A DNA stretch of 64,000 nt from Allobosea sp. TND4EK4 (GTDB lineage Bacteria > Pseudomonadota > Alphaproteobacteria > Rhizobiales > Beijerinckiaceae): positions 1 to 64,000 of the forward strand of contig NZ_FTMO01000009.1 of NCBI RefSeq assembly GCF_900156025.1, written 5' to 3'. The position numbers and the translations under genes are program-made. The notes below the pieces were generated by a model that saw nothing but the letters and a program-made list of their open reading frames with translations, had not been told where the DNA came from and did no database searches. The stretch's first letter is position 1. The number at the start of each line of letters is the position of its first letter. This document shows, piece after piece, positions 1 through 64,000 of the stretch.

Positions 1-41
1 TGGGCTTCATCTTCGTTCCTTCGTCACTACGACGAAGCCCA
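1..41. repeat. Inverted repeat, possible terminator hairpin
   Basis: Bases 1-11 (TGGGCTTCATC) pair with 31-41 (GACGAAGCCCA) with one imperfect pair and a 19-base loop. It lies just beyond the stop codon of the minus-strand gene that ends at 50, so it could act as its terminator. No strong T tract can be seen because the window ends here. Confidence 0.35.
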
Positions 42-49
42 AATCCTCC

Positions 50-589
50 TTAAATCACAACCTCAAATCTGTGCCATTGGTGCTGACGGCGGACAACCAG
101 CTCCATAATGGCAGCGCCGCTTCGGATGCTGGTAATATGCATCAGCTGAGTAATGCCGTGGCGATCGCGACGGGCGCCATCAAGGTCCTCGCGACGGGAG
201 GCTATCAGCTTCATCGCAAGAATGTACTCTGGCGGCGGCAGAAAGATCCGCAATCCAGGCGTTCCATCATCCCGCGGATATTCTCCGAAGACGTTCAAGC
301 GAGGCTGACGGCTGCCTGGGGAGGTAACCAGATGTTTGACTGACTGGTTGAGCCAGTCGTCGGGTAGGTTCTTCTTCCGAGCGATCGCGTCAGCAGCCTC
401 ATAGAGGAACTCTGGTTCCGCCATAAAGACGGAGTCGACGTCGCGGGTGACCTGACGAGCGTCGGTTGCGAGGAGAAGGCACGCGCCGCCGTAAACCGCG
501 ATGTCAGCAATGAGCCCACGGAACCGCGCGATTTGACCGAGATCGTCAAAGGCCAGCTCGAGAGTTTCCTTCGTGAGCTCCAGGGGCAT
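50..589 (-). CDS. AbiEii-like nucleotidyltransferase-fold protein (DUF6036 type)
   Basis: This 179-residue protein has the N-terminal pattern of the AbiEii/DUF6036 nucleotidyltransferase group: GGACLLLATDARQVTRDVD, that is a GG turn followed by R-x-T-x-D-V-D, the usual metal-site acidic pair of this fold. The later segment PEYILAMKLIASRREDLDGA also fits the family. Homologues act as toxins of type IV-like toxin-antitoxin or phage-defence pairs, or are of unknown role. The C-terminal 35 residues look less regular than the rest, so a late frameshift is possible. No helix-turn-helix partner is seen within 200 bases upstream. The Met start at 589 follows CAGGGGC-like purines only loosely. The family call is fairly sure; the biological role is not. 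Confidence 0.6.
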   Translation of the reverse strand: MPLELTKETLELAFDDLGQIARFRGLIADIAVYGGACLLLATDARQVTRDVDSVFMAEPEFLYEAADAIARKKNLPDDWLNQSVKHLVTSPGSRQPRLNVFGEYPRDDGTPGLRIFLPPPEYILAMKLIASRREDLDGARRDRHGITQLMHITSIRSGAAIMELVVRRQHQWHRFEVVI

Positions 590-793
590 TGTAGTTACTC
601 AGTCTTCTCCTAGCCTGGTCATCGGCTACCCCCGCTTGTGGATCAATGGCCGGAAACCGGCGGCGGTCAGGATGAGGCATTGGTACACGATAAACCCATC
701 GCTAAGTAACGCTTGGCTTGGCGCTGCTGAAGCAATTCCATCGCATCTAGGAAGAGTGAATCTAGGCGCGCCCGGCGTTCTGGCGCTTTTTGG

Positions 794-1201
794 CTACAGC
801 ATCCGCTGATGGATGGGCCGAATCCGCCTTGAAATCCGACCACCCTGCTGAAGGCGAGATAGCATCTTGCTGCTTGCGGGTTGCTTGGCGACAAAGGTGC
901 GATTGCGAACGCAGTTTGTCAGCTGATCAACGCGCCAAATCGACGCCTCTTCATAGAAGGCATAGCTTGGCTTGTGCAGGAATTCATGGTCGCCATCACC
1001 CCCGTTGCCAAGCACGCAGGCGAGGTCGTCCGCTTTCGTGTTCGTCAATTTGGTGATGGGAACTACCAACGCCTTTCCATCCGGGGTGACTGCGGTGATC
1101 ACCACGTGGAGGTGCATCCTATTGGGATCGTGCCTCGGCCCCGACGGGATTAAGAGGCACGCGCCGAGTTCTGGCGTCCAGGTCGTATGGTAGGCCCGCA
1201 T
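794..1201 (-). CDS. Small putative toxin of a PanAT-type pair
   Basis: A 135-residue protein of a family seen beside Panacea (DUF4065) proteins. Typical family pieces are ACLLIPSGPRHDPNRMHLHV, GDHEFLHKPSYAFYEEA and IWRVDQL. The short beta-rich pattern suggests an SH3-like or PemK-like barrel, but I cannot prove the fold from sequence reading. It starts 13 bases after the stop of the Panacea gene, so the two are almost certainly co-transcribed, with the presumed antitoxin first. No catalytic residues can be named with confidence. The basic C-terminal end (RISRRIRPIHQRML) is shorter than I would expect and could be altered. The toxin role is an inference from the neighbour. Confidence 0.6.
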   Translation of the reverse strand: MRAYHTTWTPELGACLLIPSGPRHDPNRMHLHVVITAVTPDGKALVVPITKLTNTKADDLACVLGNGGDGDHEFLHKPSYAFYEEASIWRVDQLTNCVRNRTFVAKQPASSKMLSRLQQGGRISRRIRPIHQRML

Positions 1202-1214
1202 AGTCGTTCGTGAA

Positions 1215-1787
1215 CTAGTGCCGCATTCCGCCAGCGCCGAAACGCGTTGAAGCGGATTTGACCGCGTTCGCGATTTCGACGCCTTCTACGAGCGTTTCGA
1301 CGTTTGGCTTGCCAAGTGCACGGAACAGATCAGAATAGCTGATTTGCCGCGATGAGCCATTTGGATCAGTCCACTCGGTGCACTCGTCATGGGTCAAGTC
1401 CCGCAGAGCGAAACCGTCCAGATGTCCATATTTGGACCAAACCTCATCGAGCACTTCGATGTTCGCGATGGAGAGGTGGTCTAGAGTTTCAATGGAAACG
1501 CCGGGGGCGGCCTGTACGGCGTAGTGAGCTCGAGCTCCGACGTAGTGCTTCCATTCCGGATTGTCCGGAGTGACGCCGTTCACGTGATCAAGGGTCTGGG
1601 AGAGGACCGGACCGTGAGGCATGGCGACCAGCGTGTCACCGGTGAGAGGCAGTTCATATGCATCTAGGTAGGCTCGTTCCGCGAGATAGACGAGCTTGGC
1701 CACCTTGAGCACGTCAATGGAGCCTCCTTCGCGGAGGGCAAAGTATGCGGTGACCTGTGCTGCCTTTTCGACGTTAAATGTGTTCAT
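1215..1787 (-). CDS. Panacea-domain (DUF4065, SocA-like) antitoxin
   Basis: A 190-residue protein with the Panacea/DUF4065 fold signature: an N-terminal helix pair (KAAQVTAYFALREGGSIDVL), KVAKLVYLAERAYLDAY, and the GDTLVAMPHGPVLSQTLDHV block typical of SocA/GepA-like proteins. Panacea domains are known as antitoxins that neutralise many unrelated small toxins, and SocA of Caulobacter is a proteolytic adaptor of the same family. The start at 1787 follows AAAGGTG eight bases upstream. The gene forms an operon with the small protein that begins at 1201. The C-terminal tail (residues about 150-190) is probably the toxin-specific part, by analogy with the family. Confidence 0.8.
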   Translation of the reverse strand: MNTFNVEKAAQVTAYFALREGGSIDVLKVAKLVYLAERAYLDAYELPLTGDTLVAMPHGPVLSQTLDHVNGVTPDNPEWKHYVGARAHYAVQAAPGVSIETLDHLSIANIEVLDEVWSKYGHLDGFALRDLTHDECTEWTDPNGSSRQISYSDLFRALGKPNVETLVEGVEIANAVKSASTRFGAGGMRH

Positions 1788-2184
1788 TCGACACCTTTGC
1801 CGATCAGCGACTCGCGCCGAGCGATCCTATGAGTTGAGATAGCGCGTGTATGCGACAGTTGCTAGGCCTCGGCGCCTCAATCGGGCAGCCGGATCGGGAG
1901 CGTGCGTCTATGACGTCGAACCCAAGCGCTGAATATTTCTCGGGGATTATCCGTCAAAAGCTACAATTCAAAGACCTGAATGTGAAACTGAAACTTAGAG
2001 TAACTTATCGGTAAATTTGTGCTGCCTTTTGAAGGCGCGTAGTTCCAGACCGCGTCGAGGGTTCATTTCGTGAGCACCTTTGGTGCCCAGGGCCGTGATG
2101 GGGGTAGAAATACGCCTGTCTCGGTGCCATCGACCGGGCTTAATTCAACGCCGCAGTTTTCCTCGGTTGATCCGAGCCGACGGC
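1788..2184. other. Intergenic stretch with no gene recognised
   Basis: This segment lies upstream of the panA-like gene. The part around 1960-2030 is clearly more AT-rich than its surroundings and probably carries the promoter of the toxin-antitoxin pair. No convincing -35/-10 pair or long palindrome was found. Its far end merges into the decayed P-type ATPase remnant. Confidence 0.4.
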
Positions 2185-2560
2185 TAGCGGCTAAGGCCTG
2201 TGAACCCAACGCAAGGATATCCGCTCGAGCGTGCCATCGCGCAGGACGGATAGGTGCCACATCGCCATCAAGGCCTCGACGTCCCGGCGCGCTCGCGCGA
2301 GCGCATATGTTCGAGCGTACTGGAAACGCTGAAGAGGCTCAGCAGCACTGCGCCCTCGAACGGAACTCCGACGATCGCGGCTGCCGAAGCGGCGACCACC
2401 ATCAACAGGTCAATAGCAAGGGGGGGCTCCCGCCACAGAGCGGACAGCGCGCTCCTGGCGGCCGGAAGCCCGCCAGTAACATAGACGAACTTCAATCCAA
2501 GCCGAGGCAGAATGACAAGCCCCTCGACCGGCAACCATGTGCCGACGGGGGCTAGGACTT
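2185..2560 (-). pseudogene. Remnant of a heavy-metal P-type (P1B) ATPase
   Basis: Reading the minus strand, one frame gives GGLPAARSALSALWREPPLA followed by IDLLMVVAASAAAIVGVPFE and GAVLLSLFSVSSTLEH. This matches the first membrane segments of ZntA/CadA-like P1B ATPases. The frame then breaks near 2306-2309. In the neighbouring frame it continues as YALARARRDVEALMAM and VLRDGTLERI, the usual transition into the actuator domain, and stops soon after near 2185. A single missing base at the break would restore the reading frame. The phosphorylation, ATP-binding and CPx regions are all absent, so the gene is dead. It lies downstream of the intact VIT transporter gene, as part of what was probably a metal-handling cluster. 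Confidence 0.7.
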
Positions 2561-2613
2561 GCCTAAGACTGCGATCAACGACATGAATGTCCGATAATCG
2601 ATTGATATCTGTT

Positions 2614-3315
2614 TCATGGTCCAACACCCCGCCCAACGAGAGAGCCAATACCGGCCGTGGATGCCATGGCGACTGCACCCCAGAACATCACCCTCGCGGT
2701 TGGCTTCCAGATGCTTGCGCCGCCAGCACGGGCGCCGATCGCGCCAAGAGCGGCAAGCCCGATCAGTCCGGCGATGGACACGCTCCACGCGGCCGTTCCT
2801 GCGGGGGTAAGAAGAGCCACGATCAGCGGCAGCGCAGCTCCCGCCGAGAAGGTCACTGCAGACGTGAAGGCCGCCTGAACGGGCTTGGCCATTACATGGC
2901 TCGACAGTCCGAGCTCATCGCGCGCATGAGCCTCGAGTGCATCTTTCTCCATCATCTGCTTGGCAACCTGCTGGGCCAGGTCGGGAGATACACCGCGCTG
3001 CGCATAAATCGCGGCAAGCTCCGCGAGCTCAGCCTCCGGCTGGTTGGCCAATTCATTTCGCTCGCGCGCCATATCAGCTTGCTCGGTATCTGCTTGGGAA
3101 CTGACGGATACATACTCGCCTGCCGCCATCGACATCGCGCCGGCTACTAGACCTGCGACGCCCGCCACCAAGATTTCATCGGAGGCTGCGGTGGCGGCCG
3201 CGACGCCGACGATCAGGCTCGATGTCGAGATCAGTCCGTCATTGGCGCCCAGTACAGCTGCGCGGAGCCAGCCGATGCGTTCGATGAGATGGTTTTCCTT
3301 GTGAAGGGCTCGCAT
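2614..3315 (-). CDS. VIT1/CCC1-family Fe2+/Mn2+ transporter
   Basis: This 233-residue membrane protein matches the VIT1/CCC1 family, which moves Fe2+ or Mn2+ out of the cytosol. The family opening IGWLRAAVLGANDGLISTSS and the metal-site segment AGAMSMAAGEYVSVSSQAD are present, followed by the acidic cytosolic loop with several E/D residues (about 85-140) and three C-terminal membrane helices. It is a stand-alone VIT protein without the N-terminal ferritin-like domain of MbfA. I chose the ATG at 3315 rather than the in-frame TTG eight codons earlier, because GGAGG lies eight bases before the ATG. Two iron-control-type palindromes lie 84-150 bases upstream, which fits iron-responsive control by Irr. 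Confidence 0.85.
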   Translation of the reverse strand: MRALHKENHLIERIGWLRAAVLGANDGLISTSSLIVGVAAATAASDEILVAGVAGLVAGAMSMAAGEYVSVSSQADTEQADMARERNELANQPEAELAELAAIYAQRGVSPDLAQQVAKQMMEKDALEAHARDELGLSSHVMAKPVQAAFTSAVTFSAGAALPLIVALLTPAGTAAWSVSIAGLIGLAALGAIGARAGGASIWKPTARVMFWGAVAMASTAGIGSLVGRGVGP

Positions 3316-3398
3316 TGATTCATCCTCCGGCCTTTTCAACTGCCGGCCTTCAAAGACGCGGCCCGCGACGAGCTCTGCGACGTGGGTCGCCGATCGAG

Positions 3399-3413
3399 TT
3401 TAGAATCATTCTA
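3399..3413. promoter_or_regulatory. Irr/ICE-like iron control box, copy 1
   Basis: TTTAGAATCATTCTA contains the 13-base perfect palindrome TAGAAT-C-ATTCTA and matches the left side of the rhizobial iron control element TTTAGAA-N3-TTCTAAA. It lies about 85 bases upstream of the VIT-family gene and is repeated in inverted orientation at 3449-3463. Confidence 0.6.
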
Positions 3414-3448
3414 GTCAGTGGCACGCGTACCTTTTTGGGTCAACAGAG

Positions 3449-3463
3449 TAGAATGATTCTAAA
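3449..3463. promoter_or_regulatory. Irr/ICE-like iron control box, copy 2
   Basis: TAGAATGATTCTAAA is the exact reverse complement of the first box at 3399-3413, with 35 bases between them. Two boxes in this arrangement suggest cooperative binding of an Irr-type regulator at the promoter of the VIT-family gene. Confidence 0.6.
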
Positions 3464-3730
3464 TACGGCTGGCGGCGATTCCGCAGCGTCAAGCAAGCCC
3501 CCGGCGAGAAGGCCGGCTGTGCCCGCTCGATGCAGGGTTGTCGAGATGACTGTGAAGATTGCGCCAACCGCATAACCGATAGCGCTTGTCACCGCGACTG
3601 GCCCGACCGCTCCGCCGAATTCGAAGCTTTCGACGTCCAGCCTGATCGGACGCCTTCAGCCGCTTCGGACGAAGCGTTGGAACGCTATCAGCGGGATCGC
3701 CCGCAGGTGGGCTTGCATCTTATCGATATA

Positions 3731-3752
3731 CATTATACATAATTGTATAATG
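3731..3752 (+). promoter_or_regulatory. BigR-type operator over the blh promoter
   Basis: CATTATACA (3731-3739) and TGTATAATG (3744-3752) form a perfect 9-base inverted repeat around a 4-base centre. The right arm contains a perfect -10 hexamer TATAAT at 3746-3751, 24 bases before the blh start codon. BigR, an ArsR-type repressor, is known to bind an AT-rich palindrome that overlaps the -10 of its own operon, so this is very probably its operator. Confidence 0.8.
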
Positions 3753-3775
3753 TTTCATGCTGAGAGTTGCTCACT

Positions 3776-5071
3776 ATGACCGCCGTGAAGATCGATGACC
3801 GGCTGACAGTCGCCAGCCAGCCGCGCCAGGAGGCCCTTGCCGCGCTGGCGGCCGCCGGCTTCGCCACCATTATCAACAACCGACCCGACGGCGAGGAGCA
3901 GGGGCAGCCCGGCAACGCTGCCGAGAAGGCAGCCCTGGAGCGGCCGGGCCTTGCCTATCGCTTTATCCCCGTGACGGCGGCGACGATCACCGAAGCCGAT
4001 ATCCGCTCGTTTCAAGAGGCGGTGTGCGGGGCCAAGGGGCGGGTCTACGCCCATTGCCGCAGCGGCACGCGATCTTTGACGCTGCATGTGCTCGGCGAGG
4101 TGCTGGCAGGGCGGATGAAGCCCGGCGAGGTCGAGGCCTTCGGCCGCGCGCACGGCTTCGATCTCTCGGGCGCCGTGCAGTGGCTCGCCCGGAATGCGGC
4201 CCGGACGCCGCTGGTGAAGGGCTTCCACGAGCCGCGCACCGGCAGCATCCAGTATGTCGTCGCCGATCCGAAGACGAGGCGCTGCGCGATCATCGATCCG
4301 GTCTATGAGTTCGATGAGAAGTCCGGGGCGACCGCCACGCATCAGGCCGAAGCGATCCTCGCCTATGTGGCGCGCGAGGGGCTCACCGTCGAGTGGATCC
4401 TCGACACCCATCCTCACGCCGATCACTTCTCGGCCGCTCACTATCTCAAGCAGAAGACCGGCGCGCAGACAGCTATCGGCGCGCGCGTCACGGATGTCCA
4501 GAAGCTCTGGCAGGGCCTCTACAACTGGCCGGAGCTGGCGACCGACGGCTCGCAGTGGGACCGGCTCTTTGCCGAGGGCGACAGCTTCAAGGTCGGCGAG
4601 CTCACCGGGCGCGTGATGTTCTCGCCCGGCCACACCCTTGCCTCCGTGACCTATGTGATCGGCGATGCGGCGTTCGTGCACGACACGATCTTCATGCCGG
4701 ATTCCGGCACGGCGCGGGCGGATTTCCCGGGCGGCAGCTCCAAGGACCTCTGGGCGTCGATACAGGCGATCCTGGCTTTGCCGGACGATACGCGCCTGTT
4801 CACCGGGCACGACTACGAGCCCGGCGGGCGCGCCGCAAAATGGGAGAGCACGGTGGGCGAGCAGAAGCACGCGAACCCGCATCTGACCGGCATGACGGAG
4901 GAGCGCTTCGTCGTGTTGCGGGAGGCGCGCGACCGCACCCTGCCGATGCCGAAGCTGATCCTGCATGCGCTGCAGGTCAATATCCGCGGCGGCCGGCTGC
5001 CGGAGCCCGAAGCCAACGGCAGGCGCTATCTCAAATTCCCGCTCGATGCGCTCGTGGGGGCCGCGTGGTGA
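3776..5071 (+). CDS. blh: Blh: DUF442-persulfide dioxygenase fusion
   Basis: A 431-residue protein with two domains. Residues 1 to about 140 are a DUF442 phosphatase-like/rhodanese-like domain with its Cys loop AHCRSGTRS. Residues from about 145 form an ETHE1-type metallo-beta-lactamase persulfide dioxygenase with the metal motif THPHADH and the later ligands in FSPGHT and GHDYEPGG. Blh proteins oxidise glutathione persulfide and pass sulfur on during sulfide detoxification. I chose the ATG at 3776, because the in-frame TTG three codons earlier has no better ribosome site. The stop overlaps the bigR start by one base (TGATG). The operator at 3731-3752 indicates control by BigR, with induction by sulfide or persulfide. 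Confidence 0.93.
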   Translation: MTAVKIDDRLTVASQPRQEALAALAAAGFATIINNRPDGEEQGQPGNAAEKAALERPGLAYRFIPVTAATITEADIRSFQEAVCGAKGRVYAHCRSGTRSLTLHVLGEVLAGRMKPGEVEAFGRAHGFDLSGAVQWLARNAARTPLVKGFHEPRTGSIQYVVADPKTRRCAIIDPVYEFDEKSGATATHQAEAILAYVAREGLTVEWILDTHPHADHFSAAHYLKQKTGAQTAIGARVTDVQKLWQGLYNWPELATDGSQWDRLFAEGDSFKVGELTGRVMFSPGHTLASVTYVIGDAAFVHDTIFMPDSGTARADFPGGSSKDLWASIQAILALPDDTRLFTGHDYEPGGRAAKWESTVGEQKHANPHLTGMTEERFVVLREARDRTLPMPKLILHALQVNIRGGRLPEPEANGRRYLKFPLDALVGAAW

Positions 5072-5418
5072 TGGACGCCAAAACGGCGCACGCCAAGACG
5101 GTCCACGCCATGCCTCCGGCCGAGATGGAGGCGCGTGCCGGCGAGGTCTCCGCCCTGCTCAAGACATTGTCGCATCCGGCCCGTCTGAGGCTCGCCTGCG
5201 CCCTTGCCGAGCGCGAGTACGCCGTCGGCGAGCTCGAGGAACGGCTGGGCATCCGTCAGCCTACGCTGTCGCAGCAGCTCGGTGCGCTGCGAGAGGCAGG
5301 CGTTGTCACCACGCGCCGCCACGCCAAGCAGATCTTCTACCGTTTGAGCGAAGAGAAGGCTGCGCGTCTGATCGAAGCCCTTTACGCCATCTTCTGCGAA
5401 CCGGAGCAGCAGCCATGA
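5071..5418 (+). CDS. bigR: BigR, ArsR-family sulfide-responsive repressor
   Basis: A 115-residue winged-helix ArsR-family protein. LLKTLSHPARLRLACALAE is the typical entry helix, and IRQPTLSQQLGALREAGVV is the recognition helix region. The two cysteines are at positions 43 and 109, which match the conserved pair of BigR (C42/C108 in described members) that forms a disulfide or polysulfide bridge and releases DNA. The ATG at 5071 overlaps the blh stop, and the gene's own stop overlaps the next ATG by four bases, so all four genes are translationally coupled. Confidence 0.92.
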   Translation: MDAKTAHAKTVHAMPPAEMEARAGEVSALLKTLSHPARLRLACALAEREYAVGELEERLGIRQPTLSQQLGALREAGVVTTRRHAKQIFYRLSEEKAARLIEALYAIFCEPEQQP

Positions 5419-5822
5419 GTGCCTATTGGCCTTCCCTGATCGGCGGCATGTTGCTTGGCCTCTCGGCCGTCGCGCTGCTGCTGCTCGATGGGCGGATCGC
5501 CGGCATCAGCGGCATCGTCGGCCGCTTGCTCGGCGGTGGGCAGATCCCGCTGAATGCGGCTTTCGTCATCGGGCTCCTGAGCGGCCCGCCGCTCTACAGG
5601 CTGGCCTTCGGGAGCTTCCCAGATGTCACGATCGCGGCCTCCTGGCCCGTGATCCTCGTCGCTGGATTCGCAGTCGGAATCGGCACGCGCCTGGGCTCGG
5701 GTTGCACGTCGGGCCATGGCATCCTTGGTCTCGCCCGCTTCTCGAAGCGTTCATTCGCCGCGACCGCGACCTTTCTCTCTGCGGGAATGACCGTGGCGAC
5801 ATTGATGGAGCTGCTGCGGTGA
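5415..5822 (+). CDS. YeeE/YedE-family sulfur transporter half, PmpA-like
   Basis: A 135-residue, very hydrophobic protein with about four membrane helices, ending in the family motif GSGCTSGHGILGLARFSKRS. The Cys in this motif is the conserved sulfur-relay cysteine of TsuA/YeeE proteins. In bigR operons two half-size proteins of this kind (PmpA and PmpB) together resemble one full-length YeeE channel and are thought to export or import a sulfur species. The ATG at 5415 overlaps the bigR stop. Confidence 0.85.
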   Translation: MSAYWPSLIGGMLLGLSAVALLLLDGRIAGISGIVGRLLGGGQIPLNAAFVIGLLSGPPLYRLAFGSFPDVTIAASWPVILVAGFAVGIGTRLGSGCTSGHGILGLARFSKRSFAATATFLSAGMTVATLMELLR

Positions 5823-6262
5823 ATCGTCTCGCGCCTCTGCGCATCGTCGTTGCGCTGCTCGCCGGCGCGCTCTTCGGCTTCGGGCTGTCATTGTCCGGGA
5901 TGCTTGACCCGGCGCGGGTGCTCGGCTTTCTCGATCTCGCGAGCGGGCATTGGGATCCAAGCCTGGCCTTCGTGCTCGGTGGTGCGTTGCTCGTAGCGGT
6001 GCCGGGCGTCATGCTGCAGCGCCACCTGCGGCGCCCCTTGCTCGACGACGACTTCCATCTGCCGGAGAAGACGGGGATCGATCGGCGGCTGCTGGCTGGC
6101 TCCGCGCTGTTCGGCGCCGGCTGGGGGCTGGCCGGCTTCTGCCCGGGCCCGGCGGTCTCGGCCTTGTCGATGGGTCTCGTCCCGATCTTCCTGTTCGTCG
6201 CGGCCATGGCGGCGGGGATGATGCTGCATGACCGGGTGATGGCGGGGAGACTTCCGCGATGA
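5819..6262 (+). CDS. YeeE/YedE-family sulfur transporter half, PmpB-like
   Basis: A 147-residue membrane protein that starts at a GTG overlapping the previous stop by four bases. It shows GALFGFGLSLSGMLDPARVL near the N terminus and the second family motif GWGLAGFCPGPAVSALS with its conserved Cys. It probably pairs with the preceding half-protein to form the complete channel. It is the last gene of the sulfide operon. No strong terminator hairpin was seen after it. Confidence 0.85.
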   Translation: MNRLAPLRIVVALLAGALFGFGLSLSGMLDPARVLGFLDLASGHWDPSLAFVLGGALLVAVPGVMLQRHLRRPLLDDDFHLPEKTGIDRRLLAGSALFGAGWGLAGFCPGPAVSALSMGLVPIFLFVAAMAAGMMLHDRVMAGRLPR

Positions 6263-7154
6263 CGTCGAACCTCGTTCCCGCGCTCTCTTCCGGCGACCTC
6301 GACGGCGAACCCGCGCAACATCGCTCTGAAGGATAGGATATGTCAGTTGGCGAGGATTTGCTGCGACTGCAGGCCGATCGCAGCAAGATCAAGATAGCTA
6401 GCCCGATTACCCTGATATGCTCGAGGGGCGACGCCGACAGTCCGGATTGGAATTCTCGGCAGCACCTTCAACCTAGCGCTGCTCGGATGGGCGGACGGGC
6501 CCGGCGGCAGAGGTCGGTCGACATCGTCCAAATCCAGAACCCAGATATCATGGGTCACATGCCGGCCACATGCTTCCGGGACGCAATCCGCATGAGGTCG
6601 TTATCCGCCACATGGACAGGCCGGCACAGACCGCGGTGCTACGGATGAAAGGCTGCCGATTTGGCGGCACTGTCCTGGTGCGGACCTTCCTGATGTCTGC
6701 AATGGTCCATCTTGGGAAATTCAGCCCTGCACATAGCGCTTCGTCCTGTTCGGTGGCTCCATACGCTTCGAGCACCTGCTTTGCCGCTTTGAGCGAGTCG
6801 CTTGCGCGAACGCGCTCGCGGGAGGCGGCGTGAAGTCTTTCACGCTACCTGACGCCGATCGATCAGCCCACGAAGCCTCCCGACTAGCATAGCAGGCAAC
6901 GCCAGTTTCGCAGGTGCTTCGTCTGCACGATCAAGGCGTTCTGCGATCTTCCTCAGATTTCTCTCGATTACATTAACTCGGATTCCCGCTTTGAGATATC
7001 GAGCGCTGCCACATAACGCGCCTCGCTATTCCGGAGGGAATCGATCTCCGGCCCGGCGTCGATGAGCGATTGGTCGACTTGGATAGGTTCGCGAGTGTGG
7101 TAACGTCCAAGCCACCTTCCTAGTCGAAGTTCCGCTGGGTGCTCGGGGTCGCAA
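6263..7154. other. Long non-coding or decayed stretch
   Basis: About 890 bases contain only short open frames with no recognisable domain and no good ribosome site. The mixture of broken frames is what a decayed accessory gene region would look like, but no parent family could be identified. No repeat or insertion-sequence end was found. Confidence 0.5.
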
Positions 7155-7394
7155 ATGACTGAGAAATTTCGACACCGCAGCGTCGTTAAGAATCTCAGCC
7201 CGGAAGAAGCCGGTCAGGTGATCCTCTCCATCATCGAGCCTCGATTTGCCTCGGCAGATGTAGCCTACGCTTGGTTTCGATCGGAACCTCTAACAGGCCT
7301 TTCGGGCCGATCGGCCCTGCAACTCATTGCCGAGGGCCGCGCCGAGGCATTCCTTGAATATGTGGAGGCGATCGACGCGGGTGTTTATGCTTAG
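7155..7394 (+). CDS. Small ParS/DUF2384-like protein
   Basis: This 79-residue protein has the C-terminal pattern of the MbcA/ParS/Xre antitoxin family: AYAWFRSEPLTGLSGRSALQ followed by LIAEGRAEAFLEYVEAIDAG. The N-terminal Xre-like helices are missing, so it is only the short half of that family. The usual RES-domain toxin partner (ParT/MbcT) is not encoded beside it, so it is an orphan. Similar short proteins are common as solitary genes in Hyphomicrobiales. The function is unknown. Confidence 0.6.
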   Translation: MTEKFRHRSVVKNLSPEEAGQVILSIIEPRFASADVAYAWFRSEPLTGLSGRSALQLIAEGRAEAFLEYVEAIDAGVYA

Positions 7395-7777
7395 GGCGTT
7401 CCGCCACTCAGCAGAATCCAGATGCCGCCGAACGTCTGCTCTCGAGCAAGGCGCCAATGTCCAGCGGTGGCCAAAACTCTGCTGACGACGGCCAAATTGG
7501 GTGATGACCGGATGTCGACGCGTGGTCGGCCTTACCGCCCTTTCGCCAGCGCTTGGTGCAGTCCAGGGCACGCTCGTGGCATCGAGGAGTGCCATTTCTT
7601 TCGCGGGCGATTGGAAGATCGACGGGCTGCAGGCTTCTGGCTCGATATGATGTATTAGAGGCGGCCCGAAAATTGTTGCGGGCCACTCGGCGTAGCGGCT
7701 AGCTCACCTTCAACCTCGGCGAGGGCAACGTCTGCGTCGCCGTCCATTCCGATCATCTCCTAGGATTACAAGTACGA
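7395..7777. other. Intergenic stretch before mucR, no gene recognised
   Basis: Short frames here match nothing I recognise. The part close to 7777 should hold the mucR promoter. Many MucR/Ros genes regulate themselves through AT-rich sites, but no clear site was found. Confidence 0.4.
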
Positions 7778-8236
7778 ATGTCTGAAGACAACAACCAGCT
7801 TATTGATCTGTCAGCGATGGTCGTTGCGGCCTACGTGGCACATAACAATGTCACCCGCGCCGATCTGCCCGAGCTTATCGCGAAGACTCATGCAGCACTG
7901 GCTGGCTTGGGAGCTGAAGCTGCCGCGCCCGCTGCCCAGCCGCTTGTCCCGGCCGTTTCGATCAGGAAATCGGTTACCCCGGATGCGATCATCTGCCTCG
8001 AGGACGGCAAGGCGTTCAAATCGCTGAAGCGCCATCTCAGCAGCAAGTACGATATGACGCCTGACCAGTACCGAGCGAAATGGGACCTGCCTTCCGATTA
8101 TCCGATGGTGGCACCCAACTATGCCGAAGCGCGCTCGGCCTTGGCCAAGTCGATGGGTCTTGGTCGGAAGGCTGCAACTGCTGTCGACAAGGCAGCAATT
8201 GCTAAGAGCCCACGGCGTGTAAAGGCCAAGACCTGA
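7778..8236 (+). CDS. MucR/Ros-family transcriptional regulator
   Basis: A 152-residue protein with the standard MucR zinc-finger region: SVTPDAIICLEDGKAFKSLK, then RHLSSKYDMTPDQYRAKW and DLPSDYPMVAPNYAEARSAL. MucR/Ros proteins are H-NS-like regulators of exopolysaccharide, motility and cell-cycle genes in Hyphomicrobiales. As in many family members, only one canonical cysteine is clear. The N-terminal oligomerisation region (LIDLSAMVVAAYVAHNNVTR) is intact. It lies in a region of small accessory genes, so it may be a paralogue rather than the main copy. A link to the polysaccharide locus at 45-56 kb is possible but not shown. Confidence 0.88.
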   Translation: MSEDNNQLIDLSAMVVAAYVAHNNVTRADLPELIAKTHAALAGLGAEAAAPAAQPLVPAVSIRKSVTPDAIICLEDGKAFKSLKRHLSSKYDMTPDQYRAKWDLPSDYPMVAPNYAEARSALAKSMGLGRKAATAVDKAAIAKSPRRVKAKT

Positions 8237-8298
8237 CCGAGACGCTTGCTCGATAGAGCGACGCCGGCCGGCACGGCGACCAACGACAAAGAGGCTCC

Positions 8299-8583
8299 AT
8301 GAACAGCGACAGACCTCGCAGGCCCAACAGCGCCCGGGACAAGGCCGAGGCACTGTTTAAGCCCGCCGCTCCGAAAGCCCCGACGCCTGCCGACAAGCGG
8401 CCAAGCGTTCCCGGAGCGAAAGAACTCGTTTCGCTCCGAATCGATCGCAGCGTGCTCGACCATTTTCAAAGTGGCGGACCAGGCTGGCAGGATCGCATCA
8501 ACAACGCGCTGCGGCAGGCCGCGGGCATCGGTGGCGATGAAGCGGTCACGCCCGACGAACTGAACTCTTCGAACGACGGCTAG
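8299..8583 (+). CDS. BrnA-like small protein without BrnT partner
   Basis: A 94-residue protein ending in a BrnA-type ribbon-helix-helix segment: KELVSLRIDRSVLDHFQSGG followed by PGWQDRINNALRQAAG. BrnA proteins are DNA-binding antitoxins that pair with the RNase BrnT. No BrnT-like gene is present on either side, so this is an orphan and may act simply as a DNA-binding regulator. It starts at an ATG shortly after AAAGAGG. Confidence 0.65.
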   Translation: MNSDRPRRPNSARDKAEALFKPAAPKAPTPADKRPSVPGAKELVSLRIDRSVLDHFQSGGPGWQDRINNALRQAAGIGGDEAVTPDELNSSNDG

Positions 8584-8663
8584 CGCGGCAATGGCGAAAG
8601 GGGATCCGTTCAAGAGGCCAGCGGCGACGGCCGGAGCGGCGACCTCGATTCTGAAATGCTCTC

Positions 8664-8921
8664 TTGGATCTCACCCCGGGCGAGGCACGCGTCACGCGCG
8701 TCCTGACATCGGGACAGAGCGCGGCCGATATCGCCAGGGCATGCGGGGTATCTGTGGAGACCGTCAGGTCGCAGATCCGGTCGATACTTCAGAAGCTGGG
8801 CATGCACCGCCAGGCTGAGCTAGTTGGTTTCCTCGCCGGATTGATACATTCGAGCGTCAAAGCCGACCTTCGCTTCACAGCCCACGACCAATGTCCGGTT
8901 GTGGCGCGAGCCGGTAGTTGA
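8664..8921 (+). pseudogene. Truncated LuxR-type helix-turn-helix fragment
   Basis: The frame encodes an isolated LuxR C-terminal DNA-binding domain (LTPGEARVTRVLTSGQSAAD, IARACGVSVETVRSQI, LQKLGMHRQAELVGFL). In family members this domain ends proteins of about 300-400 residues. Here the sensor part is missing, and the first possible start is a TTG at 8664 without a ribosome site. It is most likely the tail of a deleted regulator gene, although expression as a small HTH protein cannot be excluded. Confidence 0.55.
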
Positions 8922-9000
8922 CCTCGGTACAAGTCGGTCAAATTCATGGCATTGCTGCTATAGATCAATCTTTAACGGTGAGCGCCTGCAGGAGTGGATT

Positions 9001-9180
9001 TTGACTGAGCGATTTGAACGGCACCGCCAACCCTGGACCTCTGAGGAGATTCAAAAACTGAAATTGCTTGCTGGAAAGGGCATGGCCCTGAAGGCGATTG
9101 CGAAAGCAATGACCCGTAGCGAAGAGTCTATAAAGGATCGCGCAAAGCTCGACGGCATTGGTATCGCCAAACTCCGCTAA
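9001..9180 (+). CDS. Small SANT/Myb-like helix-turn-helix protein
   Basis: A 59-residue protein with one three-helix SANT/Myb-like or GcrA-like DNA-binding unit: RQPWTSEEIQKLKLLAGKGM and ALKAIAKAMTRSEESIKDRA. I chose the TTG at 9001, because AGGAG lies six to seven bases before it. Such tiny proteins are common and uncharacterised in Hyphomicrobiales. No operon partner is visible. Confidence 0.55.
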   Translation: MTERFERHRQPWTSEEIQKLKLLAGKGMALKAIAKAMTRSEESIKDRAKLDGIGIAKLR

Positions 9181-9389
9181 ACCATGGGCATCTAGAGTCG
9201 ACATCTTTCCTCAGGACCACAGGCGTCCGCTCCCGCGATAAGCAGCGACAGAGCCGCCATCCCTAACGTGCGTCTTGGATGATCAAATCAACGGGGATCG
9301 CATGCCATCAATTTCAATGGCGCTCTAAGCAGAGTCGAGCATTCCATCAATCCGCCCGCCGCACCCCGGACAATGATCTCACGGAACCC

Positions 9390-9422
9390 AACAATGAAAG
9401 GCGCCCGACATTGTCGGGCGCC
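9390..9422 (-). terminator. Rho-independent terminator of nrdJ
   Basis: GGCGCCCGACA (9400-9410) and TGTCGGGCGCC (9412-9422) form a perfect 11-base stem. On the minus strand it is followed by TTTCATTGTT. It lies 75 bases beyond the nrdJ stop codon. Confidence 0.8.
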
Positions 9423-9496
9423 CATCCGAATTGCGGAACTCGACCTGCAATCGCGGCAACACTATGCCTCGATTTTCACCAACTGCGCATTATCGC

Positions 9497-12400
9497 TCAC
9501 GAGCAGCCGGTGGTCGAGCCGCAGGTGTTGCACTTCAGGCAGGTGCCGTTGCGGACGAGGGTGAAGTTTCCGCATTCGCCGCAGCTGTCGCCGACATAGC
9601 CCTTCATGATCGCCTCGGCACGGCGCTCGGAGGCTGTCGGCTGGGCGGCCGGGACAGAGAAGCCGAGCTTTGACATCTCCGCCTCGCCATAGGCTTCCGG
9701 CTCTTCCTTCAGCGCGGTCGCGCCGGCGGTGGCCAGCCCGGTCGCGGCCGGCATGGTGGCGCGGGCGACCGCGTCGTTGGCGGCCCCGCCGCCCTGGATC
9801 GCCAGCAGGCTGATCGGCTTGCCGCGGCGGAAGCCGGTCGAGGCCAGCGGGGTCGTCATCACCGGCGTCGCATCCGGCGCCTTGTCCTGGCCGACGCCGC
9901 CGCCCATCACGTCATGGCCGATCTCGCTGGGATCGACATGGGCGAGGTCGTTGCGGCCGAGATAGGAGATCGCCAGCTCGCGGAAGACGTAGTCGAGGAT
10001 CGAGGTCGCGTTCTTGATCGACTGGTTGCCGGCGACGAAGCCCGAGGGCTCGAAGCGGGTGAAGGTGAAGGCCTCGACATACTCCTCCAGCGGCACGCCA
10101 TATTGCAGGCCCAGCGAGACCGCGATGGCGAAGTTGTTCATCATCGCCCGGAAGGCCGCGCCTTCCTTGTGCATGTCGATGAAGATCTCGCCGAGGCGCC
10201 CGTCCGAGTACTCGCCGGTGTGGACATAGACCTTGTGGCCGCCGACGGTGGCCTTCTGGATGTAGCCGGTGCGGCGATCGGGCATCTTCTCGCGCTCGCG
10301 CTTGCGCTCGATGCGCTCGACGATGCGCTCGACGATCTTCTCCGAGATCTGGGTGGCGCGCGCCGCCATCGGGGCCGCGACCAGCGTCTCCAGCGCGTCG
10401 TCCGCCTCGTCGTCCTCGTCGGCGATCAGCGCCGAGTTGAGCGGCTGCGAGAGCTTGGAGCCGTCGCGGTAGAGGGCATTCGCCTTCAGCGCCAGCTTCC
10501 AGGAGAGCATATAGGCGCTCTTGCAGTCCTCGACCGTGGCGTCGTTGGGCATGTTGATGGTCTTGGAGATGGCGCCCGAGATGAAGGGCTGGGCCGCCGC
10601 CATCATGCGGATATGGCTGTCGACCGAGAGGTAGCGCTTGCCGATGCGGCCGCAAGGGTTGGCGCAGTCGAAGACCGAATAGTGCTCCTTCCTGAGGTGC
10701 GGGGCGCCTTCCAGCGTCATCGCGCCACAGACATGGACGTTGGCCGCCTCGATCTCGGCCTTGGAGAAGCCGAGGAAGGGCAGGAGCTCGAACGACATGT
10801 CGTTCAGCTTCTCGGCCGGGACCTTGAGCGTCTGGGTGAGGAAATCCTCGCCCAGCGTCCACTTGTTGAAGACGAACTTGATGTCGAAGGCGCTCTTCAG
10901 CCCGCCCTCGATCGCCTCGATCTTCTCGTCAGTGAAGCCCTTGGCGCGCAGCGTCGAGGGGTTGACGCCGGGAGCCTGCTTCATCGAGCCGTGGCCGACG
11001 GCATAGGCCTCGATCTCGGCGATGTCCGCCTCGCGGTAGCCGAGCGCGCGGAGCGCATCGGGCACGGCGCGGTTGATGATCTTGAAGTAGCCGCCGCCGG
11101 CAAGCTTCTTGAACTTCACCAGGGCGAAGTCGGGCTCGATGCCGGTGGTGTCGCAATCCATGACGAGGCCGATCGTGCCGGTCGGCGCGATCACGGTCGC
11201 CTGGGCGTTGCGGTAGCCGTAGCGCTTGCCCTGCTCCAGCGCCTCGTCCCAGACGGCGCGCGAACGCTCCGCCATGGTCACCGCCGAGCCGCCGAGGCGG
11301 GCGAGGGTGGCGTGGTCGAGCGGCACGGGGGTGACGCTCAGGCCCTCATAGCCGTCGGCGAGTCCATGGGCGGCGGTGCGGTGGTTGCGGATGACGCGCA
11401 GCATGTGGCTGGTGTTCTTCTTGTAGCCGGGGAAGGGGCCGAGCTCGCCCGCCATCTCGGCCGAGGTCGCATAGGCGACGCCGGTCATGATCGCGGTCAG
11501 CGCGCCGGCCAGCGCACGGCCTTCCTCGGAATCATAGCCGAGGCCCATGGTCATCAGCAGGCCGCCGATATTGGCGTAGCCAAGGCCGAGCGTGCGGTAC
11601 TCGTAGGAGAGCTCGGCAATCTCGCGGCTCGGGAACTGCGCCATCGTCACCGAGATCTCGAGCACGACGGTCCAGAGCCGGCAGAGATGCTCGTAGCCCT
11701 CGACGTCGAAGGACTTGGTCTGCGTATCGTAGAACTGCAGCAGGTTGGCCGAGGCCAGGTTGCAGGCCGTGTCGTCGAGGAACATGTATTCCGAGCACGG
11801 ATTGGACGCCCGGATCCGGCCGGAAGCCGGGCAGGTGTGCCAGTCGTTCATCGTCGAGTTGAAGTGCAGGCCGGGATCGGCGGAGGCCCAGGCGGCGTAG
11901 CCGATCTTCTCCCAGAGGTCGCGGGCCTTCAGGGTCTTGATCGTCTTGCCGGAGGTGCGGGCGGTGAGGTTCCAGTCGGCGTCGGTCTCGACCGCGCGCA
12001 GGAAGTCGTCGGTCAGCGAGACCGAATTGTTCGAGTTCTGGCCCGAGACGGTGAGGTAGGCGTCGGAATCCCAGTCGGTGTCATAGGTGTCGAAGGAGAT
12101 GTCCTTGTAACCCTGCTTGGCGAACTGGATGACGCGCTTGATGTAGTTGTCCGGCACCATCGCCTTGCGGGCGAGCTTGATCTCGCGCTTCAGGGCCGGG
12201 TTCTGCTCGGGGTCGAAGCAGCTGTCGCCGTCGCCCTCGCAGTTCACGCAGGCCTTGAGCACGGCCTTCATGTGCTTCTTGACGGTCTTGGAGCCGGTGA
12301 CGAGGGCGGCGACCTTCTGCTCCTCCTTCACCTTCCAGTCGATATAGGCCTCGATGTCCGGATGGTCGGCGTCGACCACGACCATCTTGGCGGCGCGGCG

Positions 12401-13222
12401 CGTCGTGCCGCCCGACTTGATCGCGCCGGCAGCGCGGTCGCCGATCTTCAGGAAGGACATCAGGCCCGAGGACTTGCCGCCGCCGGCGAGCTTCTCGCCT
12501 TCGCCGCGCAGCATCGAGAAGTTCGAGCCGGTGCCCGAGCCGTATTTGAACAGGCGCGCCTCGCGGACCCACAGGTCCATGATGCCGCCCTCGTTGACGA
12601 GGTCGTCCTGCACGCCCTGGATGAAGCAGGCATGGGGCTGCGGGTGCTCGTAGCTCGACTTCGACTTCGTCAGCTTGCCGGTCTTGAAGTCGACGTAGAA
12701 ATGGCCCTGGCTCGGCCCGTCGATGCCATAGGCCCAGTGCAGGCCGGTGTTGAACCATTGCGGCGAGTTCGGCGCGACGCGCTGGGTGGCGAGCATGAAG
12801 CGCAATTCGTCATGGAAGGCCTGCGCATCCGTCTCGGAGGTGAAATAGCCGCCCTTCCAGCCCCAATAGGTCCAGCAGCCTGCGAGACGATCGAAAACCT
12901 GCTTCGACGAGATCTCGGAGCCGTAGCGCTCGCCCTCGGGCAGCTCGGCAAGAGCGGCCTCGTCGGCGACCGAGCGCCAGAGGAAGGAGGGAACGTCGTT
13001 CTCCTCGACCTTCTTCAGGCGCGCGGGCACGCCGGCCTTGCGGAAATATTTCTGCGCGAGGACGTCGCTCGCCACCTGCGACCAGGCCTCCGGCACCTCG
13101 ATGCCTTCGAGTCGGAAGACGACCGAGCCGTCCGGGTTCTTGATCTCGCTGACGGCGGAACGAAAGGGAATGGCGGCGTAGGGCGACTGTCCGGCGGAGG
13201 TGTAGCGGCGCTCGATGCGCAT
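9497..13222 (-). CDS. nrdJ: Vitamin B12-dependent ribonucleotide reductase NrdJ
   Basis: This 1241-residue class II ribonucleotide reductase reduces nucleoside di- or triphosphates using adenosylcobalamin to make the active-site thiyl radical. Visible features are the substrate-site cysteine region [13 protein letters not shown], the loop [20 protein letters not shown], and the finger-loop catalytic motif [14 protein letters not shown] (N-x-C-x-E). An alpha-type insertion contains [11 protein letters not shown]. The C-terminal zinc/redox tail is [15 protein letters not shown] plus [11 protein letters not shown] moved the start to the ATG at 13222, which is preceded by AGGGA eight bases upstream and matches the family N terminus [11 protein letters not shown]. 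It is monocistronic, with a terminator downstream and a structured leader upstream. Confidence 0.96.
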
Positions 13223-13263
13223 GATCTTCGTCCCTTGAATGCCGCGGGTGAAACGCCCGCGCG

Positions 13264-13394
13264 GCCGGTTGATCACCGGCTCCTGATGTCAGCCCAACTC
13301 GGTTTTGATGCCCCGTGGGCCTTGGCGGTGTCTTCCCGCCTGTGGGCCCGGTCGCGGCCAGAGCCATCCGCGCAAATCCAGTCGCTCCCACCGG
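13264..13394 (-). promoter_or_regulatory. Structured nrdJ leader, candidate B12-sensing or nrdJ RNA
   Basis: On the minus strand five hairpins follow each other: 13394-13378, 13372-13353, 13340-13324, 13320-13292 and 13280-13264. Their stems are GC-rich and their loops irregular. Near the coding end, ATCAGGAGCCGGT resembles a cobalamin-riboswitch B12 box with one base missing, and GGGAAGA occurs in an upstream hairpin. A cobalamin riboswitch or the described nrdJ RNA motif upstream of this B12 enzyme would make sense. High GC content makes chance hairpins common, so this is only a candidate. Confidence 0.4.
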
Positions 13395-13399
13395 TGAAG

Positions 13400-14017
13400 G
13401 CGGATGCGGCGGCAGGCGCGGAACACTCTGGAAAACTAGGTCGCAGTCATCCAGAGGGGGTGCCGCCGGCCGTCATGCGATGGTCAAAATCTAGCGCCGA
13501 TACCAAGCCGGCGTCAAGGAATGGTGTTCCCCAAACCCTGTGGACACGACATCTGGTAGGGATGTGTGGGTTATGGGGATAAGTTTCAAGCCGCTCGCTA
13601 AGCCTCGGAAAGCGCTTCGAGAATCCCGCTTCATCGGCAAGATTGCCACACCGGGCGCCGAAGCGCAGTCCGTAAAATGCCCCCTATTCATGGTTGACCA
13701 AGCCTGAATCCGGCCGGCGCGGAAGCCCTGCATCCATGCCGGGGGGCAAGTGGTTGAAAAGCGTCGGATCGCCGCCCCGCCGAGGGCTGGCGCCCGTCCG
13801 AATCGCGACAGGTTTCGGGCATGGCCGATGCAGGTCCTGCGCCGAGAATCAGCGTGCAGGGTGGATCGTCGCCGGGCCTCGCCCGCGATGATCCGCTGGG
13901 ACGGCCGATCGGGCGCTGCGCACTGGACAGGGCAGGGCGTCGGCGGCATAAGTCGCGCCAGGTCGGGCCGCCCTGTTGCGGCGCCGCAAAGGCATGCGCG
14001 AGACGATTGGGCAGACG
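13400..14017. other. Intergenic region between nrdJ and the NDUFA12 homologue
   Basis: No gene is recognised. The divergent promoters of nrdJ and of the complex I subunit gene must lie here. A patch near 13540-13590 is rich in TGTGG and TTATGGGGATAA words, which may be a regulator or DnaA-like site, but it matches no consensus well. Confidence 0.4.
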
Positions 14018-14428
14018 ATGAAGAACTGGCTGCTGCAGATCTTCACATGGTGGAACGGCCAGACGATCGGCACCCGCTTCCATACCTGGCGCTTCGGCGA
14101 GCGGGTCGGCGAGGACGAGTTCGGCAACGTCTACTATCGGACAAAGGGCGGGGCGAAGGACAAGGCGCTCGGCTTCCAGCGTCGCTGGGTGGTCTATAAC
14201 GGGCCGGTCGAGGCTTCGATGATCCCGCCGGGCTGGAACGGCTGGCTGCATCACACGGTCGATGTCGCCCCTTCCGAGGAAAGCTATCAGCCGCGCGAAT
14301 GGCAGCAGCCGCATCAGCCGAACTGGACCGGCACGGCGCTGGCCTACCGCCCCAAGGGCTCGACCCTGGCCGAGGGCGAGCGCCCGCCGGCCACCGGCGA
14401 CTACCAGCCCTGGACGCCGGGCAACTGA
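14018..14428 (+). CDS. NDUFA12-family complex I accessory subunit
   Basis: A 136-residue protein of the NDUFA12/B17.2 family, an accessory subunit of respiratory complex I found in mitochondria and alphaproteobacteria. Typical pieces are FTWWNGQTIGTRFHTWRFGE, VGEDEFGNVYYR, RRWVVYNGPVEASMIPPGW and WLHHTVDVAPSE, plus a C-terminal PNWTGTALAYRP. I chose the ATG at 14018, which gives the family start MKNWLLQIFTWW. An in-frame ATG at 13994 is possible. As is usual in this order, it is followed by the DUF2155 gene and, after one more gene, by aat. A hairpin terminator follows it. Confidence 0.92.
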   Translation: MKNWLLQIFTWWNGQTIGTRFHTWRFGERVGEDEFGNVYYRTKGGAKDKALGFQRRWVVYNGPVEASMIPPGWNGWLHHTVDVAPSEESYQPREWQQPHQPNWTGTALAYRPKGSTLAEGERPPATGDYQPWTPGN

Positions 14429-14450
14429 GTTTCGCTGCCCCGCGCGGATG

Positions 14451-14476
14451 GGCCGCTCCGAGAGGGGCGGCTTTTT
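14451..14476 (+). terminator. Rho-independent terminator after the NDUFA12 gene
   Basis: GCCGCTCC and GGGGCGGC form an 8-base stem with one imperfect pair around a four-base loop, followed directly by TTTTT. Confidence 0.75.
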
Positions 14477-14504
14477 CCGTTTCGGCTTCGAGAAGGAGCG
14501 CAGG

Positions 14505-14610
14505 CATCCCGGGCGACCGCGGGAGGGCCGGGATCCATGCCGGAACCTTCATCGGCAGAGCCCCGGCATGGATTCCGGATCGGCACGGCTTTGCCGCTTG
14601 TCCGGGATGA
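14505..14610. repeat. Palindromic repeat, family A, copy 1
   Basis: It begins with CATCCCGGGCG, contains CCGGGATCCATGCCGG and its inverted partner CCGGCATGGATTCCGG, and ends with GTCCGGGATGA. The same layout recurs at 22605-22706, 30600-30698, 42755-42849 and 62914-63028, always between genes. Confidence 0.75.
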
Positions 14611-14743
14611 CCCGCGATGTTTGGCGATCCTCCGGATATTTGCCTGGCGGCGCCTGATCCGCCGCCCTTTTTCCGCTGGCTTTGCCGTGTTACTGCGCCT
14701 CGTTCGTGCCGCTCCGATGGCACCGGAGAGATTCGCAGCCCAC

Positions 14744-15385
14744 ATGCCGTCCCTGACCCGTTTCCCGATCCTGGCCGGCCTTGCCGCGAGCGCGCTGATG
14801 TGGACGGCGGCGACCGGCCCGGCGCTGGCTGACCGCATCAAGAACCCGACGGCGGTGTTTGCCGGTCTCGACAAGGTCACCGGCCGCATCATCTCCTTCG
14901 AGGTTGCGATCGACGAGACGGTGCAGTTCGGCGCGCTGCAGATCACGCCCCGCGTCTGCTGGACGCGCCCGCCGACCGAGGCGCCGCGGACCGACGGCTT
15001 CGTCGAGGTCGACGAGGTCACCTTCAACAACGAGTACCGGCGCATCTTCACCGGCTGGATGTTCGCCGACAGCCCTGGCCTGCACGGCGTCGAGCATCCG
15101 ATCTACGACGTCTGGCTGACGGACTGCAAAGGCGGGACCGAAGTCATCGTCGATCCGAAGGACCCCGAGCCGCCGCCGCCGTCCGACGAGCCGCGCCGCC
15201 CGGTGCGGCCGGCCAATCCGCTGCCGCCGCCTCAGCAGCCTCCGGCATCGGACCAGGGCGGTCGCATCGGCATCGAGCCGCCGCGCGGTGTGCCGGTGCA
15301 GCCGCAGCAGCGCCCGAGCCAGCGCTTCTTCCCGACCAATCCCGGGCCGGGCGGGCGCGACCCCGCAGCCGGCGGCAGCAACTGA
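14744..15385 (+). CDS. DUF2155 exported protein
   Basis: A 213-residue protein with a Sec signal peptide (LAGLAASALMWTAATGPALA) and a DUF2155 domain (about 30-130) with FAGLDKVTGRIISFEVAIDE, QITPRVCWTRPP, and FTGWMFADSPGLHGVEHPIY followed by DVWLTDC. The two cysteines probably form a disulfide in the periplasm. The C-terminal 80 residues are proline-rich and of low complexity. The domain is conserved across Hyphomicrobiales next to complex I and aat genes, but its function is unknown. I start at 14744; an in-frame ATG at 14717 would add nine residues. Confidence 0.85.
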   Translation: MPSLTRFPILAGLAASALMWTAATGPALADRIKNPTAVFAGLDKVTGRIISFEVAIDETVQFGALQITPRVCWTRPPTEAPRTDGFVEVDEVTFNNEYRRIFTGWMFADSPGLHGVEHPIYDVWLTDCKGGTEVIVDPKDPEPPPPSDEPRRPVRPANPLPPPQQPPASDQGGRIGIEPPRGVPVQPQQRPSQRFFPTNPGPGGRDPAAGGSN

Positions 15386-15388
15386 GCC

Positions 15389-15961
15389 TTGATCCGCCTC
15401 GCTCCCGAGCCAGGCGGGCGGCGCGAGAGCGGGCGCATCCGGCGGCTGCGCCAGATGCTGCGCGACCTCGGCAAGCGTGTGCCGGTCTCGCAACGGTTTC
15501 GGGACGGGCTGGAGCACGCGGCCATGTCGACGGTCGCGGCGCTTGCTGCCTATCTGCCGACACAGGCGCTCGGGCTGCGTGAAGGCTTCTGGGCCGCGAT
15601 CACCGCGATCTCCGTGGTCCAGAGCGAGTTCGGAGCGACCCGGACGACTGCGCGCGACCAGTTCGTCGGCGCCGCCATCGGCGGCGTCATCGGGGTCGCC
15701 GTGGTGCTGGTCACCGGCCAGACGCTGCTGAGCTACGCGCTCTCGGCAGGGCTTTCGGTGCTGTGCGCCTGGCTGTTCAACGTGGCGAGCGCGGCGCGCC
15801 TTGCCGGCATCACCGCGACGATCATCCTGCTGGTGCCGCATCCCGGCACCAGCGCGCAGCATATGATGCTCTCCCGCGTCACCGAGGTCAGCTGGGGCGT
15901 GACGGTTGCGATCGCGATCGTCTGGCTGGTCGCCAGGCTCGACCGGCGAACCCGGCCGTGA
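15389..15961 (+). CDS. FUSC-family membrane protein
   Basis: A protein of up to 190 residues with four to six membrane helices in the FUSC/aromatic acid exporter pattern: FWAAITAISVVQSEFGATRT, then FVGAAIGGVIGVAVVLV and RVTEVSWGVTVAIAIVWLVA. It corresponds to only the membrane half of larger FUSC proteins, a size common in alphaproteobacteria. The start is uncertain: the TTG at 15389 lies three bases after the previous stop, and the first ATG is at 15455. The transported compound is unknown. Confidence 0.75.
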   Translation: MIRLAPEPGGRRESGRIRRLRQMLRDLGKRVPVSQRFRDGLEHAAMSTVAALAAYLPTQALGLREGFWAAITAISVVQSEFGATRTTARDQFVGAAIGGVIGVAVVLVTGQTLLSYALSAGLSVLCAWLFNVASAARLAGITATIILLVPHPGTSAQHMMLSRVTEVSWGVTVAIAIVWLVARLDRRTRP

Positions 15962-15977
15962 GGTCTTCCGCGCCGTC

Positions 15978-16655
15978 TCAGTCGCGCAAGGCCGCCAAGG
16001 CCTCTGCCCCGGACACCGTCGCCTGCCTCGGCCAGGACCACCAGTTCCCCGTCTCCTCCAGTGCCTCCGCCAGCTTCACCCGATAGGCGTCGCGGGGGAT
16101 TTCGAGGGTGCCGAAGCGAGCGAGGTGGCCGGTCTGGAACTGGGTGTCGAGCAGGCGGTAGCCGCCACGGCGAAGACGCGCCACGAGGTGGACCAGCGCC
16201 ACCTTCGAAGCGTCGGTCTCGCGGTGGAACATGCTTTCACCGAAGAAGGCCGCGCCGAGCGAGAGCCCGTAGAGGCCGCCGACAAGCTGCCCCTCGCGCC
16301 AGCTTTCGATGCTGTGGGCGTGGCCGAGCCGATGCAACTCGCCGAAGATCTCCCGGATGCGGCTGTTGATCCAGGTTTCCGGCCGGTCCGGCCGCTCCTC
16401 GGCGCAGGCGGCGATGACGCCGGCGAAGTCACTGTCCACGCGGATCTCGAAACGGTCGGAGCGCACGGTGCGGGCGAGCCGCGAGGCGAGGTGGAACCCG
16501 TCGAGCGGCATGGTGCCGCGCAGCTCCGGCTCGACCCAGAACAGGTTCGGGTCGTCCGCCGTCTCCGCCATGGGGAAGATGCCCGCCGCATAGGCGCGCA
16601 GCATGATTTCAGGCGTGATGGCGGGCGTGCGGATGGGGGCGGAACGGGCCTTCAT
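15978..16655 (-). CDS. aat: Leucyl/phenylalanyl-tRNA-protein transferase
   Basis: A 225-residue Aat protein, which adds Leu or Phe to N-terminal Arg/Lys of proteins and marks them for ClpAP degradation under the N-end rule. Family motifs are visible: [89 protein letters not shown] and [15 protein letters not shown]. The gene converges on the FUSC gene with 16 bases between stops. Its place close to the NDUFA12 and DUF2155 genes is conserved in the order. Confidence 0.95.
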
Positions 16656-16722
16656 GCGGGGAGGGGAACGCGGGAGGGGCGGGGAGTCAAATGGAAGCGT
16701 GCCGGCTTTCGCCGGTGCTCGC

Positions 16723-16812
16723 CGTCATTGCGAGGAGCGCAGCGACGAGGCAATCCAGGAGCGGCAGGACATCACGCCTTCCTGGATTGCTTCGCTGACG
16801 CTCGCAATGACG
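16723..16812. repeat. Palindromic repeat, family B, copy 1
   Basis: It starts with CGTCATTGCGAGGAGCGCAG, carries GGCAATCCAGGA, and ends with the inverted partner TCCTGGATTGCTTCG and CTCGCAATGACG. A second copy is at 39112-39209. It lies between aat and gyrA. Confidence 0.8.
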
Positions 16813-16825
16813 GTCCGTGGCGATA

Positions 16826-19642
<2,817 letters not shown>

Positions 19643-19852
19643 GGGGAAACGTCCGATTCCTGCTGAAATTCAAGCTTCTGGCTAGCCGATTCCGGCCGTT
19701 TAAGCCAGCGAAAGCGGACCGCGTTCGGGTAAAAAATAGATCAGTGATTTCAACATCTTGCAGGCGGTTTTCGGAGCCGTCCACAGCTCCTGCCACATTC
19801 CCGCCTTTCTGCGCCCGTGACGGGCGGCAAAAGCCGTGGGAGATTGGCGGCC

Positions 19853-20485
19853 ATGTTCATCGACTTTGCCACCTCCGCCCTCGTCACCATGCTGGTGACG
19901 CTCGATCCGCCGGGCCTGGCGCCGATCTTCCTGTCGCTGACGCGCGGCATGTCGGCGGGCGAGCGGCGGCAGGTGGCGGTGCGCGCCTGCATCATCGCCT
20001 TCTGCATCATGGCCTTCTTCGGCGTGGCGGGAGACATCGTGCTGAAGGCGCTCGGCGTCTCGCTGCCGGCCTTCCGCATCGCCGGCGGGCTGCTGCTGTT
20101 CTGGATCGCCTTCGAGATGGTGTTCGAGCGGCGTACCGAGCGCAAGCAGCAGACGGCCGAGACGGCGATCACCCAGGACCATATCCGCAATGTCGCGGCC
20201 TTCCCGCTGGCGATCCCGCTGATGGCGGGGCCGGGCGCGCTGACCGCGACGATCCTGCTCGCCGGCCGGGCGCAGGGCGACCCGCTGCTGCTGACGACGC
20301 TGGCGGCGATCTGCGGCCTCGTGATCCTGTGCTGCCTCGCCGTCTTCCTCGCCGCCTCCCGGATCGCGAAGCTGCTGGGCGTGACCGGCAACATCGTGCT
20401 GACCCGCCTGCTCGGCGTGATCCTCGCCGCGCTGGCGGTGCAGTTCGTGATCGACGGGGCGAGGGCCGTGGTCGGGGGCGGGTGA
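19853..20485 (+). CDS. MarC-family membrane protein
   Basis: A 210-residue protein with six predicted membrane helices in the MarC/UPF0056 pattern: LVTMLVTLDPPGLAPIFLSL, GVSLPAFRIAGGLLLFWIAF, FPLAIPLMAGPGALTATILL, and GVTGNIVLTRLLGVILAALA. MarC was once linked to multidrug resistance, but the function is unsettled. I chose the ATG at 19853, about 200 bases divergent from gyrA. Its stop lies six bases before the end of the convergent DJ-1-like gene. Confidence 0.9.
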   Translation: MFIDFATSALVTMLVTLDPPGLAPIFLSLTRGMSAGERRQVAVRACIIAFCIMAFFGVAGDIVLKALGVSLPAFRIAGGLLLFWIAFEMVFERRTERKQQTAETAITQDHIRNVAAFPLAIPLMAGPGALTATILLAGRAQGDPLLLTTLAAICGLVILCCLAVFLAASRIAKLLGVTGNIVLTRLLGVILAALAVQFVIDGARAVVGGG

Positions 20486-20491
20486 GGGGGC

Positions 20492-21157
20492 CTAGAGCCT
20501 CTCCAGAATCGCCTCCCGGGCTTTCCGTGAACCGGCAAGCCGCTGCCGGGCCGCTTGCAGGATTTCGGGCGGGGCCTCGCGGGGCGTCCCGGCGTCGAAA
20601 GGTGGCTGCGGCGCGTATTCGATCGCGAGCTGGATCGTCTGCGCTTCGGTTTCGCCGAGTAGCTCGGCGACCACCGTCAGGCCGAAATCGATGCCGGAGG
20701 TGACGCCACCGGCGGTGATCAGCGTGCCGTCGCGGACGACCCGTTCCGCGACCGGCGTCGCGCCGAAGCGCGCCAGGAAATCATGCGCGTTCCAATGCGA
20801 GGTGGCGCGCTTGCCCTGCAGCAATCCGGCCGCTCCCAGAACCAGCGAGCCGGTGCAGACCGAGGTGAGGTAGCGCAGCCCGGGCGCGCGCTCGCGCAGG
20901 AAGGTCAGCACCGTCTCGTCCTCCAGCAGCGCGTTGATGCCGGCGCCCCCCGGAACGCAGAGCACGTCGAGCGGCGGGCAATCCTCGAAGGTTGTCGTCG
21001 GCGTCAGCATCAGGCCGGTTGCGCTGCGCAGCGGCTGGAGATCCTTCCAGATCAGGTGCACCTCGGCTCCCGGCACGGAGGCGAAGACCTCGTAGGGGCC
21101 GGTGAGGTCGAGCTGCTGGACTTGCGGGAAAGCGAGAAGGCCGAAGCGGAGGGTCAT
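20492..21157 (-). CDS. DJ-1/PfpI-family isonitrile hydratase-like enzyme
   Basis: A 221-residue DJ-1/PfpI protein most like InhA isonitrile hydratase, which converts isonitriles to N-formamides. The nucleophile elbow YLTSVCTGSLVLGAAGLLQG puts the catalytic Cys at position 101, the same number as in described InhA. The preceding acidic region LDLTGPYEVF and the GGAGINALL loop also fit. The substrate is inferred by similarity only. It is divergent from the GlxA-type regulator with 74 bases between the starts, so that regulator probably controls it. Confidence 0.8.
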   Translation of the reverse strand: MTLRFGLLAFPQVQQLDLTGPYEVFASVPGAEVHLIWKDLQPLRSATGLMLTPTTTFEDCPPLDVLCVPGGAGINALLEDETVLTFLRERAPGLRYLTSVCTGSLVLGAAGLLQGKRATSHWNAHDFLARFGATPVAERVVRDGTLITAGGVTSGIDFGLTVVAELLGETEAQTIQLAIEYAPQPPFDAGTPREAPPEILQAARQRLAGSRKAREAILERL

Positions 21158-21231
21158 GGCGGATCATCCTTGTTGACGGCGAAACCCTAGCAGCCGAAGC
21201 TCTGGCCGGATTGCCAACAAACCCTCGTTTC

Positions 21232-22194
21232 ATGCCAAACGCTCCCCGCCGCATCGAGATCGTCGCCTTCGAGAAGGTCCAGCTGCTGGACGTCGCCGGG
21301 CCGTTGCAGGTCTTCGCCACCGCGAACGACCTGGCCGGCTTCGAAGGGCGTCCCTTGCCCTACGAGCCGGTTGTCGTCGCCAGGACAGAGCGGGTCCACA
21401 CCAGCGCCGGGCTGGAGCTCGTCTCCCATCCGCTGGCCGAGGCAGTGCCGCTCCACACGCTGGTGGTCGCCGGCGGCTGGGGCGTCTACGAGGCCTGCGA
21501 GGATCGGACGCTTGTCGACTGGATCGGCCGGCGCGCAGGCTCGGCGCAACGGACGGCTTCGGTGTGCAGCGGTGCGTTCCTGCTGGCCTGCGCAGGTCTT
21601 CTCGACGGCAAGCGTGTTGTCACCCACTGGCAACGCTGCGACGACTTCGCCCGGCGCTTCCCGAAGGTCCGCCTCGACCCGGACCCGATCTTCATCCGCG
21701 ACGGCGACATCTGGACGTCGGCCGGCGTCACCGCCGGCATTGATCTGGCTCTGGCGCTGGTGGAGCATGATCTCGGGCGAGCCGCGGCGCTCGCCGTCGC
21801 GCGGCAACTGGTCGTCTTCCTGAAGCGGCCGGGCGGGCAGGCCCAGTTCAGCGCCGCCCTGTCACTCCAGGAGCGGGACGGGCGCTTCGACGCGCTGCAT
21901 GGCTGGATCGTCGAGAATCTGCGGGGCGAGCTGACGCTCGACAGGCTCGCCGACCGCGCCGGGATGAGCCTGCGCAGCTTCGCCCGCCACTACCGGGAAG
22001 CGACAGGGCGCACGCCGGCCAAGGCGGTCGAGGCGATCCGGATCGAGACCGCGCGGCGGCTGCTTGAGCAGGGCATGAGCGTGACCCGCGTCGCGTTGCG
22101 CTGCGGCTTCGGCTCCGAGGAGACGCTGCGCCGCGCCTTCCAGCGCCGCTTCGCCGCAAGCCCGCAAAGCTATCGCGAGCGCTTCGCAGGATAG
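21232..22194 (+). CDS. GlxA-type AraC regulator with DJ-1-like domain
   Basis: A 320-residue regulator with an N-terminal DJ-1/PfpI-like domain (VAFEKVQLLDVAGPLQVFAT and the elbow ASVCSGAFLLACAGLLDG) and a C-terminal AraC double helix-turn-helix (ELTLDRLADRAGMSLRSFAR, HYREATGRTPAKAVEAIR, VALRCGFGSEETLRRAFQRR). Such proteins often control a neighbouring DJ-1 enzyme gene; here the divergent gene at 20492-21157 is the natural target. The ATG at 21232 is preferred over an in-frame TTG seven codons upstream. Confidence 0.88.
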   Translation: MPNAPRRIEIVAFEKVQLLDVAGPLQVFATANDLAGFEGRPLPYEPVVVARTERVHTSAGLELVSHPLAEAVPLHTLVVAGGWGVYEACEDRTLVDWIGRRAGSAQRTASVCSGAFLLACAGLLDGKRVVTHWQRCDDFARRFPKVRLDPDPIFIRDGDIWTSAGVTAGIDLALALVEHDLGRAAALAVARQLVVFLKRPGGQAQFSAALSLQERDGRFDALHGWIVENLRGELTLDRLADRAGMSLRSFARHYREATGRTPAKAVEAIRIETARRLLEQGMSVTRVALRCGFGSEETLRRAFQRRFAASPQSYRERFAG

Positions 22195-22604
22195 CCGGGA
22201 GGTCTCTCTCGATTGCCGTCTGCTGGAGACTTATCCCCGCCAGCCGCTCCGCCCTTATCCTCGCGCCGTCCCGCCCGACCAAGGGGGCTTCGCGAGGCAT
22301 CGTGTGGCCGGGCTGGATGCGGTGTTCGGATCTTGCGCCATCATGCGGGTGGCCGAGGTCCGGAGGGGTTCTCGCCGCCGGGCCGAACAGGCAGGCCCGG
22401 TGACGCCTTTACGAACAACCTCACAAGACAACCGCGCGCGGGGTTTCGGGCGGGGCCGGCAGGCGCCGCATCGACTTCGACACTCGACATCGACATCGGC
22501 ACGCGGCCAAAACCGTGCGCCGCCCTTAACCCCGCGCATCCCCTTGGGATCGCCCCATCCGAAACCCCGCGGCGACAGCCGGACGGGGCTTTCGGTGCAG
22601 GTCC
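22195..22604. other. Intergenic stretch, no gene recognised
   Basis: About 400 bases downstream of the GlxA-type regulator gene. Long open frames exist here only because of the high GC content. No domain, promoter or terminator could be supported. It leads into a family A repeat copy. Confidence 0.4.
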
Positions 22605-22706
22605 CGTCATTCCCGGGCGAAGCGCAGCTTCGACCCGGGAATCTCATTCCGGCAGGGGCTCCGTCGCCCCCGCGTCACGAGATGCTCGGGCAGCCCGAGC
22701 ATGACG
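22605..22706. repeat. Palindromic repeat, family A, divergent copy
   Basis: It begins with CGTCATTCCCGGGCGAAGCG and contains GACCCGGGAATCTCATTCCG. It ends with the small palindrome GCTCGGGCAGCCCGAGC and ATGACG. The middle differs from the other family A copies, so it is a divergent member. Confidence 0.6.
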
Positions 22707-22715
22707 CCTGTTTCG

Positions 22716-23909
22716 TCACTTCTCCAGGAACGCCCGGATCGCGCCCTCGGCCTGCTTCATCGAGGCGACGCCGTCGAGGTGCCCGCGGGCGCCGTCGATG
22801 GTGACGTGGGTGACGTCGCGGCCGGCGGCCTTGGCCGCCTTCAGGGTCTGGTCCACCGTTTCGGCGGTGAAGACGAGATCCTTGGGCTGGGTGATGTAGA
22901 GCATCGGCGCGGTGATCTTCTTCATGCCGTCCGCCAGCGAGGTGCCGCCCGCGGCGAAGAGCTGGTTCGCCTTGACCAGATAGAGGAAATGGTTGGCGTC
23001 GGAGGTCTTGGCGCGGGCCATGCCGGCATTGTCGAGCACGCTCTGCACCTGGAACTTGCCGAGAAGGGTCTTGCCCGGGTCCTCGCCCTCCTTGGCGGGA
23101 CGGCGGGCGAAGGTGGCATCGGCCCAGTCCTGGTGGTTGGCCTGGAGCGTCACCGCCGTCAGCGCCTTGGCGAGGCCGGCGAGCGGCAGCGCCTTGCCGT
23201 AATAGTCGCCATTGTTCCAGTTGGGATCGACGAGGATGGGCGCGGCCCAGACGTCGAGCCAGCCGATCAGCATGGCATTGGCCTCGCCGGCGCCGATCAC
23301 CGGCATCGCCTTGGCCACCATCTCCGGATGGCTCGCCGCCCATTCGAAGGTCTGGAGCGAGCCCATGGAGGGGCCGGCGACCAGTGCGAGCTTCTTGATT
23401 CCAAGGCTTTCGACGAGGGCCTTCTGAACTTCGACGAAGTCGCGCACGGTCACGACCGGGAAGTCGAGCCCATAGGGCTTGCCGGTGTCGGGATTGGTCG
23501 AGGCGGGGCCGGTGGTGGTGGTCTTGGGGTCGCCGGTGTTGAGATTCACCAGCGTGTCGGAGGCGATGACGAAGTACTTGGTGGTGTCGATCGCCTTGCC
23601 GGGGCCGATGATCGCGTCCCAATAGCCGGGCTGCGGATCCTTGGCGTCGTATTTTCCGGCGGCGTGCGAGTTGCCCGAGAAGAAGTGGCAGATCAGGATC
23701 GCGTTGGATTTGTCGGCGTTGAGCGTGCCGTAGCTCTCCCAGCCGACCCGGACCTGCTTCAGCGTGCGGCCGCCTTGCGTCGTGAAGCTCGGCAGCTCGA
23801 AGATTTTCTTCTCGACGATCAGTTCCTGTGCTGCGGCCATGCCCGTCATCATCGTTGCGGCCATCATTGTCGTGGCGAAGGCGAGCGCCCCCTTGATCCA
23901 GCTGCGCAT
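22716..23909 (-). CDS. Exported MetX-like alpha/beta hydrolase
   Basis: A 397-residue protein with a clear Sec signal peptide (MMAATMMTGMAAA then QE) and a homoserine-O-acetyltransferase-like alpha/beta hydrolase fold. Family blocks are VGWESYGTLNADKSNAILIC, CHFFSGNSHAAGKYD, and GYWDAIIGPGKAIDTTKYFV. The nucleophile elbow is VAGPSMGSLQTFEWAASHPE. The acid is probably in ITQPKDLVF and the histidine in GARGHLDGV. True MetX is cytosolic and works in methionine synthesis. A secreted version therefore more likely acts as an esterase or acyltransferase on an unknown periplasmic substrate. It appears monocistronic. Confidence 0.8.
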   Translation of the reverse strand: MRSWIKGALAFATTMMAATMMTGMAAAQELIVEKKIFELPSFTTQGGRTLKQVRVGWESYGTLNADKSNAILICHFFSGNSHAAGKYDAKDPQPGYWDAIIGPGKAIDTTKYFVIASDTLVNLNTGDPKTTTTGPASTNPDTGKPYGLDFPVVTVRDFVEVQKALVESLGIKKLALVAGPSMGSLQTFEWAASHPEMVAKAMPVIGAGEANAMLIGWLDVWAAPILVDPNWNNGDYYGKALPLAGLAKALTAVTLQANHQDWADATFARRPAKEGEDPGKTLLGKFQVQSVLDNAGMARAKTSDANHFLYLVKANQLFAAGGTSLADGMKKITAPMLYITQPKDLVFTAETVDQTLKAAKAAGRDVTHVTIDGARGHLDGVASMKQAEGAIRAFLEK

Positions 23910-24000
23910 GTCTCATCCTCCCGATCGGCCTTCAAGGGCCGTGGCCGCATGAGAGCGGATTTCGGCGACGGGAGAAAGCGCGACGGAAGCAGGGGGCGCG

Positions 24001-25758
24001 TCAGCGGCCGGGGCGGGCCGGCGCGCTTCCCGTCGCGGCGGCCGGATCGAGCTGGGCCTCGCTTTCGGGCGCCACGAAGGGCGCCTCGACCGGCCCCTTG
24101 ATGACGAAGGGCAGCCGGGGCTGGCCGGACGGACCCGCCAGGATCGCGGTCATGTCGAGCTCGCGCGTGCGCAGCAGGGCGCTGCCGGCGAGGGCGAGGC
24201 GGTAATTCGTGCCGGTCATCTGCGCATCGGTCAGCACGAGCAAGCCGTTGGCGATGCCGGCATTGGCGGAAAGGCTTTCGAAGGGGGTGCGGCCCTTGCG
24301 CCAATCGCGCGCGAGGGGCATGGGGCCGCGCTCGGCCCGCCGCAGCAGGTCGGGCAGCGACATTCCGCCGAGCTCGCCCTGCCGCAGGTTGAGGCCGGCC
24401 CTGCCGGTCAGGGAACCCATCAGCTCGTCGAAGCTGTGCCCGGCGCCGTCGAGCGCGAGCTGGAAGCCACCCGTTCCGGTGAGGCGCGTGAGCTGCGGCA
24501 TGTCCGCCGCGGCCTGGCCGAGATTGACCTTGTCGAAGCCGGCCTGGAGCTTGATGTCCACCCCGCTCGGCGCCGAGACGGCGAGGAGGCGGCCCTTGAC
24601 CGTTCCGCCATAGGCGGAGGCGCGCAGCATCCCGGTTTCGAAGCGCCCGCGCCTGACCAGGACATAGCTCGCGACATCCTTGAGGCGCGCGCCCTTCAGG
24701 GCCGCCGCATCGACGGAGATGCGCAGGTCGATGTCGCGGCCGGTCCAGCCGTCGAGGTCGAGCGGGGCCCGGTCGCTGCCGTCGATGGCGGGCAGCGGCA
24801 GCCGGTCGACCATGCGGCCGAGGTCGAGCGTCGAGCCGGCGAGCGTGCCCGAGAGGGCGAGCCGGCCGTCGCTCTCGGTGAGCTTCACCACCCCGTCGAG
24901 CCGCTCGCCGTCGAGGCTCAGGGCGGCGTTGTTGAACGAGGCTTCGTGCGGCCTGAGCTGCAGGTCGGCGGTGAGGTTGAGCGCGCCGAGCGCGTTGGCG
25001 AGCCTGGAATTCTCGCCGAACCAGGCCAGCAATCGCGGCAGGGCCGGGGTGCTGAGGGCGAGCGTGCCGCTGATGAAGGGTTCGTCCGGCCCGGAGCGGA
25101 TACCGTCGAAGCGCAGCTTCATCAGAGGAGAGGAGGCGGAGAGCGAGGCCTTGGCGCTGCCGCCGACCACCGGCCAGACCAGGCTGACATCGGTCGCCGT
25201 GCCGCGCCAGTTGAACGAGCCGGACAGGGCGAAGGGCTGGTTGCGCTCGCGCTCGGCGATGACGAGGTCGAGGTCGCGCACGACGGACTGTATCGCCCCG
25301 CCCGAGCGCAGGAAGACCGAGCCCGAGCGGATGACGATGCGGCTCTGGCTGCGCAGTTTCTCCAGCTCCGCCAGCGGCGGCGCCAGCCAGTCCGTCACGC
25401 CGTCGCTGCCGGCGGGGACGGCGATGTCGAGCTCCGGCGCCACGAGGTCGATGCGGTCGAAATCGAGCTGGCCGGTCAGCATCGGCAGCAGGCGCAGATA
25501 GGCCCTGACCCGTGTCGAGCGCCCGGCGACGGCGCCGTCCTTCTGGCTGAACGCGATGTCCGAGAGGCTGATGCGGGGCAGGGGCAGCAGGGCCAACTCG
25601 GCCCGCGCCAGCGAGGTCACCGCAAAGCCGGTCCGCTGCTCGATGGCCTGGACGGTGCGCTTCTCGATCCGCCCGAGCGCGACGTCCCAGGAGCGCGAGC
25701 CGAGCAGGCCGGCCGCGATCAGAAGGCAGAAGGCAAGGAACGCGGCGCGTCTGGTCAT
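24001..25758 (-). CDS. AsmA-family protein
   Basis: A 585-residue protein with one N-terminal membrane helix (AAFLAFCLLIAAGLLG) followed by a long beta-rich periplasmic part. The AsmA N-terminal domain (about 30-150: RTGFAVTSLARAELALLPLP, RISLSDIAF) and the AsmA C-terminal domain (about 440-560: GGFQLALDGAGHSFDELMGS, LTGRAGLNLRQGELGGMSLP) are recognisable. AsmA-like proteins are thought to move phospholipids between the membranes. I chose the ATG at 25758; a GTG six codons upstream is possible. It lies 80 bases beyond fbpB and may be read from the same promoter. Confidence 0.82.
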   Translation of the reverse strand: MTRRAAFLAFCLLIAAGLLGSRSWDVALGRIEKRTVQAIEQRTGFAVTSLARAELALLPLPRISLSDIAFSQKDGAVAGRSTRVRAYLRLLPMLTGQLDFDRIDLVAPELDIAVPAGSDGVTDWLAPPLAELEKLRSQSRIVIRSGSVFLRSGGAIQSVVRDLDLVIAERERNQPFALSGSFNWRGTATDVSLVWPVVGGSAKASLSASSPLMKLRFDGIRSGPDEPFISGTLALSTPALPRLLAWFGENSRLANALGALNLTADLQLRPHEASFNNAALSLDGERLDGVVKLTESDGRLALSGTLAGSTLDLGRMVDRLPLPAIDGSDRAPLDLDGWTGRDIDLRISVDAAALKGARLKDVASYVLVRRGRFETGMLRASAYGGTVKGRLLAVSAPSGVDIKLQAGFDKVNLGQAAADMPQLTRLTGTGGFQLALDGAGHSFDELMGSLTGRAGLNLRQGELGGMSLPDLLRRAERGPMPLARDWRKGRTPFESLSANAGIANGLLVLTDAQMTGTNYRLALAGSALLRTRELDMTAILAGPSGQPRLPFVIKGPVEAPFVAPESEAQLDPAAATGSAPARPGR

Positions 25759-25855
25759 GGACTTCCGAATCGGCACCGTGCCGACAGTCAGCCAGCCCCC
25801 CTGGCGAGCAAGGGTTTAGGCTGAAGCAGGGGCATTGTCGAGCTTGGCAGGGAGC

Positions 25856-27541
25856 CTATCCCCGCCGATCCGGGCCTGTTCGGGCCAGGATCATGGCCGG
25901 ATAGAGGCCGGCGAGGATGATCAGCAGCGCCGCCAGCGCGCCCTCCTCGAAGGCCCCGCGCGAGGCATGGCCGTAGACCGTGGTCGCCAGCGTCTCCAGA
26001 TTGAGGGGGCGCAGCAGCAGCGTCGCGGGCAGCTCCTTCAGCCCGTCGACGAACACGAGCAGCGCCGCCGCCGCCGTGGCGCCGCGGGCCAGCGGCCAGT
26101 GCAGGCGGCGCAGGATCTCGGGCCCGCGGGCCCCGAGCGCGCGCGCCGCGTCGTCGATCCGCGGCGAGACGCGGGAGAGACCACTTTCGACGCCCGAGAT
26201 CCCGATCGTCAGGAAACGCACGACATAGGCGATGACGACGGCCGTGCCGGAGCCGATCAGCAGGAGGCCCGTGCCAAGGCCGAACCAGTGCCGGGCGGCG
26301 TCGGCCAGCGCATTGTCGATGGCGGCGAGCGGGATCAGCAGGCCGAGCGCCAGCACCGTGCCGGGCACGGCGTAGCCCAGCGCCGCGATACGGGCGAGCG
26401 GCGCAAGCCAGCGCTCCCGTCCGCGCCGAACGGCGGCGGCGATGGCGAAGCCCAGCGCCGTCACGACCAGCGCGGCCGTTCCCGAAAGGAGCACGGCATG
26501 GCCGAGCTGGCGCAGCAAGGCGAGGTCGAACTGGGCGAGGAGGTTCCTCCGCAGGATCTCGGTGCAGAGATAGGCGAGGGGGATGGCGGCGCCCAGCAGG
26601 ACCGGCAGCGCGCAGGCCAGGCTCGCCAGAGCCGCAGCCGGTGCCCGCAGGCGGCGGCGGGCGACGGGCCGTGCCTGGCGCGTCGGCAGGGCGAAGCGGC
26701 GCTGGCCGCGCAGGCGCTTCTCGGCGACGATCAGCGCGAAGACCACGAGCAGCATCACGCAGGCGATCTGCGCCGCGCCGGCGAGCGAGCCTCGGTTCAG
26801 CCAGGTGGTGTAGATCGACAGCGTCAGCGACTGGACCCCGAGATATTCGGTGGCGCCGATATCGTTGAGCGTCTCGAGCAGGACGAGCACGAGCCCTGCC
26901 GCGAGGGCCGGGCGCGCCAGCGGCAGGCCGATGCGCCAGAACAGCCGCCGGGGGCCGGCGCCCAGCGTGCGTGCCGCTTCCGCGATGCTGGCGCTCTGGA
27001 GCCCGAACAGCGCCCGGGTGCTGAGATAGACATAAGGGTAGAGCACCAGCGCCATGATGACGACCGCGCCGGCGATGTTGCGCGGGTCGGGGAACCAGTA
27101 GTCCCGCAAGCTGCGCCAGCCGGTCAGCGCCCGCAGCGCCGTCTGGAGGGGGCCGGTGAAGCCCAGCAGTTCGACGTAGATATAGGCCGTGATGTAGGTC
27201 GGCAGCGCCAGCGGCAGGGCGAGAAGCCATTCCAGCGAAGGGCGGCCGGGGAAGTCGTATTGCGTGACCAGCCAGGCGGTGCCGACGCCGATGACCGCGC
27301 TGAGCAGGCCAACGCCGGCCAGCAGCAGGGCGGTCTGCGCGAGGGCCGAGGGCAGGACATGGGCCGCCAGATGCGGCCAGATCGACGCCGCCTCCGGGGC
27401 CGACAGCGCCGTGGCGACGAGCGCCGCCAGCGGCAGCAGGACGAGGGCGCCGCCGCCGAGAACGGCGAAGGCCAGACGCGTCGACGGCCGCCCCGCGAGG
27501 GGCGGCCGCCGGGACGTGTCGATCGCGCCCGCCGCGCTCAA
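25856..27541 (-). CDS. fbpB: Ferric iron ABC transporter permease, FbpB-like
   Basis: A 561-residue permease made of two fused halves, each with about six membrane helices, as in FbpB/SfuB/ThiP. The two EAA loops, which contact the ATPase, are visible as AARTLGAGPRRLFWRIGLPL (first half) and AARALGARGPEILRRLHWPL (second half). It should move Fe3+ delivered by the FbpA-like protein. It starts at a TTG that overlaps the fbpA stop by three bases. No gene for the ATPase subunit (fbpC) is nearby, so the ATPase must be encoded elsewhere. Confidence 0.9.
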   Translation of the reverse strand: MSAAGAIDTSRRPPLAGRPSTRLAFAVLGGGALVLLPLAALVATALSAPEAASIWPHLAAHVLPSALAQTALLLAGVGLLSAVIGVGTAWLVTQYDFPGRPSLEWLLALPLALPTYITAYIYVELLGFTGPLQTALRALTGWRSLRDYWFPDPRNIAGAVVIMALVLYPYVYLSTRALFGLQSASIAEAARTLGAGPRRLFWRIGLPLARPALAAGLVLVLLETLNDIGATEYLGVQSLTLSIYTTWLNRGSLAGAAQIACVMLLVVFALIVAEKRLRGQRRFALPTRQARPVARRRLRAPAAALASLACALPVLLGAAIPLAYLCTEILRRNLLAQFDLALLRQLGHAVLLSGTAALVVTALGFAIAAAVRRGRERWLAPLARIAALGYAVPGTVLALGLLIPLAAIDNALADAARHWFGLGTGLLLIGSGTAVVIAYVVRFLTIGISGVESGLSRVSPRIDDAARALGARGPEILRRLHWPLARGATAAAALLVFVDGLKELPATLLLRPLNLETLATTVYGHASRGAFEEGALAALLIILAGLYPAMILARTGPDRRG

Positions 27542-28551
27542 CTGTCGAAGCCGACCTTGTCGACGAGATTGGCCGCGGGCTTGCGCTGCCTGGCGATCTC
27601 CGAGAGGGAGATGGTGTCGGGCGTCACCGGCCCAAGCAGCTTGACCGCGGCGCTGTCGGTGACGGCGGCGTTGACCGGGTATTCGAAGTTGCCGTTGGCG
27701 TAGAGCGCCTGCGCCTTTTCGCCCAGCATGTAGTCGACCAGCTTGACCGCGTCGGCCTTGTTCGGCGCGTTCTTGGCGAGAGCCACGGCCGAGACGTTCA
27801 CATGGGTGCCGCCCTTGGCGAAGGTCGTCTTCAGCGGCTTGATCGCGTCGAACCAGCCCTTCTGCTCGTTCTTCGCCTGGCTCATAAGGCCGATGTAGTA
27901 GGTGTTGATGATCGCCACGTCGCAGAGGCCGGACTGGATGTCGCGGGCGACGTCGCGGTCGCCGCCGCCGGGCTTGCGGGCGGCGTTGGCGCGCAGCGCC
28001 TTGAGGTAGGTCTCCGTCTTCGCCTCGCCGTCATGGGCGATCATCGCGGCGAAGAAGGCGTTGTTGTAGGGGTGCTGGCCGGCGCGGATGCAGAACTTGC
28101 CCTTCCATTTCGGGTCGGCGAGCTCCTCATAGGTGATCGTGTCCTGCGCCACGCGCTCCTTCGAGGCAACGACGATGCGCGCGCGCTTGGTCAGCGTCAC
28201 CCAGGCATCGTCCGGCCGCAACTGTGCCGGGACGACCTTCGCGATGGTCTCCGACTTCAGTGGCTGGGTGATGCCGGCCTGGACGGCGGCGTCGATCTCG
28301 CCGACATCGACCAGCAGCATCAGGTCGGCCGGACTGTTGGCGCCCTCGGCGCGGATGCGCTCCTGAAGGCCGTCCTTCAGAAAGACGGCGTTGACCTTGA
28401 CGCCGGTGTCCTTCGTGAAGGCTTCCAGCACCGGGTTGAGCAAGGCGGGCTCGCGCGTCGTGTAGAGATTGACGCTCTGGGCCAGCACCGGCGTCGCCAG
28501 CAGAGAGGCCGACAGGGCCAACAGGCTCAGCTGCTTCTTTCCGATCATCAT
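27538..28551 (-). CDS. fbpA: Ferric iron ABC transporter binding protein, FbpA-like
   Basis: A 337-residue periplasmic protein with signal peptide (SLLALSASLLATPVLAQ) and the FbpA/AfuA layout. Its start VNLYTTREPALLNPVLEAFT and the iron-binding tyrosine pair in IINTYYIGLM are visible, together with KARIVVASKERV-like and GKFCIRAGQHPYNNAF segments. It binds Fe3+ and hands it to FbpB. I chose the first of two adjacent ATG codons at 28551, with AAGGAGGAG upstream; the longer frame has no support. An ICE-like iron box lies about 110 bases upstream, which suggests Irr control. Confidence 0.9.
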   Translation of the reverse strand: MMIGKKQLSLLALSASLLATPVLAQSVNLYTTREPALLNPVLEAFTKDTGVKVNAVFLKDGLQERIRAEGANSPADLMLLVDVGEIDAAVQAGITQPLKSETIAKVVPAQLRPDDAWVTLTKRARIVVASKERVAQDTITYEELADPKWKGKFCIRAGQHPYNNAFFAAMIAHDGEAKTETYLKALRANAARKPGGGDRDVARDIQSGLCDVAIINTYYIGLMSQAKNEQKGWFDAIKPLKTTFAKGGTHVNVSAVALAKNAPNKADAVKLVDYMLGEKAQALYANGNFEYPVNAAVTDSAAVKLLGPVTPDTISLSEIARQRKPAANLVDKVGFDS

Positions 28552-28659
28552 CCTTGCTCCTCCTTGCGGGCGATCTGGCCGGGCCATCGATCCCGAAAGG
28601 GCGCGATAAGGGCGGCGAAGTGCAGCCGTCAAGGCAACAATTTTTTGTAAAATCAAATG

Positions 28660-28676
28660 TTTAGACGAGTTCTAGA
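28660..28676. promoter_or_regulatory. ICE-like iron box upstream of fbpAB
   Basis: TTTAGACGAGTTCTAGA matches the rhizobial iron control element TTTAGAA-N3-TTCTAAA at 12 of its 14 fixed positions. It lies about 110 bases before the fbpA start, in an AT-rich patch that should hold the promoter. Confidence 0.45.
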
Positions 28677-28835
28677 ACACGGTTTCTTTGGAATGGATGC
28701 AAACTGCCGCGCATCCTGCGGAAATGATGCGGAAAATTCGCACGTCATCCTGCGACAGGGGGCTGCGGCGGGGGCGGACCGGCGGCCGCAGCTGCTCATG
28801 CCGTTTTTCCGCAGGCCGGGCCGCCCCTGCGTCGG

Positions 28836-29942
28836 TCAGCGCATGGCAGCGAGCGGGATCAGGCGCACGGGGCCGCGATCGGAGGTGTCGAGCGAGCCGC
28901 GCAGCACGGCGTCGCTCATCACGGTGTCGTCATGCAGGCTCGCCTCGCGGATTTTCATCGCGCCGCGCAGCTTGCGGGCCTGCGCCTCCATCCGGGAGAT
29001 GCCGACGCGCGCGTCGATCTCGCGGCGCTGGCTCTTGGTGAGCTCGCTTGCGGAGCGGAAATCGCGGAAGTCGCGCCGGCTATAGGGCCAGGATGATCCG
29101 CCCGTGAAGGTGCTGACCTTACCGTCCAGCACCACGCTGTCGCCGGGGCGCAGCGTGATGTCGCGCAGCAGGGAGACGCGCCGCTCGCCGGCCTGGACAA
29201 TGGCGGGACGGCAGGCCTTGTCGCCCGCGGCCTGATAGGCATAGGCGGTCGGCAGGGCGCGGTAGGTCTTGCCGTCCGAGGCGCGGGCGTCGTCGATGGT
29301 CTCCGCCCCCGCCGCGACAGTGAAGACCTTGACCGGCAGGCCCGGATTCATGGCCTGGCAGAGCGCCTCATGGGCCTTGAGGTCGGCCGAGGCGCGCAGA
29401 TATCCGATCGGCGCGTGATAGCCGTCGCAGAGGCGCACGCAGATGGTGCGGGCGCTGCGCCCGGTCGCGAACGCCGTCCGGTGGAGCTGCGCCGCGGTGG
29501 GCGCCTTGCCGCCGCCGGTGCGGGCGGCCGTCGCCGGCTTTTCCTTGCGCCGGAACGGGTTGAGATCGACCGGCGGATGCGCGATCAGCCCATTGGGACC
29601 GGTCTGGAAGAGGGGGATGCGCCAGCCCTGCCGCGCCGGGGCATAGGCGCTCGGCGGGGTGGAGGCGTAGGCCATGCGGGGCTGCGGCTGCTGGGCGGCG
29701 TAGCGCGCGGCCTCGGTCCGTAGAAAGGCGCGGATATCGGCGTCGTCCTCGGCCTGCACCATGGAGGCGGTGAGCACGACGCTTCCCATGCCGAGCGCGA
29801 GGCCGGTGAGGCCCATGGCGAGGATACGGCCGCGCCGCGATGATGCGGTTAAGGATGACAGGGGAGCCGTGACGCTGGCCGCGAGGCGGGTTTCTCCGCT
29901 ACGGGCTTTCGCCCGCACGGGGACTTCACGGACACGCAACAT
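28836..29942 (-). CDS. DUF2865 exported protein
   Basis: A 368-residue protein with an N-terminal membrane or signal segment (GLTGLALGMGSVVLTASMVQ, cleaved perhaps after QAE) and a DUF2865 domain in the middle: RTICVRLCDGYHAPIGYLRA, ADLKAHEALCQAMNPGLPVK and TYRALPTAYAYQAAGDKACR. The conserved cysteines probably form disulfides in the periplasm. The function of DUF2865 is not known. It stands alone between fbpA and a MAPEG gene. The first 40 residues are basic and may be an over-long start; no better start was found. Confidence 0.8.
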   Translation of the reverse strand: MLRVREVPVRAKARSGETRLAASVTAPLSSLTASSRRGRILAMGLTGLALGMGSVVLTASMVQAEDDADIRAFLRTEAARYAAQQPQPRMAYASTPPSAYAPARQGWRIPLFQTGPNGLIAHPPVDLNPFRRKEKPATAARTGGGKAPTAAQLHRTAFATGRSARTICVRLCDGYHAPIGYLRASADLKAHEALCQAMNPGLPVKVFTVAAGAETIDDARASDGKTYRALPTAYAYQAAGDKACRPAIVQAGERRVSLLRDITLRPGDSVVLDGKVSTFTGGSSWPYSRRDFRDFRSASELTKSQRREIDARVGISRMEAQARKLRGAMKIREASLHDDTVMSDAVLRGSLDTSDRGPVRLIPLAAMR

Positions 29943-30075
29943 CGCGTCACTCCAAACTACGCTTGTCCACCGTCCGCCGCAGGAAGGGTGTAGTTTACTT
30001 TCCGTTAAGGTTCAACGGGCCGTGCCGGGCCGTCGCGCGCGTTCTGCGGCGATGCTTAACGGCCCGAGCGGATGC

Positions 30076-30486
30076 TCAGACGACGGCGAGCACCACGCCG
30101 AACCACAGGCCCAGCAGCGCGACCATGCCGACGCCGTAGATCGCGCCGCGCAGCGGCAGCTTGTTCGGCCCGATATGGATCAGGGTGTGGACGATGCGGC
30201 TGGCGACATAGAGCCAGGCGAGCAGCGTCATCAGGTGGCTGGTCGCCTTGACCTCCATCGCCAGCATGATCAGCGCGAAGAAGATCACCGGCGACTCGAA
30301 CTGGTTCGAGAAGTTCGCCGAGGCGAGGCGGGCCGGGATGGGATAGGCCTCGGTCGAGACATTGACCTGTTCGGGCCTCACGGCCCGGGAGAGGAGGGCG
30401 TCGCGGCGGCGCTTGATCAGGATGAGGCCGACGATGAAGATCCAGAAGATCAGCGCGAGCGCCGGGTAGACGAGATTCACGGTCAT
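30076..30486 (-). CDS. MAPEG-family membrane protein
   Basis: A 136-residue protein with four membrane helices in the MAPEG pattern (YPALALIFWIFIVGLILIKR; ASANFSNQFESPVIFFALIM; AWLYVASRIVHTLIHIG; GMVALLGLWFGVVLAVV). The RxVHxxIH-type segment is the family hallmark. Eukaryotic members are glutathione-dependent, but bacterial ones are mostly uncharacterised. I chose the ATG at 30486, which gives the family N terminus. Confidence 0.85.
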   Translation of the reverse strand: MTVNLVYPALALIFWIFIVGLILIKRRRDALLSRAVRPEQVNVSTEAYPIPARLASANFSNQFESPVIFFALIMLAMEVKATSHLMTLLAWLYVASRIVHTLIHIGPNKLPLRGAIYGVGMVALLGLWFGVVLAVV

Positions 30487-30599
30487 GCGGGCTGCTCCGG
30501 CGCGATTTAGGCGGCAGTCTGGGAGGCTCGGGCCGGAAAGACAACCGGCGCATCGATCCGGCACGCCGCCCGTTCCCGAGATCGTGCGGAAACAAGCGG

Positions 30600-30698
30600 G
30601 TCATCCGAGGCGTAGGAAGCGAAGACCCGGGATCCATGCCGGAACGGGTCAGGCATGGATCCCGGATCGGCGCGGCTGGAGCCGCTGGCCCGGGATGA
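30600..30698. repeat. Palindromic repeat, family A, copy
   Basis: It starts with GTCATCCGAGGCGTAGGAAG, contains CCGGGATCCATGCCGGAAC facing CAGGCATGGATCCCGGATC, and ends with GCCCGGGATGAT. It lies between the MAPEG gene and guaB and closely matches the copy at 14505-14610. Confidence 0.8.
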
Positions 30699-30737
30699 TC
30701 CTGGGCTTTCGAGTTTGCCGGGTCGCGATCGAGAGCC

Positions 30738-32333
<1,596 letters not shown>

Positions 32334-32412
32334 CTAGCCCGCGGGCCCGATTCTTTTGCAGTGCGGCAACCCGGTCCGCGCAGGGCGCGCGAACCGGGCC
32401 GACAGGAGCTGG

Positions 32413-32757
32413 TCAGCGGGCCTGAGGGGGAGGCGGAGTCGGGCGCTGCGTCGAAGGCTGCGCCGCCTCCGGCGAGACCCAGAAGCAGCCCGATTCGAAG
32501 ATCTGGCGTCCGGCGGCGTTGGCCAGGGTCTGGCAGTCGCGCTGGTGCATGCAGGCGTCGTAGCGGATGCCGTCGGCCGCGCCGCCGGGGATGCTCCTGA
32601 ACTGGCAGCCGGCCCGCCAGTCGCCCGGTGCGGCCGCGGCGGGCGAGGCCGCTGCAAGGCCGTAGCCCAAGGCGATGGCGAAGCCGCCGGCCGCCAATGT
32701 CCGCGCCAGAAGGCGTTTGTCGAGGGCCGTCAAAAGGGATGGAGAGATGATGGGCAT
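32413..32757 (-). CDS. Small secreted cysteine-rich protein
   Basis: A 114-residue protein with a signal peptide (LAAGGFAIALGYGLAAASPA, cut near AAA-AP) and four cysteines in the mature part (GCQF, DACMHQRDC, SGCFW), enough for two disulfides. The tail is proline-rich. No family was recognised. I chose the ATG at 32757, because GGAGTG lies upstream; the longer frame would hide the signal peptide. It is probably a periplasmic protein of unknown role, transcribed alone. Confidence 0.6.
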   Translation of the reverse strand: MPIISPSLLTALDKRLLARTLAAGGFAIALGYGLAAASPAAAAPGDWRAGCQFRSIPGGAADGIRYDACMHQRDCQTLANAAGRQIFESGCFWVSPEAAQPSTQRPTPPPPQAR

Positions 32758-32994
32758 GGATTCACTCCGAAGTTTGACGGCGTTCGCCCCTCCGCCGGCC
32801 CGACCGATCGAGCCCTTCGGAGATAGGAAGGGTGATTGGCGGCGCCATCTGCGGCTGGTGCATGACGGCGTTGCCTTCGGCGCTTCGGCATAATCCTGGC
32901 GCATGGCCGGTTCGCGCTCCGGGCGGGCGGAAGGGGCCGATTTCGGCGGTTTTCTCCTCGTCAGGCCGCCATCGCTGGATTAATAGCCGTGCTT

Positions 32995-34479
32995 ATGATT
33001 TCGGCCGCGCCGATCGCGCTGCCGGGAAAGGTCGAGGCCGTGCAACGCTCCAAACTCCTGCCGCTGATCGTCGCCTGCGCACTGTTCATGGAGAACACCG
33101 ACTCGACCGTGATCGCGACCTCGCTGCCGATGATCGCGCAGTCGCTGGGCGAGGACCCGATCGCGCTGAAGCTGGCGCTCACCTCCTATCTGGTCAGCTT
33201 GGCGGTGTTCATTCCGATTTCCGGCTGGATGGCGGACAAGTTCGGGGCGCGGACGATCTTCCGCTCGGCGTTGTGCATCTTCATGCTCGGCTCGATCTGC
33301 TGCGCGATGTCGAACTCGCTGGGCGCCTTCGTGGGAGCGCGCTTCCTGCAGGGCATGGGCGGGGCGATGATGGTGCCGGTCGGCCGGCTCGTCATCCTGC
33401 GCAGCGTCTCGAAGGCGGAAATGGTGGGCGCGCTGGCCTATCTCACCGTGCCGGCGCTGGTCGGGCCGGTGGTGGGGCCGCCGCTCGGCGGCTTCATCAC
33501 AACCTATTTCGACTGGCGCTGGATCTTCTTCATCAACATCCCGATCGGGCTGGTCGGCATCGTGCTGTCGAGCCTGTTCTTCGAGGATATCCGCGAGGAG
33601 GATGTCGCGCCGCTCGATGTCAAGGGCTTCGTCCTGTCGGCCTTCGGCTTCGCCAGCCTGATGATGGGGCTGGCGACGGGCGGGCGGCACCTGGTGCCGC
33701 AGGCGGTGTCCTATGGCTGTGCGATGGCCGGCGTCGCGGCCCTGATCGCCTACTGGTTCCATGCCAGGCGGGTGCCGCACCCGGTGCTGAACCTCTCGCT
33801 CTTCCGCATCCCGACCTTCCGCATCGGCGTGATCGGCGGCTCGATCTTCCGGACCGGGATCGGCGCGATTCCGTTCCTGCTGCCGCTGATGCTGCAGCTC
33901 GGCTTCGGGCTCGACCCGCTGCAATCGGGCCTGATCACCTTCGCCTCGGCGGCCGGGGCGTTGATCATGAAGACGCTGGCGCGCACCATCCTGGCGCAAT
34001 ACGGCTTTCGCCGCGTACTGACGGTCAACGCGCTGCTGGGCTCCGCCTTCCTGGCGGCGTCGGGCCTGTTCACGCCCTCGACACCGCACGCGATCATGCT
34101 CTCCGTGCTGCTGATCGGCGGCTGCTTCCGCTCCTTGCAGTTCACCGGCATCAACGCGCTGAGCTATGCCGATGTCTCGAATCGCGACATGTCGGGCGCC
34201 ACCAGCCTGTCGAGCGTCGCGCAGCAGCTCTCGCTCAGCATGGGCGTCACCATCGGCGCCTTCGCGCTGGAGGCGGCCAACGCCTTCCATGGCGGGCGGG
34301 CGCTGGCGGCGGGGGATTTCTGGCCGGCCTTCGTCATCGTCGGGCTGATCTCGGCCTCCTCGGCGCTGTGGATGGCGCAACTCGCCCATGATGCCGGCAC
34401 GGAGGTTTCGGGCCACAGGCCGGTCAGCAAGCGCAAGGTCACCGCAGAGGCGATCGCGGACCAGAAGCCGCTGGAGTGA
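32995..34479 (+). CDS. DHA2-family MFS drug:H+ antiporter
   Basis: A 494-residue major facilitator protein with about 14 membrane helices, as in the EmrB/QacA (DHA2) group. Motif A is GWMADKFGARTIF and motif C is PALVGPVVGPPLGGFITTYF. DWRWIFFINIPIGLVG follows, the usual DHA2 sequence. ENTDSTVIATSLPMIA is the usual first-helix motif with the acidic residue. It probably exports drugs or other hydrophobic compounds; no adaptor (EmrA) gene is adjacent. I chose the ATG at 32995, two codons inside a GTG start. Confidence 0.9.
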   Translation: MISAAPIALPGKVEAVQRSKLLPLIVACALFMENTDSTVIATSLPMIAQSLGEDPIALKLALTSYLVSLAVFIPISGWMADKFGARTIFRSALCIFMLGSICCAMSNSLGAFVGARFLQGMGGAMMVPVGRLVILRSVSKAEMVGALAYLTVPALVGPVVGPPLGGFITTYFDWRWIFFINIPIGLVGIVLSSLFFEDIREEDVAPLDVKGFVLSAFGFASLMMGLATGGRHLVPQAVSYGCAMAGVAALIAYWFHARRVPHPVLNLSLFRIPTFRIGVIGGSIFRTGIGAIPFLLPLMLQLGFGLDPLQSGLITFASAAGALIMKTLARTILAQYGFRRVLTVNALLGSAFLAASGLFTPSTPHAIMLSVLLIGGCFRSLQFTGINALSYADVSNRDMSGATSLSSVAQQLSLSMGVTIGAFALEAANAFHGGRALAAGDFWPAFVIVGLISASSALWMAQLAHDAGTEVSGHRPVSKRKVTAEAIADQKPLE

Positions 34480-34503
34480 GCGGCTGGACCGGCCGACCCC
34501 TTT

Positions 34504-35457
34504 TCAGCCCGGCCAGAGCAGCCGGCCGAGCTCCTGCAGGGTTCCCGCTCTCGCGGGCCAGCCCGGGATCGCGATCTGGCGCATCGGGTCGCTGGCCCGG
34601 TGCAGGAAGACCAGTGTCAGCAGCCTTTGCCGCAGCGCGTCGTCGAGACGGCCGGGACCATAGCCGTAGCCGGCGAGGAGCGCGGCGAGCCGGCCAGGCT
34701 TGCCCTGCACCATGAAGGCGCTCGGGCCGAGCAGGTCGTACTCCCCCAGGCCCGCGAAGACGTCGCCGAAATCGAACAGCCCTGACAGGTGCCAGCCATC
34801 GGCGCGCTCCTCGAGCAAGAAGTTCTCGGGGATGTATTCGCCCGTCAGGATCACCGGCGCGACGTCGAGCGGGATGGTGGCGGGCACCGCCGCGAGCAGC
34901 GCATCGAGATCGGGGAGGTAGCGCTCCGGCAGGCCCCGTCTGATCTGGCGATCGCGGCAATGCGCCACCTGCCCGGCGACGAGATCGGGCCAGCGCGGCC
35001 CGAGCGCCGCGATCGGCCCGGGCGGGACGGCCTGGACCGCCGCGATGGTGGCGCCGATTTCGTGCAGGATCCGCTCCTTGTCGGTCTCGGGCAGGCCCGG
35101 CCAGAGATCGGAGCCGAGAGCGCCGCCGAGCCGCGACATGGCGAGCCAGGGCCAGCCGTCCCGCTCGCCCTCGCCCAGCAGCTCGGGAATAGGCAAGGGC
35201 AGCCTGCCGGCGAGCTGACGCAAGGTGGCGCGTTCGGCCAGGAACTGCCCGCGAAGCTGCGGCGGGAAGATCTTGAGGATCAGCGAGGGACCGAGGCCGA
35301 GGACAAGGTTGGTCCCGGTCCGGAAGATCGTGACCTGCCCGGTGGGCAGGTCCGCCTCGCGCGCGATGTCCAGGGCCGCCGCCAGCCATCCCGCAGGCTC
35401 GGCGCGCCACGCATCGAAGGCATCGAGATCCGCAAATTGCGGCAGGCCGAGCGTCAT
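34504..35457 (-). CDS. Aminoglycoside phosphotransferase-like kinase
   Basis: A 317-residue APH/choline-kinase-fold protein. The ATP-binding beta hairpin region (TIFRTGTNLVLGLGPSLILK) and the metal-binding LFDFGDVFAGLGEYDLLGP motif (DFG) are clear. The usual catalytic HGDxxxxN loop appears as LTGEYIPENFLLEE, so the catalytic Asp is replaced by Glu. Some APH subfamilies have this TGEY form. The substrate is unknown and resistance should not be assumed. It overlaps the rlmE stop by four bases and is therefore the second gene of that operon. Confidence 0.8.
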   Translation of the reverse strand: MTLGLPQFADLDAFDAWRAEPAGWLAAALDIAREADLPTGQVTIFRTGTNLVLGLGPSLILKIFPPQLRGQFLAERATLRQLAGRLPLPIPELLGEGERDGWPWLAMSRLGGALGSDLWPGLPETDKERILHEIGATIAAVQAVPPGPIAALGPRWPDLVAGQVAHCRDRQIRRGLPERYLPDLDALLAAVPATIPLDVAPVILTGEYIPENFLLEERADGWHLSGLFDFGDVFAGLGEYDLLGPSAFMVQGKPGRLAALLAGYGYGPGRLDDALRQRLLTLVFLHRASDPMRQIAIPGWPARAGTLQELGRLLWPG

Positions 35458-36185
35458 TCGCTCTCTGCGCCGGCAGGCTTTCGCCGATAGCCCGTGGCCA
35501 GCACGTAGAGCTCGGACGAATCGGCCCGGCTCGCGGCCGGCTTGACGTTGCGCACCGTGGTGAAGTCCTGCTTCAGCCCGGCGAGGAGCTCGGCGCTCTC
35601 GCCGCCCTGGAACAGCTTGGCGAGGAAGAAGCCGCCCGGTGCCAGCACGTCATGGGCGAACTCCAGCGCGGCCTCGGCGAGCCCGATGATCTTGAGGTGG
35701 TCGGTCTTCTTGTGGCCGGTGGTGTTGGCCGCCATGTCCGACATGACGCCGTCGGCCCGGCCGCCCAGCCGCTCGGTCAGCAGCGCGGGCGCCTCCTCGG
35801 CCATGAAATCCATCTCGATCAGCTCGACGCCGGGAATCGGATCGACCGGCAGCAGATCGATCCCGACGATGGCGCCCTTGCCCTTCTCCAGCCCGATCCG
35901 CGCGGCCGCGATCTGGCACCAGCCGCCGGGCGCGCAGCCGAGGTCGAACAGGCGCTGGCCCGGTTTCAGGAACTTGTAGCGGTCGTCCATCTCCTCGAGC
36001 TTGAAGGCGGCGCGGGAACGATATCCCTTCTCCTTCGCCCGCTTCACATAAGGGTCGTTGAGCTGGCGCTCCAGCCAGAGCTGCGAGGAGTGCTTGAGCT
36101 TGCCGGCCTTCTTGACCTTGACGCGCATGTCGCGCGCGCCGGCCCCGGTCTTGCCGCCGGCGCCTCCCGATCGTGCGTTGCTCAT
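35454..36185 (-). CDS. rlmE: 23S rRNA 2'-O-methyltransferase RlmE (FtsJ/RrmJ)
   Basis: A 243-residue methyltransferase that modifies U2552 of 23S rRNA late in ribosome assembly. The SAM site FDLGCAPGGWCQIAA is present. The catalytic K-D-K-E set can be seen in RSRAAFKLEE, GVMSDMAANTTGHKK, GGFFLAKLFQGGES and SSELYVLATGYRR. The N terminus has a Gly-rich, basic extension. I chose the ATG at 36185. It follows the ppx-like gene by 70 bases. Confidence 0.95.
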   Translation of the reverse strand: MSNARSGGAGGKTGAGARDMRVKVKKAGKLKHSSQLWLERQLNDPYVKRAKEKGYRSRAAFKLEEMDDRYKFLKPGQRLFDLGCAPGGWCQIAAARIGLEKGKGAIVGIDLLPVDPIPGVELIEMDFMAEEAPALLTERLGGRADGVMSDMAANTTGHKKTDHLKIIGLAEAALEFAHDVLAPGGFFLAKLFQGGESAELLAGLKQDFTTVRNVKPAASRADSSELYVLATGYRRKPAGAESE

Positions 36186-36255
36186 GGTTTCAAATCCAAA
36201 CTGTCCTGGCGCATTTTCTTTACGCGAACCGGTGTCCACTTCGCTCGAAAATGCC

Positions 36256-37371
36256 CTATCTGCGCCGCCACCAGGCGCGGTCCTCATGCATCATGCGCAG
36301 CAGGATGCCCTCGCGCAGGCCCCGATCGGCGATGCGCACGCGCTCGCTGGGGAAGGCGCGGCGGATCGCCTCGAAAATCGCGCAGCCCGCCAGCACCAGA
36401 TCGGCCCGGTCGCGGCCGATGCAGGCATTCGCCGCGCGTGCGGCATAGTCCATCTCGATCAGGCGGTCGATGACGCTGAGCACGTCGTCCTGCTGCATCC
36501 ACAGCCCGTCGACCTCGCGCCTGTCATAGCGCGGCAGTCCGAGATGGATGCCGGCGACGGTGGTGACGGTGCCGGAGGTGCCGAGCAGGTGGAAGCCGGC
36601 GGCGCCGGAGGCACGGGCCGCCTTCGCGGCGAAGGGCTCCAGCGCCTGGGCGCAATCGGCGACCATGCGCTCGAACAGCTCGCGGCCGACATCGACGCCG
36701 CCATAGCGTTCCGCCACGGTGACCACGCCGATCGGCAGCGAGGCCCATTCGCGGATGCGGGCGGCGGGGTCGCGCGCCTCGTTGCGCCCGCCCAGCCAGA
36801 TGATCTCGGTCGAGCCGCCGCCGATGTCGAAGACGATCGCGCTTTCGGCCTTCGGATCGACGAGAGCGGCGCAGCCGGAGACGGCGAGCGAGGCTTCCGT
36901 GCGCTGGTCGATGATCTCCAGCGCGAGTCCTGCCTCGGCCGAGACGCGGCGGACGAATTCGAGCCCGTTGGTGGCGGCGCGGCAGGCTTCGGTGGTGACG
37001 AGGCGGGCGCGGGTAACGCCCCGATTCGCCATCTTGCTGCGGCAGACCTTCAGCGCATCGACCGCCCGGTCCATCGCCGCATCGCCCAGCTTGCTGCTGG
37101 CTCCCAGGCCTTCGCCCAGGCGCACGATCCGCGAGAAGGCGTCGACGACACGAAAGCCATGCTGCGCCGGGCGCGCGATCAGCAGGCGGCAATTATTGGT
37201 GCCGAGGTCGAGCGCGGCATAGGTGGCCCCGTGCGGCCGGGCGCTTTGCGGCGCACCATGCTGGCGGTGAGCGGCCACAGCGGCAGCGGCGCCGGCCCGC
37301 CAGGGATCGACACTCGATTTTGGCGGCGCCGCATGTGCGGCGCCCGCTTGCTGCCGGTCTTCGACCGCCAC
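36256..37371 (-). CDS. Ppx/GppA-family exopolyphosphatase
   Basis: A 371-residue ASKHA-fold phosphatase of the Ppx/GppA family, which hydrolyses polyphosphate or pppGpp. The first phosphate loop is YAALDLGTNNCRLLIARP and the second is IVFDIGGGSTEIIWLGG. GTSGTVTTVAGIHLGLPRYD is also typical. It lies upstream of rlmE in the same orientation, a pairing often seen in alphaproteobacteria. The GTG start at 37371 leaves a 48-residue non-conserved N-terminal extension, so the true start may be further in. Confidence 0.88.
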   Translation of the reverse strand: MAVEDRQQAGAAHAAPPKSSVDPWRAGAAAAVAAHRQHGAPQSARPHGATYAALDLGTNNCRLLIARPAQHGFRVVDAFSRIVRLGEGLGASSKLGDAAMDRAVDALKVCRSKMANRGVTRARLVTTEACRAATNGLEFVRRVSAEAGLALEIIDQRTEASLAVSGCAALVDPKAESAIVFDIGGGSTEIIWLGGRNEARDPAARIREWASLPIGVVTVAERYGGVDVGRELFERMVADCAQALEPFAAKAARASGAAGFHLLGTSGTVTTVAGIHLGLPRYDRREVDGLWMQQDDVLSVIDRLIEMDYAARAANACIGRDRADLVLAGCAIFEAIRRAFPSERVRIADRGLREGILLRMMHEDRAWWRRR

Positions 37372-37588
37372 GATCCATTCCTTCGACCTGCCGGGCCTGG
37401 ACGCTCCGGCAGGGCCGCGCTCCAGCGCGGCTTCCGCTTCGCCAACGAGCTAACTACAGCGCAAGCCCCGTGCCAAGGGGAAGTGCAGCTCGGCGGGTTG
37501 TGGCCTTGCACGACACGGCGGGCCTCGGCAGTCTCCGCCGGCGCCGCAGAGCGCCGCAGAGAGCCGGAAGACAGGGCAGGAAACGACG

Positions 37589-39091
<1,503 letters not shown>

Positions 39092-39111
39092 AGACCGACC
39101 CTCTGCGCCTC

Positions 39112-39209
39112 CGTCATTGCGAGCATTGCGAAGCAATCCAGACGGGATTGGGCGGCAGGTTCACCTTGCCTCCCTGGATTGCCTCGTCGCTTCGCCCCTC
39201 GCGATGACG
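39112..39209. repeat. Palindromic repeat, family B, copy 2
   Basis: It starts with CGTCATTGCGAGCATTGCGA, carries AGCAATCCAGAC, and ends with the inverted parts CTGGATTGCCTCGTCGCTTC and CTCGCGATGACG. It shares the outer arms with 16723-16812 and separates glpK from the convergent GH2 gene. Confidence 0.8.
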
Positions 39210-39230
39210 GCGGTATGCGCCTGTCAGCCT

Positions 39231-41699
39231 TCAATAGCTGGCATCGAGAAGGCCGTTGACGGCTCGGACGAGGCCGGCCGGCCGTGATGGTGCCGTGCGG
39301 CGCGCCAGCAACCGAATCCGCCGGGGTTCGCCCGGGGCGAGATGGAACCAGCTGTCCTGCGGCCGCCAATGCGGGTCGACGATCTCGACCGACTGGGCGA
39401 AGCGCTGGACCGAGACCAGCAGGGTCCAGCCCTCGCCCTGCGCTTCGAGCGTCGCCTCCAGCCCCAGATCGTGCCGCTCATGGCCGCGGCCGAGCGGGAA
39501 ATGGAAGGCCTGCGCCAGCACGGCGCCGCTGTCCGCGTCGCGCAGCACGGCCGAAGTCACGTCATGGCCGGGCGGGCCGAAGCGGTAGGCATAGCTGATG
39601 TCGAAGAAGCGGCCGATGAGGTCGAAAGCGGACAGGGTCCGGGCCGAGCGGGCCTCCAGCGCGATCTCGCGCCGGGCCTTGACCACGGCGGTGCGGCCGT
39701 CGCGCCAGCAGGTCAATTCGAGATGCGTGGCAAGCGCTTGGGGCTTTTCGTTGATGAGGTGGATCGCGAGGCCGTTGACGCCTTCGTCGGTGAGCGCGAG
39801 CTGCACCGGCCGGAAGGCGCGCTTCAGCCCGTGCCAGGCGGATTTCGGCTCGCCGTCGCTGGCGATGACGCCCCAGCCGGCACCGGGCTGCAGATCCTGC
39901 AACAGCCAGACCAGCGCGCCGCGTGTCGGCGAGGCGGGGCGGCGCCATTCGGCGAAGCTCTCCTCCATCACCTCGGCGACCGTGGCGCGGGAGAGGGCGA
40001 AATAGCGTTCCGGGTCCTCGCGGCGCAGCCGTATCGGGTCGAGCCCGTAGAGCCGGCCGAGATAGTGGTCGCGGACGTCCTCGAAATCCCAGGAGGCAGA
40101 GGCGTCGCGCGGGACGCCACGCTTCCAGTCGGGATGATGGGTGATCGCCGGCGGGTGCCCGCTGCTCAGCGACACCTCTTCGGGCACGTTGGCGAAGGCC
40201 AGGCATTCGGCTGCGAAGCGCACCTCCGCCCGGCGCGCATCGTCGAGATCGCGCAGATAGGCGCCGACGCCATAGTAATGCGTCACGCCGGCATTCGCGA
40301 CGAAGGGCAGGGCGCCGCCCGAGGGCGAGTTCGGCACATAGGCGATGTCCGGCCTCCTGTCCGCGAGCGCAGCCGGCAGGATCTCGTCGAAGACCGGGCC
40401 GGACCATGCCTCCGGCGGCGCACCGAGCATCGCTGCCTGCTGGAAGACCTCGCTGCCGCCACAGAGCACGACGAGGCTGGGCGAGGCCTGCGTCCGGTCC
40501 AGCAGCTGATCGGCCTCGGCGCGGATGGCGTCGCGGAAACCGGAATCGGCCTGCGGATAGTCGAAATTGGCCAGCGCCATCTCCTGCCAGACCATCAGGC
40601 CGAGCTCGTCGCAGAGCGCCAAGAAGGCATCGTCCTCATAGGCCATGACACCGGGCAGGCGGATCATGTTCATGCCGGCCTCGCGCGCCAGCCTGAGCCA
40701 GGGCTCGTAGGCCCCGCGTCCCCCGGCGAGCGCCGTCACGTCGGCGCTGCTCCAGCAGGCGCCGCGGCAGAACACCGGCACGCCATTGACGATGAGGCCG
40801 AAGCCCTGGCCGTCCGCGCCGCGATCGACCGCCAGCGAGCGGAAGCCGATGCGGCCGAGGTCGATGGTTTCGCTGCCGAGCGTCACGGTCAGGCCGTGCA
40901 GGGCCGGCTCGCCATGGGTATGGGGAAACCAGGGTGCGATGCCGGGGAGGGTGAGGGTTCCTGTGAGGGTGTTCGGGGCGGTGAGGCGGAGAGGGGCTGC
41001 CGCCTCGGCGCAATTCAGGGTGACGGACCCACCGTCGGCCAGGGCTTCGCCCAGCGTGATCGTCAGCGCGACGGTCCCGGTGCCCCCCTCATAGGTCGTC
41101 TTCAGGTCGATGGCCGTGATCGCGGGGGCGGTTTGATCCCGCTCCACCCGCCATATCGGCCGATAAGGCCCCGTCGGCAGGCCGGGCGGGTTCCAGCCGG
41201 GAGCCGAGCCCAGAGCCGTGGTGCGGAACCAGCGCAGGCCGTTGGGCTGGATCATCGCCGGGCGCCAGCGGGAGCGCCGCGGGGCGGCGGCGAGCCTGGG
41301 ATTGAGCGCGCGGAAGCACAGCGCGATCTCGGCGCCGGCCGCAGCCGCGACGGCGATCTCGATGGCCATGAACATCGAGGCGCTCTCGGCGCGTTTCTCG
41401 CCGTCGATCCAGATCTCGGTGAGGGTGGCCAGCCCTTCGAAGCGCAGCACGCCCGCGAGCGGCTCGCCAAGGCGGGTGCGGTACCAGTGGTCCTGATCGG
41501 CGATGGCGGCGGCGCTGGCATCGGTCAGCCGGCCTTGCCGGCGCAGCGTGCCGGCGACCGTGCCGGGCATGACGGCCTCGTGCCAGCCTTCGCCCGGCAG
41601 CGCCGAAGGGGTGTCGACGGCGCTGGCGGTCGTGGCGAGCCACTCCCAGCCCGGAAGGGGCGCGACGCTTTCGCCGGTGCGGGCGACGATGCGGGCCAT
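39231..41699 (-). CDS. Glycoside hydrolase family 2 protein, beta-mannosidase-like
   Basis: An 822-residue GH2 protein without a signal peptide. It has an N-terminal sugar-binding jelly roll, an Ig-like domain and a TIM barrel from about residue 290. The acid/base Glu is probably in VVLCGGSEVFQQAAM (near 413) and the nucleophile in VRFAAECLAFANVPEE (near 496). MIRLPGVMAYEDDAFLALCD is the typical barrel start. It most resembles beta-mannosidases; the natural substrate is unknown. The ATG comes two bases after the DUF1839 stop, so it belongs to the carrier-protein operon. It may trim or process the glycan that is made or modified by the neighbours. Confidence 0.82.
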   Translation of the reverse strand: MARIVARTGESVAPLPGWEWLATTASAVDTPSALPGEGWHEAVMPGTVAGTLRRQGRLTDASAAAIADQDHWYRTRLGEPLAGVLRFEGLATLTEIWIDGEKRAESASMFMAIEIAVAAAAGAEIALCFRALNPRLAAAPRRSRWRPAMIQPNGLRWFRTTALGSAPGWNPPGLPTGPYRPIWRVERDQTAPAITAIDLKTTYEGGTGTVALTITLGEALADGGSVTLNCAEAAAPLRLTAPNTLTGTLTLPGIAPWFPHTHGEPALHGLTVTLGSETIDLGRIGFRSLAVDRGADGQGFGLIVNGVPVFCRGACWSSADVTALAGGRGAYEPWLRLAREAGMNMIRLPGVMAYEDDAFLALCDELGLMVWQEMALANFDYPQADSGFRDAIRAEADQLLDRTQASPSLVVLCGGSEVFQQAAMLGAPPEAWSGPVFDEILPAALADRRPDIAYVPNSPSGGALPFVANAGVTHYYGVGAYLRDLDDARRAEVRFAAECLAFANVPEEVSLSSGHPPAITHHPDWKRGVPRDASASWDFEDVRDHYLGRLYGLDPIRLRREDPERYFALSRATVAEVMEESFAEWRRPASPTRGALVWLLQDLQPGAGWGVIASDGEPKSAWHGLKRAFRPVQLALTDEGVNGLAIHLINEKPQALATHLELTCWRDGRTAVVKARREIALEARSARTLSAFDLIGRFFDISYAYRFGPPGHDVTSAVLRDADSGAVLAQAFHFPLGRGHERHDLGLEATLEAQGEGWTLLVSVQRFAQSVEIVDPHWRPQDSWFHLAPGEPRRIRLLARRTAPSRPAGLVRAVNGLLDASY

Positions 41700-41701
41700 G
41701 C

Positions 41702-42703
41702 TCAGCCCGTCAGGCGGCGCGCCAGCGCTTCGCCGACTTCGTCCCAGGCCGTCGCGAGGTCGCCGAGCGCGTTGTCGAAGCGCTCGAAGCGCTTCTGCTT
41801 CATGGCGCGGGCGAGGTGGAACTGGGCGATCTTGCTGCCTTCCGCGATGCGCAGGGCCGCGTCCCGGGCTTCAGTGAAGGCGCTCGCATCGAGCCAGTCC
41901 AGATGGCTTGCCAGAAGCTCGAAATTCGCCCCGAGCTGGCGCAGCGTGTTGAAGGCATAGAGATGGAAGGCCTGGCCCGGCCGCTCGGCCAGCGCCTCGG
42001 CCTGCGCCATCGCCACGGCACGGTAGGCCGCGACCGGATTCGCCGCCGGGCGCCGCGCCCAGTGGCGGGCGAGCAGGCGCAGGGCGGTGGCCTTCAGATG
42101 GGCTTCGGCGGGCGGGTTCGCCGGCAGGCGCGCCATCTCGGCATAGGGGAACAGCGTGTCCTCGCGTTGCTGGCCGGGCAGCAGGCGGAAGAGCCCGTCG
42201 AAATCCTCAGCCTGGGCGCGGTGGAAGCCGTCATTGTGGAAATAGTCGAGCTGCCGGCCGGCGCGATCGAGCCGGTTGACCGCGATCGTCGTCTTGCCGT
42301 GGCTCTCGCGGTAGGAGAGGCCCTGCGTGTCCGGCATGTAGAAGGAATCGAGCTCGATCAGCACGAGCCGGCCGCGCGCGATCTGCTGCTCGATATGCCC
42401 GATCAGATCGTCGTAGAGCGCCAGTTCCGTGACCTGGAGCCCGTAGAGCGCCTCGAGATCGTCCAGCGGCGGCTTGAAGAAGGTGAACTGGTCGCCCTCG
42501 AAATCCTGCGCCACGGTGAAGCCGAAGGCGGCGGCGGGCTCAGTGCCCAGCGCGTGCAGGATCTCGATCCAGAGATCGGCATAGCAATTGGTCTGCGGCC
42601 AGTGGCGCTCGCCCGCATGCATCGCGTGGGGGCTGTAGGCCAGCGGGTCGACCGGCAGCAGGGCCTTGGCGCTCGGCTTTTCGAGCGCGGAATGGGCGGT
42701 CAT
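41702..42703 (-). CDS. DUF1839 protein, possible BtrH-like acyltransferase
   Basis: A 333-residue protein of the DUF1839 family. Its first half resembles the papain-like N-terminal domain of BtrH, which moves an acyl group from a carrier protein to an aminoglycoside. The visible parallels are the NCYADLW helix start with the only Cys (C40), a RLVLIELDSFYMPDTQG strand like the LVxVDxYYLP strand of BtrH, a His at 135 in RESHGKTTIAVNRL, and Asp153 in RQLDYFHNDGF. The second half is helical. I therefore infer a Cys-dependent aminoacyl transferase. This has not been shown for the family as far as I know. The ATG at 42703 is preferred over a longer frame that runs into the repeat. Confidence 0.75.
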   Translation of the reverse strand: MTAHSALEKPSAKALLPVDPLAYSPHAMHAGERHWPQTNCYADLWIEILHALGTEPAAAFGFTVAQDFEGDQFTFFKPPLDDLEALYGLQVTELALYDDLIGHIEQQIARGRLVLIELDSFYMPDTQGLSYRESHGKTTIAVNRLDRAGRQLDYFHNDGFHRAQAEDFDGLFRLLPGQQREDTLFPYAEMARLPANPPAEAHLKATALRLLARHWARRPAANPVAAYRAVAMAQAEALAERPGQAFHLYAFNTLRQLGANFELLASHLDWLDASAFTEARDAALRIAEGSKIAQFHLARAMKQKRFERFDNALGDLATAWDEVGEALARRLTG

Positions 42704-42754
42704 GCGCCGCTTCCCTTCGCTTGTGGCGTCGTCTCGACGCTGTTCATTCGCGCG

Positions 42755-42849
42755 GTCGTCCCAGGCTTGACCGGGATCCATTCCGGAACGCTGCCGATGC
42801 AGGTTCAGGCATGGGTCCGGGATCTCCGCATTGCTGCGTCCGGGATGAC
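42755..42849. repeat. Palindromic repeat, family A, copy inside the operon
   Basis: It starts with GTCGTCCCAGGCTTGACC, contains CCGGGATCCATTCCGGAAC, and ends with GTCCGGGATGACG. It sits between the aminoacyl-carrier ligase and DUF1839 genes, inside an otherwise tight operon. Confidence 0.7.
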
Positions 42850-42877
42850 GCGGCGGTTCATGCGCAAACCGGAACCA

Positions 42878-43798
42878 TCAGCCCCAGAGCACGTCGCGCA
42901 CGGCCTTCGGCCAGGCCTCGACGTCGTAGCCATGGTGCCTGAACAGGGCGAGCGCCACGCGCTCCATGCCGAAGCCGACGCAGGCGGTGTGCGCGGTCTC
43001 GCCCGCGGCGGTCTGGATGCCCCAGGTCGTGCCGAAATGGTCCTGATGGTAGTTGAAGGAGAGGCAGGCGGTGGGCTTCTCCTTGCTCTCGATCGGGATC
43101 AGCAGCTCGAACTTCAGGCGCTGGTCGCGCTGGTTGTTGGCGAGCATGCGGCCGGCGCGGCCGAAGAAGGGGTCGTTGGCGACGTCGACATCCAGCGGCA
43201 CGCCGAGCGACTTCATCATCGCCTGCCCACGCTCCAGCCAGGTGGCGCGGAACTCGGTGACCTGGTCGGGCGTGCCGAAGCGGACATATTCGCGCATCCG
43301 GAAGAGCTGCATCCGCGCCGGGTCCTTCGAGGGCTCGTGGCGGAAGCAGTACGACTGCAGGTCGAACAGCGCGCCGTCGGCCTTCAGAGGGCCGCGCTTG
43401 GCGACGACCGGATAGAGCGGGTAGCAGGCGGCCGGCGTCAGCACGACCTCGGTCGAGACCTGGCCGTCGGTCCAGTCCACCCCGTCCGCCACGTTATGCA
43501 GCAGCTGGGCATGGGCGCGCTCGTCGCCGGCGAAGGAATGCACCGTGCCGGCGAGCTGCGGGAAGCTTTTCAGATAGCCGCTCTTCTCGAAATGCTTGCG
43601 GCTCATGGCGGGGGGAAAGCGCACGATCTCGGCGCCGTCCTGCCCGCCATAGCGGGTGATCAGGTCATCGAAGCGGGCGATGACCTCCTCGAACAGCCCG
43701 CTGCGGCCGTAGAGCCCGTCGACGCCGGTGTCGATCAGCAGGCCGGTGTCGATCAGTTCCGCGAGGAAGCCCTGCGGCTGGGGGCAGTTCTGGCACAT
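42878..43798 (-). CDS. Amino acid:[carrier protein] ligase
   Basis: A 306-residue class II aminoacyl-tRNA-synthetase homologue of the atypical seryl-tRNA-synthetase type, without a tRNA-binding domain. Such proteins charge the phosphopantetheine arm of a small carrier protein with a free amino acid, often glycine or alanine. Motif 2 is [20 protein letters not shown] and motif 3 is [19 protein letters not shown]. The candidate zinc ligands Cys125, Glu170 and Cys273 have spacings of 45 and 103, the same as C131/E176/C279 of the Bradyrhizobium Gly:CP ligase. The amino acid specificity cannot be read safely. It is third in the operon, five bases after the ACAD-like gene. Confidence 0.92.
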
Positions 43799-43803
43799 TC
43801 AGA

Positions 43804-45060
43804 TCACCGGGAAAGGCTGGAATCGTGCTTGTACACGGCCAGCAGGTTGGAGGTGTTGCCGAGGATGCGGTCGTTGTTGATCATGATCGGGGCCGAGAGC
43901 GCATCGCGCATCAGCCGCGCCAGGCTCAAGGGACTGTCGTTGCGATAGCCCTGGATGCCGCAGATCAGGAAAGCCTGCGTCACGATCTCGCCGACGCTTT
44001 GCGAGGCGGCGATCTTGATGCTGTTCATGGCGACGACGAAGCCCATCGAGGAGAGCTCGTCGGCATCGCCGCGGGCGCGCTCGTAGCGGTCCAGCCCGGC
44101 GACGATCAGCGCCTTGAACTGCTGGAGCTTGGCCAGAAGCTCGGCCAGGCGCAATGCGCTCGGCGGGGTGGAGCCCGGCTTCTTGCGGGCTTCCGTCCGC
44201 ACGAAGCTCTCGCAGCGGGCCACGGCCTCGGCCGCGATGCCGTACCAGATCGCCGCCCAGAGCAGATGGGCATGGGCCAGCATGGACTGCGCCGCAATCT
44301 CGGCGAAGGGGGTCGGGATCACCTGCGGCAGCGGGGCGCGGCCGGCAAAGGTAAAGTTGTCGGAGCAGGTGCCGCGCATGCCCATCGTGTCCCAGACATG
44401 GCTGCGCTCGAGCCGGTACTGGTCGCGGGTCATCACCGCCATCACCTGGTCGGAAGGCGGGGCCTCGGGCGTGCGGCGGGCCGTGATCAGGATGGCGTCG
44501 GCCTGCGCCCCATAGGAGATCAGGCAGCCTTCCTTCTCCAGCGTGAAATCCTCGCCGTCGCGCACCACGCCGCAGACCGAGCTGCGCAGGTCGCCGCCGA
44601 CGCCGCCGCCCTCGGTGGTGGCCGAGGCCAGCAGCAGCTGCTCGCGGGCGATCCGCTCCATGAAGCCGGCATGCCAGGGATCGTCGCCGCAATGGACGAC
44701 GAGGCTCGACGCCTTGATCTGGTGCATGGCGTAGACCATCCCGGTCGAGGAGCAGGCCTGCGACAGCACCGAGCAGATTTCGGCGATGGTCGGCAGGCTC
44801 GCCTGCGCGCCGCCCTGGGCGGCCGGGATCATGATGCCGAGCAGGCGCTCGCGCTTGAGCGCCTCGAACGCCTCGTGCGGAAAGCGGGAATTCGCATCGA
44901 CATCGGCCGCATGCTCGGCCGCGATCTTCGCGACCTTGCGGGCGGCGGCGATCATCGCCTTTTCCGCGGCGGCCGCGCCGGCGAAATCGACGAGGACAGG
45001 AGCGGGGGCGCCGGCCCCGGACTCCGGCGCAGGCTGGGAGCGCAGGGCGGGGGCGGCCAT
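43804..45060 (-). CDS. Acyl-CoA-dehydrogenase-like flavoprotein
   Basis: A 418-residue acyl-CoA dehydrogenase-fold flavoprotein. The N-terminal helical part has VLSQACSSTGMVYAMHQIKA, and the middle shows the FAD/substrate strand DTMGMRGTCSDNFTFAGRAP. The end is ICGIQGYRNDSPLSLARLMR, DALSAPIMINNDRILGNTSN. The canonical catalytic Glu of the YEGT motif is replaced here by NNDR, so the base must be elsewhere or the reaction differs. In natural-product pathways such enzymes oxidise aminoacyl groups bound to carrier proteins. Its place between the carrier protein and the ligase suggests the same here. The ATG overlaps the carrier-protein stop by one base. Confidence 0.85.
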   Translation of the reverse strand: MAAPALRSQPAPESGAGAPAPVLVDFAGAAAAEKAMIAAARKVAKIAAEHAADVDANSRFPHEAFEALKRERLLGIMIPAAQGGAQASLPTIAEICSVLSQACSSTGMVYAMHQIKASSLVVHCGDDPWHAGFMERIAREQLLLASATTEGGGVGGDLRSSVCGVVRDGEDFTLEKEGCLISYGAQADAILITARRTPEAPPSDQVMAVMTRDQYRLERSHVWDTMGMRGTCSDNFTFAGRAPLPQVIPTPFAEIAAQSMLAHAHLLWAAIWYGIAAEAVARCESFVRTEARKKPGSTPPSALRLAELLAKLQQFKALIVAGLDRYERARGDADELSSMGFVVAMNSIKIAASQSVGEIVTQAFLICGIQGYRNDSPLSLARLMRDALSAPIMINNDRILGNTSNLLAVYKHDSSLSR

Positions 45061-45305
45061 CAGGCGTGCTCGCTCAGGATGCTCTGGAGCGCCTGCTCGA
45101 TCCCGGAGATCGAGGCGAAGTTGCGCCGGTTCATCATCTTGTCGGGGAATTCGAGGTCGAAGGCCTCCTCCAGCGCCATCATCAACTCGACGGTCCCGAA
45201 CGAGGTCAGGCCGGCGTTGAAGAGGTCGTCGTCGTCGCGCAGGGTCGCGACATCGACGGGCAGCTTGGCGGTCTTCGTCAGGATTTCACGGATCTTTGTC
45301 TTCAT
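45060..45305 (-). CDS. Acyl/aminoacyl carrier protein
   Basis: An 81-residue carrier protein with a four-helix ACP pattern. The phosphopantetheine Ser is at position 35 in DLFNAGLTSFGTVELMMALE; the usual DSL is TSF, as in carrier partners of amino acid:[carrier protein] ligases. VELMMALEEAFDLEFPDKMM is the recognition helix. It should be charged by the ligase at 42878-43798. AAGGGCAGG precedes the ATG. It is the first gene of a five-gene operon with one- to five-base junctions up to the ligase. Confidence 0.92.
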   Translation of the reverse strand: MKTKIREILTKTAKLPVDVATLRDDDDLFNAGLTSFGTVELMMALEEAFDLEFPDKMMNRRNFASISGIEQALQSILSEHA

Positions 45306-45447
45306 GGCCTGCCCTTTCTCGCGCCGCGCCCCGTCTGGCCTTCGGAGGATCTCGGAGGACCGATATCCTGGCCGATGAAGGCGGGGCGCGCGGCTCTGCT
45401 TGCTGTTGACGCTTGTTGTTGTCGTTGCGGCAGGTATGGCGCGAGGA

Positions 45448-45476
45448 CTTTAATTTGGTCTTGCGACGATCTTCAA
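45448..45476 (-). promoter_or_regulatory. Candidate promoter of the carrier-protein operon
   Basis: On the minus strand TTGAAG and TTAAAG are separated by exactly 17 bases, about 140 bases before the carrier-protein start. The patch is more AT-rich than its surroundings. The -10 is only a moderate match. Confidence 0.35.
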
Positions 45477-45593
45477 AACCCAGGCGAGCAACGCCAAAAA
45501 GGCGTGCGATTTCGCGCCGTGGTAAATGAAGTTGCTGCCGATATGCCGCCTGCGCGGTCCCGGGCGGAACGTTCCCGGGGCGTTCGGCCCCGG

Positions 45594-46847
45594 CTATGCG
45601 AAGGACGGGGCGGGGTGAGCGACGGGAGCCGGTGCCTGCCGCTCGGCGAGGTCGGCAGGTTGTGTCTGGTCGCCGTCGCTGGACCCCACCATGAACCAGA
45701 GCAACGCGGCGGTCTTGATCGAATAGACCGAGTCGCTGACCAGCATGAGCAGGCAGATATAGGTCGCGACGGCGGCGCGAAGGCGCCAGGCCCGTGCCGA
45801 GCGCTCGGGCATGAAAATGAACAGGCTCCAGAAGCCGATGACACCGACAAGCCCGATCTGGTTCAGCGAATAGGCATAGCCGCAATCCGAGAGGAAGGGC
45901 TTTTCGGGGGAAAGCCCCCAGACCGCCTCCGGCGACAGGGAGGTGATCAGCCTGGCCGCCCAGAGCATGCGCCCGCCCAGATTGTTCTGCCAGTTCACTT
46001 CGGCGCTGACGAAGCCGTAGATGGCCAGCCCGCTCATCACGGCGAAAGGGGCGGCGAGCCAGACGAAGCGGGGCGTGAGCGGGGCAACGAGCCAGGCGAA
46101 GGTGGCGATGATGCAGACATTCGCGCCGAAGCGGGAGTCGCTCAGGATGATGGCGAAGGCGCCGGCTGCCATCGTCAGCCAGCGATGGCGCATGCCCTTG
46201 CGCGCGAGCGCCCAGATATAAAGGATGGCGCCGAAATTGCCGGTCGAGATCGGCTCGAGGAAGACCGATGAGGCGCGGTGCGGCCCGAGAAAGGGCAGGA
46301 GGGTGCGCGAGTCGGGCCTGAGGCCGCTCTGGAACAGGGCGCCTGTATCGGGCTTCACGTCGCTTGGGGCGACCGTGCCGCGCGCCACGTAATATTTGAT
46401 GATGTTGAAATACTTCACATAGACGTCGAGCGCGGCGAATTCGAAGATGCCGAAGATGATGACGATGATCCCGCAGATCAGCGCGGCGCGGTCGGCGATG
46501 CGGATGTCGTTGCAGGTTCGGCCGAGCAGATAAAAAGCGATCGGAATGAGAAAGTCACGCACCGCCTTGGGGTCGAGCTGCGGGCGCAGCGCCATCAGCA
46601 GCGCCGCATAGGACAGGAAGACCGCGAGGACGACATAGGGCCCGGTTTTCCGTCCAAGGCCGAGATAGAGGGCTATGGCGACGAGGACGACCTCGCAGCC
46701 CATCACCATCACGTCGTTGACGCCGAAGACGTTGGTGTTGATGAAGCACAGCGCCATGTTGAAGGTCAGCGCGCCAACCAGCAGCAGCAGCGGCAGGATC
46801 GGAGCCGGTGCGCCAGGCACCGACGGGGCGGCCGACGCGTCGCTCAT
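45594..46847 (-). CDS. Wzy/O-antigen-ligase-like polysaccharide polymerase
   Basis: A 417-residue membrane protein with about 10-12 helices. It has a central periplasmic loop (about 160-195, GALFQSGLRPDSRTLLPFLG then PHRASSVFLEPISTGNFGAI) and a late segment SPEKPFLSDCGYAYSLNQIG of the kind seen in exopolysaccharide polymerases. Such proteins join repeat units in the periplasm. It starts one base after the Wzz-like gene's stop, so the two form a minus-strand pair. A GC hairpin without T tract lies just past its stop. Confidence 0.75.
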   Translation of the reverse strand: MSDASAAPSVPGAPAPILPLLLLVGALTFNMALCFINTNVFGVNDVMVMGCEVVLVAIALYLGLGRKTGPYVVLAVFLSYAALLMALRPQLDPKAVRDFLIPIAFYLLGRTCNDIRIADRAALICGIIVIIFGIFEFAALDVYVKYFNIIKYYVARGTVAPSDVKPDTGALFQSGLRPDSRTLLPFLGPHRASSVFLEPISTGNFGAILYIWALARKGMRHRWLTMAAGAFAIILSDSRFGANVCIIATFAWLVAPLTPRFVWLAAPFAVMSGLAIYGFVSAEVNWQNNLGGRMLWAARLITSLSPEAVWGLSPEKPFLSDCGYAYSLNQIGLVGVIGFWSLFIFMPERSARAWRLRAAVATYICLLMLVSDSVYSIKTAALLWFMVGSSDGDQTQPADLAERQAPAPVAHPAPSFA

Positions 46848-46848
46848 G

Positions 46849-48891
46849 TCAGCCGGCCTGGCGGAAGCGGCTGAGCCAGCTCACCTTGCCCGCCTCGCGG
46901 GAGGGGCTTCCGGCCGGATCCGCCACCACCAGCGCGACGATGCGGCTGCGCTCCGGCGCGGCGCGGTCCGCCGCTTCCTGCAGCGCCTCGAGGGTCTGGC
47001 CGGCGACAGCCGTGGCGAGAACGACCCCATCGGCATCCGCATGAGCGCGGCCCTCCGCGGTGGCCGGGCGCATGATGATGAAGCTGTGACGCCGGCGGGC
47101 GGGCTTGGGCTCGTCCTCGCCGATGCGGCGAATGCTGAGGTGGCGGCTGCCGACATCGCCCTGATAGATCAGGACGCTTTCGCCGCGCAGAGCGAGTTCC
47201 TGCGCGAGCTGGTCTGCGATGGAATCCAGCGTCGCCGCGGGCAGGGAGCCTGTAACGGTGATCGTGGCCGGGAGCCGCTCGCCGAACCGCTGCTCCAGCG
47301 TGTCGGCGACCGGGCGCAGGGCGGCACGCTTCTCCGCCTGCGCCTCCGGCAGCGAGACCACGGTACCGATGCCGAGGGCGGCAGCGGCACTCGCCGGCGT
47401 CGGTGGCGACGAGGGCTTGGGGCGGGTGGGAAGCTTCGGCAGGCGCGGGAGGCGGGCCGACAGGGTCGGCAAAGGGGGCAGCAGACCGCCCTTCGCAGGC
47501 AGGAGCTCGAGTAGATAGGCGAGCCCCAGCCCGAGGCAGGCGCCGAAAAGCAGCGCTGCCCCCAGCACCAGCGCCAGTGGCGGCTTGCTGGAGACGACCG
47601 GCGGAACGGCCTCGGACAGCAGGCGGGAGTTGTTGGTCTCGATCTTCTTCTGCTGGTCCAGTTCCTTCGCGCGCTGCAGCGAGGCGTTGTAGACGACGCG
47701 GATGGCCTCGGCCTCGCTCTGCAGCTGGCGCAGGCGGATCTGGGCGGCACTGCTGACCTCCTGCGTGCGCGTCAGCTCGCTGGCGCGCCTTTGCAGATTG
47801 GCGAGGTTGGCCTCGGCCTGTCGATAGCCCTCCTGCGCTGAGGCGCGGATCCGGGTCAGCTCGGAGGTCATCAGGCGACGCGTTTCGGCGAGTTCGGAGC
47901 GCAGCTCGATCATCCGGGGATGCTGCGGCGCCAGCGTGCCGCCCAGACTCGCGATCTCGCGGGAGGTCTGGGCGTATTGCCCCTTGAGCGAGGTCAGCGA
48001 AGAGGAATTCGCCGCCTCGGGCAGCGCCTCCGCAAGGGCGATAGGGTCGCTGCCGACGCGGCTCAGTTGCTCGCGCCTGGCCTGCTGGCGAGCCACCTCG
48101 GCGGTCGCCTGACCGATCTGGCTGTAGAGGTCGCGCAATTGCTGGGTGACGACCAGCCCGCTTTCGCCGGTGCTGATGAGCCCGTTCTTGCTGCGGAACT
48201 CGTCAGCGGCCCGCTCGGCCTCGTCGAGCTGGGCACGCAGGCCCGAGATCTGGCCGATCAGGGAAGCGTTGGCGCGCTCCACCGCCGAGCGGCGCCCGTC
48301 GATGCCCTGCTGCAGATAGGCCTGCGCCAGGGTGTTGGCGATCTCGGCCGATTTTTGCGCATTTGGATGCGAGACCGTGATGCGGAAGACGAGGGAGTTG
48401 TCGACGCGCTGGATCACGATCGCGCGCTTCAACCCGTCGATCGCCGAGGCGAAGCGCTCGGCCGGCGTCGGCTGCGCGATCTTGCCGAGCAGGCGGGTCA
48501 GCAGGCCGGGCGCGCCGGCGATGGCGGGGTCGTCGACCAGCCCCAGATCGTCGACGACCTGCTTGAGCACGCCCGACGAGACCATGATCAGGGCCTGGCT
48601 GTCGACATTGGCGAAGTCGATCGACGCGGAGGTGTCCGTCCGGACGATATCCTTGCCGACGACCTGAAGCGCCGTGGGATCGACGAGGACCTCCGCGGTG
48701 GCCCGGTAGACGGGGGGCCGCGTCGCGGCGTAGGCGAAGGCGAGGAGCATGCAGACCGCGATGCTGGCCAGCACCAGCCTGCGCCGGCGACGCAGCAGTC
48801 TCAGCATCTCGGGCAGGCTGAACGCCATGGCGGGCCTGGCCGGCGCCGCTGCAATGGTCTGTTCGCCGGCCTCCAAGGCAGCAGCCTGCAC
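46849..48891 (-). CDS. Wzz/GumC-like chain-length protein with degenerate kinase domain
   Basis: A 680-residue inner-membrane protein. It has a first helix (RLVLASIAVCMLLAFAYAAT), a Wzz domain, and a long periplasmic coiled coil (about 190-400: EFRSKNGLISTGESGLVVTQ, QLRDLYSQIGQATAEVARQQ and so on). A second helix (LALVLGAALLFGACLGLGLA) is followed by a Pro-rich linker. The C-terminal 190 residues take the place of a BY-kinase but lack Walker motifs, so the kinase part is missing or degenerate. It sets chain length in Wzx/Wzy-type polysaccharide export. The GTG at 48891 has GAGGAGG eight bases upstream. Confidence 0.85.
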   Translation of the reverse strand: MQAAALEAGEQTIAAAPARPAMAFSLPEMLRLLRRRRRLVLASIAVCMLLAFAYAATRPPVYRATAEVLVDPTALQVVGKDIVRTDTSASIDFANVDSQALIMVSSGVLKQVVDDLGLVDDPAIAGAPGLLTRLLGKIAQPTPAERFASAIDGLKRAIVIQRVDNSLVFRITVSHPNAQKSAEIANTLAQAYLQQGIDGRRSAVERANASLIGQISGLRAQLDEAERAADEFRSKNGLISTGESGLVVTQQLRDLYSQIGQATAEVARQQARREQLSRVGSDPIALAEALPEAANSSSLTSLKGQYAQTSREIASLGGTLAPQHPRMIELRSELAETRRLMTSELTRIRASAQEGYRQAEANLANLQRRASELTRTQEVSSAAQIRLRQLQSEAEAIRVVYNASLQRAKELDQQKKIETNNSRLLSEAVPPVVSSKPPLALVLGAALLFGACLGLGLAYLLELLPAKGGLLPPLPTLSARLPRLPKLPTRPKPSSPPTPASAAAALGIGTVVSLPEAQAEKRAALRPVADTLEQRFGERLPATITVTGSLPAATLDSIADQLAQELALRGESVLIYQGDVGSRHLSIRRIGEDEPKPARRRHSFIIMRPATAEGRAHADADGVVLATAVAGQTLEALQEAADRAAPERSRIVALVVADPAGSPSREAGKVSWLSRFRQAG

Positions 48892-49305
48892 CCGCGTCCT
48901 CCTCGTTAGTCCGACTCTGCCGCCCGGTCCGCATCGGGCCGAACACCGGCGTCAACGCCGCGTCGCCATGCTTGGGACGCCACGGTTAAGATTCGGATAA
49001 CCGCAAGGTTAGGATTTGACCGGGAAATCCCGTCTTATCCCTTTGCCGGGATTAACTAAATCGGCGCAGGATTCCTGCGTCGGCGTTCCCGCCGGGCCGC
49101 AGAGATGTTAGCTCAACTTTGAGGAAAATTGTCGGCTCCGCCCCTGCGCCGGATCGACGGTTTTCCCGTTTCGGCCATCGCGGTCACGTGGCGTTTACGA
49201 TCGGATCGGAAACGTGGGTTCGGCTCACATTTGTTTAAGGCGCCTTGCGCAAGGTCCGGCCTTGCACCGGCGCATCGACGCCGCGACGTCGAACAGGGCA
49301 GTTCC
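48892..49305. other. Divergent promoter region of the polysaccharide locus
   Basis: About 410 bases between the Wzz-like gene and the first glycosyltransferase gene, with the promoters of both operons. A patch near 49030-49070 (CCTTTGCCGGGATTAACT) and one near 49190-49220 stand out as less GC-rich. No clear operator palindrome was found. Confidence 0.45.
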
Positions 49306-50532
49306 ATGCGCATCCTGATGGCCTGCGCCGCGTTTCCGCCGTTCATCGACGGCGGCGGGCCGATCTCGGCGATGATCGTCGCCAAGCTGCTGCTCGACCT
49401 CGGCCATGAGGTCACGGTGGTGAATGTCGCCGACGAGGCGCGCGACGAGGTCTATGACGGCGTCCCGGTGCGGCGGCTGTCCTCGCTCAACATCGACTGG
49501 AACTACCGCCTGCCGCGGCCAGCCTGGAAGAAGCTCGTCTGGCATGCGCTGGAGAACTTCAACCCCCGGGCCTTCTTCGCGATGCGCCGGCAGATCCGCG
49601 AGCTCAAGCCCGATCTGGTGCTGACCGACTCGATCGAGAACATCAACGTCGCGACCTGGGCGGCGGCCAAGAGCCGGGGCGTGCCCGTCGCCCATATCGT
49701 GCGCAGCGCCTTCCTGATCTGCTGGAAGGGAAGCATGTGGCGGGAAGGGCGCAATTGCGAGGGCGCCTGCGGTTCCTGCCGGGCCAGCTCCTTCGGCAAG
49801 AAGCTGAGCTCCCGCTTCGTCGATGCCGTGATCGGCGAGACCGACTTCATCCTCGAGCGGCATTTTTCCGAGGGCTATTTCCCGTGGGCCTCGCGTCACC
49901 GGATTCCCGGTGCCGTCGCCGTGCCGCCCGGCGCGATGCCCCGCCCGGTGCCGCCGGCCGACAGGCCCCTGCGGGTCGGCTATATCGGCGCTCTCGACCA
50001 GATCAAGGGCCTGGACACGCTCGCGGGCGCCGCGCATCGCATGGCCGGTCGCGCAGTCGAGTTCATCGTGGCCGGGGCGGGCTCCCACGCTTATGCGAAA
50101 ACCCTTCCGGAGCGGTTTCCGGCCGGGAATACCCGCTTCCTCGGCTGGACGAGCCCGGACGCGTTCTTCCCGCAGATCGACGTCCTGGTGATCCCGACCT
50201 TGTACCGCGAACCCTTCGGGCGGGTCGTTATCGAGGCCTTCGCGCAGGGCGTCCCGGTGATCGGCGCGCGCAATGGCGGCATCCCGGAGACGATCGAGCC
50301 CGGCGTCAACGGCCTGCTGTTCGAGCCTGGCGACGAGGCCGGCCTCACCGAGCGGATCGACCAGCTGCTGGCCGAGCGTGGCCGGCTTGCGGATCTGTCG
50401 GCCGGGGCGCTGCAGGCGGCGTTCGGCTACGCGCCGGAACGCGTCGCGGCCGCTTTCGACAAGGTGCTGACCGGTCTGGTCGTGCCGAAGGCTGAGCCGC
50501 GCGTGCTCCAGGCGAAGGGCTCGCTGCCGTGA
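49306..50532 (+). CDS. GT4-family glycosyltransferase
   Basis: A 408-residue GT-B glycosyltransferase. It has an N-terminal acceptor domain with the Gly-rich loop FPPFIDGGGPISAMI, a Cys-rich loop CWKGSMWREGRNCEGACGSC often seen in this subgroup, and a C-terminal donor domain with YREPFGRVVIEAFAQGVPVI (EX7E pattern). It adds a sugar to the growing repeat unit. I chose the ATG at 49306, because the longer frame runs into the promoter region. It opens a five-gene operon in which each stop overlaps the next start by about four bases. Confidence 0.88.
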   Translation: MRILMACAAFPPFIDGGGPISAMIVAKLLLDLGHEVTVVNVADEARDEVYDGVPVRRLSSLNIDWNYRLPRPAWKKLVWHALENFNPRAFFAMRRQIRELKPDLVLTDSIENINVATWAAAKSRGVPVAHIVRSAFLICWKGSMWREGRNCEGACGSCRASSFGKKLSSRFVDAVIGETDFILERHFSEGYFPWASRHRIPGAVAVPPGAMPRPVPPADRPLRVGYIGALDQIKGLDTLAGAAHRMAGRAVEFIVAGAGSHAYAKTLPERFPAGNTRFLGWTSPDAFFPQIDVLVIPTLYREPFGRVVIEAFAQGVPVIGARNGGIPETIEPGVNGLLFEPGDEAGLTERIDQLLAERGRLADLSAGALQAAFGYAPERVAAAFDKVLTGLVVPKAEPRVLQAKGSLP

Positions 50533-51908
50533 TCGCGCTGCTTCGCCATCTGCGCCATGTCGAGGGGCGCCGCTTCATCTCCGCCTTCTCGTCGCGGTTC
50601 AGCAGCACGCTGCTGAGCTTCCTCGTGCTGCTGACGTCGAGCCACTTCCTGCCGACGCAGGAATACGGGCTCTATGTCTTCCTGTTCTCCGTGGGCAGCG
50701 CGCTCGGCCTCATCGCCGTGCTCGGCCAGCAGATCCTGGTGGTGAAGCATTATCAGCGCAAGCAGGGCGCCGAGCTGCCGCAGAACCAGGCGCTATTGGG
50801 GGTCAATGCGGCCTGGCTCGGGCTCGGCAACGCTCTGCTGCTGCTGGGCGCGGCCATCCTCTATGCCGTCTCCGGCTCGCTGCCGGAGACCTATCGGCAT
50901 TTGTGGCTCGCCTTCGTCTTCGCCGCGGTGTTTTCGCTCAGCGAATATCTGCAGAACTATTTCCGCATCCATGGCGAGATCAACCTCTCCTTGCTGCCGC
51001 GCGAGATCGTCTGGCGCGGCGGCTCCATCCTGGCGATCGGGGCGGCGGGGCTCGGCGGCATCCTCGGCGGGGGGCAGGGCGTCATGCTGCTCCTGACGGC
51101 GCTGCTCTTCGCCACGACCTTCTACCAATGCGCCGCCTTCCTGCGGCGGGAGGGAACGGCCTGGCTGCGGGCGAGAGCCGGCGCTCCGGCAGCGATGCGG
51201 GCCGAATGGCACAAGGAGAGCGGCTACTTCATCGCCAACGGCGTCTTCATCTCGGCCTCGGCCTATTTCGAGACGATCCTGATCGGGGTGCTGCTCGGCC
51301 TGGACAAGGCCGGGTTCTATTTCGTGGCGCTGCGCATCGCGATGCTGCTGACGCTGCCGGTGGCGGCGATCGACACCGTCGGCATCCCGATGATCGCGGC
51401 GCGGGTCCAGAACAACGACATGCCCGGCGTGCAGAAGCTCGTCGCGCAGCTCTCCTTCGGCAGCTTCGTGATCTCGCTGGCCGGCGGCGTCTGCCTCGCT
51501 GTGCTGGCGCCGTTCGTCCTCACCCTCTTCAATCCCGAATTCGTGCGGCACGAAGACGTCCTCACCGCGCTCTGCGTACTCGCGGTCGTGCAGGCCTTCT
51601 TCGGGCCGGGGTCCTGGCTGCTGATGATCGGCGGCGGCGAGCGCTACTTCCTTGGCGCGCGGGCGATCCTGTTCGTCTTCTATATCGGGCTGCTCTGGTG
51701 GCTCGGCAGCATCGGCGGCCTGATGGGCATCGCCATCGCCAGCGTCATCTTCACGGTCGCCCTCAATCTCGTGGCCTGGCACTGGGTCAAGTCGCGCTGG
51801 GGCGTCGACAACATGGCCAGTGCGTTCATCCGGCCCTTCCTGTTCGGCGGGCGGCCGACCGAGAAACCTTTCGAACGGCCCGAAGCGGCCCATGGAGCGG
51901 GACAATGA
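50529..51908 (+). CDS. Polysaccharide flippase, Wzx-like
   Basis: A 459-residue membrane protein with 12-14 helices of the MOP/polysaccharide flippase type. It starts at a GTG that overlaps the previous stop. RFSSTLLSFLVLLTSSHFLP begins the first helix, and FYFVALRIAMLLTLPVAAID is the typical mid-protein segment. It should flip lipid-linked repeat units to the periplasm, as partner of the Wzy- and Wzz-like proteins across the divergent promoter. Confidence 0.85.
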   Translation: MIALLRHLRHVEGRRFISAFSSRFSSTLLSFLVLLTSSHFLPTQEYGLYVFLFSVGSALGLIAVLGQQILVVKHYQRKQGAELPQNQALLGVNAAWLGLGNALLLLGAAILYAVSGSLPETYRHLWLAFVFAAVFSLSEYLQNYFRIHGEINLSLLPREIVWRGGSILAIGAAGLGGILGGGQGVMLLLTALLFATTFYQCAAFLRREGTAWLRARAGAPAAMRAEWHKESGYFIANGVFISASAYFETILIGVLLGLDKAGFYFVALRIAMLLTLPVAAIDTVGIPMIAARVQNNDMPGVQKLVAQLSFGSFVISLAGGVCLAVLAPFVLTLFNPEFVRHEDVLTALCVLAVVQAFFGPGSWLLMIGGGERYFLGARAILFVFYIGLLWWLGSIGGLMGIAIASVIFTVALNLVAWHWVKSRWGVDNMASAFIRPFLFGGRPTEKPFERPEAAHGAGQ

Positions 51909-53713
51909 GCGCTTCGGCAGTGCGTGCTGCAACACAGATCATTCCGTTGCGGCCGGCCGGGGCGGAGCACGAGCCCTCGCGCTTCGGCGAGCCCGTCGTC
52001 ATTCGCAACAGCCTCGGCCTGCTCTATCCGGGCGATGCCGGGATCGCGGTGCTGATGCTGGGCGCCGTCGGCTACGAGGAGATGTGCCTGCGCACCACCT
52101 GGCAGGCGCTGGCCGAGGGGCTTTCGCAAGCCGGCATCGCCAGCCTGCGCTTCGACTGGCCGGGCCAGGGCGACGCGCCGGAGGCGGACGATGTCGAGGG
52201 CCTGGCCGACTGGTTCGAGACCGTCCGCACGGCGGCAGAACGGCTCAGGCGCGCCAGCGGCTCCTCGCGGCTGGTGCTGGTCGGGCAAGGCCTCGGCGGC
52301 ATGCTGGCGCTGCATGCGGCTCAGGCGGTGCAGCCGCTGGCCGGGACCGTGCTGATGGCGCCGGTCGCGAACGGCAAGCGCTATCAGCGCGAGCTTTCCG
52401 TCTGGACGCGCATGGTCTGCGACCGGATCGGCATCGGCGTCGATCCCGATGACGACACCGCCTGCGCGGTCGCCGGCATCCGCATCGCCCCCGGGCGCCT
52501 GCATGCCATCGCCGGCCTGAAGGCGGATGCGGTGGAAGCGGCGCCCTCCGAGGAGGTGCTGCTGGTCGCGCGACCGGGGCATGCGGCTGACGACGCGGTG
52601 GAAGCGGTGCTGACCGGGCTGGGCTGCAGCGTCACCCGGCAGCCCTATGAGGGCTATGAGGTTCTGACGACCGATCCGACGGCGGCGCGACCGCCGCGCG
52701 AGACACTCGCGGCGATCGTGCGATGGGTGCTGGAGCGCGCCTCGGCATCCATCCCGCCGCAGGGCGAGCGCGTGGTCCCTCTCCCCCGGCCGCAGGGCGA
52801 CGACGAGGTGCTGAAGGGCGAGGGCTTCGTCGAGCGGCCCTTCCGCTTCGGGCCGGACGGACGCCTGCTCGGCATCCTCTGCGAGCCGGCCGGCGCGGCG
52901 GCCGAAGGCGACCCCGTGCTCTTCGTCAATGCGGGGCGCGACTACCATATCGGCTGGGCGCGGGTGACCCTGAACCAGGCACGCGCCTTCGCCAGGCGCG
53001 GCGTCGCCTCGCTGCGCTTCGACTGCAGCGGCATCGGCGACAGCCCGGCGGCGAGCGACGGCCCGGAGGAAATCCTCTATTCGCAGGCGCAGATCGACGA
53101 TGTCAGCCTCGCGATCGATGCGCTGGCGGCGCGCGGTTTCGCCCCTCCGGTTCTGGTCGGCCGATGCAGCGGGGCCTATGCCGCCTTCAATGCCGCGGTC
53201 GCGGATGCCCGGGTGCGCCGCCTCGTCATGGTCAACAACGAGCGCTTCGTCTGGGACCCGGACGAGAGCGTCGAGGACGCGATTCGCTACGCGCATCGCA
53301 GCGTGGGCGATTTCGGCGCGACCTTGCGGCGCAAGGGCGGGTTGCGGCGACTCTTCACCGGTCAGCTCAGGGTCGGGCCGGCGGCGCGCTACATCCTCTT
53401 CCGCTGGCACAAGCAGGTCTCGGTCGCGCTCGCGCCTGTCCTGGGCCGGCTGACGAAGCATGGGCGGCTGCACCGGGAAGTCCATCGCCGCATGGGCGTG
53501 CTCGCGGGGCGCAAGGTCGAGGTCTCGCTGGTCTATGCCGAGGGCGATGTCGGCATGGCCGAGTACCGCACCTATTTCGGAGCGAGGGGCGAGCGGCTTT
53601 CGGGCTATCGCGAGGCCTCGCTGACCATGATTGCCGATGCCGACCACAACTTCACCCACCGCGCGGCGGCCGACCGGCTGCTGGCCGTGCTGACCCGGCT
53701 GGTGGCGCCGTGA
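51905..53713 (+). CDS. Tandem alpha/beta hydrolase, first half degenerate
   Basis: A 602-residue protein made of two fused alpha/beta hydrolase domains (about 30-290 and 310-600), similar to serine aminopeptidase-like hydrolases of exopolysaccharide loci. The first domain's elbow reads LVLVGQGLGGMLALHA, with Gly instead of the Ser nucleophile and no clear His, so it is probably inactive. The second domain has VLVGRCSGAYAAFNAA, with Cys at the nucleophile place, and IADADHNFTH for the His. It may add or remove acyl groups on the polysaccharide or its precursor. It starts at an ATG that overlaps the flippase stop. Confidence 0.8.
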   Translation: MSASAVRAATQIIPLRPAGAEHEPSRFGEPVVIRNSLGLLYPGDAGIAVLMLGAVGYEEMCLRTTWQALAEGLSQAGIASLRFDWPGQGDAPEADDVEGLADWFETVRTAAERLRRASGSSRLVLVGQGLGGMLALHAAQAVQPLAGTVLMAPVANGKRYQRELSVWTRMVCDRIGIGVDPDDDTACAVAGIRIAPGRLHAIAGLKADAVEAAPSEEVLLVARPGHAADDAVEAVLTGLGCSVTRQPYEGYEVLTTDPTAARPPRETLAAIVRWVLERASASIPPQGERVVPLPRPQGDDEVLKGEGFVERPFRFGPDGRLLGILCEPAGAAAEGDPVLFVNAGRDYHIGWARVTLNQARAFARRGVASLRFDCSGIGDSPAASDGPEEILYSQAQIDDVSLAIDALAARGFAPPVLVGRCSGAYAAFNAAVADARVRRLVMVNNERFVWDPDESVEDAIRYAHRSVGDFGATLRRKGGLRRLFTGQLRVGPAARYILFRWHKQVSVALAPVLGRLTKHGRLHREVHRRMGVLAGRKVEVSLVYAEGDVGMAEYRTYFGARGERLSGYREASLTMIADADHNFTHRAAADRLLAVLTRLVAP

Positions 53714-54744
53714 GGCGCCTCGTCCTCGCACTGGTCGCGGCGTTGCTCGCCGCGCCGCCGGCGCAGGCCGAGATGTGCCTGCGCGGGGTCAATCTTTCCG
53801 GCGCCGAGTTCGGCGACGTGCCCGGCAAGCCGGACAAGGACTACACCTATCCCGCCGAGGCGGCCTTCAAGCGGCTCGCGGCGCTCGGCGCGGGCTCCGT
53901 GCGGCTGCCCTTCCGCTGGGAGCGGCTCCAGCCGGCGCTGGGGGAAGGGCTCGACATCATGGAACTCGCCCGCCTCGACCAGGCGGTGCGCCAGGCCACC
54001 GATGCCGGGCTGGTCCCGATCCTCGACCTGCATAATTTCGGCTATTACGACAAGCGCCGCCTCGGCTCGAAGGAGATGCCGGCCGAGCGGCTCGGCGATG
54101 TCTGGCGGCGTCTGGCGTCGCACTACAAGGACCGGCCGAAGCTCGTCTTCTCGATCATGAACGAGCCCTACGACATCCACAGCGCCGAATGGGCCAGGAT
54201 CCAGAACGTCGCCGTCGCGGCGATCCGCCAGGCAGGGGCCGGCCAGCTCATCCTCGTCACCGGGACCGCCTATGGCGGCGCCCATAGCTGGACCAGCGAC
54301 CTGCCCGTCGGCAACAACGGCCGCGACCTCCTCGATGTGAAGGACCCGCTGGACCGCTACGCCTACGACTTCCATCAATATCTCGATGCCGATTTCTCGG
54401 GGCGCGCCGCCGAGTGCTCTGCCGCTCAACGCGCCGTCACGGCGATCGACAGCGTCACGGCCTGGCTAAAGCAGCACGACCGGCGCGGCTTCCTCGGCGA
54501 GTTCGCGTCGTCCTCGCAGCAGGATTGCCTCGCGGCGCTGGGCCAGCTCGCGGCGCGGGTGGATGCCCATCCGCGGCAATGGGTGGGCTGGGCCTATTGG
54601 GGTGCCGGAGCCTGGTGGCCGCCGGACTATGTCTTCAATATCGAGCCGACCGCCTCGGGAGAGCGGCCGCAGATGAAGGTGCTGATCGACCGCTTCCGGG
54701 CGACGAAGGGCAAGGCCGTGTGCGGGCGCGAGGCACGGCCTTGA
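53710..54744 (+). CDS. Secreted GH5 endoglucanase-like glycosidase
   Basis: A 344-residue protein with a signal peptide (LVLALVAALLAAPPAQA) and a GH5 TIM barrel. LRGVNLSGAEF is the typical start, FSIMNEPYDIHS holds the acid/base Glu, AYDFHQYLD a conserved His/Tyr pair, and RGFLGEFASSSQ the nucleophile Glu. In exopolysaccharide loci such enzymes trim the polymer or set its length in the periplasm. The GTG at 53710 overlaps the hydrolase stop. Confidence 0.9.
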   Translation: MRRLVLALVAALLAAPPAQAEMCLRGVNLSGAEFGDVPGKPDKDYTYPAEAAFKRLAALGAGSVRLPFRWERLQPALGEGLDIMELARLDQAVRQATDAGLVPILDLHNFGYYDKRRLGSKEMPAERLGDVWRRLASHYKDRPKLVFSIMNEPYDIHSAEWARIQNVAVAAIRQAGAGQLILVTGTAYGGAHSWTSDLPVGNNGRDLLDVKDPLDRYAYDFHQYLDADFSGRAAECSAAQRAVTAIDSVTAWLKQHDRRGFLGEFASSSQQDCLAALGQLAARVDAHPRQWVGWAYWGAGAWWPPDYVFNIEPTASGERPQMKVLIDRFRATKGKAVCGREARP

Positions 54745-55883
54745 ACGCGACTGGCTTTCCCGTTGCCGCGGAGCTGCCCCAGGGCACGCGCATCGTCCAT
54801 GTCGTCAGGCAGTTCCTGCCCAATCGCGGCGGGCTGGAGGATGTCGTTTCGAATCTCTGCAAGGCGCAACTGCGTCTTGGCCTGCGGCCCTCCGTCGTCA
54901 CGCTGAACCGGCTGTTCGTCGAACCTGACCGGCTCCTGCCGGCGCGAGAGGTCATCGACGGCATCCCGGTCACGCGGATTCCTTTCCGGGGCTCGAGCCG
55001 CTATCCGCTGGCCCCCTCCGTCTTCGCGCATCTGCGAGACGCCGACATCGTCCATGTCCATGCGATCGACTTCTTCTTCGATGCGCTGGCGCTCGGGCGC
55101 CTCGTCCACGGCAAGAAACTGGTCGCGACGACCCATGGCGGCTTCTTCCACTCCGGCGACTATGCCTCCCTGAAGGAGCTCTGGTTCAGGAGCGTGACGC
55201 GGCTCTCGGCGCGCGCCTATCGCGGCCTTGCCGCCTGCAGCGCGGCCGACGCGGTGCGATTCCAGGCCATTGCCGGCGAACGGGTGATGCTGATCGAGAA
55301 CGGCGTCGACATCGCCAAATTCGCCGGGGCGGCCAGCCCGGTACCGCGGCGCCGGCTGGTCAGCATCGGGCGCTTCTCCAAGAACAAGCGGCCGGACCGG
55401 CTGATCGCGACGATGCAGGACCTCGCCAGCCGCGACCCGGATTGGCACCTCGACCTCGTCGGCGTCGCCTCGGACTGGACCGGGCCGGCCCTGCGCGCGG
55501 CGATCGCCAAGGCCGGGATGGAACGCCATGTGTCCCTGCACCTTGGCCTCGGTGACGATGAGGTGCGGCGTTTGCTCGGGCAGGCCTCGCTGTTCGTCTC
55601 GGCCTCGGAATTCGAGGGGTTCGGCCTCGTTCTGATCGAGGCGTTGAGCGCCGGGCTCGTGCCCGTCGTCCAGCCGAACGCTGCCTTTTCGGGGCTGGCC
55701 TCGGAGTTGCCGGCCGTCCGCCTCGCCGACTTCAGCCGTCCGGAGGCGGCTGCGGATGCGATCACCGCAGCCTTTGAGGCGCTGCGCGTCGCGGGCGGGC
55801 TGGACCCCGATGTGGCCCGGCAGATCAGCCATTACTCCTGGGATGATGTCGCCCGGCGCTATCTGGCGCTCTACACGCGCTGA
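54741..55883 (+). CDS. GT4-family glycosyltransferase
   Basis: A 380-residue GT-B glycosyltransferase. QFLPNRGGLEDVVSNLCKAQ is the N-terminal acceptor loop, RRRLVSIGRFSKNKRPDRLI starts the donor domain, and ASEFEGFGLVLIEALSAGLV is the EX7E donor site. It starts at a TTG that overlaps the GH5 stop by three bases, and it ends the polysaccharide operon. Its sugar specificity is unknown. Confidence 0.88.
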   Translation: MNATGFPVAAELPQGTRIVHVVRQFLPNRGGLEDVVSNLCKAQLRLGLRPSVVTLNRLFVEPDRLLPAREVIDGIPVTRIPFRGSSRYPLAPSVFAHLRDADIVHVHAIDFFFDALALGRLVHGKKLVATTHGGFFHSGDYASLKELWFRSVTRLSARAYRGLAACSAADAVRFQAIAGERVMLIENGVDIAKFAGAASPVPRRRLVSIGRFSKNKRPDRLIATMQDLASRDPDWHLDLVGVASDWTGPALRAAIAKAGMERHVSLHLGLGDDEVRRLLGQASLFVSASEFEGFGLVLIEALSAGLVPVVQPNAAFSGLASELPAVRLADFSRPEAAADAITAAFEALRVAGGLDPDVARQISHYSWDDVARRYLALYTR

Positions 55884-55957
55884 CGGGAGCTTCGGGGGCA
55901 AACGCGATCCAATCGCGTCCTCGTGCGTTGGAGAGGCATCGCTCCAGGGAGGTGCCC

Positions 55958-56134
55958 ATGTCTAAACGCGAACTCATCGATACCGGAACCGACAAGCGCT
56001 ATGTGCGGCGCGACGAGAAGGGCCAGTTCAAGGAATCCGACGATGTCGGCCGCTCTCTGTCCCAGGATGTGCGTCGCAAGGCAAAAACCGAGGTGAAGCC
56101 GGGGCAGGGGGATCGCGGCGACAGCAAGCGCTGA
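55958..56134 (+). CDS. Small conserved basic protein
   Basis: A 58-residue, charged, probably disordered protein (MSKRELIDTGTDKRYVRRDE, then QFKESDDVGRSLSQDVRRKA). Very similar small proteins occur widely in Hyphomicrobiales and have no assigned function. GGGAGGT stands four bases before the ATG at 55958, a strong start. It may be co-transcribed with the exonuclease gene eight bases downstream. Confidence 0.75.
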   Translation: MSKRELIDTGTDKRYVRRDEKGQFKESDDVGRSLSQDVRRKAKTEVKPGQGDRGDSKR

Positions 56135-56141
56135 GCCGGCC

Positions 56142-56918
56142 TTGAAGCTCGCGACCTTCAACGTCAACGGCATCAACGGCCGCCTTCCGGTGCTGCTGCG
56201 CTGGCTGGGCGAGGCGAAGCCGGACATCGTCTGCCTGCAGGAGCTGAAGGCGTCGCAGGAGAAGTTTCCCGAGCGGGCGATCCGCGACGCCGGCTACGCG
56301 GCGATCTGGCATGGCCAGAGGAGCTGGAACGGCGTCGCGATCCTCACGCGCGGCGCCGAGCCGGTCGAGACCCGGCGCAGCCTGCCGGGCGAAGACGATG
56401 ACAGCCAGAGCCGCTACCTCGAGGCTGCCGTCAGAGGCATCCTCGTCTGCTGCCTCTACATGCCGAACGGCAACCCGGCACCCGGGCCGAAATTCGACTA
56501 CAAGCTGCGCTGGTTCGGCCATCTGATCCAGCATGCCGCGACGTTGCTCGCGCATGAGGTGCCGGTCGTGCTGGTCGGAGACTTCAACGTCATGCCGGCC
56601 GATCTCGACGTCTACAAGCCGGAACGCTGGCGCGATGACGCGCTGTTCCGCCCGGAAGTGCGCGAAGCCTTCGCGGAACTCGTCGCACAAGGCTGGACCG
56701 ACGCGCTGCGCAAGCTCCACCCGCAGGAGCGAATCTATACCTTCTGGGACTATTTCCGGAATGCCTGGGGCCGGGACGCCGGCCTGCGGATCGACCATCT
56801 GCTGTTGAGCCCACAGCTCGCTGAGCGGCTGAAGGCGGCCGGCGTCGACCGGCATGTTCGCGGCTGGGAGAAGGCGAGCGACCATGCTCCGGTCTGGATC
56901 GCGTTGAAGGCTCGCTGA
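56142..56918 (+). CDS. xth: Exodeoxyribonuclease III
   Basis: A 258-residue exonuclease III/AP endonuclease of base-excision repair. Key residues: Asn7 region KLATFNVNGINGRLP, Glu in VCLQELKASQEKFP, VVLVGDFNVMPADLDVY with the Asp/Asn pair, and the catalytic His in EKASDHAPVWIAL. WHGQRSWNGVAILTRG is also typical. The TTG at 56142 is the only start that keeps the conserved N terminus. Confidence 0.94.
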   Translation: MKLATFNVNGINGRLPVLLRWLGEAKPDIVCLQELKASQEKFPERAIRDAGYAAIWHGQRSWNGVAILTRGAEPVETRRSLPGEDDDSQSRYLEAAVRGILVCCLYMPNGNPAPGPKFDYKLRWFGHLIQHAATLLAHEVPVVLVGDFNVMPADLDVYKPERWRDDALFRPEVREAFAELVAQGWTDALRKLHPQERIYTFWDYFRNAWGRDAGLRIDHLLLSPQLAERLKAAGVDRHVRGWEKASDHAPVWIALKAR

Positions 56919-56926
56919 GGGCTGAA

Positions 56927-56950
56927 GGTGCGCTGGCGCACCCTCTTCCC
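56927..56950 (+). terminator. Hairpin terminator after xth
   Basis: GGTGCGC and GCGCACC form a perfect 7-base stem nine bases after the xth stop, followed by the pyrimidine-rich CTCTTCCC. It is a moderate terminator. Confidence 0.5.
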
Positions 56951-57007
56951 AGCTCCGGCAGTGGCCAGCGTTGATCCAGTCCAGATCAGAGACAAGGAGA
57001 CCAGCGT

Positions 57008-57160
57008 ATGGACCAGGACCGCCCGCAGAGCCGCAGGCCCGCCAGGGTCTTGATCGCGGTCGCCGCGCTGATCGGTTTCGTGGTCGTCTCGATCTTCGTC
57101 GGCTACAACATCTTTCACGCCAAGACGATGCAGCAAGAAAAGGCCCGCAGCCTCGACTGA
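57008..57160 (+). CDS. 50-residue single-helix membrane protein
   Basis: A short frame of 50 residues starting with MDQDRPQSRRPARV. One membrane helix (LIAVAALIGFVVVSIFVGYN) is followed by a short charged tail. AAGGAGA lies eight bases before the ATG, a strong ribosome site, and the basic residues before the helix predict an N-in orientation. No family was recognised. Confidence 0.6.
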   Translation: MDQDRPQSRRPARVLIAVAALIGFVVVSIFVGYNIFHAKTMQQEKARSLD

Positions 57161-57256
57161 CGGTTTCCCGGCCGCCGCCGCCGAGGAGGGCCGGCCCCGA
57201 TTGACAACGCCCGCCGCGATATTTCAAACTTAAAATAATAAGGCGGGGATAGAGAT

Positions 57257-58498
57257 ATGCGGGCCATCATCGTTGGCGGCGGGATCGGCGGGTTGACGCT
57301 GGCACTGATGCTTCATTCGCGCGGCATCGCGGCCACGGTCTACGAACAGGCGAGCGAAATCCGCGAGGTCGGCGTCGGGATCAATACCCTGCCGCACGCC
57401 ATTCGCGAGCTTGCGGACCTCGGCCTGCTGCCGGCGCTCGACGCGGTCGGCATCCGCACCCGCGAGCTGGTCTACATGAACCGTTTCGGGCAGGCGGTCT
57501 GGCGCGAGCCGCGCGGGCTGCACGCCGGCGCGCCGGTGCCGCAATTCTCCATCCACCGCGGCCGGCTGCAAAAGGTGATCCGCGACGCGGTGGCCGAGCG
57601 GCTGGGCGAGGATGCCATCCGGACCGGACGACGGCTTCAGGGCTTCATCCAGGACGAGGGCGGCGTGACCGCGCATTTTGCCGATGCGCGCTTCGGCGAG
57701 GCCGGCGAGACGGCGCGCGGCGACATCCTGATCGGTGCAGACGGCATCCATTCGGCCGTGCGCGCGTTCTATTTCCCGAATCAGGGGCCGCCGCGCTGGC
57801 AGGGCGTGCAGATGTGGCGCGGCGCCTGCGACTGGCCGGTCTTCCTCGACGGCGAGAGCATGATCATCGCGGGCGGCATGGCCGGCAAGCTCGTGCTCTA
57901 TCCGATCGGCAAGGGCTCGACGCCGGGCACGCGGTTGCTGAACTGGGTCGTCAATATCCGCAACGGCGATCCGGAGCGCCCGCCGCCGAAGGAGGCCTGG
58001 TCGAAGCCCGGCCGGCTGGAGGACGTGCTGCCCTTCGCCCGCCGCTTCACGGTGCCGGAGGTCGATGTGCTGGCGCTGATCCGCGCGACATCGACCTTCT
58101 GGGAGTACCCGATGTGCGACCGCGACCCGCTGCCGCGCTGGACCCATGGGCGCGTCACGCTGCTGGGAGACGCGGCCCATCCGATGTACCCGGTCGGCTC
58201 GAACGGCGCCTCCCAGGCGATCCTCGATGCGCGCTGCCTGGCGGACCAGCTGGTCAGGGCCGAGCATCCGCGCCAGGCACTCGCCGCCTACGAGGCGCAG
58301 CGCCTGCCGGCGACGGCGGAGGTGGTGGCGATGAACCGGGTCGGCGGGCCCGAGCGCGTGATCGACGCGGTGGAGGCGCTGGCGCCCAACGGCTTCGACG
58401 ATGTCGAGCGGGTGATGGGTTACGCCAAGCGCGAGCAGATCGTGAAGTCCTATGCCGGCAAGGCGGGCTTCTCGGCCGAGAAGCTGGCGGCGCGATAA
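57257..58498 (+). CDS. FAD-dependent monooxygenase, group A
   Basis: A 413-residue flavoprotein monooxygenase of the salicylate/p-hydroxybenzoate hydroxylase type. It has the Rossmann motif VGGGIGGLTLALMLHSRG, the DG motif ILIGADGIHSAVRAFYF, and the GD motif RVTLLGDAAHPMYPVGSNGA. It probably hydroxylates an aromatic ring, with the substrate unknown. The upstream region has TTGACA at 57201-57206 and an AT-rich stretch, but no perfect -10. It lies close to the cupin gene and the Liv transporter, which could supply the substrate. Confidence 0.88.
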   Translation: MRAIIVGGGIGGLTLALMLHSRGIAATVYEQASEIREVGVGINTLPHAIRELADLGLLPALDAVGIRTRELVYMNRFGQAVWREPRGLHAGAPVPQFSIHRGRLQKVIRDAVAERLGEDAIRTGRRLQGFIQDEGGVTAHFADARFGEAGETARGDILIGADGIHSAVRAFYFPNQGPPRWQGVQMWRGACDWPVFLDGESMIIAGGMAGKLVLYPIGKGSTPGTRLLNWVVNIRNGDPERPPPKEAWSKPGRLEDVLPFARRFTVPEVDVLALIRATSTFWEYPMCDRDPLPRWTHGRVTLLGDAAHPMYPVGSNGASQAILDARCLADQLVRAEHPRQALAAYEAQRLPATAEVVAMNRVGGPERVIDAVEALAPNGFDDVERVMGYAKREQIVKSYAGKAGFSAEKLAAR

Positions 58499-58517
58499 GA
58501 TCGAGCCGCCCTCCTGC

Positions 58518-58889
58518 TCAGGATTCGGTGAGCAGCCTGACGCGTTCCTGCAGCCGGGCCTTGGCGGCCTCGCTCGCCTTCAGCCGTTCCAGAAGCTCGG
58601 TCTGCGCGGCGGGGGCGTCATTGTCGAAGGCGACGCCCATCGCGTCTTCGCTGCGCCAGACGATGCGGGCTTTGACCGTCTTGTTCCGGGCCGGAATCTC
58701 CAGCTCGAAGGTCGGCGGCAACAGCACGGTGCGCGGGAACTTCAGCAGCGCGCCGGTGTCCGAGGCGTTGCGGATCGTGCAATCGAAGGTGGAGCAGCGA
58801 TTGTTGAAGGCCACGACGCCGGCCAGAAGGGTGCGCATGCGCGGCGAGCGTCTGCGTTCCGCTTCCATGTCAGGCCCCCCGTCGGTCAT
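58518..58889 (-). CDS. PilZ-domain protein
   Basis: A 123-residue protein with one PilZ domain. The c-di-GMP motifs are the arginine patch ERRRSPRMR and NASDTGALLKF (a D/NxSxxG variant). A short helical tail (ERLKASEAAKARLQERVRLL) follows. It probably reads c-di-GMP and acts on surface or polysaccharide functions. It is convergent to the FAD monooxygenase gene. Confidence 0.8.
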   Translation of the reverse strand: MTDGGPDMEAERRRSPRMRTLLAGVVAFNNRCSTFDCTIRNASDTGALLKFPRTVLLPPTFELEIPARNKTVKARIVWRSEDAMGVAFDNDAPAAQTELLERLKASEAAKARLQERVRLLTES

Positions 58890-58971
58890 TCCGGCTCAGG
58901 AACCATCATAGCAGGCCGCGGCGATTTTCGACGCGCAGGCGCCATTCTGCGTTAACGAAGGCTTTCGAAAC

Positions 58972-59013
58972 GGCCCGCTGCGAGCCTGCTCTGCCGCAGG
59001 CTCCCAGCGGGCC
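58972..59013 (-). terminator. Strong terminator of the liv/cupin operon
   Basis: GGCCCGCTG (58972-58980) pairs with CAGCGGGCC (59005-59013) and, inside it, GAGCCTG with CAGGCTC, leaving one C/C mismatch and an 8-base loop. On the minus strand the downstream side is TTTCGAAAGC, a weak T tract. It lies just after the cupin stop at 59025. Confidence 0.75.
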
Positions 59014-59024
59014 GCCGAGCGCTC

Positions 59025-59483
59025 TCAGGCGCCTTCGGGCGGCGGCGGCAGAAAGTCGACCTCGTGCCTGGCCGAGAGCGCGACGACGTCGGCCGGCTTC
59101 TGCTCCGCCATGGAGTGGATGCCCCAGAACAGGTCGTAGAGCCGGCCGGTTGGCGCGACCCAGAACAGGCATTTCACCGGAGCATCGCTCTTGTTGAACA
59201 GGCCGTGCGGGACGTTGCGGGGCAGGCGCACGAGGTCGCCGGCCGTGGCGAAGCTCTCCTGTCCGTCGAGCACCACGTCGAGGCGCCCCTCCAGCATGTA
59301 GACGAACTCGTCCTGCGTCGGATGGATATGCGGCGGCACGAAGGTGCCGGGCGGAAAGGTGGCGTGCCAGGAGAACGAGTCCTCGCAGAGCGTCTTCGGC
59401 ACATAGGTCTGGCCGAGGATGTTCCAGGATATTCCGTCGAGGCCTTCATTGGCGCGGGTCACGCCTGCGGTCAGCGGCTTCAT
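59025..59483 (-). CDS. Single-domain cupin protein
   Basis: A 152-residue cupin. Metal motif 1 is PPHIHPTQDEFVYMLEGRL (HxH...E) and motif 2 is RLPRNVPHGLFN with the third His. WHATFPPGTFVPPHIHPT fits quercetinase-like single cupins. It may be a dioxygenase or isomerase of a small aromatic or carboxylate compound. I chose the ATG at 59483, with GAGGAGAGAG upstream. It lies 27 bases after livF, so it belongs to the transporter operon. Confidence 0.8.
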   Translation of the reverse strand: MKPLTAGVTRANEGLDGISWNILGQTYVPKTLCEDSFSWHATFPPGTFVPPHIHPTQDEFVYMLEGRLDVVLDGQESFATAGDLVRLPRNVPHGLFNKSDAPVKCLFWVAPTGRLYDLFWGIHSMAEQKPADVVALSARHEVDFLPPPPEGA

Positions 59484-59510
59484 GATCTCTCTCCTCGTCA
59501 TCACGGTGTT

Positions 59511-60209
59511 TCAGAAATGCAGGAAGCGGTCCTTGACGGCGCTGTCGCTGCGCAGCTCGGCGCTGGTGCCGCGCCAGACGACGCGGCCCTTTTCCAGCAC
59601 GACATGGCGGTCGGCGATGCGGACGAGCGCATCGACGTTCTTGTCGATGACCAGGATTGATTCGCCTTCCGCCTTGAGCGCGCTCAGGCACGTCCAGATT
59701 TCCTCGCGGATCAGGGGCGCGAGCCCCTCGGTCGCCTCGTCGAGGATGGTCAGCTTGGGATTGGTCATCAGGGCGCGGCCGATCGCCAGCATCTGCTGCT
59801 CGCCGCCGGACAACTGGTTGCCGCGATTCTCGCGCCGCTCCTTCAGCCGCGGGAAAAAGGCATAGATGCGCTCCAGGTCCCAGCGCTTGCGGCCGGACCG
59901 GTCGGCCGCGGTCGCGATCAGGTTCTCCTCGACCGAGAGGGTCGGGAAGATCTGCCGGCCTTCCGGCACCAGCCCGATGCCGGCCTGCGCGATGCGAAAA
60001 GGGGCGGCGCCGGTGAGGTCCCGCCCGCCGAAGGACACGCGGCCGGCACGCGCCGGCAGGAGGCCCATGATGGCGCGGATCGTCGTCGTCTTGCCCATGC
60101 CGTTGCGGCCGAGCAGCGTCACCACCTCGCCTTCGCCGACCGCAAGGTCGACGCCGAACAGGATCTGCGCCTCGCCATAGCCGGCGTCGAGGGCTTCGAC
60201 GTTGAGCAT
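59511..60209 (-). CDS. Liv-type ABC transporter ATPase, LivF-like
   Basis: A 232-residue ATPase with Walker A GRNGMGKTT, signature QLSGGEQQMLAIGRALM, and Walker B KLTILDEATEGLAP. It powers the branched-chain amino acid/amide-type importer encoded here. It follows livG after two bases. Confidence 0.92.
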   Translation of the reverse strand: MLNVEALDAGYGEAQILFGVDLAVGEGEVVTLLGRNGMGKTTTIRAIMGLLPARAGRVSFGGRDLTGAAPFRIAQAGIGLVPEGRQIFPTLSVEENLIATAADRSGRKRWDLERIYAFFPRLKERRENRGNQLSGGEQQMLAIGRALMTNPKLTILDEATEGLAPLIREEIWTCLSALKAEGESILVIDKNVDALVRIADRHVVLEKGRVVWRGTSAELRSDSAVKDRFLHF

Positions 60210-60211
60210 CG

Positions 60212-60961
60212 TCAGACCTCCTCGCCGAGATAGGCCTGCCGCACCGCCGGGTCGGCCCGCACGGCGGCTGGCTCGCCGGAGGCGATCACCCCGCCATAGA
60301 CGAGCACGGTGACGCGATCGGCGAGGGCGAAGACGGCGCTCATGTCATGCTCCACCAGCAGCATGGCGAAGCGGCCCTTCAGGCCCTTCAGCAGCGCGAT
60401 CAGCCGCTCGCCTTCCTCGTGGCCGACGCCGGCGAGCGGCTCGTCGAGGAGAATGAGCTTGGGCTCCAGCGTCAGCGCCATGGCGATCTCGAGCGCGCGC
60501 TTCTCGCCATGGGAGAGGCTGCCGGCCGGCGCATGGGCGCGGGCGGCCAGCCCCACCGATTCCAGAGCCTCCCAGGCGGGCGCGTTCAGCGCCGCGTCAT
60601 GCGCGGCGTCCCGGAAGGGCGAGAGCGGGTGCGCGCTGCGCGCCTGCACGCCGAGCGCGACATTCTCGAGAGCCGAGAGGGAGGCGACGGTGGAGGTGAT
60701 CTGAAAGGTGCGGGCCAGCCCGGCGCGGGACCGCTTCTGCGGCGAAAGGCGCGTGATGTCCTCGCCTGCGAACAGGATCGTGCCGGAATCGGGCCGCAGC
60801 GTGCCTGAGATCTGGTGGACCAGCGTCGTCTTGCCGGCACCGTTCGGCCCGATCAGGGCGTGAAGCTCGCCCGGCGCGATCGAAAGATCGACGCCATTCG
60901 TGACCTTGAGCGCGCCGAAGGATTTGGCGAGGCCCTTCAGGGCGAGGGCGGGCTCAGCCAT
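60212..60961 (-). CDS. Liv-type ABC transporter ATPase, LivG-like
   Basis: A 249-residue ATPase with Walker A GPNGAGKTT, signature SLSHGEKRALEIAMALT and Walker B KLILLDEPLAGVG. The late segment LVEHDMSAVFALADRVTVL is the switch His. It pairs with the LivF-like subunit and overlaps the livM stop by eight bases. Confidence 0.92.
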   Translation of the reverse strand: MAEPALALKGLAKSFGALKVTNGVDLSIAPGELHALIGPNGAGKTTLVHQISGTLRPDSGTILFAGEDITRLSPQKRSRAGLARTFQITSTVASLSALENVALGVQARSAHPLSPFRDAAHDAALNAPAWEALESVGLAARAHAPAGSLSHGEKRALEIAMALTLEPKLILLDEPLAGVGHEEGERLIALLKGLKGRFAMLLVEHDMSAVFALADRVTVLVYGGVIASGEPAAVRADPAVRQAYLGEEV

Positions 60962-61958
60962 GGCGCGGCCCCCGCAGCTTGCCCATCATCCCGGCGATGC
61001 CGCCACGGGTGAACAGGACGAAGAGCACGATCAGCGGGCCGAAGATCGCCTTCCAGTGCTGGGTCAGACCGGACAGGACATCCTCCGCCACCAGGAAAGC
61101 CAGAGCCCCGAGGACGGCGCCATAGAGCGAGCCGACGCCGCCGAGCACGACCATGAAGATCAACTCGCCCGAGCGCTGCCAGGAGATGAAGGCGGGGCTG
61201 ACGAAATCGGTCTGGTTGGCGAGCAGCAGGCCCGAGACGCCCGCCATCATGCCGCTGACGACATAGGCGCCGAGACGGACATGGTCGACCTCGTAACCCG
61301 TGACGGTGACGCGCACGGCGTTTTCGCGCGCCGCGCGCAGCACCCGGCCGAAGCGCGAGGCGACGAGGCGCCGCGCCAGCCAGTAGCAGAGCGCCAATGT
61401 GCCGAGCGCGATGTAGTAGAAGCCCGTGCGGTTGGCGAAGATCTCGCGGCCGAAAAGCGTGCTCTTCTCGTAGAGCGTCAGCCCGTCATCGCCGCCATAA
61501 GCCGAAAGCGCCTGCGCGAAGTAGTAGGCCATCTGCCCGAAGGCGAGGGTGATCATGATGAAGGCGACGCCGCGCGTGCGCAGCGAGACATAGCCGGTCA
61601 CGGCGGCGAAAAGCCCGCAGGCGACCAGGACGACGGGCAGGGCGACGAGGATCTCGGTCTGGCCCTCGGTGATGAGGATGCCGGCGCCATAGGCCCCGAT
61701 GCCGACGAAGGCGGCATGCCCGAAGGAGACCAGCCCGCCGACGCCGAGGATGAGATCGAGCGAGAGCGCGGCAATCGCCAGGATCATGGCCCGCGTCACC
61801 AGCGTCAGCCAGGGCGAGGGCAGGCCGAGCGCGGTCGCCAAGGGCAGCAGCGCGAGCAGGCCGAAGATCAGCAGCGGCGCCAGCCGGCGCGCGGGCGATG
61901 CCGCCGGCCGCGATGCCGCAGGCGGATTTTGGGTTGCCGTCGGCAGGACCGCGCTCAT
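60954..61958 (-). CDS. Liv-type ABC permease, LivM-like
   Basis: A 334-residue permease with about ten membrane helices. Its LivM features are LDLILGVGGLVSFGHAAFVG, RFGRVLRAARENAVRVTVTG and VVLGGVGSLYGAVLGALAFL. It starts at an ATG that overlaps the livH stop by four bases. Confidence 0.92.
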   Translation of the reverse strand: MSAVLPTATQNPPAASRPAASPARRLAPLLIFGLLALLPLATALGLPSPWLTLVTRAMILAIAALSLDLILGVGGLVSFGHAAFVGIGAYGAGILITEGQTEILVALPVVLVACGLFAAVTGYVSLRTRGVAFIMITLAFGQMAYYFAQALSAYGGDDGLTLYEKSTLFGREIFANRTGFYYIALGTLALCYWLARRLVASRFGRVLRAARENAVRVTVTGYEVDHVRLGAYVVSGMMAGVSGLLLANQTDFVSPAFISWQRSGELIFMVVLGGVGSLYGAVLGALAFLVAEDVLSGLTQHWKAIFGPLIVLFVLFTRGGIAGMMGKLRGPRHG

Positions 61959-62881
61959 GAGCGTCCCTTGGCGGGCAGCAGGCCCTCCGGCCGAACGAAC
62001 AGCACGGCCGCCATCACCAGATAGATCAGCATGGAGGAGAGCGCCGCACCGGTCGCGCGCGCCGAGGCCGCGCCCATGAACAGCCGCAGCAGGTCGTTCA
62101 TGAAGGACCGGCCGAGCGTGTCGACGAGGCCGACGATCAGCGCCCCGACGAAGGCGCCGCGGATCGAGCCGATGCCGCCCACCACGATGACGACGAAGGC
62201 GAGGATCAGCACCGCGTCGCCCATGCCGGGCTCGACGGAGAGGATCGGCGCGGCCATCGCACCGGCGAAACCGGCGAGCATCGTGCCGAAGGCGAAGACG
62301 ATCATGAAGAGCTTGCGGATGTCGACGCCGAGCGCCGAGACCATCGGCGCGTTGGAGGCACCCGCCCGCAGCAGCATGCCGGTCCGCGTCTTCTCGACGA
62401 CGAACCAGAGCAGCGCTCCGACGCCGAGGCCCGCCCCGATCAGCGCGAAGCGGTAGACCGGATAGAGCACGCCGCCGAGGAGCTGGACATTGCCCGACAG
62501 GAATTCCGGCACCGGCACGGAAAGAGGGGCTGCGCCCCAGACCATCTTCACCGCCTGGTTAAGCAGCAGGATCAGACCGAAGGTCGCCAGCACCTGATCG
62601 AGATGGTCGCGTTCATAGAGGTGCCGGAAGACGAGGAATTCTAGGACGAGGCCGAGCAGGAGCGCTGCCGCCAGCGCGAGCGCGAGTCCGAGGAGGAAGG
62701 AGCCCGTCAGCCCGACGAAGGTCACCGCGAGATAGGCGCCCAGCATGTACTGCACGCCGTGGGCCAGGTTGATGAAGTCCATCACGCCGAAGACGAGCGT
62801 CAGCCCGGCCGCGACCAGAAACAGCAGGATGCCGAACTGGAGCCCGTTGAGGAGCTGGACGAGGAGGAGGCTGGTGGTCAT
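61955..62881 (-). CDS. Liv-type ABC permease, LivH-like
   Basis: A 308-residue permease with about eight membrane helices and LivH signatures: LTLVFGVMDFINLAHGVQYM, GAGLGVGALLWFVVEKTRTG and VVIVVGGIGSIRGAFVGALI. It follows the binding-protein gene after 175 bases that hold a family A repeat. Confidence 0.92.
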   Translation of the reverse strand: MTTSLLLVQLLNGLQFGILLFLVAAGLTLVFGVMDFINLAHGVQYMLGAYLAVTFVGLTGSFLLGLALALAAALLLGLVLEFLVFRHLYERDHLDQVLATFGLILLLNQAVKMVWGAAPLSVPVPEFLSGNVQLLGGVLYPVYRFALIGAGLGVGALLWFVVEKTRTGMLLRAGASNAPMVSALGVDIRKLFMIVFAFGTMLAGFAGAMAAPILSVEPGMGDAVLILAFVVIVVGGIGSIRGAFVGALIVGLVDTLGRSFMNDLLRLFMGAASARATGAALSSMLIYLVMAAVLFVRPEGLLPAKGRS

Positions 62882-62913
62882 CGCGTGATGTCGATCGTTC
62901 TACACCTCCTCCA

Positions 62914-63028
62914 CGTCATCCCGGGCGCAGCGAAGCGGAGACCCGGAATCCATGCCAGAGCGTGAAGCGTTGGCGTTCTGTCATGGATCCTGGATCGGGC
63001 GCCGCTGCGCGGCTTGTCCGGGATGACG
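62914..63028. repeat. Palindromic repeat, family A, copy between livK and livH
   Basis: It starts with CGTCATCCCGGGCGCAGCGA, contains ACCCGGAATCCATGCC and the partner TCATGGATCCTGGATCG, and ends with CTTGTCCGGGATGACG. It is one of the best-preserved copies of family A in the window. Confidence 0.8.
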
Positions 63029-63056
63029 GCGGCGGATGGGTGTCCGCTGCTTCAGG

Positions 63057-64000
63057 TCACTTCAACCCGCAATCCTTCGCATGCGGGTCGGCGTAGTCGG
63101 TGAAGACCTTCTGGGCGATCTCGGTCTGGAACTTGCCGTCCGCCCGCTTGGCGACCTTGACGAGGTAGAAGTCCTGGATCGGGTAGCCGTTGGTGTTGAA
63201 CTTGAACTTGCCGCGCAGCGAGGTGAAGTCCGCCTTCTTGATGGCCTCGCGCAGCTTGTCGGCGTTGCCGGCGCCGCCGGCGGCCTTGACGGCGGAGTCG
63301 ATCAGCATGGCGGCGTCATAAGCCTGCTGGGCGTAGGAGCCTGGCACGATCTTGTAGGCGGCCTCATAGGCCTTCACGAAATCCTTCGTCTGCGGGTTGT
63401 CCATGTTGGGGGCCCAGGTCATGCCGCCATAGAGGCCGACCGCGGCGTCCTGCTGGGCCGGCAGGGTCGATTCATCGACCGTGAAGGCGGAGAGGAACGG
63501 GATTTTGCCCTGAAGGCCGGCTTGCGACCACTGCTTGACGAAATTGACGCCGAGCCCGCCGGGCAGGAAGGCGAAGACGACGTCCGGCTTCGTCGAGGCG
63601 ATCTTGGCGAGGTCGGCCGAGAAATCCATCGCGTTCAGCGGCGCATAGACCTCGTCGAGGATCTCGCCCTTGAAGTAGCGCTTGAAGCCGGCGAGCGAGT
63701 CCTTACCGGCCTGGTAGTTCGGCGCGATGATGTAGGCGGTCTTGTACTTCTGGTCCTGCGCGTACTTGCCCAGCACCTCGTGGACCTGGTCGTTCTGGTA
63801 GGAGGTGACGAAGAAGTTCTTGTTGCAGGCCTTGCCGGCCATGGTGGAGGGGCCGGCATTGGGGCTGATCAGGAAGGCGCCGGAATCGAGCACCGGCTTG
63901 GCGATGGCGCCGAGGATGTTCGAGAAGACCGGGCCGACGACGAAGGTGGGCTTCTCCGTCTCGACGAAGCTGCGCACGCGCTCGACCGCGACGTCGGGCT
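63057..64000 (-). CDS. Liv-type ABC substrate-binding protein, partial
   Basis: The C-terminal part (about 314 residues) of a periplasmic binding protein of the LivK type. The reading frame stays open to the window edge, so the signal peptide and about 60-80 N-terminal residues are missing. PTFVVGPVFSNILGAIAKPV, LISPNAGPSTMAGKACNKNF and YAQQAYDAAMLIDSAVKAAG are typical of the family for carboxylates, amides or aromatic acids. The nearby monooxygenase and cupin suggest an aromatic or related ligand, but this cannot be read from the sequence. Confidence 0.9.
   Translation of the reverse strand, partial: PDVAVERVRSFVETEKPTFVVGPVFSNILGAIAKPVLDSGAFLISPNAGPSTMAGKACNKNFFVTSYQNDQVHEVLGKYAQDQKYKTAYIIAPNYQAGKDSLAGFKRYFKGEILDEVYAPLNAMDFSADLAKIASTKPDVVFAFLPGGLGVNFVKQWSQAGLQGKIPFLSAFTVDESTLPAQQDAAVGLYGGMTWAPNMDNPQTKDFVKAYEAAYKIVPGSYAQQAYDAAMLIDSAVKAAGGAGNADKLREAIKKADFTSLRGKFKFNTNGYPIQDFYLVKVAKRADGKFQTEIAQKVFTDYADPHAKDCGLK

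Follow-up and report, generated by a model that had tools for sequence, protein, structure and literature searches.

Introduction

In the DltABCD system, an amino acid passes through a small carrier protein to a surface polymer; the transferase is an MBOAT protein and the bond is an ester. Carrier proteins that receive their amino acid from aaRS-like ligases were described in 2010 and their role has been open since; as stated in excerpts of a 2022 review, relatives of these ligases load an amino acid onto a carrier, and the role of the charged carriers is still unknown (PMC9437257). A note in proof of 2010 (PMC2922099, in excerpt) predicted that the ligase, the carrier, a redox enzyme, Atu2574 and a glycosidase together attach an amino acid through an amide bond to a sugar of the cell surface, so the core idea is already a published one. 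From its gene position, Atu2574 is taken to be DUF1839. The note in proof itself, compared here apart from its additional file, contains neither evidence from protein folds nor a sixth gene, and no statistics on linkage. In the amide synthase CcbD, according to excerpts of PMC12945683, proline moves from the carrier to the enzyme's own Cys and from there to the amine of a thiooctose, the triad is Cys-His-Glu, and arginines bind the carrier.

Here we analysed a window of 64,000 nucleotides from Allobosea sp. TND4EK4 (contig NZ_FTMO01000009.1), which contains a five-gene block of this kind and, on the other strand, a sixth gene with the same distribution. We consider it somewhat better than an even bet (probability about 0.55) that this six-gene cassette aminoacylates exopolysaccharide. 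With the fold match of DUF1839, the sixth partner and the named polysaccharide locus, the role of such carriers can be put to a small number of tests in soil bacteria.

Gene organization of the locus

Five genes lie on the minus strand in the transcription order carrier protein, flavoprotein, ligase, DUF1839 and GH2-like enzyme, and they encode an acyl/aminoacyl carrier protein of 81 aa (45060..45305; PF00550 7.8e-09, NF005480 2.3e-31), an acyl-CoA-dehydrogenase-fold flavoprotein of 418 aa (43804..45060; PF02771 and PF00441), a SerRS-like amino acid:[carrier protein] ligase of 306 aa (42878..43798), the DUF1839 protein (41702..42703, with a longer ORF start at 42781; PF08893 1.3e-122) and a GH2 beta-mannosidase-like enzyme (39231..41699; PF22666 5e-09). 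All five family matches and positions of the original prediction were reproduced on one strand, and the spacing it had described (a one-base overlap, a five-base gap and a two-base gap) is identical in the gene coordinates. Among the best 80 named loci, the closest ligase is that of Bosea (94%).

The wzy-like, wzz-like, flippase and glycosyltransferase neighbours that had been proposed are all present. On the minus strand there are a Wzy-like polytopic membrane protein (45594..46847), which has 8 hydrophobic segments, zero matches in a Pfam scan and, among the polysaccharide genes of genome G210 (L146), a relative with 60% identity, and a Wzz chain-length protein (46849..48828, with a longer ORF start at 48891; PF02706 1.7e-10, PF13807 2e-08). 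The plus strand carries two GT4-type glycosyltransferases (49306..50532, PF00534 and PF13692, longer ORF start at 49129; 54741..55883, PF00534, longer ORF start at 54414), a Wzx-type flippase (50529..51908; PF01943 5.6e-09) and a GH5 hydrolase (53710..54744; PF00150 1.9e-42), the N-terminus of which is signal-peptide-like as judged by eye. No amino-sugar biosynthesis genes were seen among those window proteins that were scanned.

Conservation of the block and linkage to polysaccharide genes

The survey sample comprised 249 genomes of the same order, in which 49 ligase loci were examined, two fragmentary matches (G029 and G032) being left out. All five genes occur in 35 of the 49 loci (36 including the window), and the ligase adjoins DUF1839 in 36/36 survey genomes. 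The remaining 14 loci consist of 12 with a second-type ligase, which lack DUF1839 and GH2, and two distant ones. Among the best 80 named loci, a set biased to close relatives, the five genes are complete in 75; four of the five incomplete loci (L055, L062, L071 and L085) are each cut by a contig edge, while L075 is a true exception that has the ligase and the carrier without the flavoprotein, DUF1839 and GH2. The five-gene grouping is far above chance. In the comparison of loci, open reading frames were called by a home-made codon score. Before neighbours were counted, 40 of the 131 sequences (130 loci and the window) were removed as near-duplicates; PF00152 and radical SAM neighbours were observed in 16 loci.

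The original prediction would have been contradicted by a set normally unlinked to polysaccharide genes, and the opposite was found: 24 of the 36 DUF1839 genomes have Wzz no more than 25 kb from the block (1.13 expected), and 25 of the 36 have a PF01943 flippase within the same distance (1.17 expected), where all matches at E <=0.001 were counted, some of them below curated cut-offs, and the expectation assumes random positions and independent genomes, the second assumption being violated by related genomes. Since these counts far exceed expectation, linkage as a chance feature of one window was rejected. Neither Wzz nor PF01943 is present within 25 kb of the block in 10/36 genomes, and in G010, G117, G174 and G203 neither the block nor the hydrolase described below has one within this distance. 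Second-type ligases, 46–51% identical to the window ligase (six aligned), have a Wzz or PF01943 match at most 25 kb away in 6 of 12 cases (0.82 expected). They make up 12 of the 48 ligases over the NF005479 cut-off and all are without DUF1839 and GH2; therefore, the ligase alone is no predictor of the pathway.

A tandem hydrolase with the distribution of DUF1839

The members of the five-gene set were rightly named in the original prediction, but it left unconnected a gene of matching distribution at 51947..53713 on the plus strand, which encodes a tandem alpha/beta hydrolase with TIGR03101/TIGR03100 halves. Its hydr1/hydr2 scores are below the curated cut-offs (89.9 vs 168.45 bits and 55.7 vs 202.75 bits). 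The nucleophile position of the N-half is Gly/Arg, and Cys407-Asp534-His567 of the C-half are invariant (32/32). With up to 5 candidates scored per genome, some match at E <=0.001 was found in 112 of the 249 genomes, and the full-length hydrolase (at least 222.7 bits) occurs in exactly the same 36 genomes as DUF1839, related genomes being included in these counts; the best match outside those 36 reaches 40.5 bits. Moreover, it was found in 10/10 further DUF1839 genomes, four of them from another class.

Wzz is found within 25 kb of the hydrolase in 30/36 genomes, and so is PF01943 in 30/36 (about 1.2 expected each); in 11 loci, hydrolase and flippase form a fusion. In six genomes, where assembly breaks were not seen, the hydrolase is away from the block or on another contig; G246 was rejected as a further case on account of a contig break inside GH2 (L148). 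In G027, G137, G165, G187 and G210 the separate hydrolase is still near Wzz. In the last of these, 766 kb separate it from the block, and the locus around it matches the window polysaccharide genes (Wzx 55%, GT 63%, GH5 48%, besides Wzy 60%). A fold search with the hydrolase gave ordinary esterases, and the fold was set aside as a guide to the reaction.

Ligase, carrier protein, flavoprotein and GH2 enzyme

The ligase scores 512.1 bits against NF005479 (curated cut-off 357), and PF00587 is its sole Pfam match, which corresponds to a class II core without a tRNA-binding domain; its solved relatives are 4h2w and 3mey. In the carrier protein, Ser35 in GLTSFG is the phosphopantetheine site, and its column is invariant in an alignment that contains one wrong row.

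The flavoprotein is present in 35/35 DUF1839-bearing and 12/12 second-type survey loci, L075 being the exception noted above. The oxidation had been proposed as optional, and this does not agree with a flavoprotein that is near-universal beside the ligase, so that oxidation looks like a fixed step. In an alignment with 8i4p, M393 pairs with Y367, and the next residue, Ile394, is nearly invariant; we take the residue after the M393 position to be the usual catalytic Glu site, the Glu of 8i4p lying beyond the aligned stretch. From the alignment, the flavoprotein thus seems to have Ile394 in place of the usual catalytic Glu, and its assignment as an ordinary dehydrogenase was set aside. At the alternative helix-G site, His265 was found by eye.

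The best solved relatives of the GH2 enzyme are beta-mannosidases (1.4e-92). E417 and E498, which we take to be the catalytic Glu pair, are present in 40/40 sequences; in 7op6, the motifs CGNNE and SEFGFQS align with them. The Asn preceding the acid/base Glu is absent, Ser416 occupying this position in 40/40, and a signal peptide is not evident at the N-terminus.

DUF1839 as a putative amide synthase

The AF2 model of DUF1839 (pLDDT 94.3) matches CcbD chains with Z of 18.9–19.5 over 286–291 aligned residues, AziU2-U3 chains with Z of 18.1–18.3 and CtaG with Z of 15.6–17.6, the following entry in the ranking being at 8.2. The CcbD and CtaG matches span 270–291 of the 333 DUF1839 residues, that is, nearly the whole chain. 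CtaG uses a carrier-bound donor. AziU2-U3 is, to our knowledge, not an amide synthase, and because it matches nearly as well, the fold alone cannot fix the reaction. A profile of 48 DUF1839 sequences searched against the PDB with E up to 10 gave no CcbD, LmbD or CtaG, and a PHROGs scan gave zero families.

Cys40, His156 and Thr138 are invariant in 48/48 sequences, and Cys40 is the start of helix 40–51 in the model. The triad order of DUF1839 is reported, in excerpts of PMC10318531, as Cys, Thr/Ser, His, with His and Thr/Ser swapped, which differs from the Cys-His-Glu of CcbD. Among the basic residues, K291 and R299 occur in 48/48 sequences, R303 in 42/48 but with Gln in the window, K/R304 in 37/48 and K/R305 in 44/48; by analogy, these residues recall the carrier-binding arginines of CcbD. 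No hydrophobic signal was found at the N-terminus, which makes a cytoplasmic site more likely. Judging from the modelled fold, DUF1839 is the most likely candidate for the transfer step, as a putative carrier-protein-dependent amide synthase.

Proposed pathway and alternatives

In the proposed pathway, the SerRS-like ligase would use ATP to join a small amino acid as a thioester to the carrier phosphopantetheine, a reaction known from other members of the family. Next, the flavoprotein would oxidise the carrier-bound aminoacyl group, probably by an unusual oxidation, given that the usual dehydrogenase base seems to be missing. DUF1839 is predicted, from its fold and conserved residues, to take the acyl group onto Cys40 and then to transfer it to an amino sugar, forming an amide with the sugar's amino group, in a ping-pong manner like CcbD. 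GH2 may act on a sugar intermediate in the cytoplasm, and the adjacent Wzx/Wzy/Wzz locus, as its linkage suggests, would export and polymerise the product. The tandem hydrolase might have this polysaccharide as its substrate, next to the flippase, and perhaps, as the weakest step, performs a second acyl transfer, proofreading or ester handling with its Cys nucleophile. Both the genome context and the fold of DUF1839 favour the route from amino acid to aminoacyl-S-carrier to glycan in the original prediction, but not the optional oxidation, and that prediction had given DUF1839 no role.

Alternatively, the tandem hydrolase could be the transferase and make an ester, as with D-Ala on teichoic acids, while DUF1839 shuttles the acyl group between proteins or is a thioesterase. 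The invariant Cys-Asp-His residues, the fusion to the flippase and the persistence near Wzz when the block is elsewhere all fit this assignment; nevertheless, the hydrolase resembles ordinary esterases, DUF1839 is the protein that adjoins the ligase in every survey genome, and its best folds include an amide synthase with a carrier-bound donor, so we regard the assignment as unlikely, though worth keeping in view. A slightly less probable explanation is that the product is a small diffusible metabolite, in which an amino sugar or an amine carries the amide, and that the proximity of the cassette to polysaccharide genes is historical. AziU and CtaG act in antibiotic pathways, as CcbD does, and the block and the hydrolase are separated in six genomes; against this stand a linkage to Wzz and PF01943 far beyond expectation and a hydrolase that tracks the polysaccharide locus and is fused to the flippase. 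Aminoacylation of exopolysaccharide with DUF1839 as the transfer enzyme is our preferred reading.

A 2023 survey of papain-like proteins suggested from context that DUF1839 is an amidase or protease processing glycans at the cell wall, and the papain-like fold and the context agree with this (PMC10318531, in excerpt). Such a function is improbable to us: the best near-full-length folds are CcbD, AziU2-U3 and CtaG rather than peptidases, and the N-terminus points to the cytoplasm. Hardly credible is a set serving aminoacyl storage, signalling or detoxification with no glycan connection, which could account for the six of 12 second-type ligases, without DUF1839 and GH2, that have no Wzz or PF01943 within 25 kb, but is opposed by the strong linkage of the window-type cassette and by the other six, again against 0.82 expected.

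Comparison with known systems

Neither the link between DUF1839 and CcbD nor the sixth gene was found in print in the open literature, most subscription journals being outside the search, and nothing relevant on exosortase-associated hydrolases appeared among the matches listed. As far as shown within the open literature searched, the sixth gene, the DUF1839 fold match and the parallel exosortase-A cassette are new. The likeness to DltABCD is that an amino acid is carried on a small carrier, and the window carrier has weak DltC matches.

The exosortase-A (XrtA) cassette consists of hydr1, hydr2, ligase_PEP_1 and dCO2ase_PEP1, and in exosortase-A loci L140–L142 the same hydrolase pair lies beside a PP-binding carrier. 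In L141, hydr2 (GLRSG) adjoins hydr1 (GLCDG); in L142, the two are fused (GCRFG, GLCDG) and adjoin an AMP ligase and a PLP decarboxylase. The difference is that an AMP-forming ligase and a decarboxylase replace the aaRS-like ligase and flavoprotein of the window. By pattern search, the GxCxG motif is absent in 4/7 exosortase-type hydr1 (TIGR03100) proteins (L133–L136). The set was rejected as an exosortase-A system, since exosortase (PF09721) is absent in the window's genome and in 34/36 block genomes, G041 and G058 having one each; the search detected 4/4 positive controls.

A general and so far unrecognised carrier-protein route decorating exopolysaccharides from exchangeable modules is a tentative idea that we hold to be rather doubtful. 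Two enzymes might feed the carrier, one that loads it (aaRS-like in the window, AMP-forming in exosortase-A loci) and one that alters the amino acid (a flavoprotein in the window, a PLP decarboxylase in exosortase-A loci). A CcbD-type synthase might join the oxidised amino acid to an amino sugar as an amide in the aaRS-like version, and in both versions the shared hydr2-hydr1 pair, with its Cys nucleophile, might perform another acyl transfer where the flippase is. If the aminoacylation model of the window cassette is true, it brings an antibiotic-type condensation step into polysaccharide synthesis and would point to a reason for the carrier protein and the two hydrolases of exosortase-A loci.

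Bll0957-type amino acid:[carrier protein] ligase systems (PMC9437257, in excerpt) have the same ligase family with their own carrier and flavoprotein. A helix of 16 residues in 4h2w, 4h2x and 4h2y is close to that of the window ligase, whereas the 3mey group has FFGRVGQMKAVSQKQQ instead. Compared with the Bll0957-type systems, the window type adds DUF1839, GH2 and the tandem hydrolase, while second-type ligases are without DUF1839 and GH2. With CcbD/LmbD, the window shares the near-full-length DUF1839 fold and, in terms of CcbD chemistry, a carrier-bound amino acid that would be joined to an amino-sugar amine via a Cys acyl enzyme. It differs in having a stand-alone aaRS-like ligase rather than an adenylation domain, in the order of the triad, and in its proposed product, which would be a polymer where theirs is an antibiotic.

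The five-gene block and its conservation

On the minus strand of the window, the genes for the carrier, the flavoprotein, the ligase (NF005479), DUF1839 (PF08893) and the GH2-like protein follow one another in this order, and gene positions and family matches confirmed the place and order that the original prediction had stated for them. Adjoining the block are genes for Wzz and a Wzy-like membrane protein, two glycosyltransferases, a flippase, a tandem hydrolase and a GH5 enzyme whose N-terminus is signal-like. A branched-chain amino acid ABC transporter operon (59511-63977, minus strand) is apparently unrelated. Among 249 genomes of the order, a ligase match is present in 52 (48 over the cut-off) and DUF1839 in 36, in all of which the ligase adjoins DUF1839. 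Besides the window, 49 ligase loci were taken, with two fragmentary matches omitted; all five genes occur in 35 of them, ligase and flavoprotein without DUF1839 or GH2 in 12, and two are distant. Among the best 80 named loci, a set biased to close relatives, 75 contain all five genes and four are cut by contig ends, and the nearest named ligases are those of Bosea (L051 and L052, 94% identity), so that the window probably comes from Bosea. The real exception is the Roseiarcaceae locus L075 (9562-10891), which holds a carrier and a ligase of 73% identity and has neither flavoprotein nor DUF1839 nor GH2. Azospirillum also has the block, as do four genomes from a different class (family f95).

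Several variants were observed. Two contigs labelled Myxococcaceae MAG (L070 and L092) carry the usual block with ligases 69–70% identical to the window's, and are possibly misbinned. The DUF1839 match of genome G210 consists of two overlapping pieces (contig C1, 2515620-2516545), which reflects a broken gene or else an error in sequencing. In genomes G476 and G546 of another class (loci L163, L164 and L165), DUF1839 occurs in two copies, one of which has no ligase detected beside it and lies about 4.5 kb from the tandem hydrolase. Upstream of the block, 16 of 91 loci have genes for a PF00152 class II synthetase-like protein, a radical SAM protein that weakly matches lysine aminomutase, and a third protein (for example L103, L094 and L115, from Rhizobium or Agrobacterium); these may be EF-P modification genes.

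A tandem hydrolase as the sixth gene

Clustering of the neighbours in 91 dereplicated loci revealed one protein close to GH2 in many of them, a tandem hydrolase (window 51947-53713) whose two halves are alpha/beta hydrolases akin to hydr2_PEP and hydr1_PEP (TIGR03101 and TIGR03100), with scores below the curated cut-offs. The genomes with full-length relatives of it (at least 222.7 bits) are precisely the 36 that have DUF1839, as checked by set equality over the 249 genomes, the best match in the remaining 213 reaching 40.5 bits. It was likewise found in 10 of 10 further DUF1839 genomes of a 398-genome phylum survey, including all four from another class. Of 32 hydrolases, 31 carry Gly or Arg and one carries Ser at the nucleophile position of the N-terminal half, and all 32 keep Cys407, Asp534 and His567 in the C-terminal half. 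Among 100 hydrolase ORFs found in the loci taken, 11 are fused behind a flippase (PF13440 in L115); eight of these are named Rhizobium, two Rhizobiales bacterium, and one is L002. The fusion probably arose in one event.

Linkage to polysaccharide genes

The linkage of the five genes to polysaccharide genes, which the original prediction had proposed to check, was borne out. Within 25 kb, the block has Wzz in 24 of the 36 genomes (1.13 expected) and the flippase family PF01943 in 25 (1.17 expected), and the hydrolase has each in 30 (1.18 and 1.22 expected), where the expectations treat positions as random and genomes as independent, which related genomes are not. One or both markers are near 26 of the 36 blocks and 32 of the 36 hydrolases; in G010, G117, G174 and G203 a match lies within 25 kb of neither. 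Block and hydrolase are within 25 kb of each other in 29 genomes and separated in seven, one of which, G246, was rejected as a genuine separation due to an assembly break. The hydrolase remains within 10 kb of Wzz in five of the six others (G027, G137, G165, G187 and G210). No Wzz was found by Pfam within 10 kb of the G010 hydrolase; near one copy (L150) there are weak Wzz-like (26%) and Wzx-like (24%) matches. The G210 hydrolase locus lies 766 kb from the block, and its Wzx, Wzy, Wzz, GH5 and two glycosyltransferases are 42–63% identical to their counterparts in the window.

Two types of ligase

Window-type and second-type ligases diverge in one stretch, a 16-residue sequence in the former versus a VGQMKAVSQKQQ-like one in the latter. 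Both forms occur on a single backbone in the PDB (the 4h2w and 3mey groups), which we read as a putative grafted carrier-recognition helix. Of the 12 second-type loci, 10 have a divergently oriented carrier-like gene upstream (six by tblastn and four more by clustering), and neither tblastn nor neighbour clustering found one in L047 and L048. In 6 of the 12 genomes with a second-type ligase, Wzz or PF01943 lies no more than 25 kb from it (0.82 expected). A small protein that matches no Pfam family accompanies an SDR reductase and an AMP-binding ligase in five second-type loci (L040, L043, L044, L045 and L046), and a protein of about 240–290 residues (cluster 47; L030, 8585-9460, and relatives) recurs in six second-type loci, the one member scanned having no Pfam or NCBIfam match.

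Possible functions of the block proteins

The DUF1839 model predicted from 48 sequences (pLDDT 94.3) retrieved chains of AziU2-U3, CtaG and CcbD in all of the first 19 Foldseek places, and the VIA-align Z scores were 18.9–19.5 for CcbD, 18.1–18.3 for AziU2-U3 and 15.6–17.6 for CtaG, followed by 8.2. CtaG is amide-forming, and AziU2-U3 is not known to be. A profile search detected no sequence relation of DUF1839 to these proteins. All 48 DUF1839 sequences have the same residues at Cys40, His156, Thr138, Asp125, Thr126 and Asn157. CcbD takes proline from a carrier onto its own Cys before transferring it to a thiooctose amine (PMC12945683). A 2023 survey describes DUF1839 as papain-like, with the positions of Thr/Ser and His exchanged, and guesses at glycan processing (PMC10318531).

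The closest relatives of the GH2 protein are beta-mannosidases, and no signal-peptide-like start was seen at its N-terminus. Both Glu residues are kept at the catalytic positions, and Ser replaces the Asn preceding the acid/base. This Asn usually contacts the C2 hydroxyl of the sugar, so one might speculate that the substrate is a C2-amino sugar. In the flavoprotein, Ile394 appears to occupy the dehydrogenase Glu position in the alignment to 8i4p, whose Glu motif, beyond the printed alignment, we take to fall there; judging from this residue, the protein likely performs a flavin reaction other than the usual dehydrogenation. Its solved relatives include nitrososynthases and monooxygenases, ranked below several acyl-CoA dehydrogenases.

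Comparison with known systems

The extended system is a well-supported candidate for a route placing a modified amino acid on exopolysaccharide. Such a route had been proposed in the original prediction, an interpretation that is supported in part and had in part been published: a note in proof of 2010 gave the central idea, with Atu2574 as the amide-forming enzyme (PMC2922099). A 2022 review calls the role of these charged carriers unknown (PMC9437257). As far as the open-access literature searched shows, the new elements are the fold match of DUF1839, the sixth gene and its fusion to a flippase, the statistics on linkage and the parallel to exosortase-A loci.

In a 200-genome phylum sample, TIGR03100 matches (E up to 1e-20) occur in seven genomes outside the order. 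Among the seven hydr1 proteins, the nucleophile motif is GLCDG in L132 and L137 and GEC in L131; a pattern search did not find the Cys motif in those of L133-L136, all one family. Some exosortase-A hydrolases 1 have Cys for Ser in this motif, and hydrolase 2 has Arg (L132, L137, L141 and L142). Of the four exosortase-type loci taken with wider flanks (L140-L143), L140-L142 were examined for a carrier, and all three have a PP-binding one near the hydrolases. In L141, hydr2 (GLRSG) adjoins hydr1 (GLCDG) and an AMP ligase is present, and in L142 the two are fused (GCRFG and GLCDG) and accompanied by an AMP ligase and a PLP decarboxylase. The block genomes themselves were rejected as exosortase systems, the exosortase search giving none in 34 of 36. 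The hydr2-hydr1 pair and the carrier are common to both kinds of locus, whereas the AMP ligase and the PLP decarboxylase belong to the exosortase-A side.
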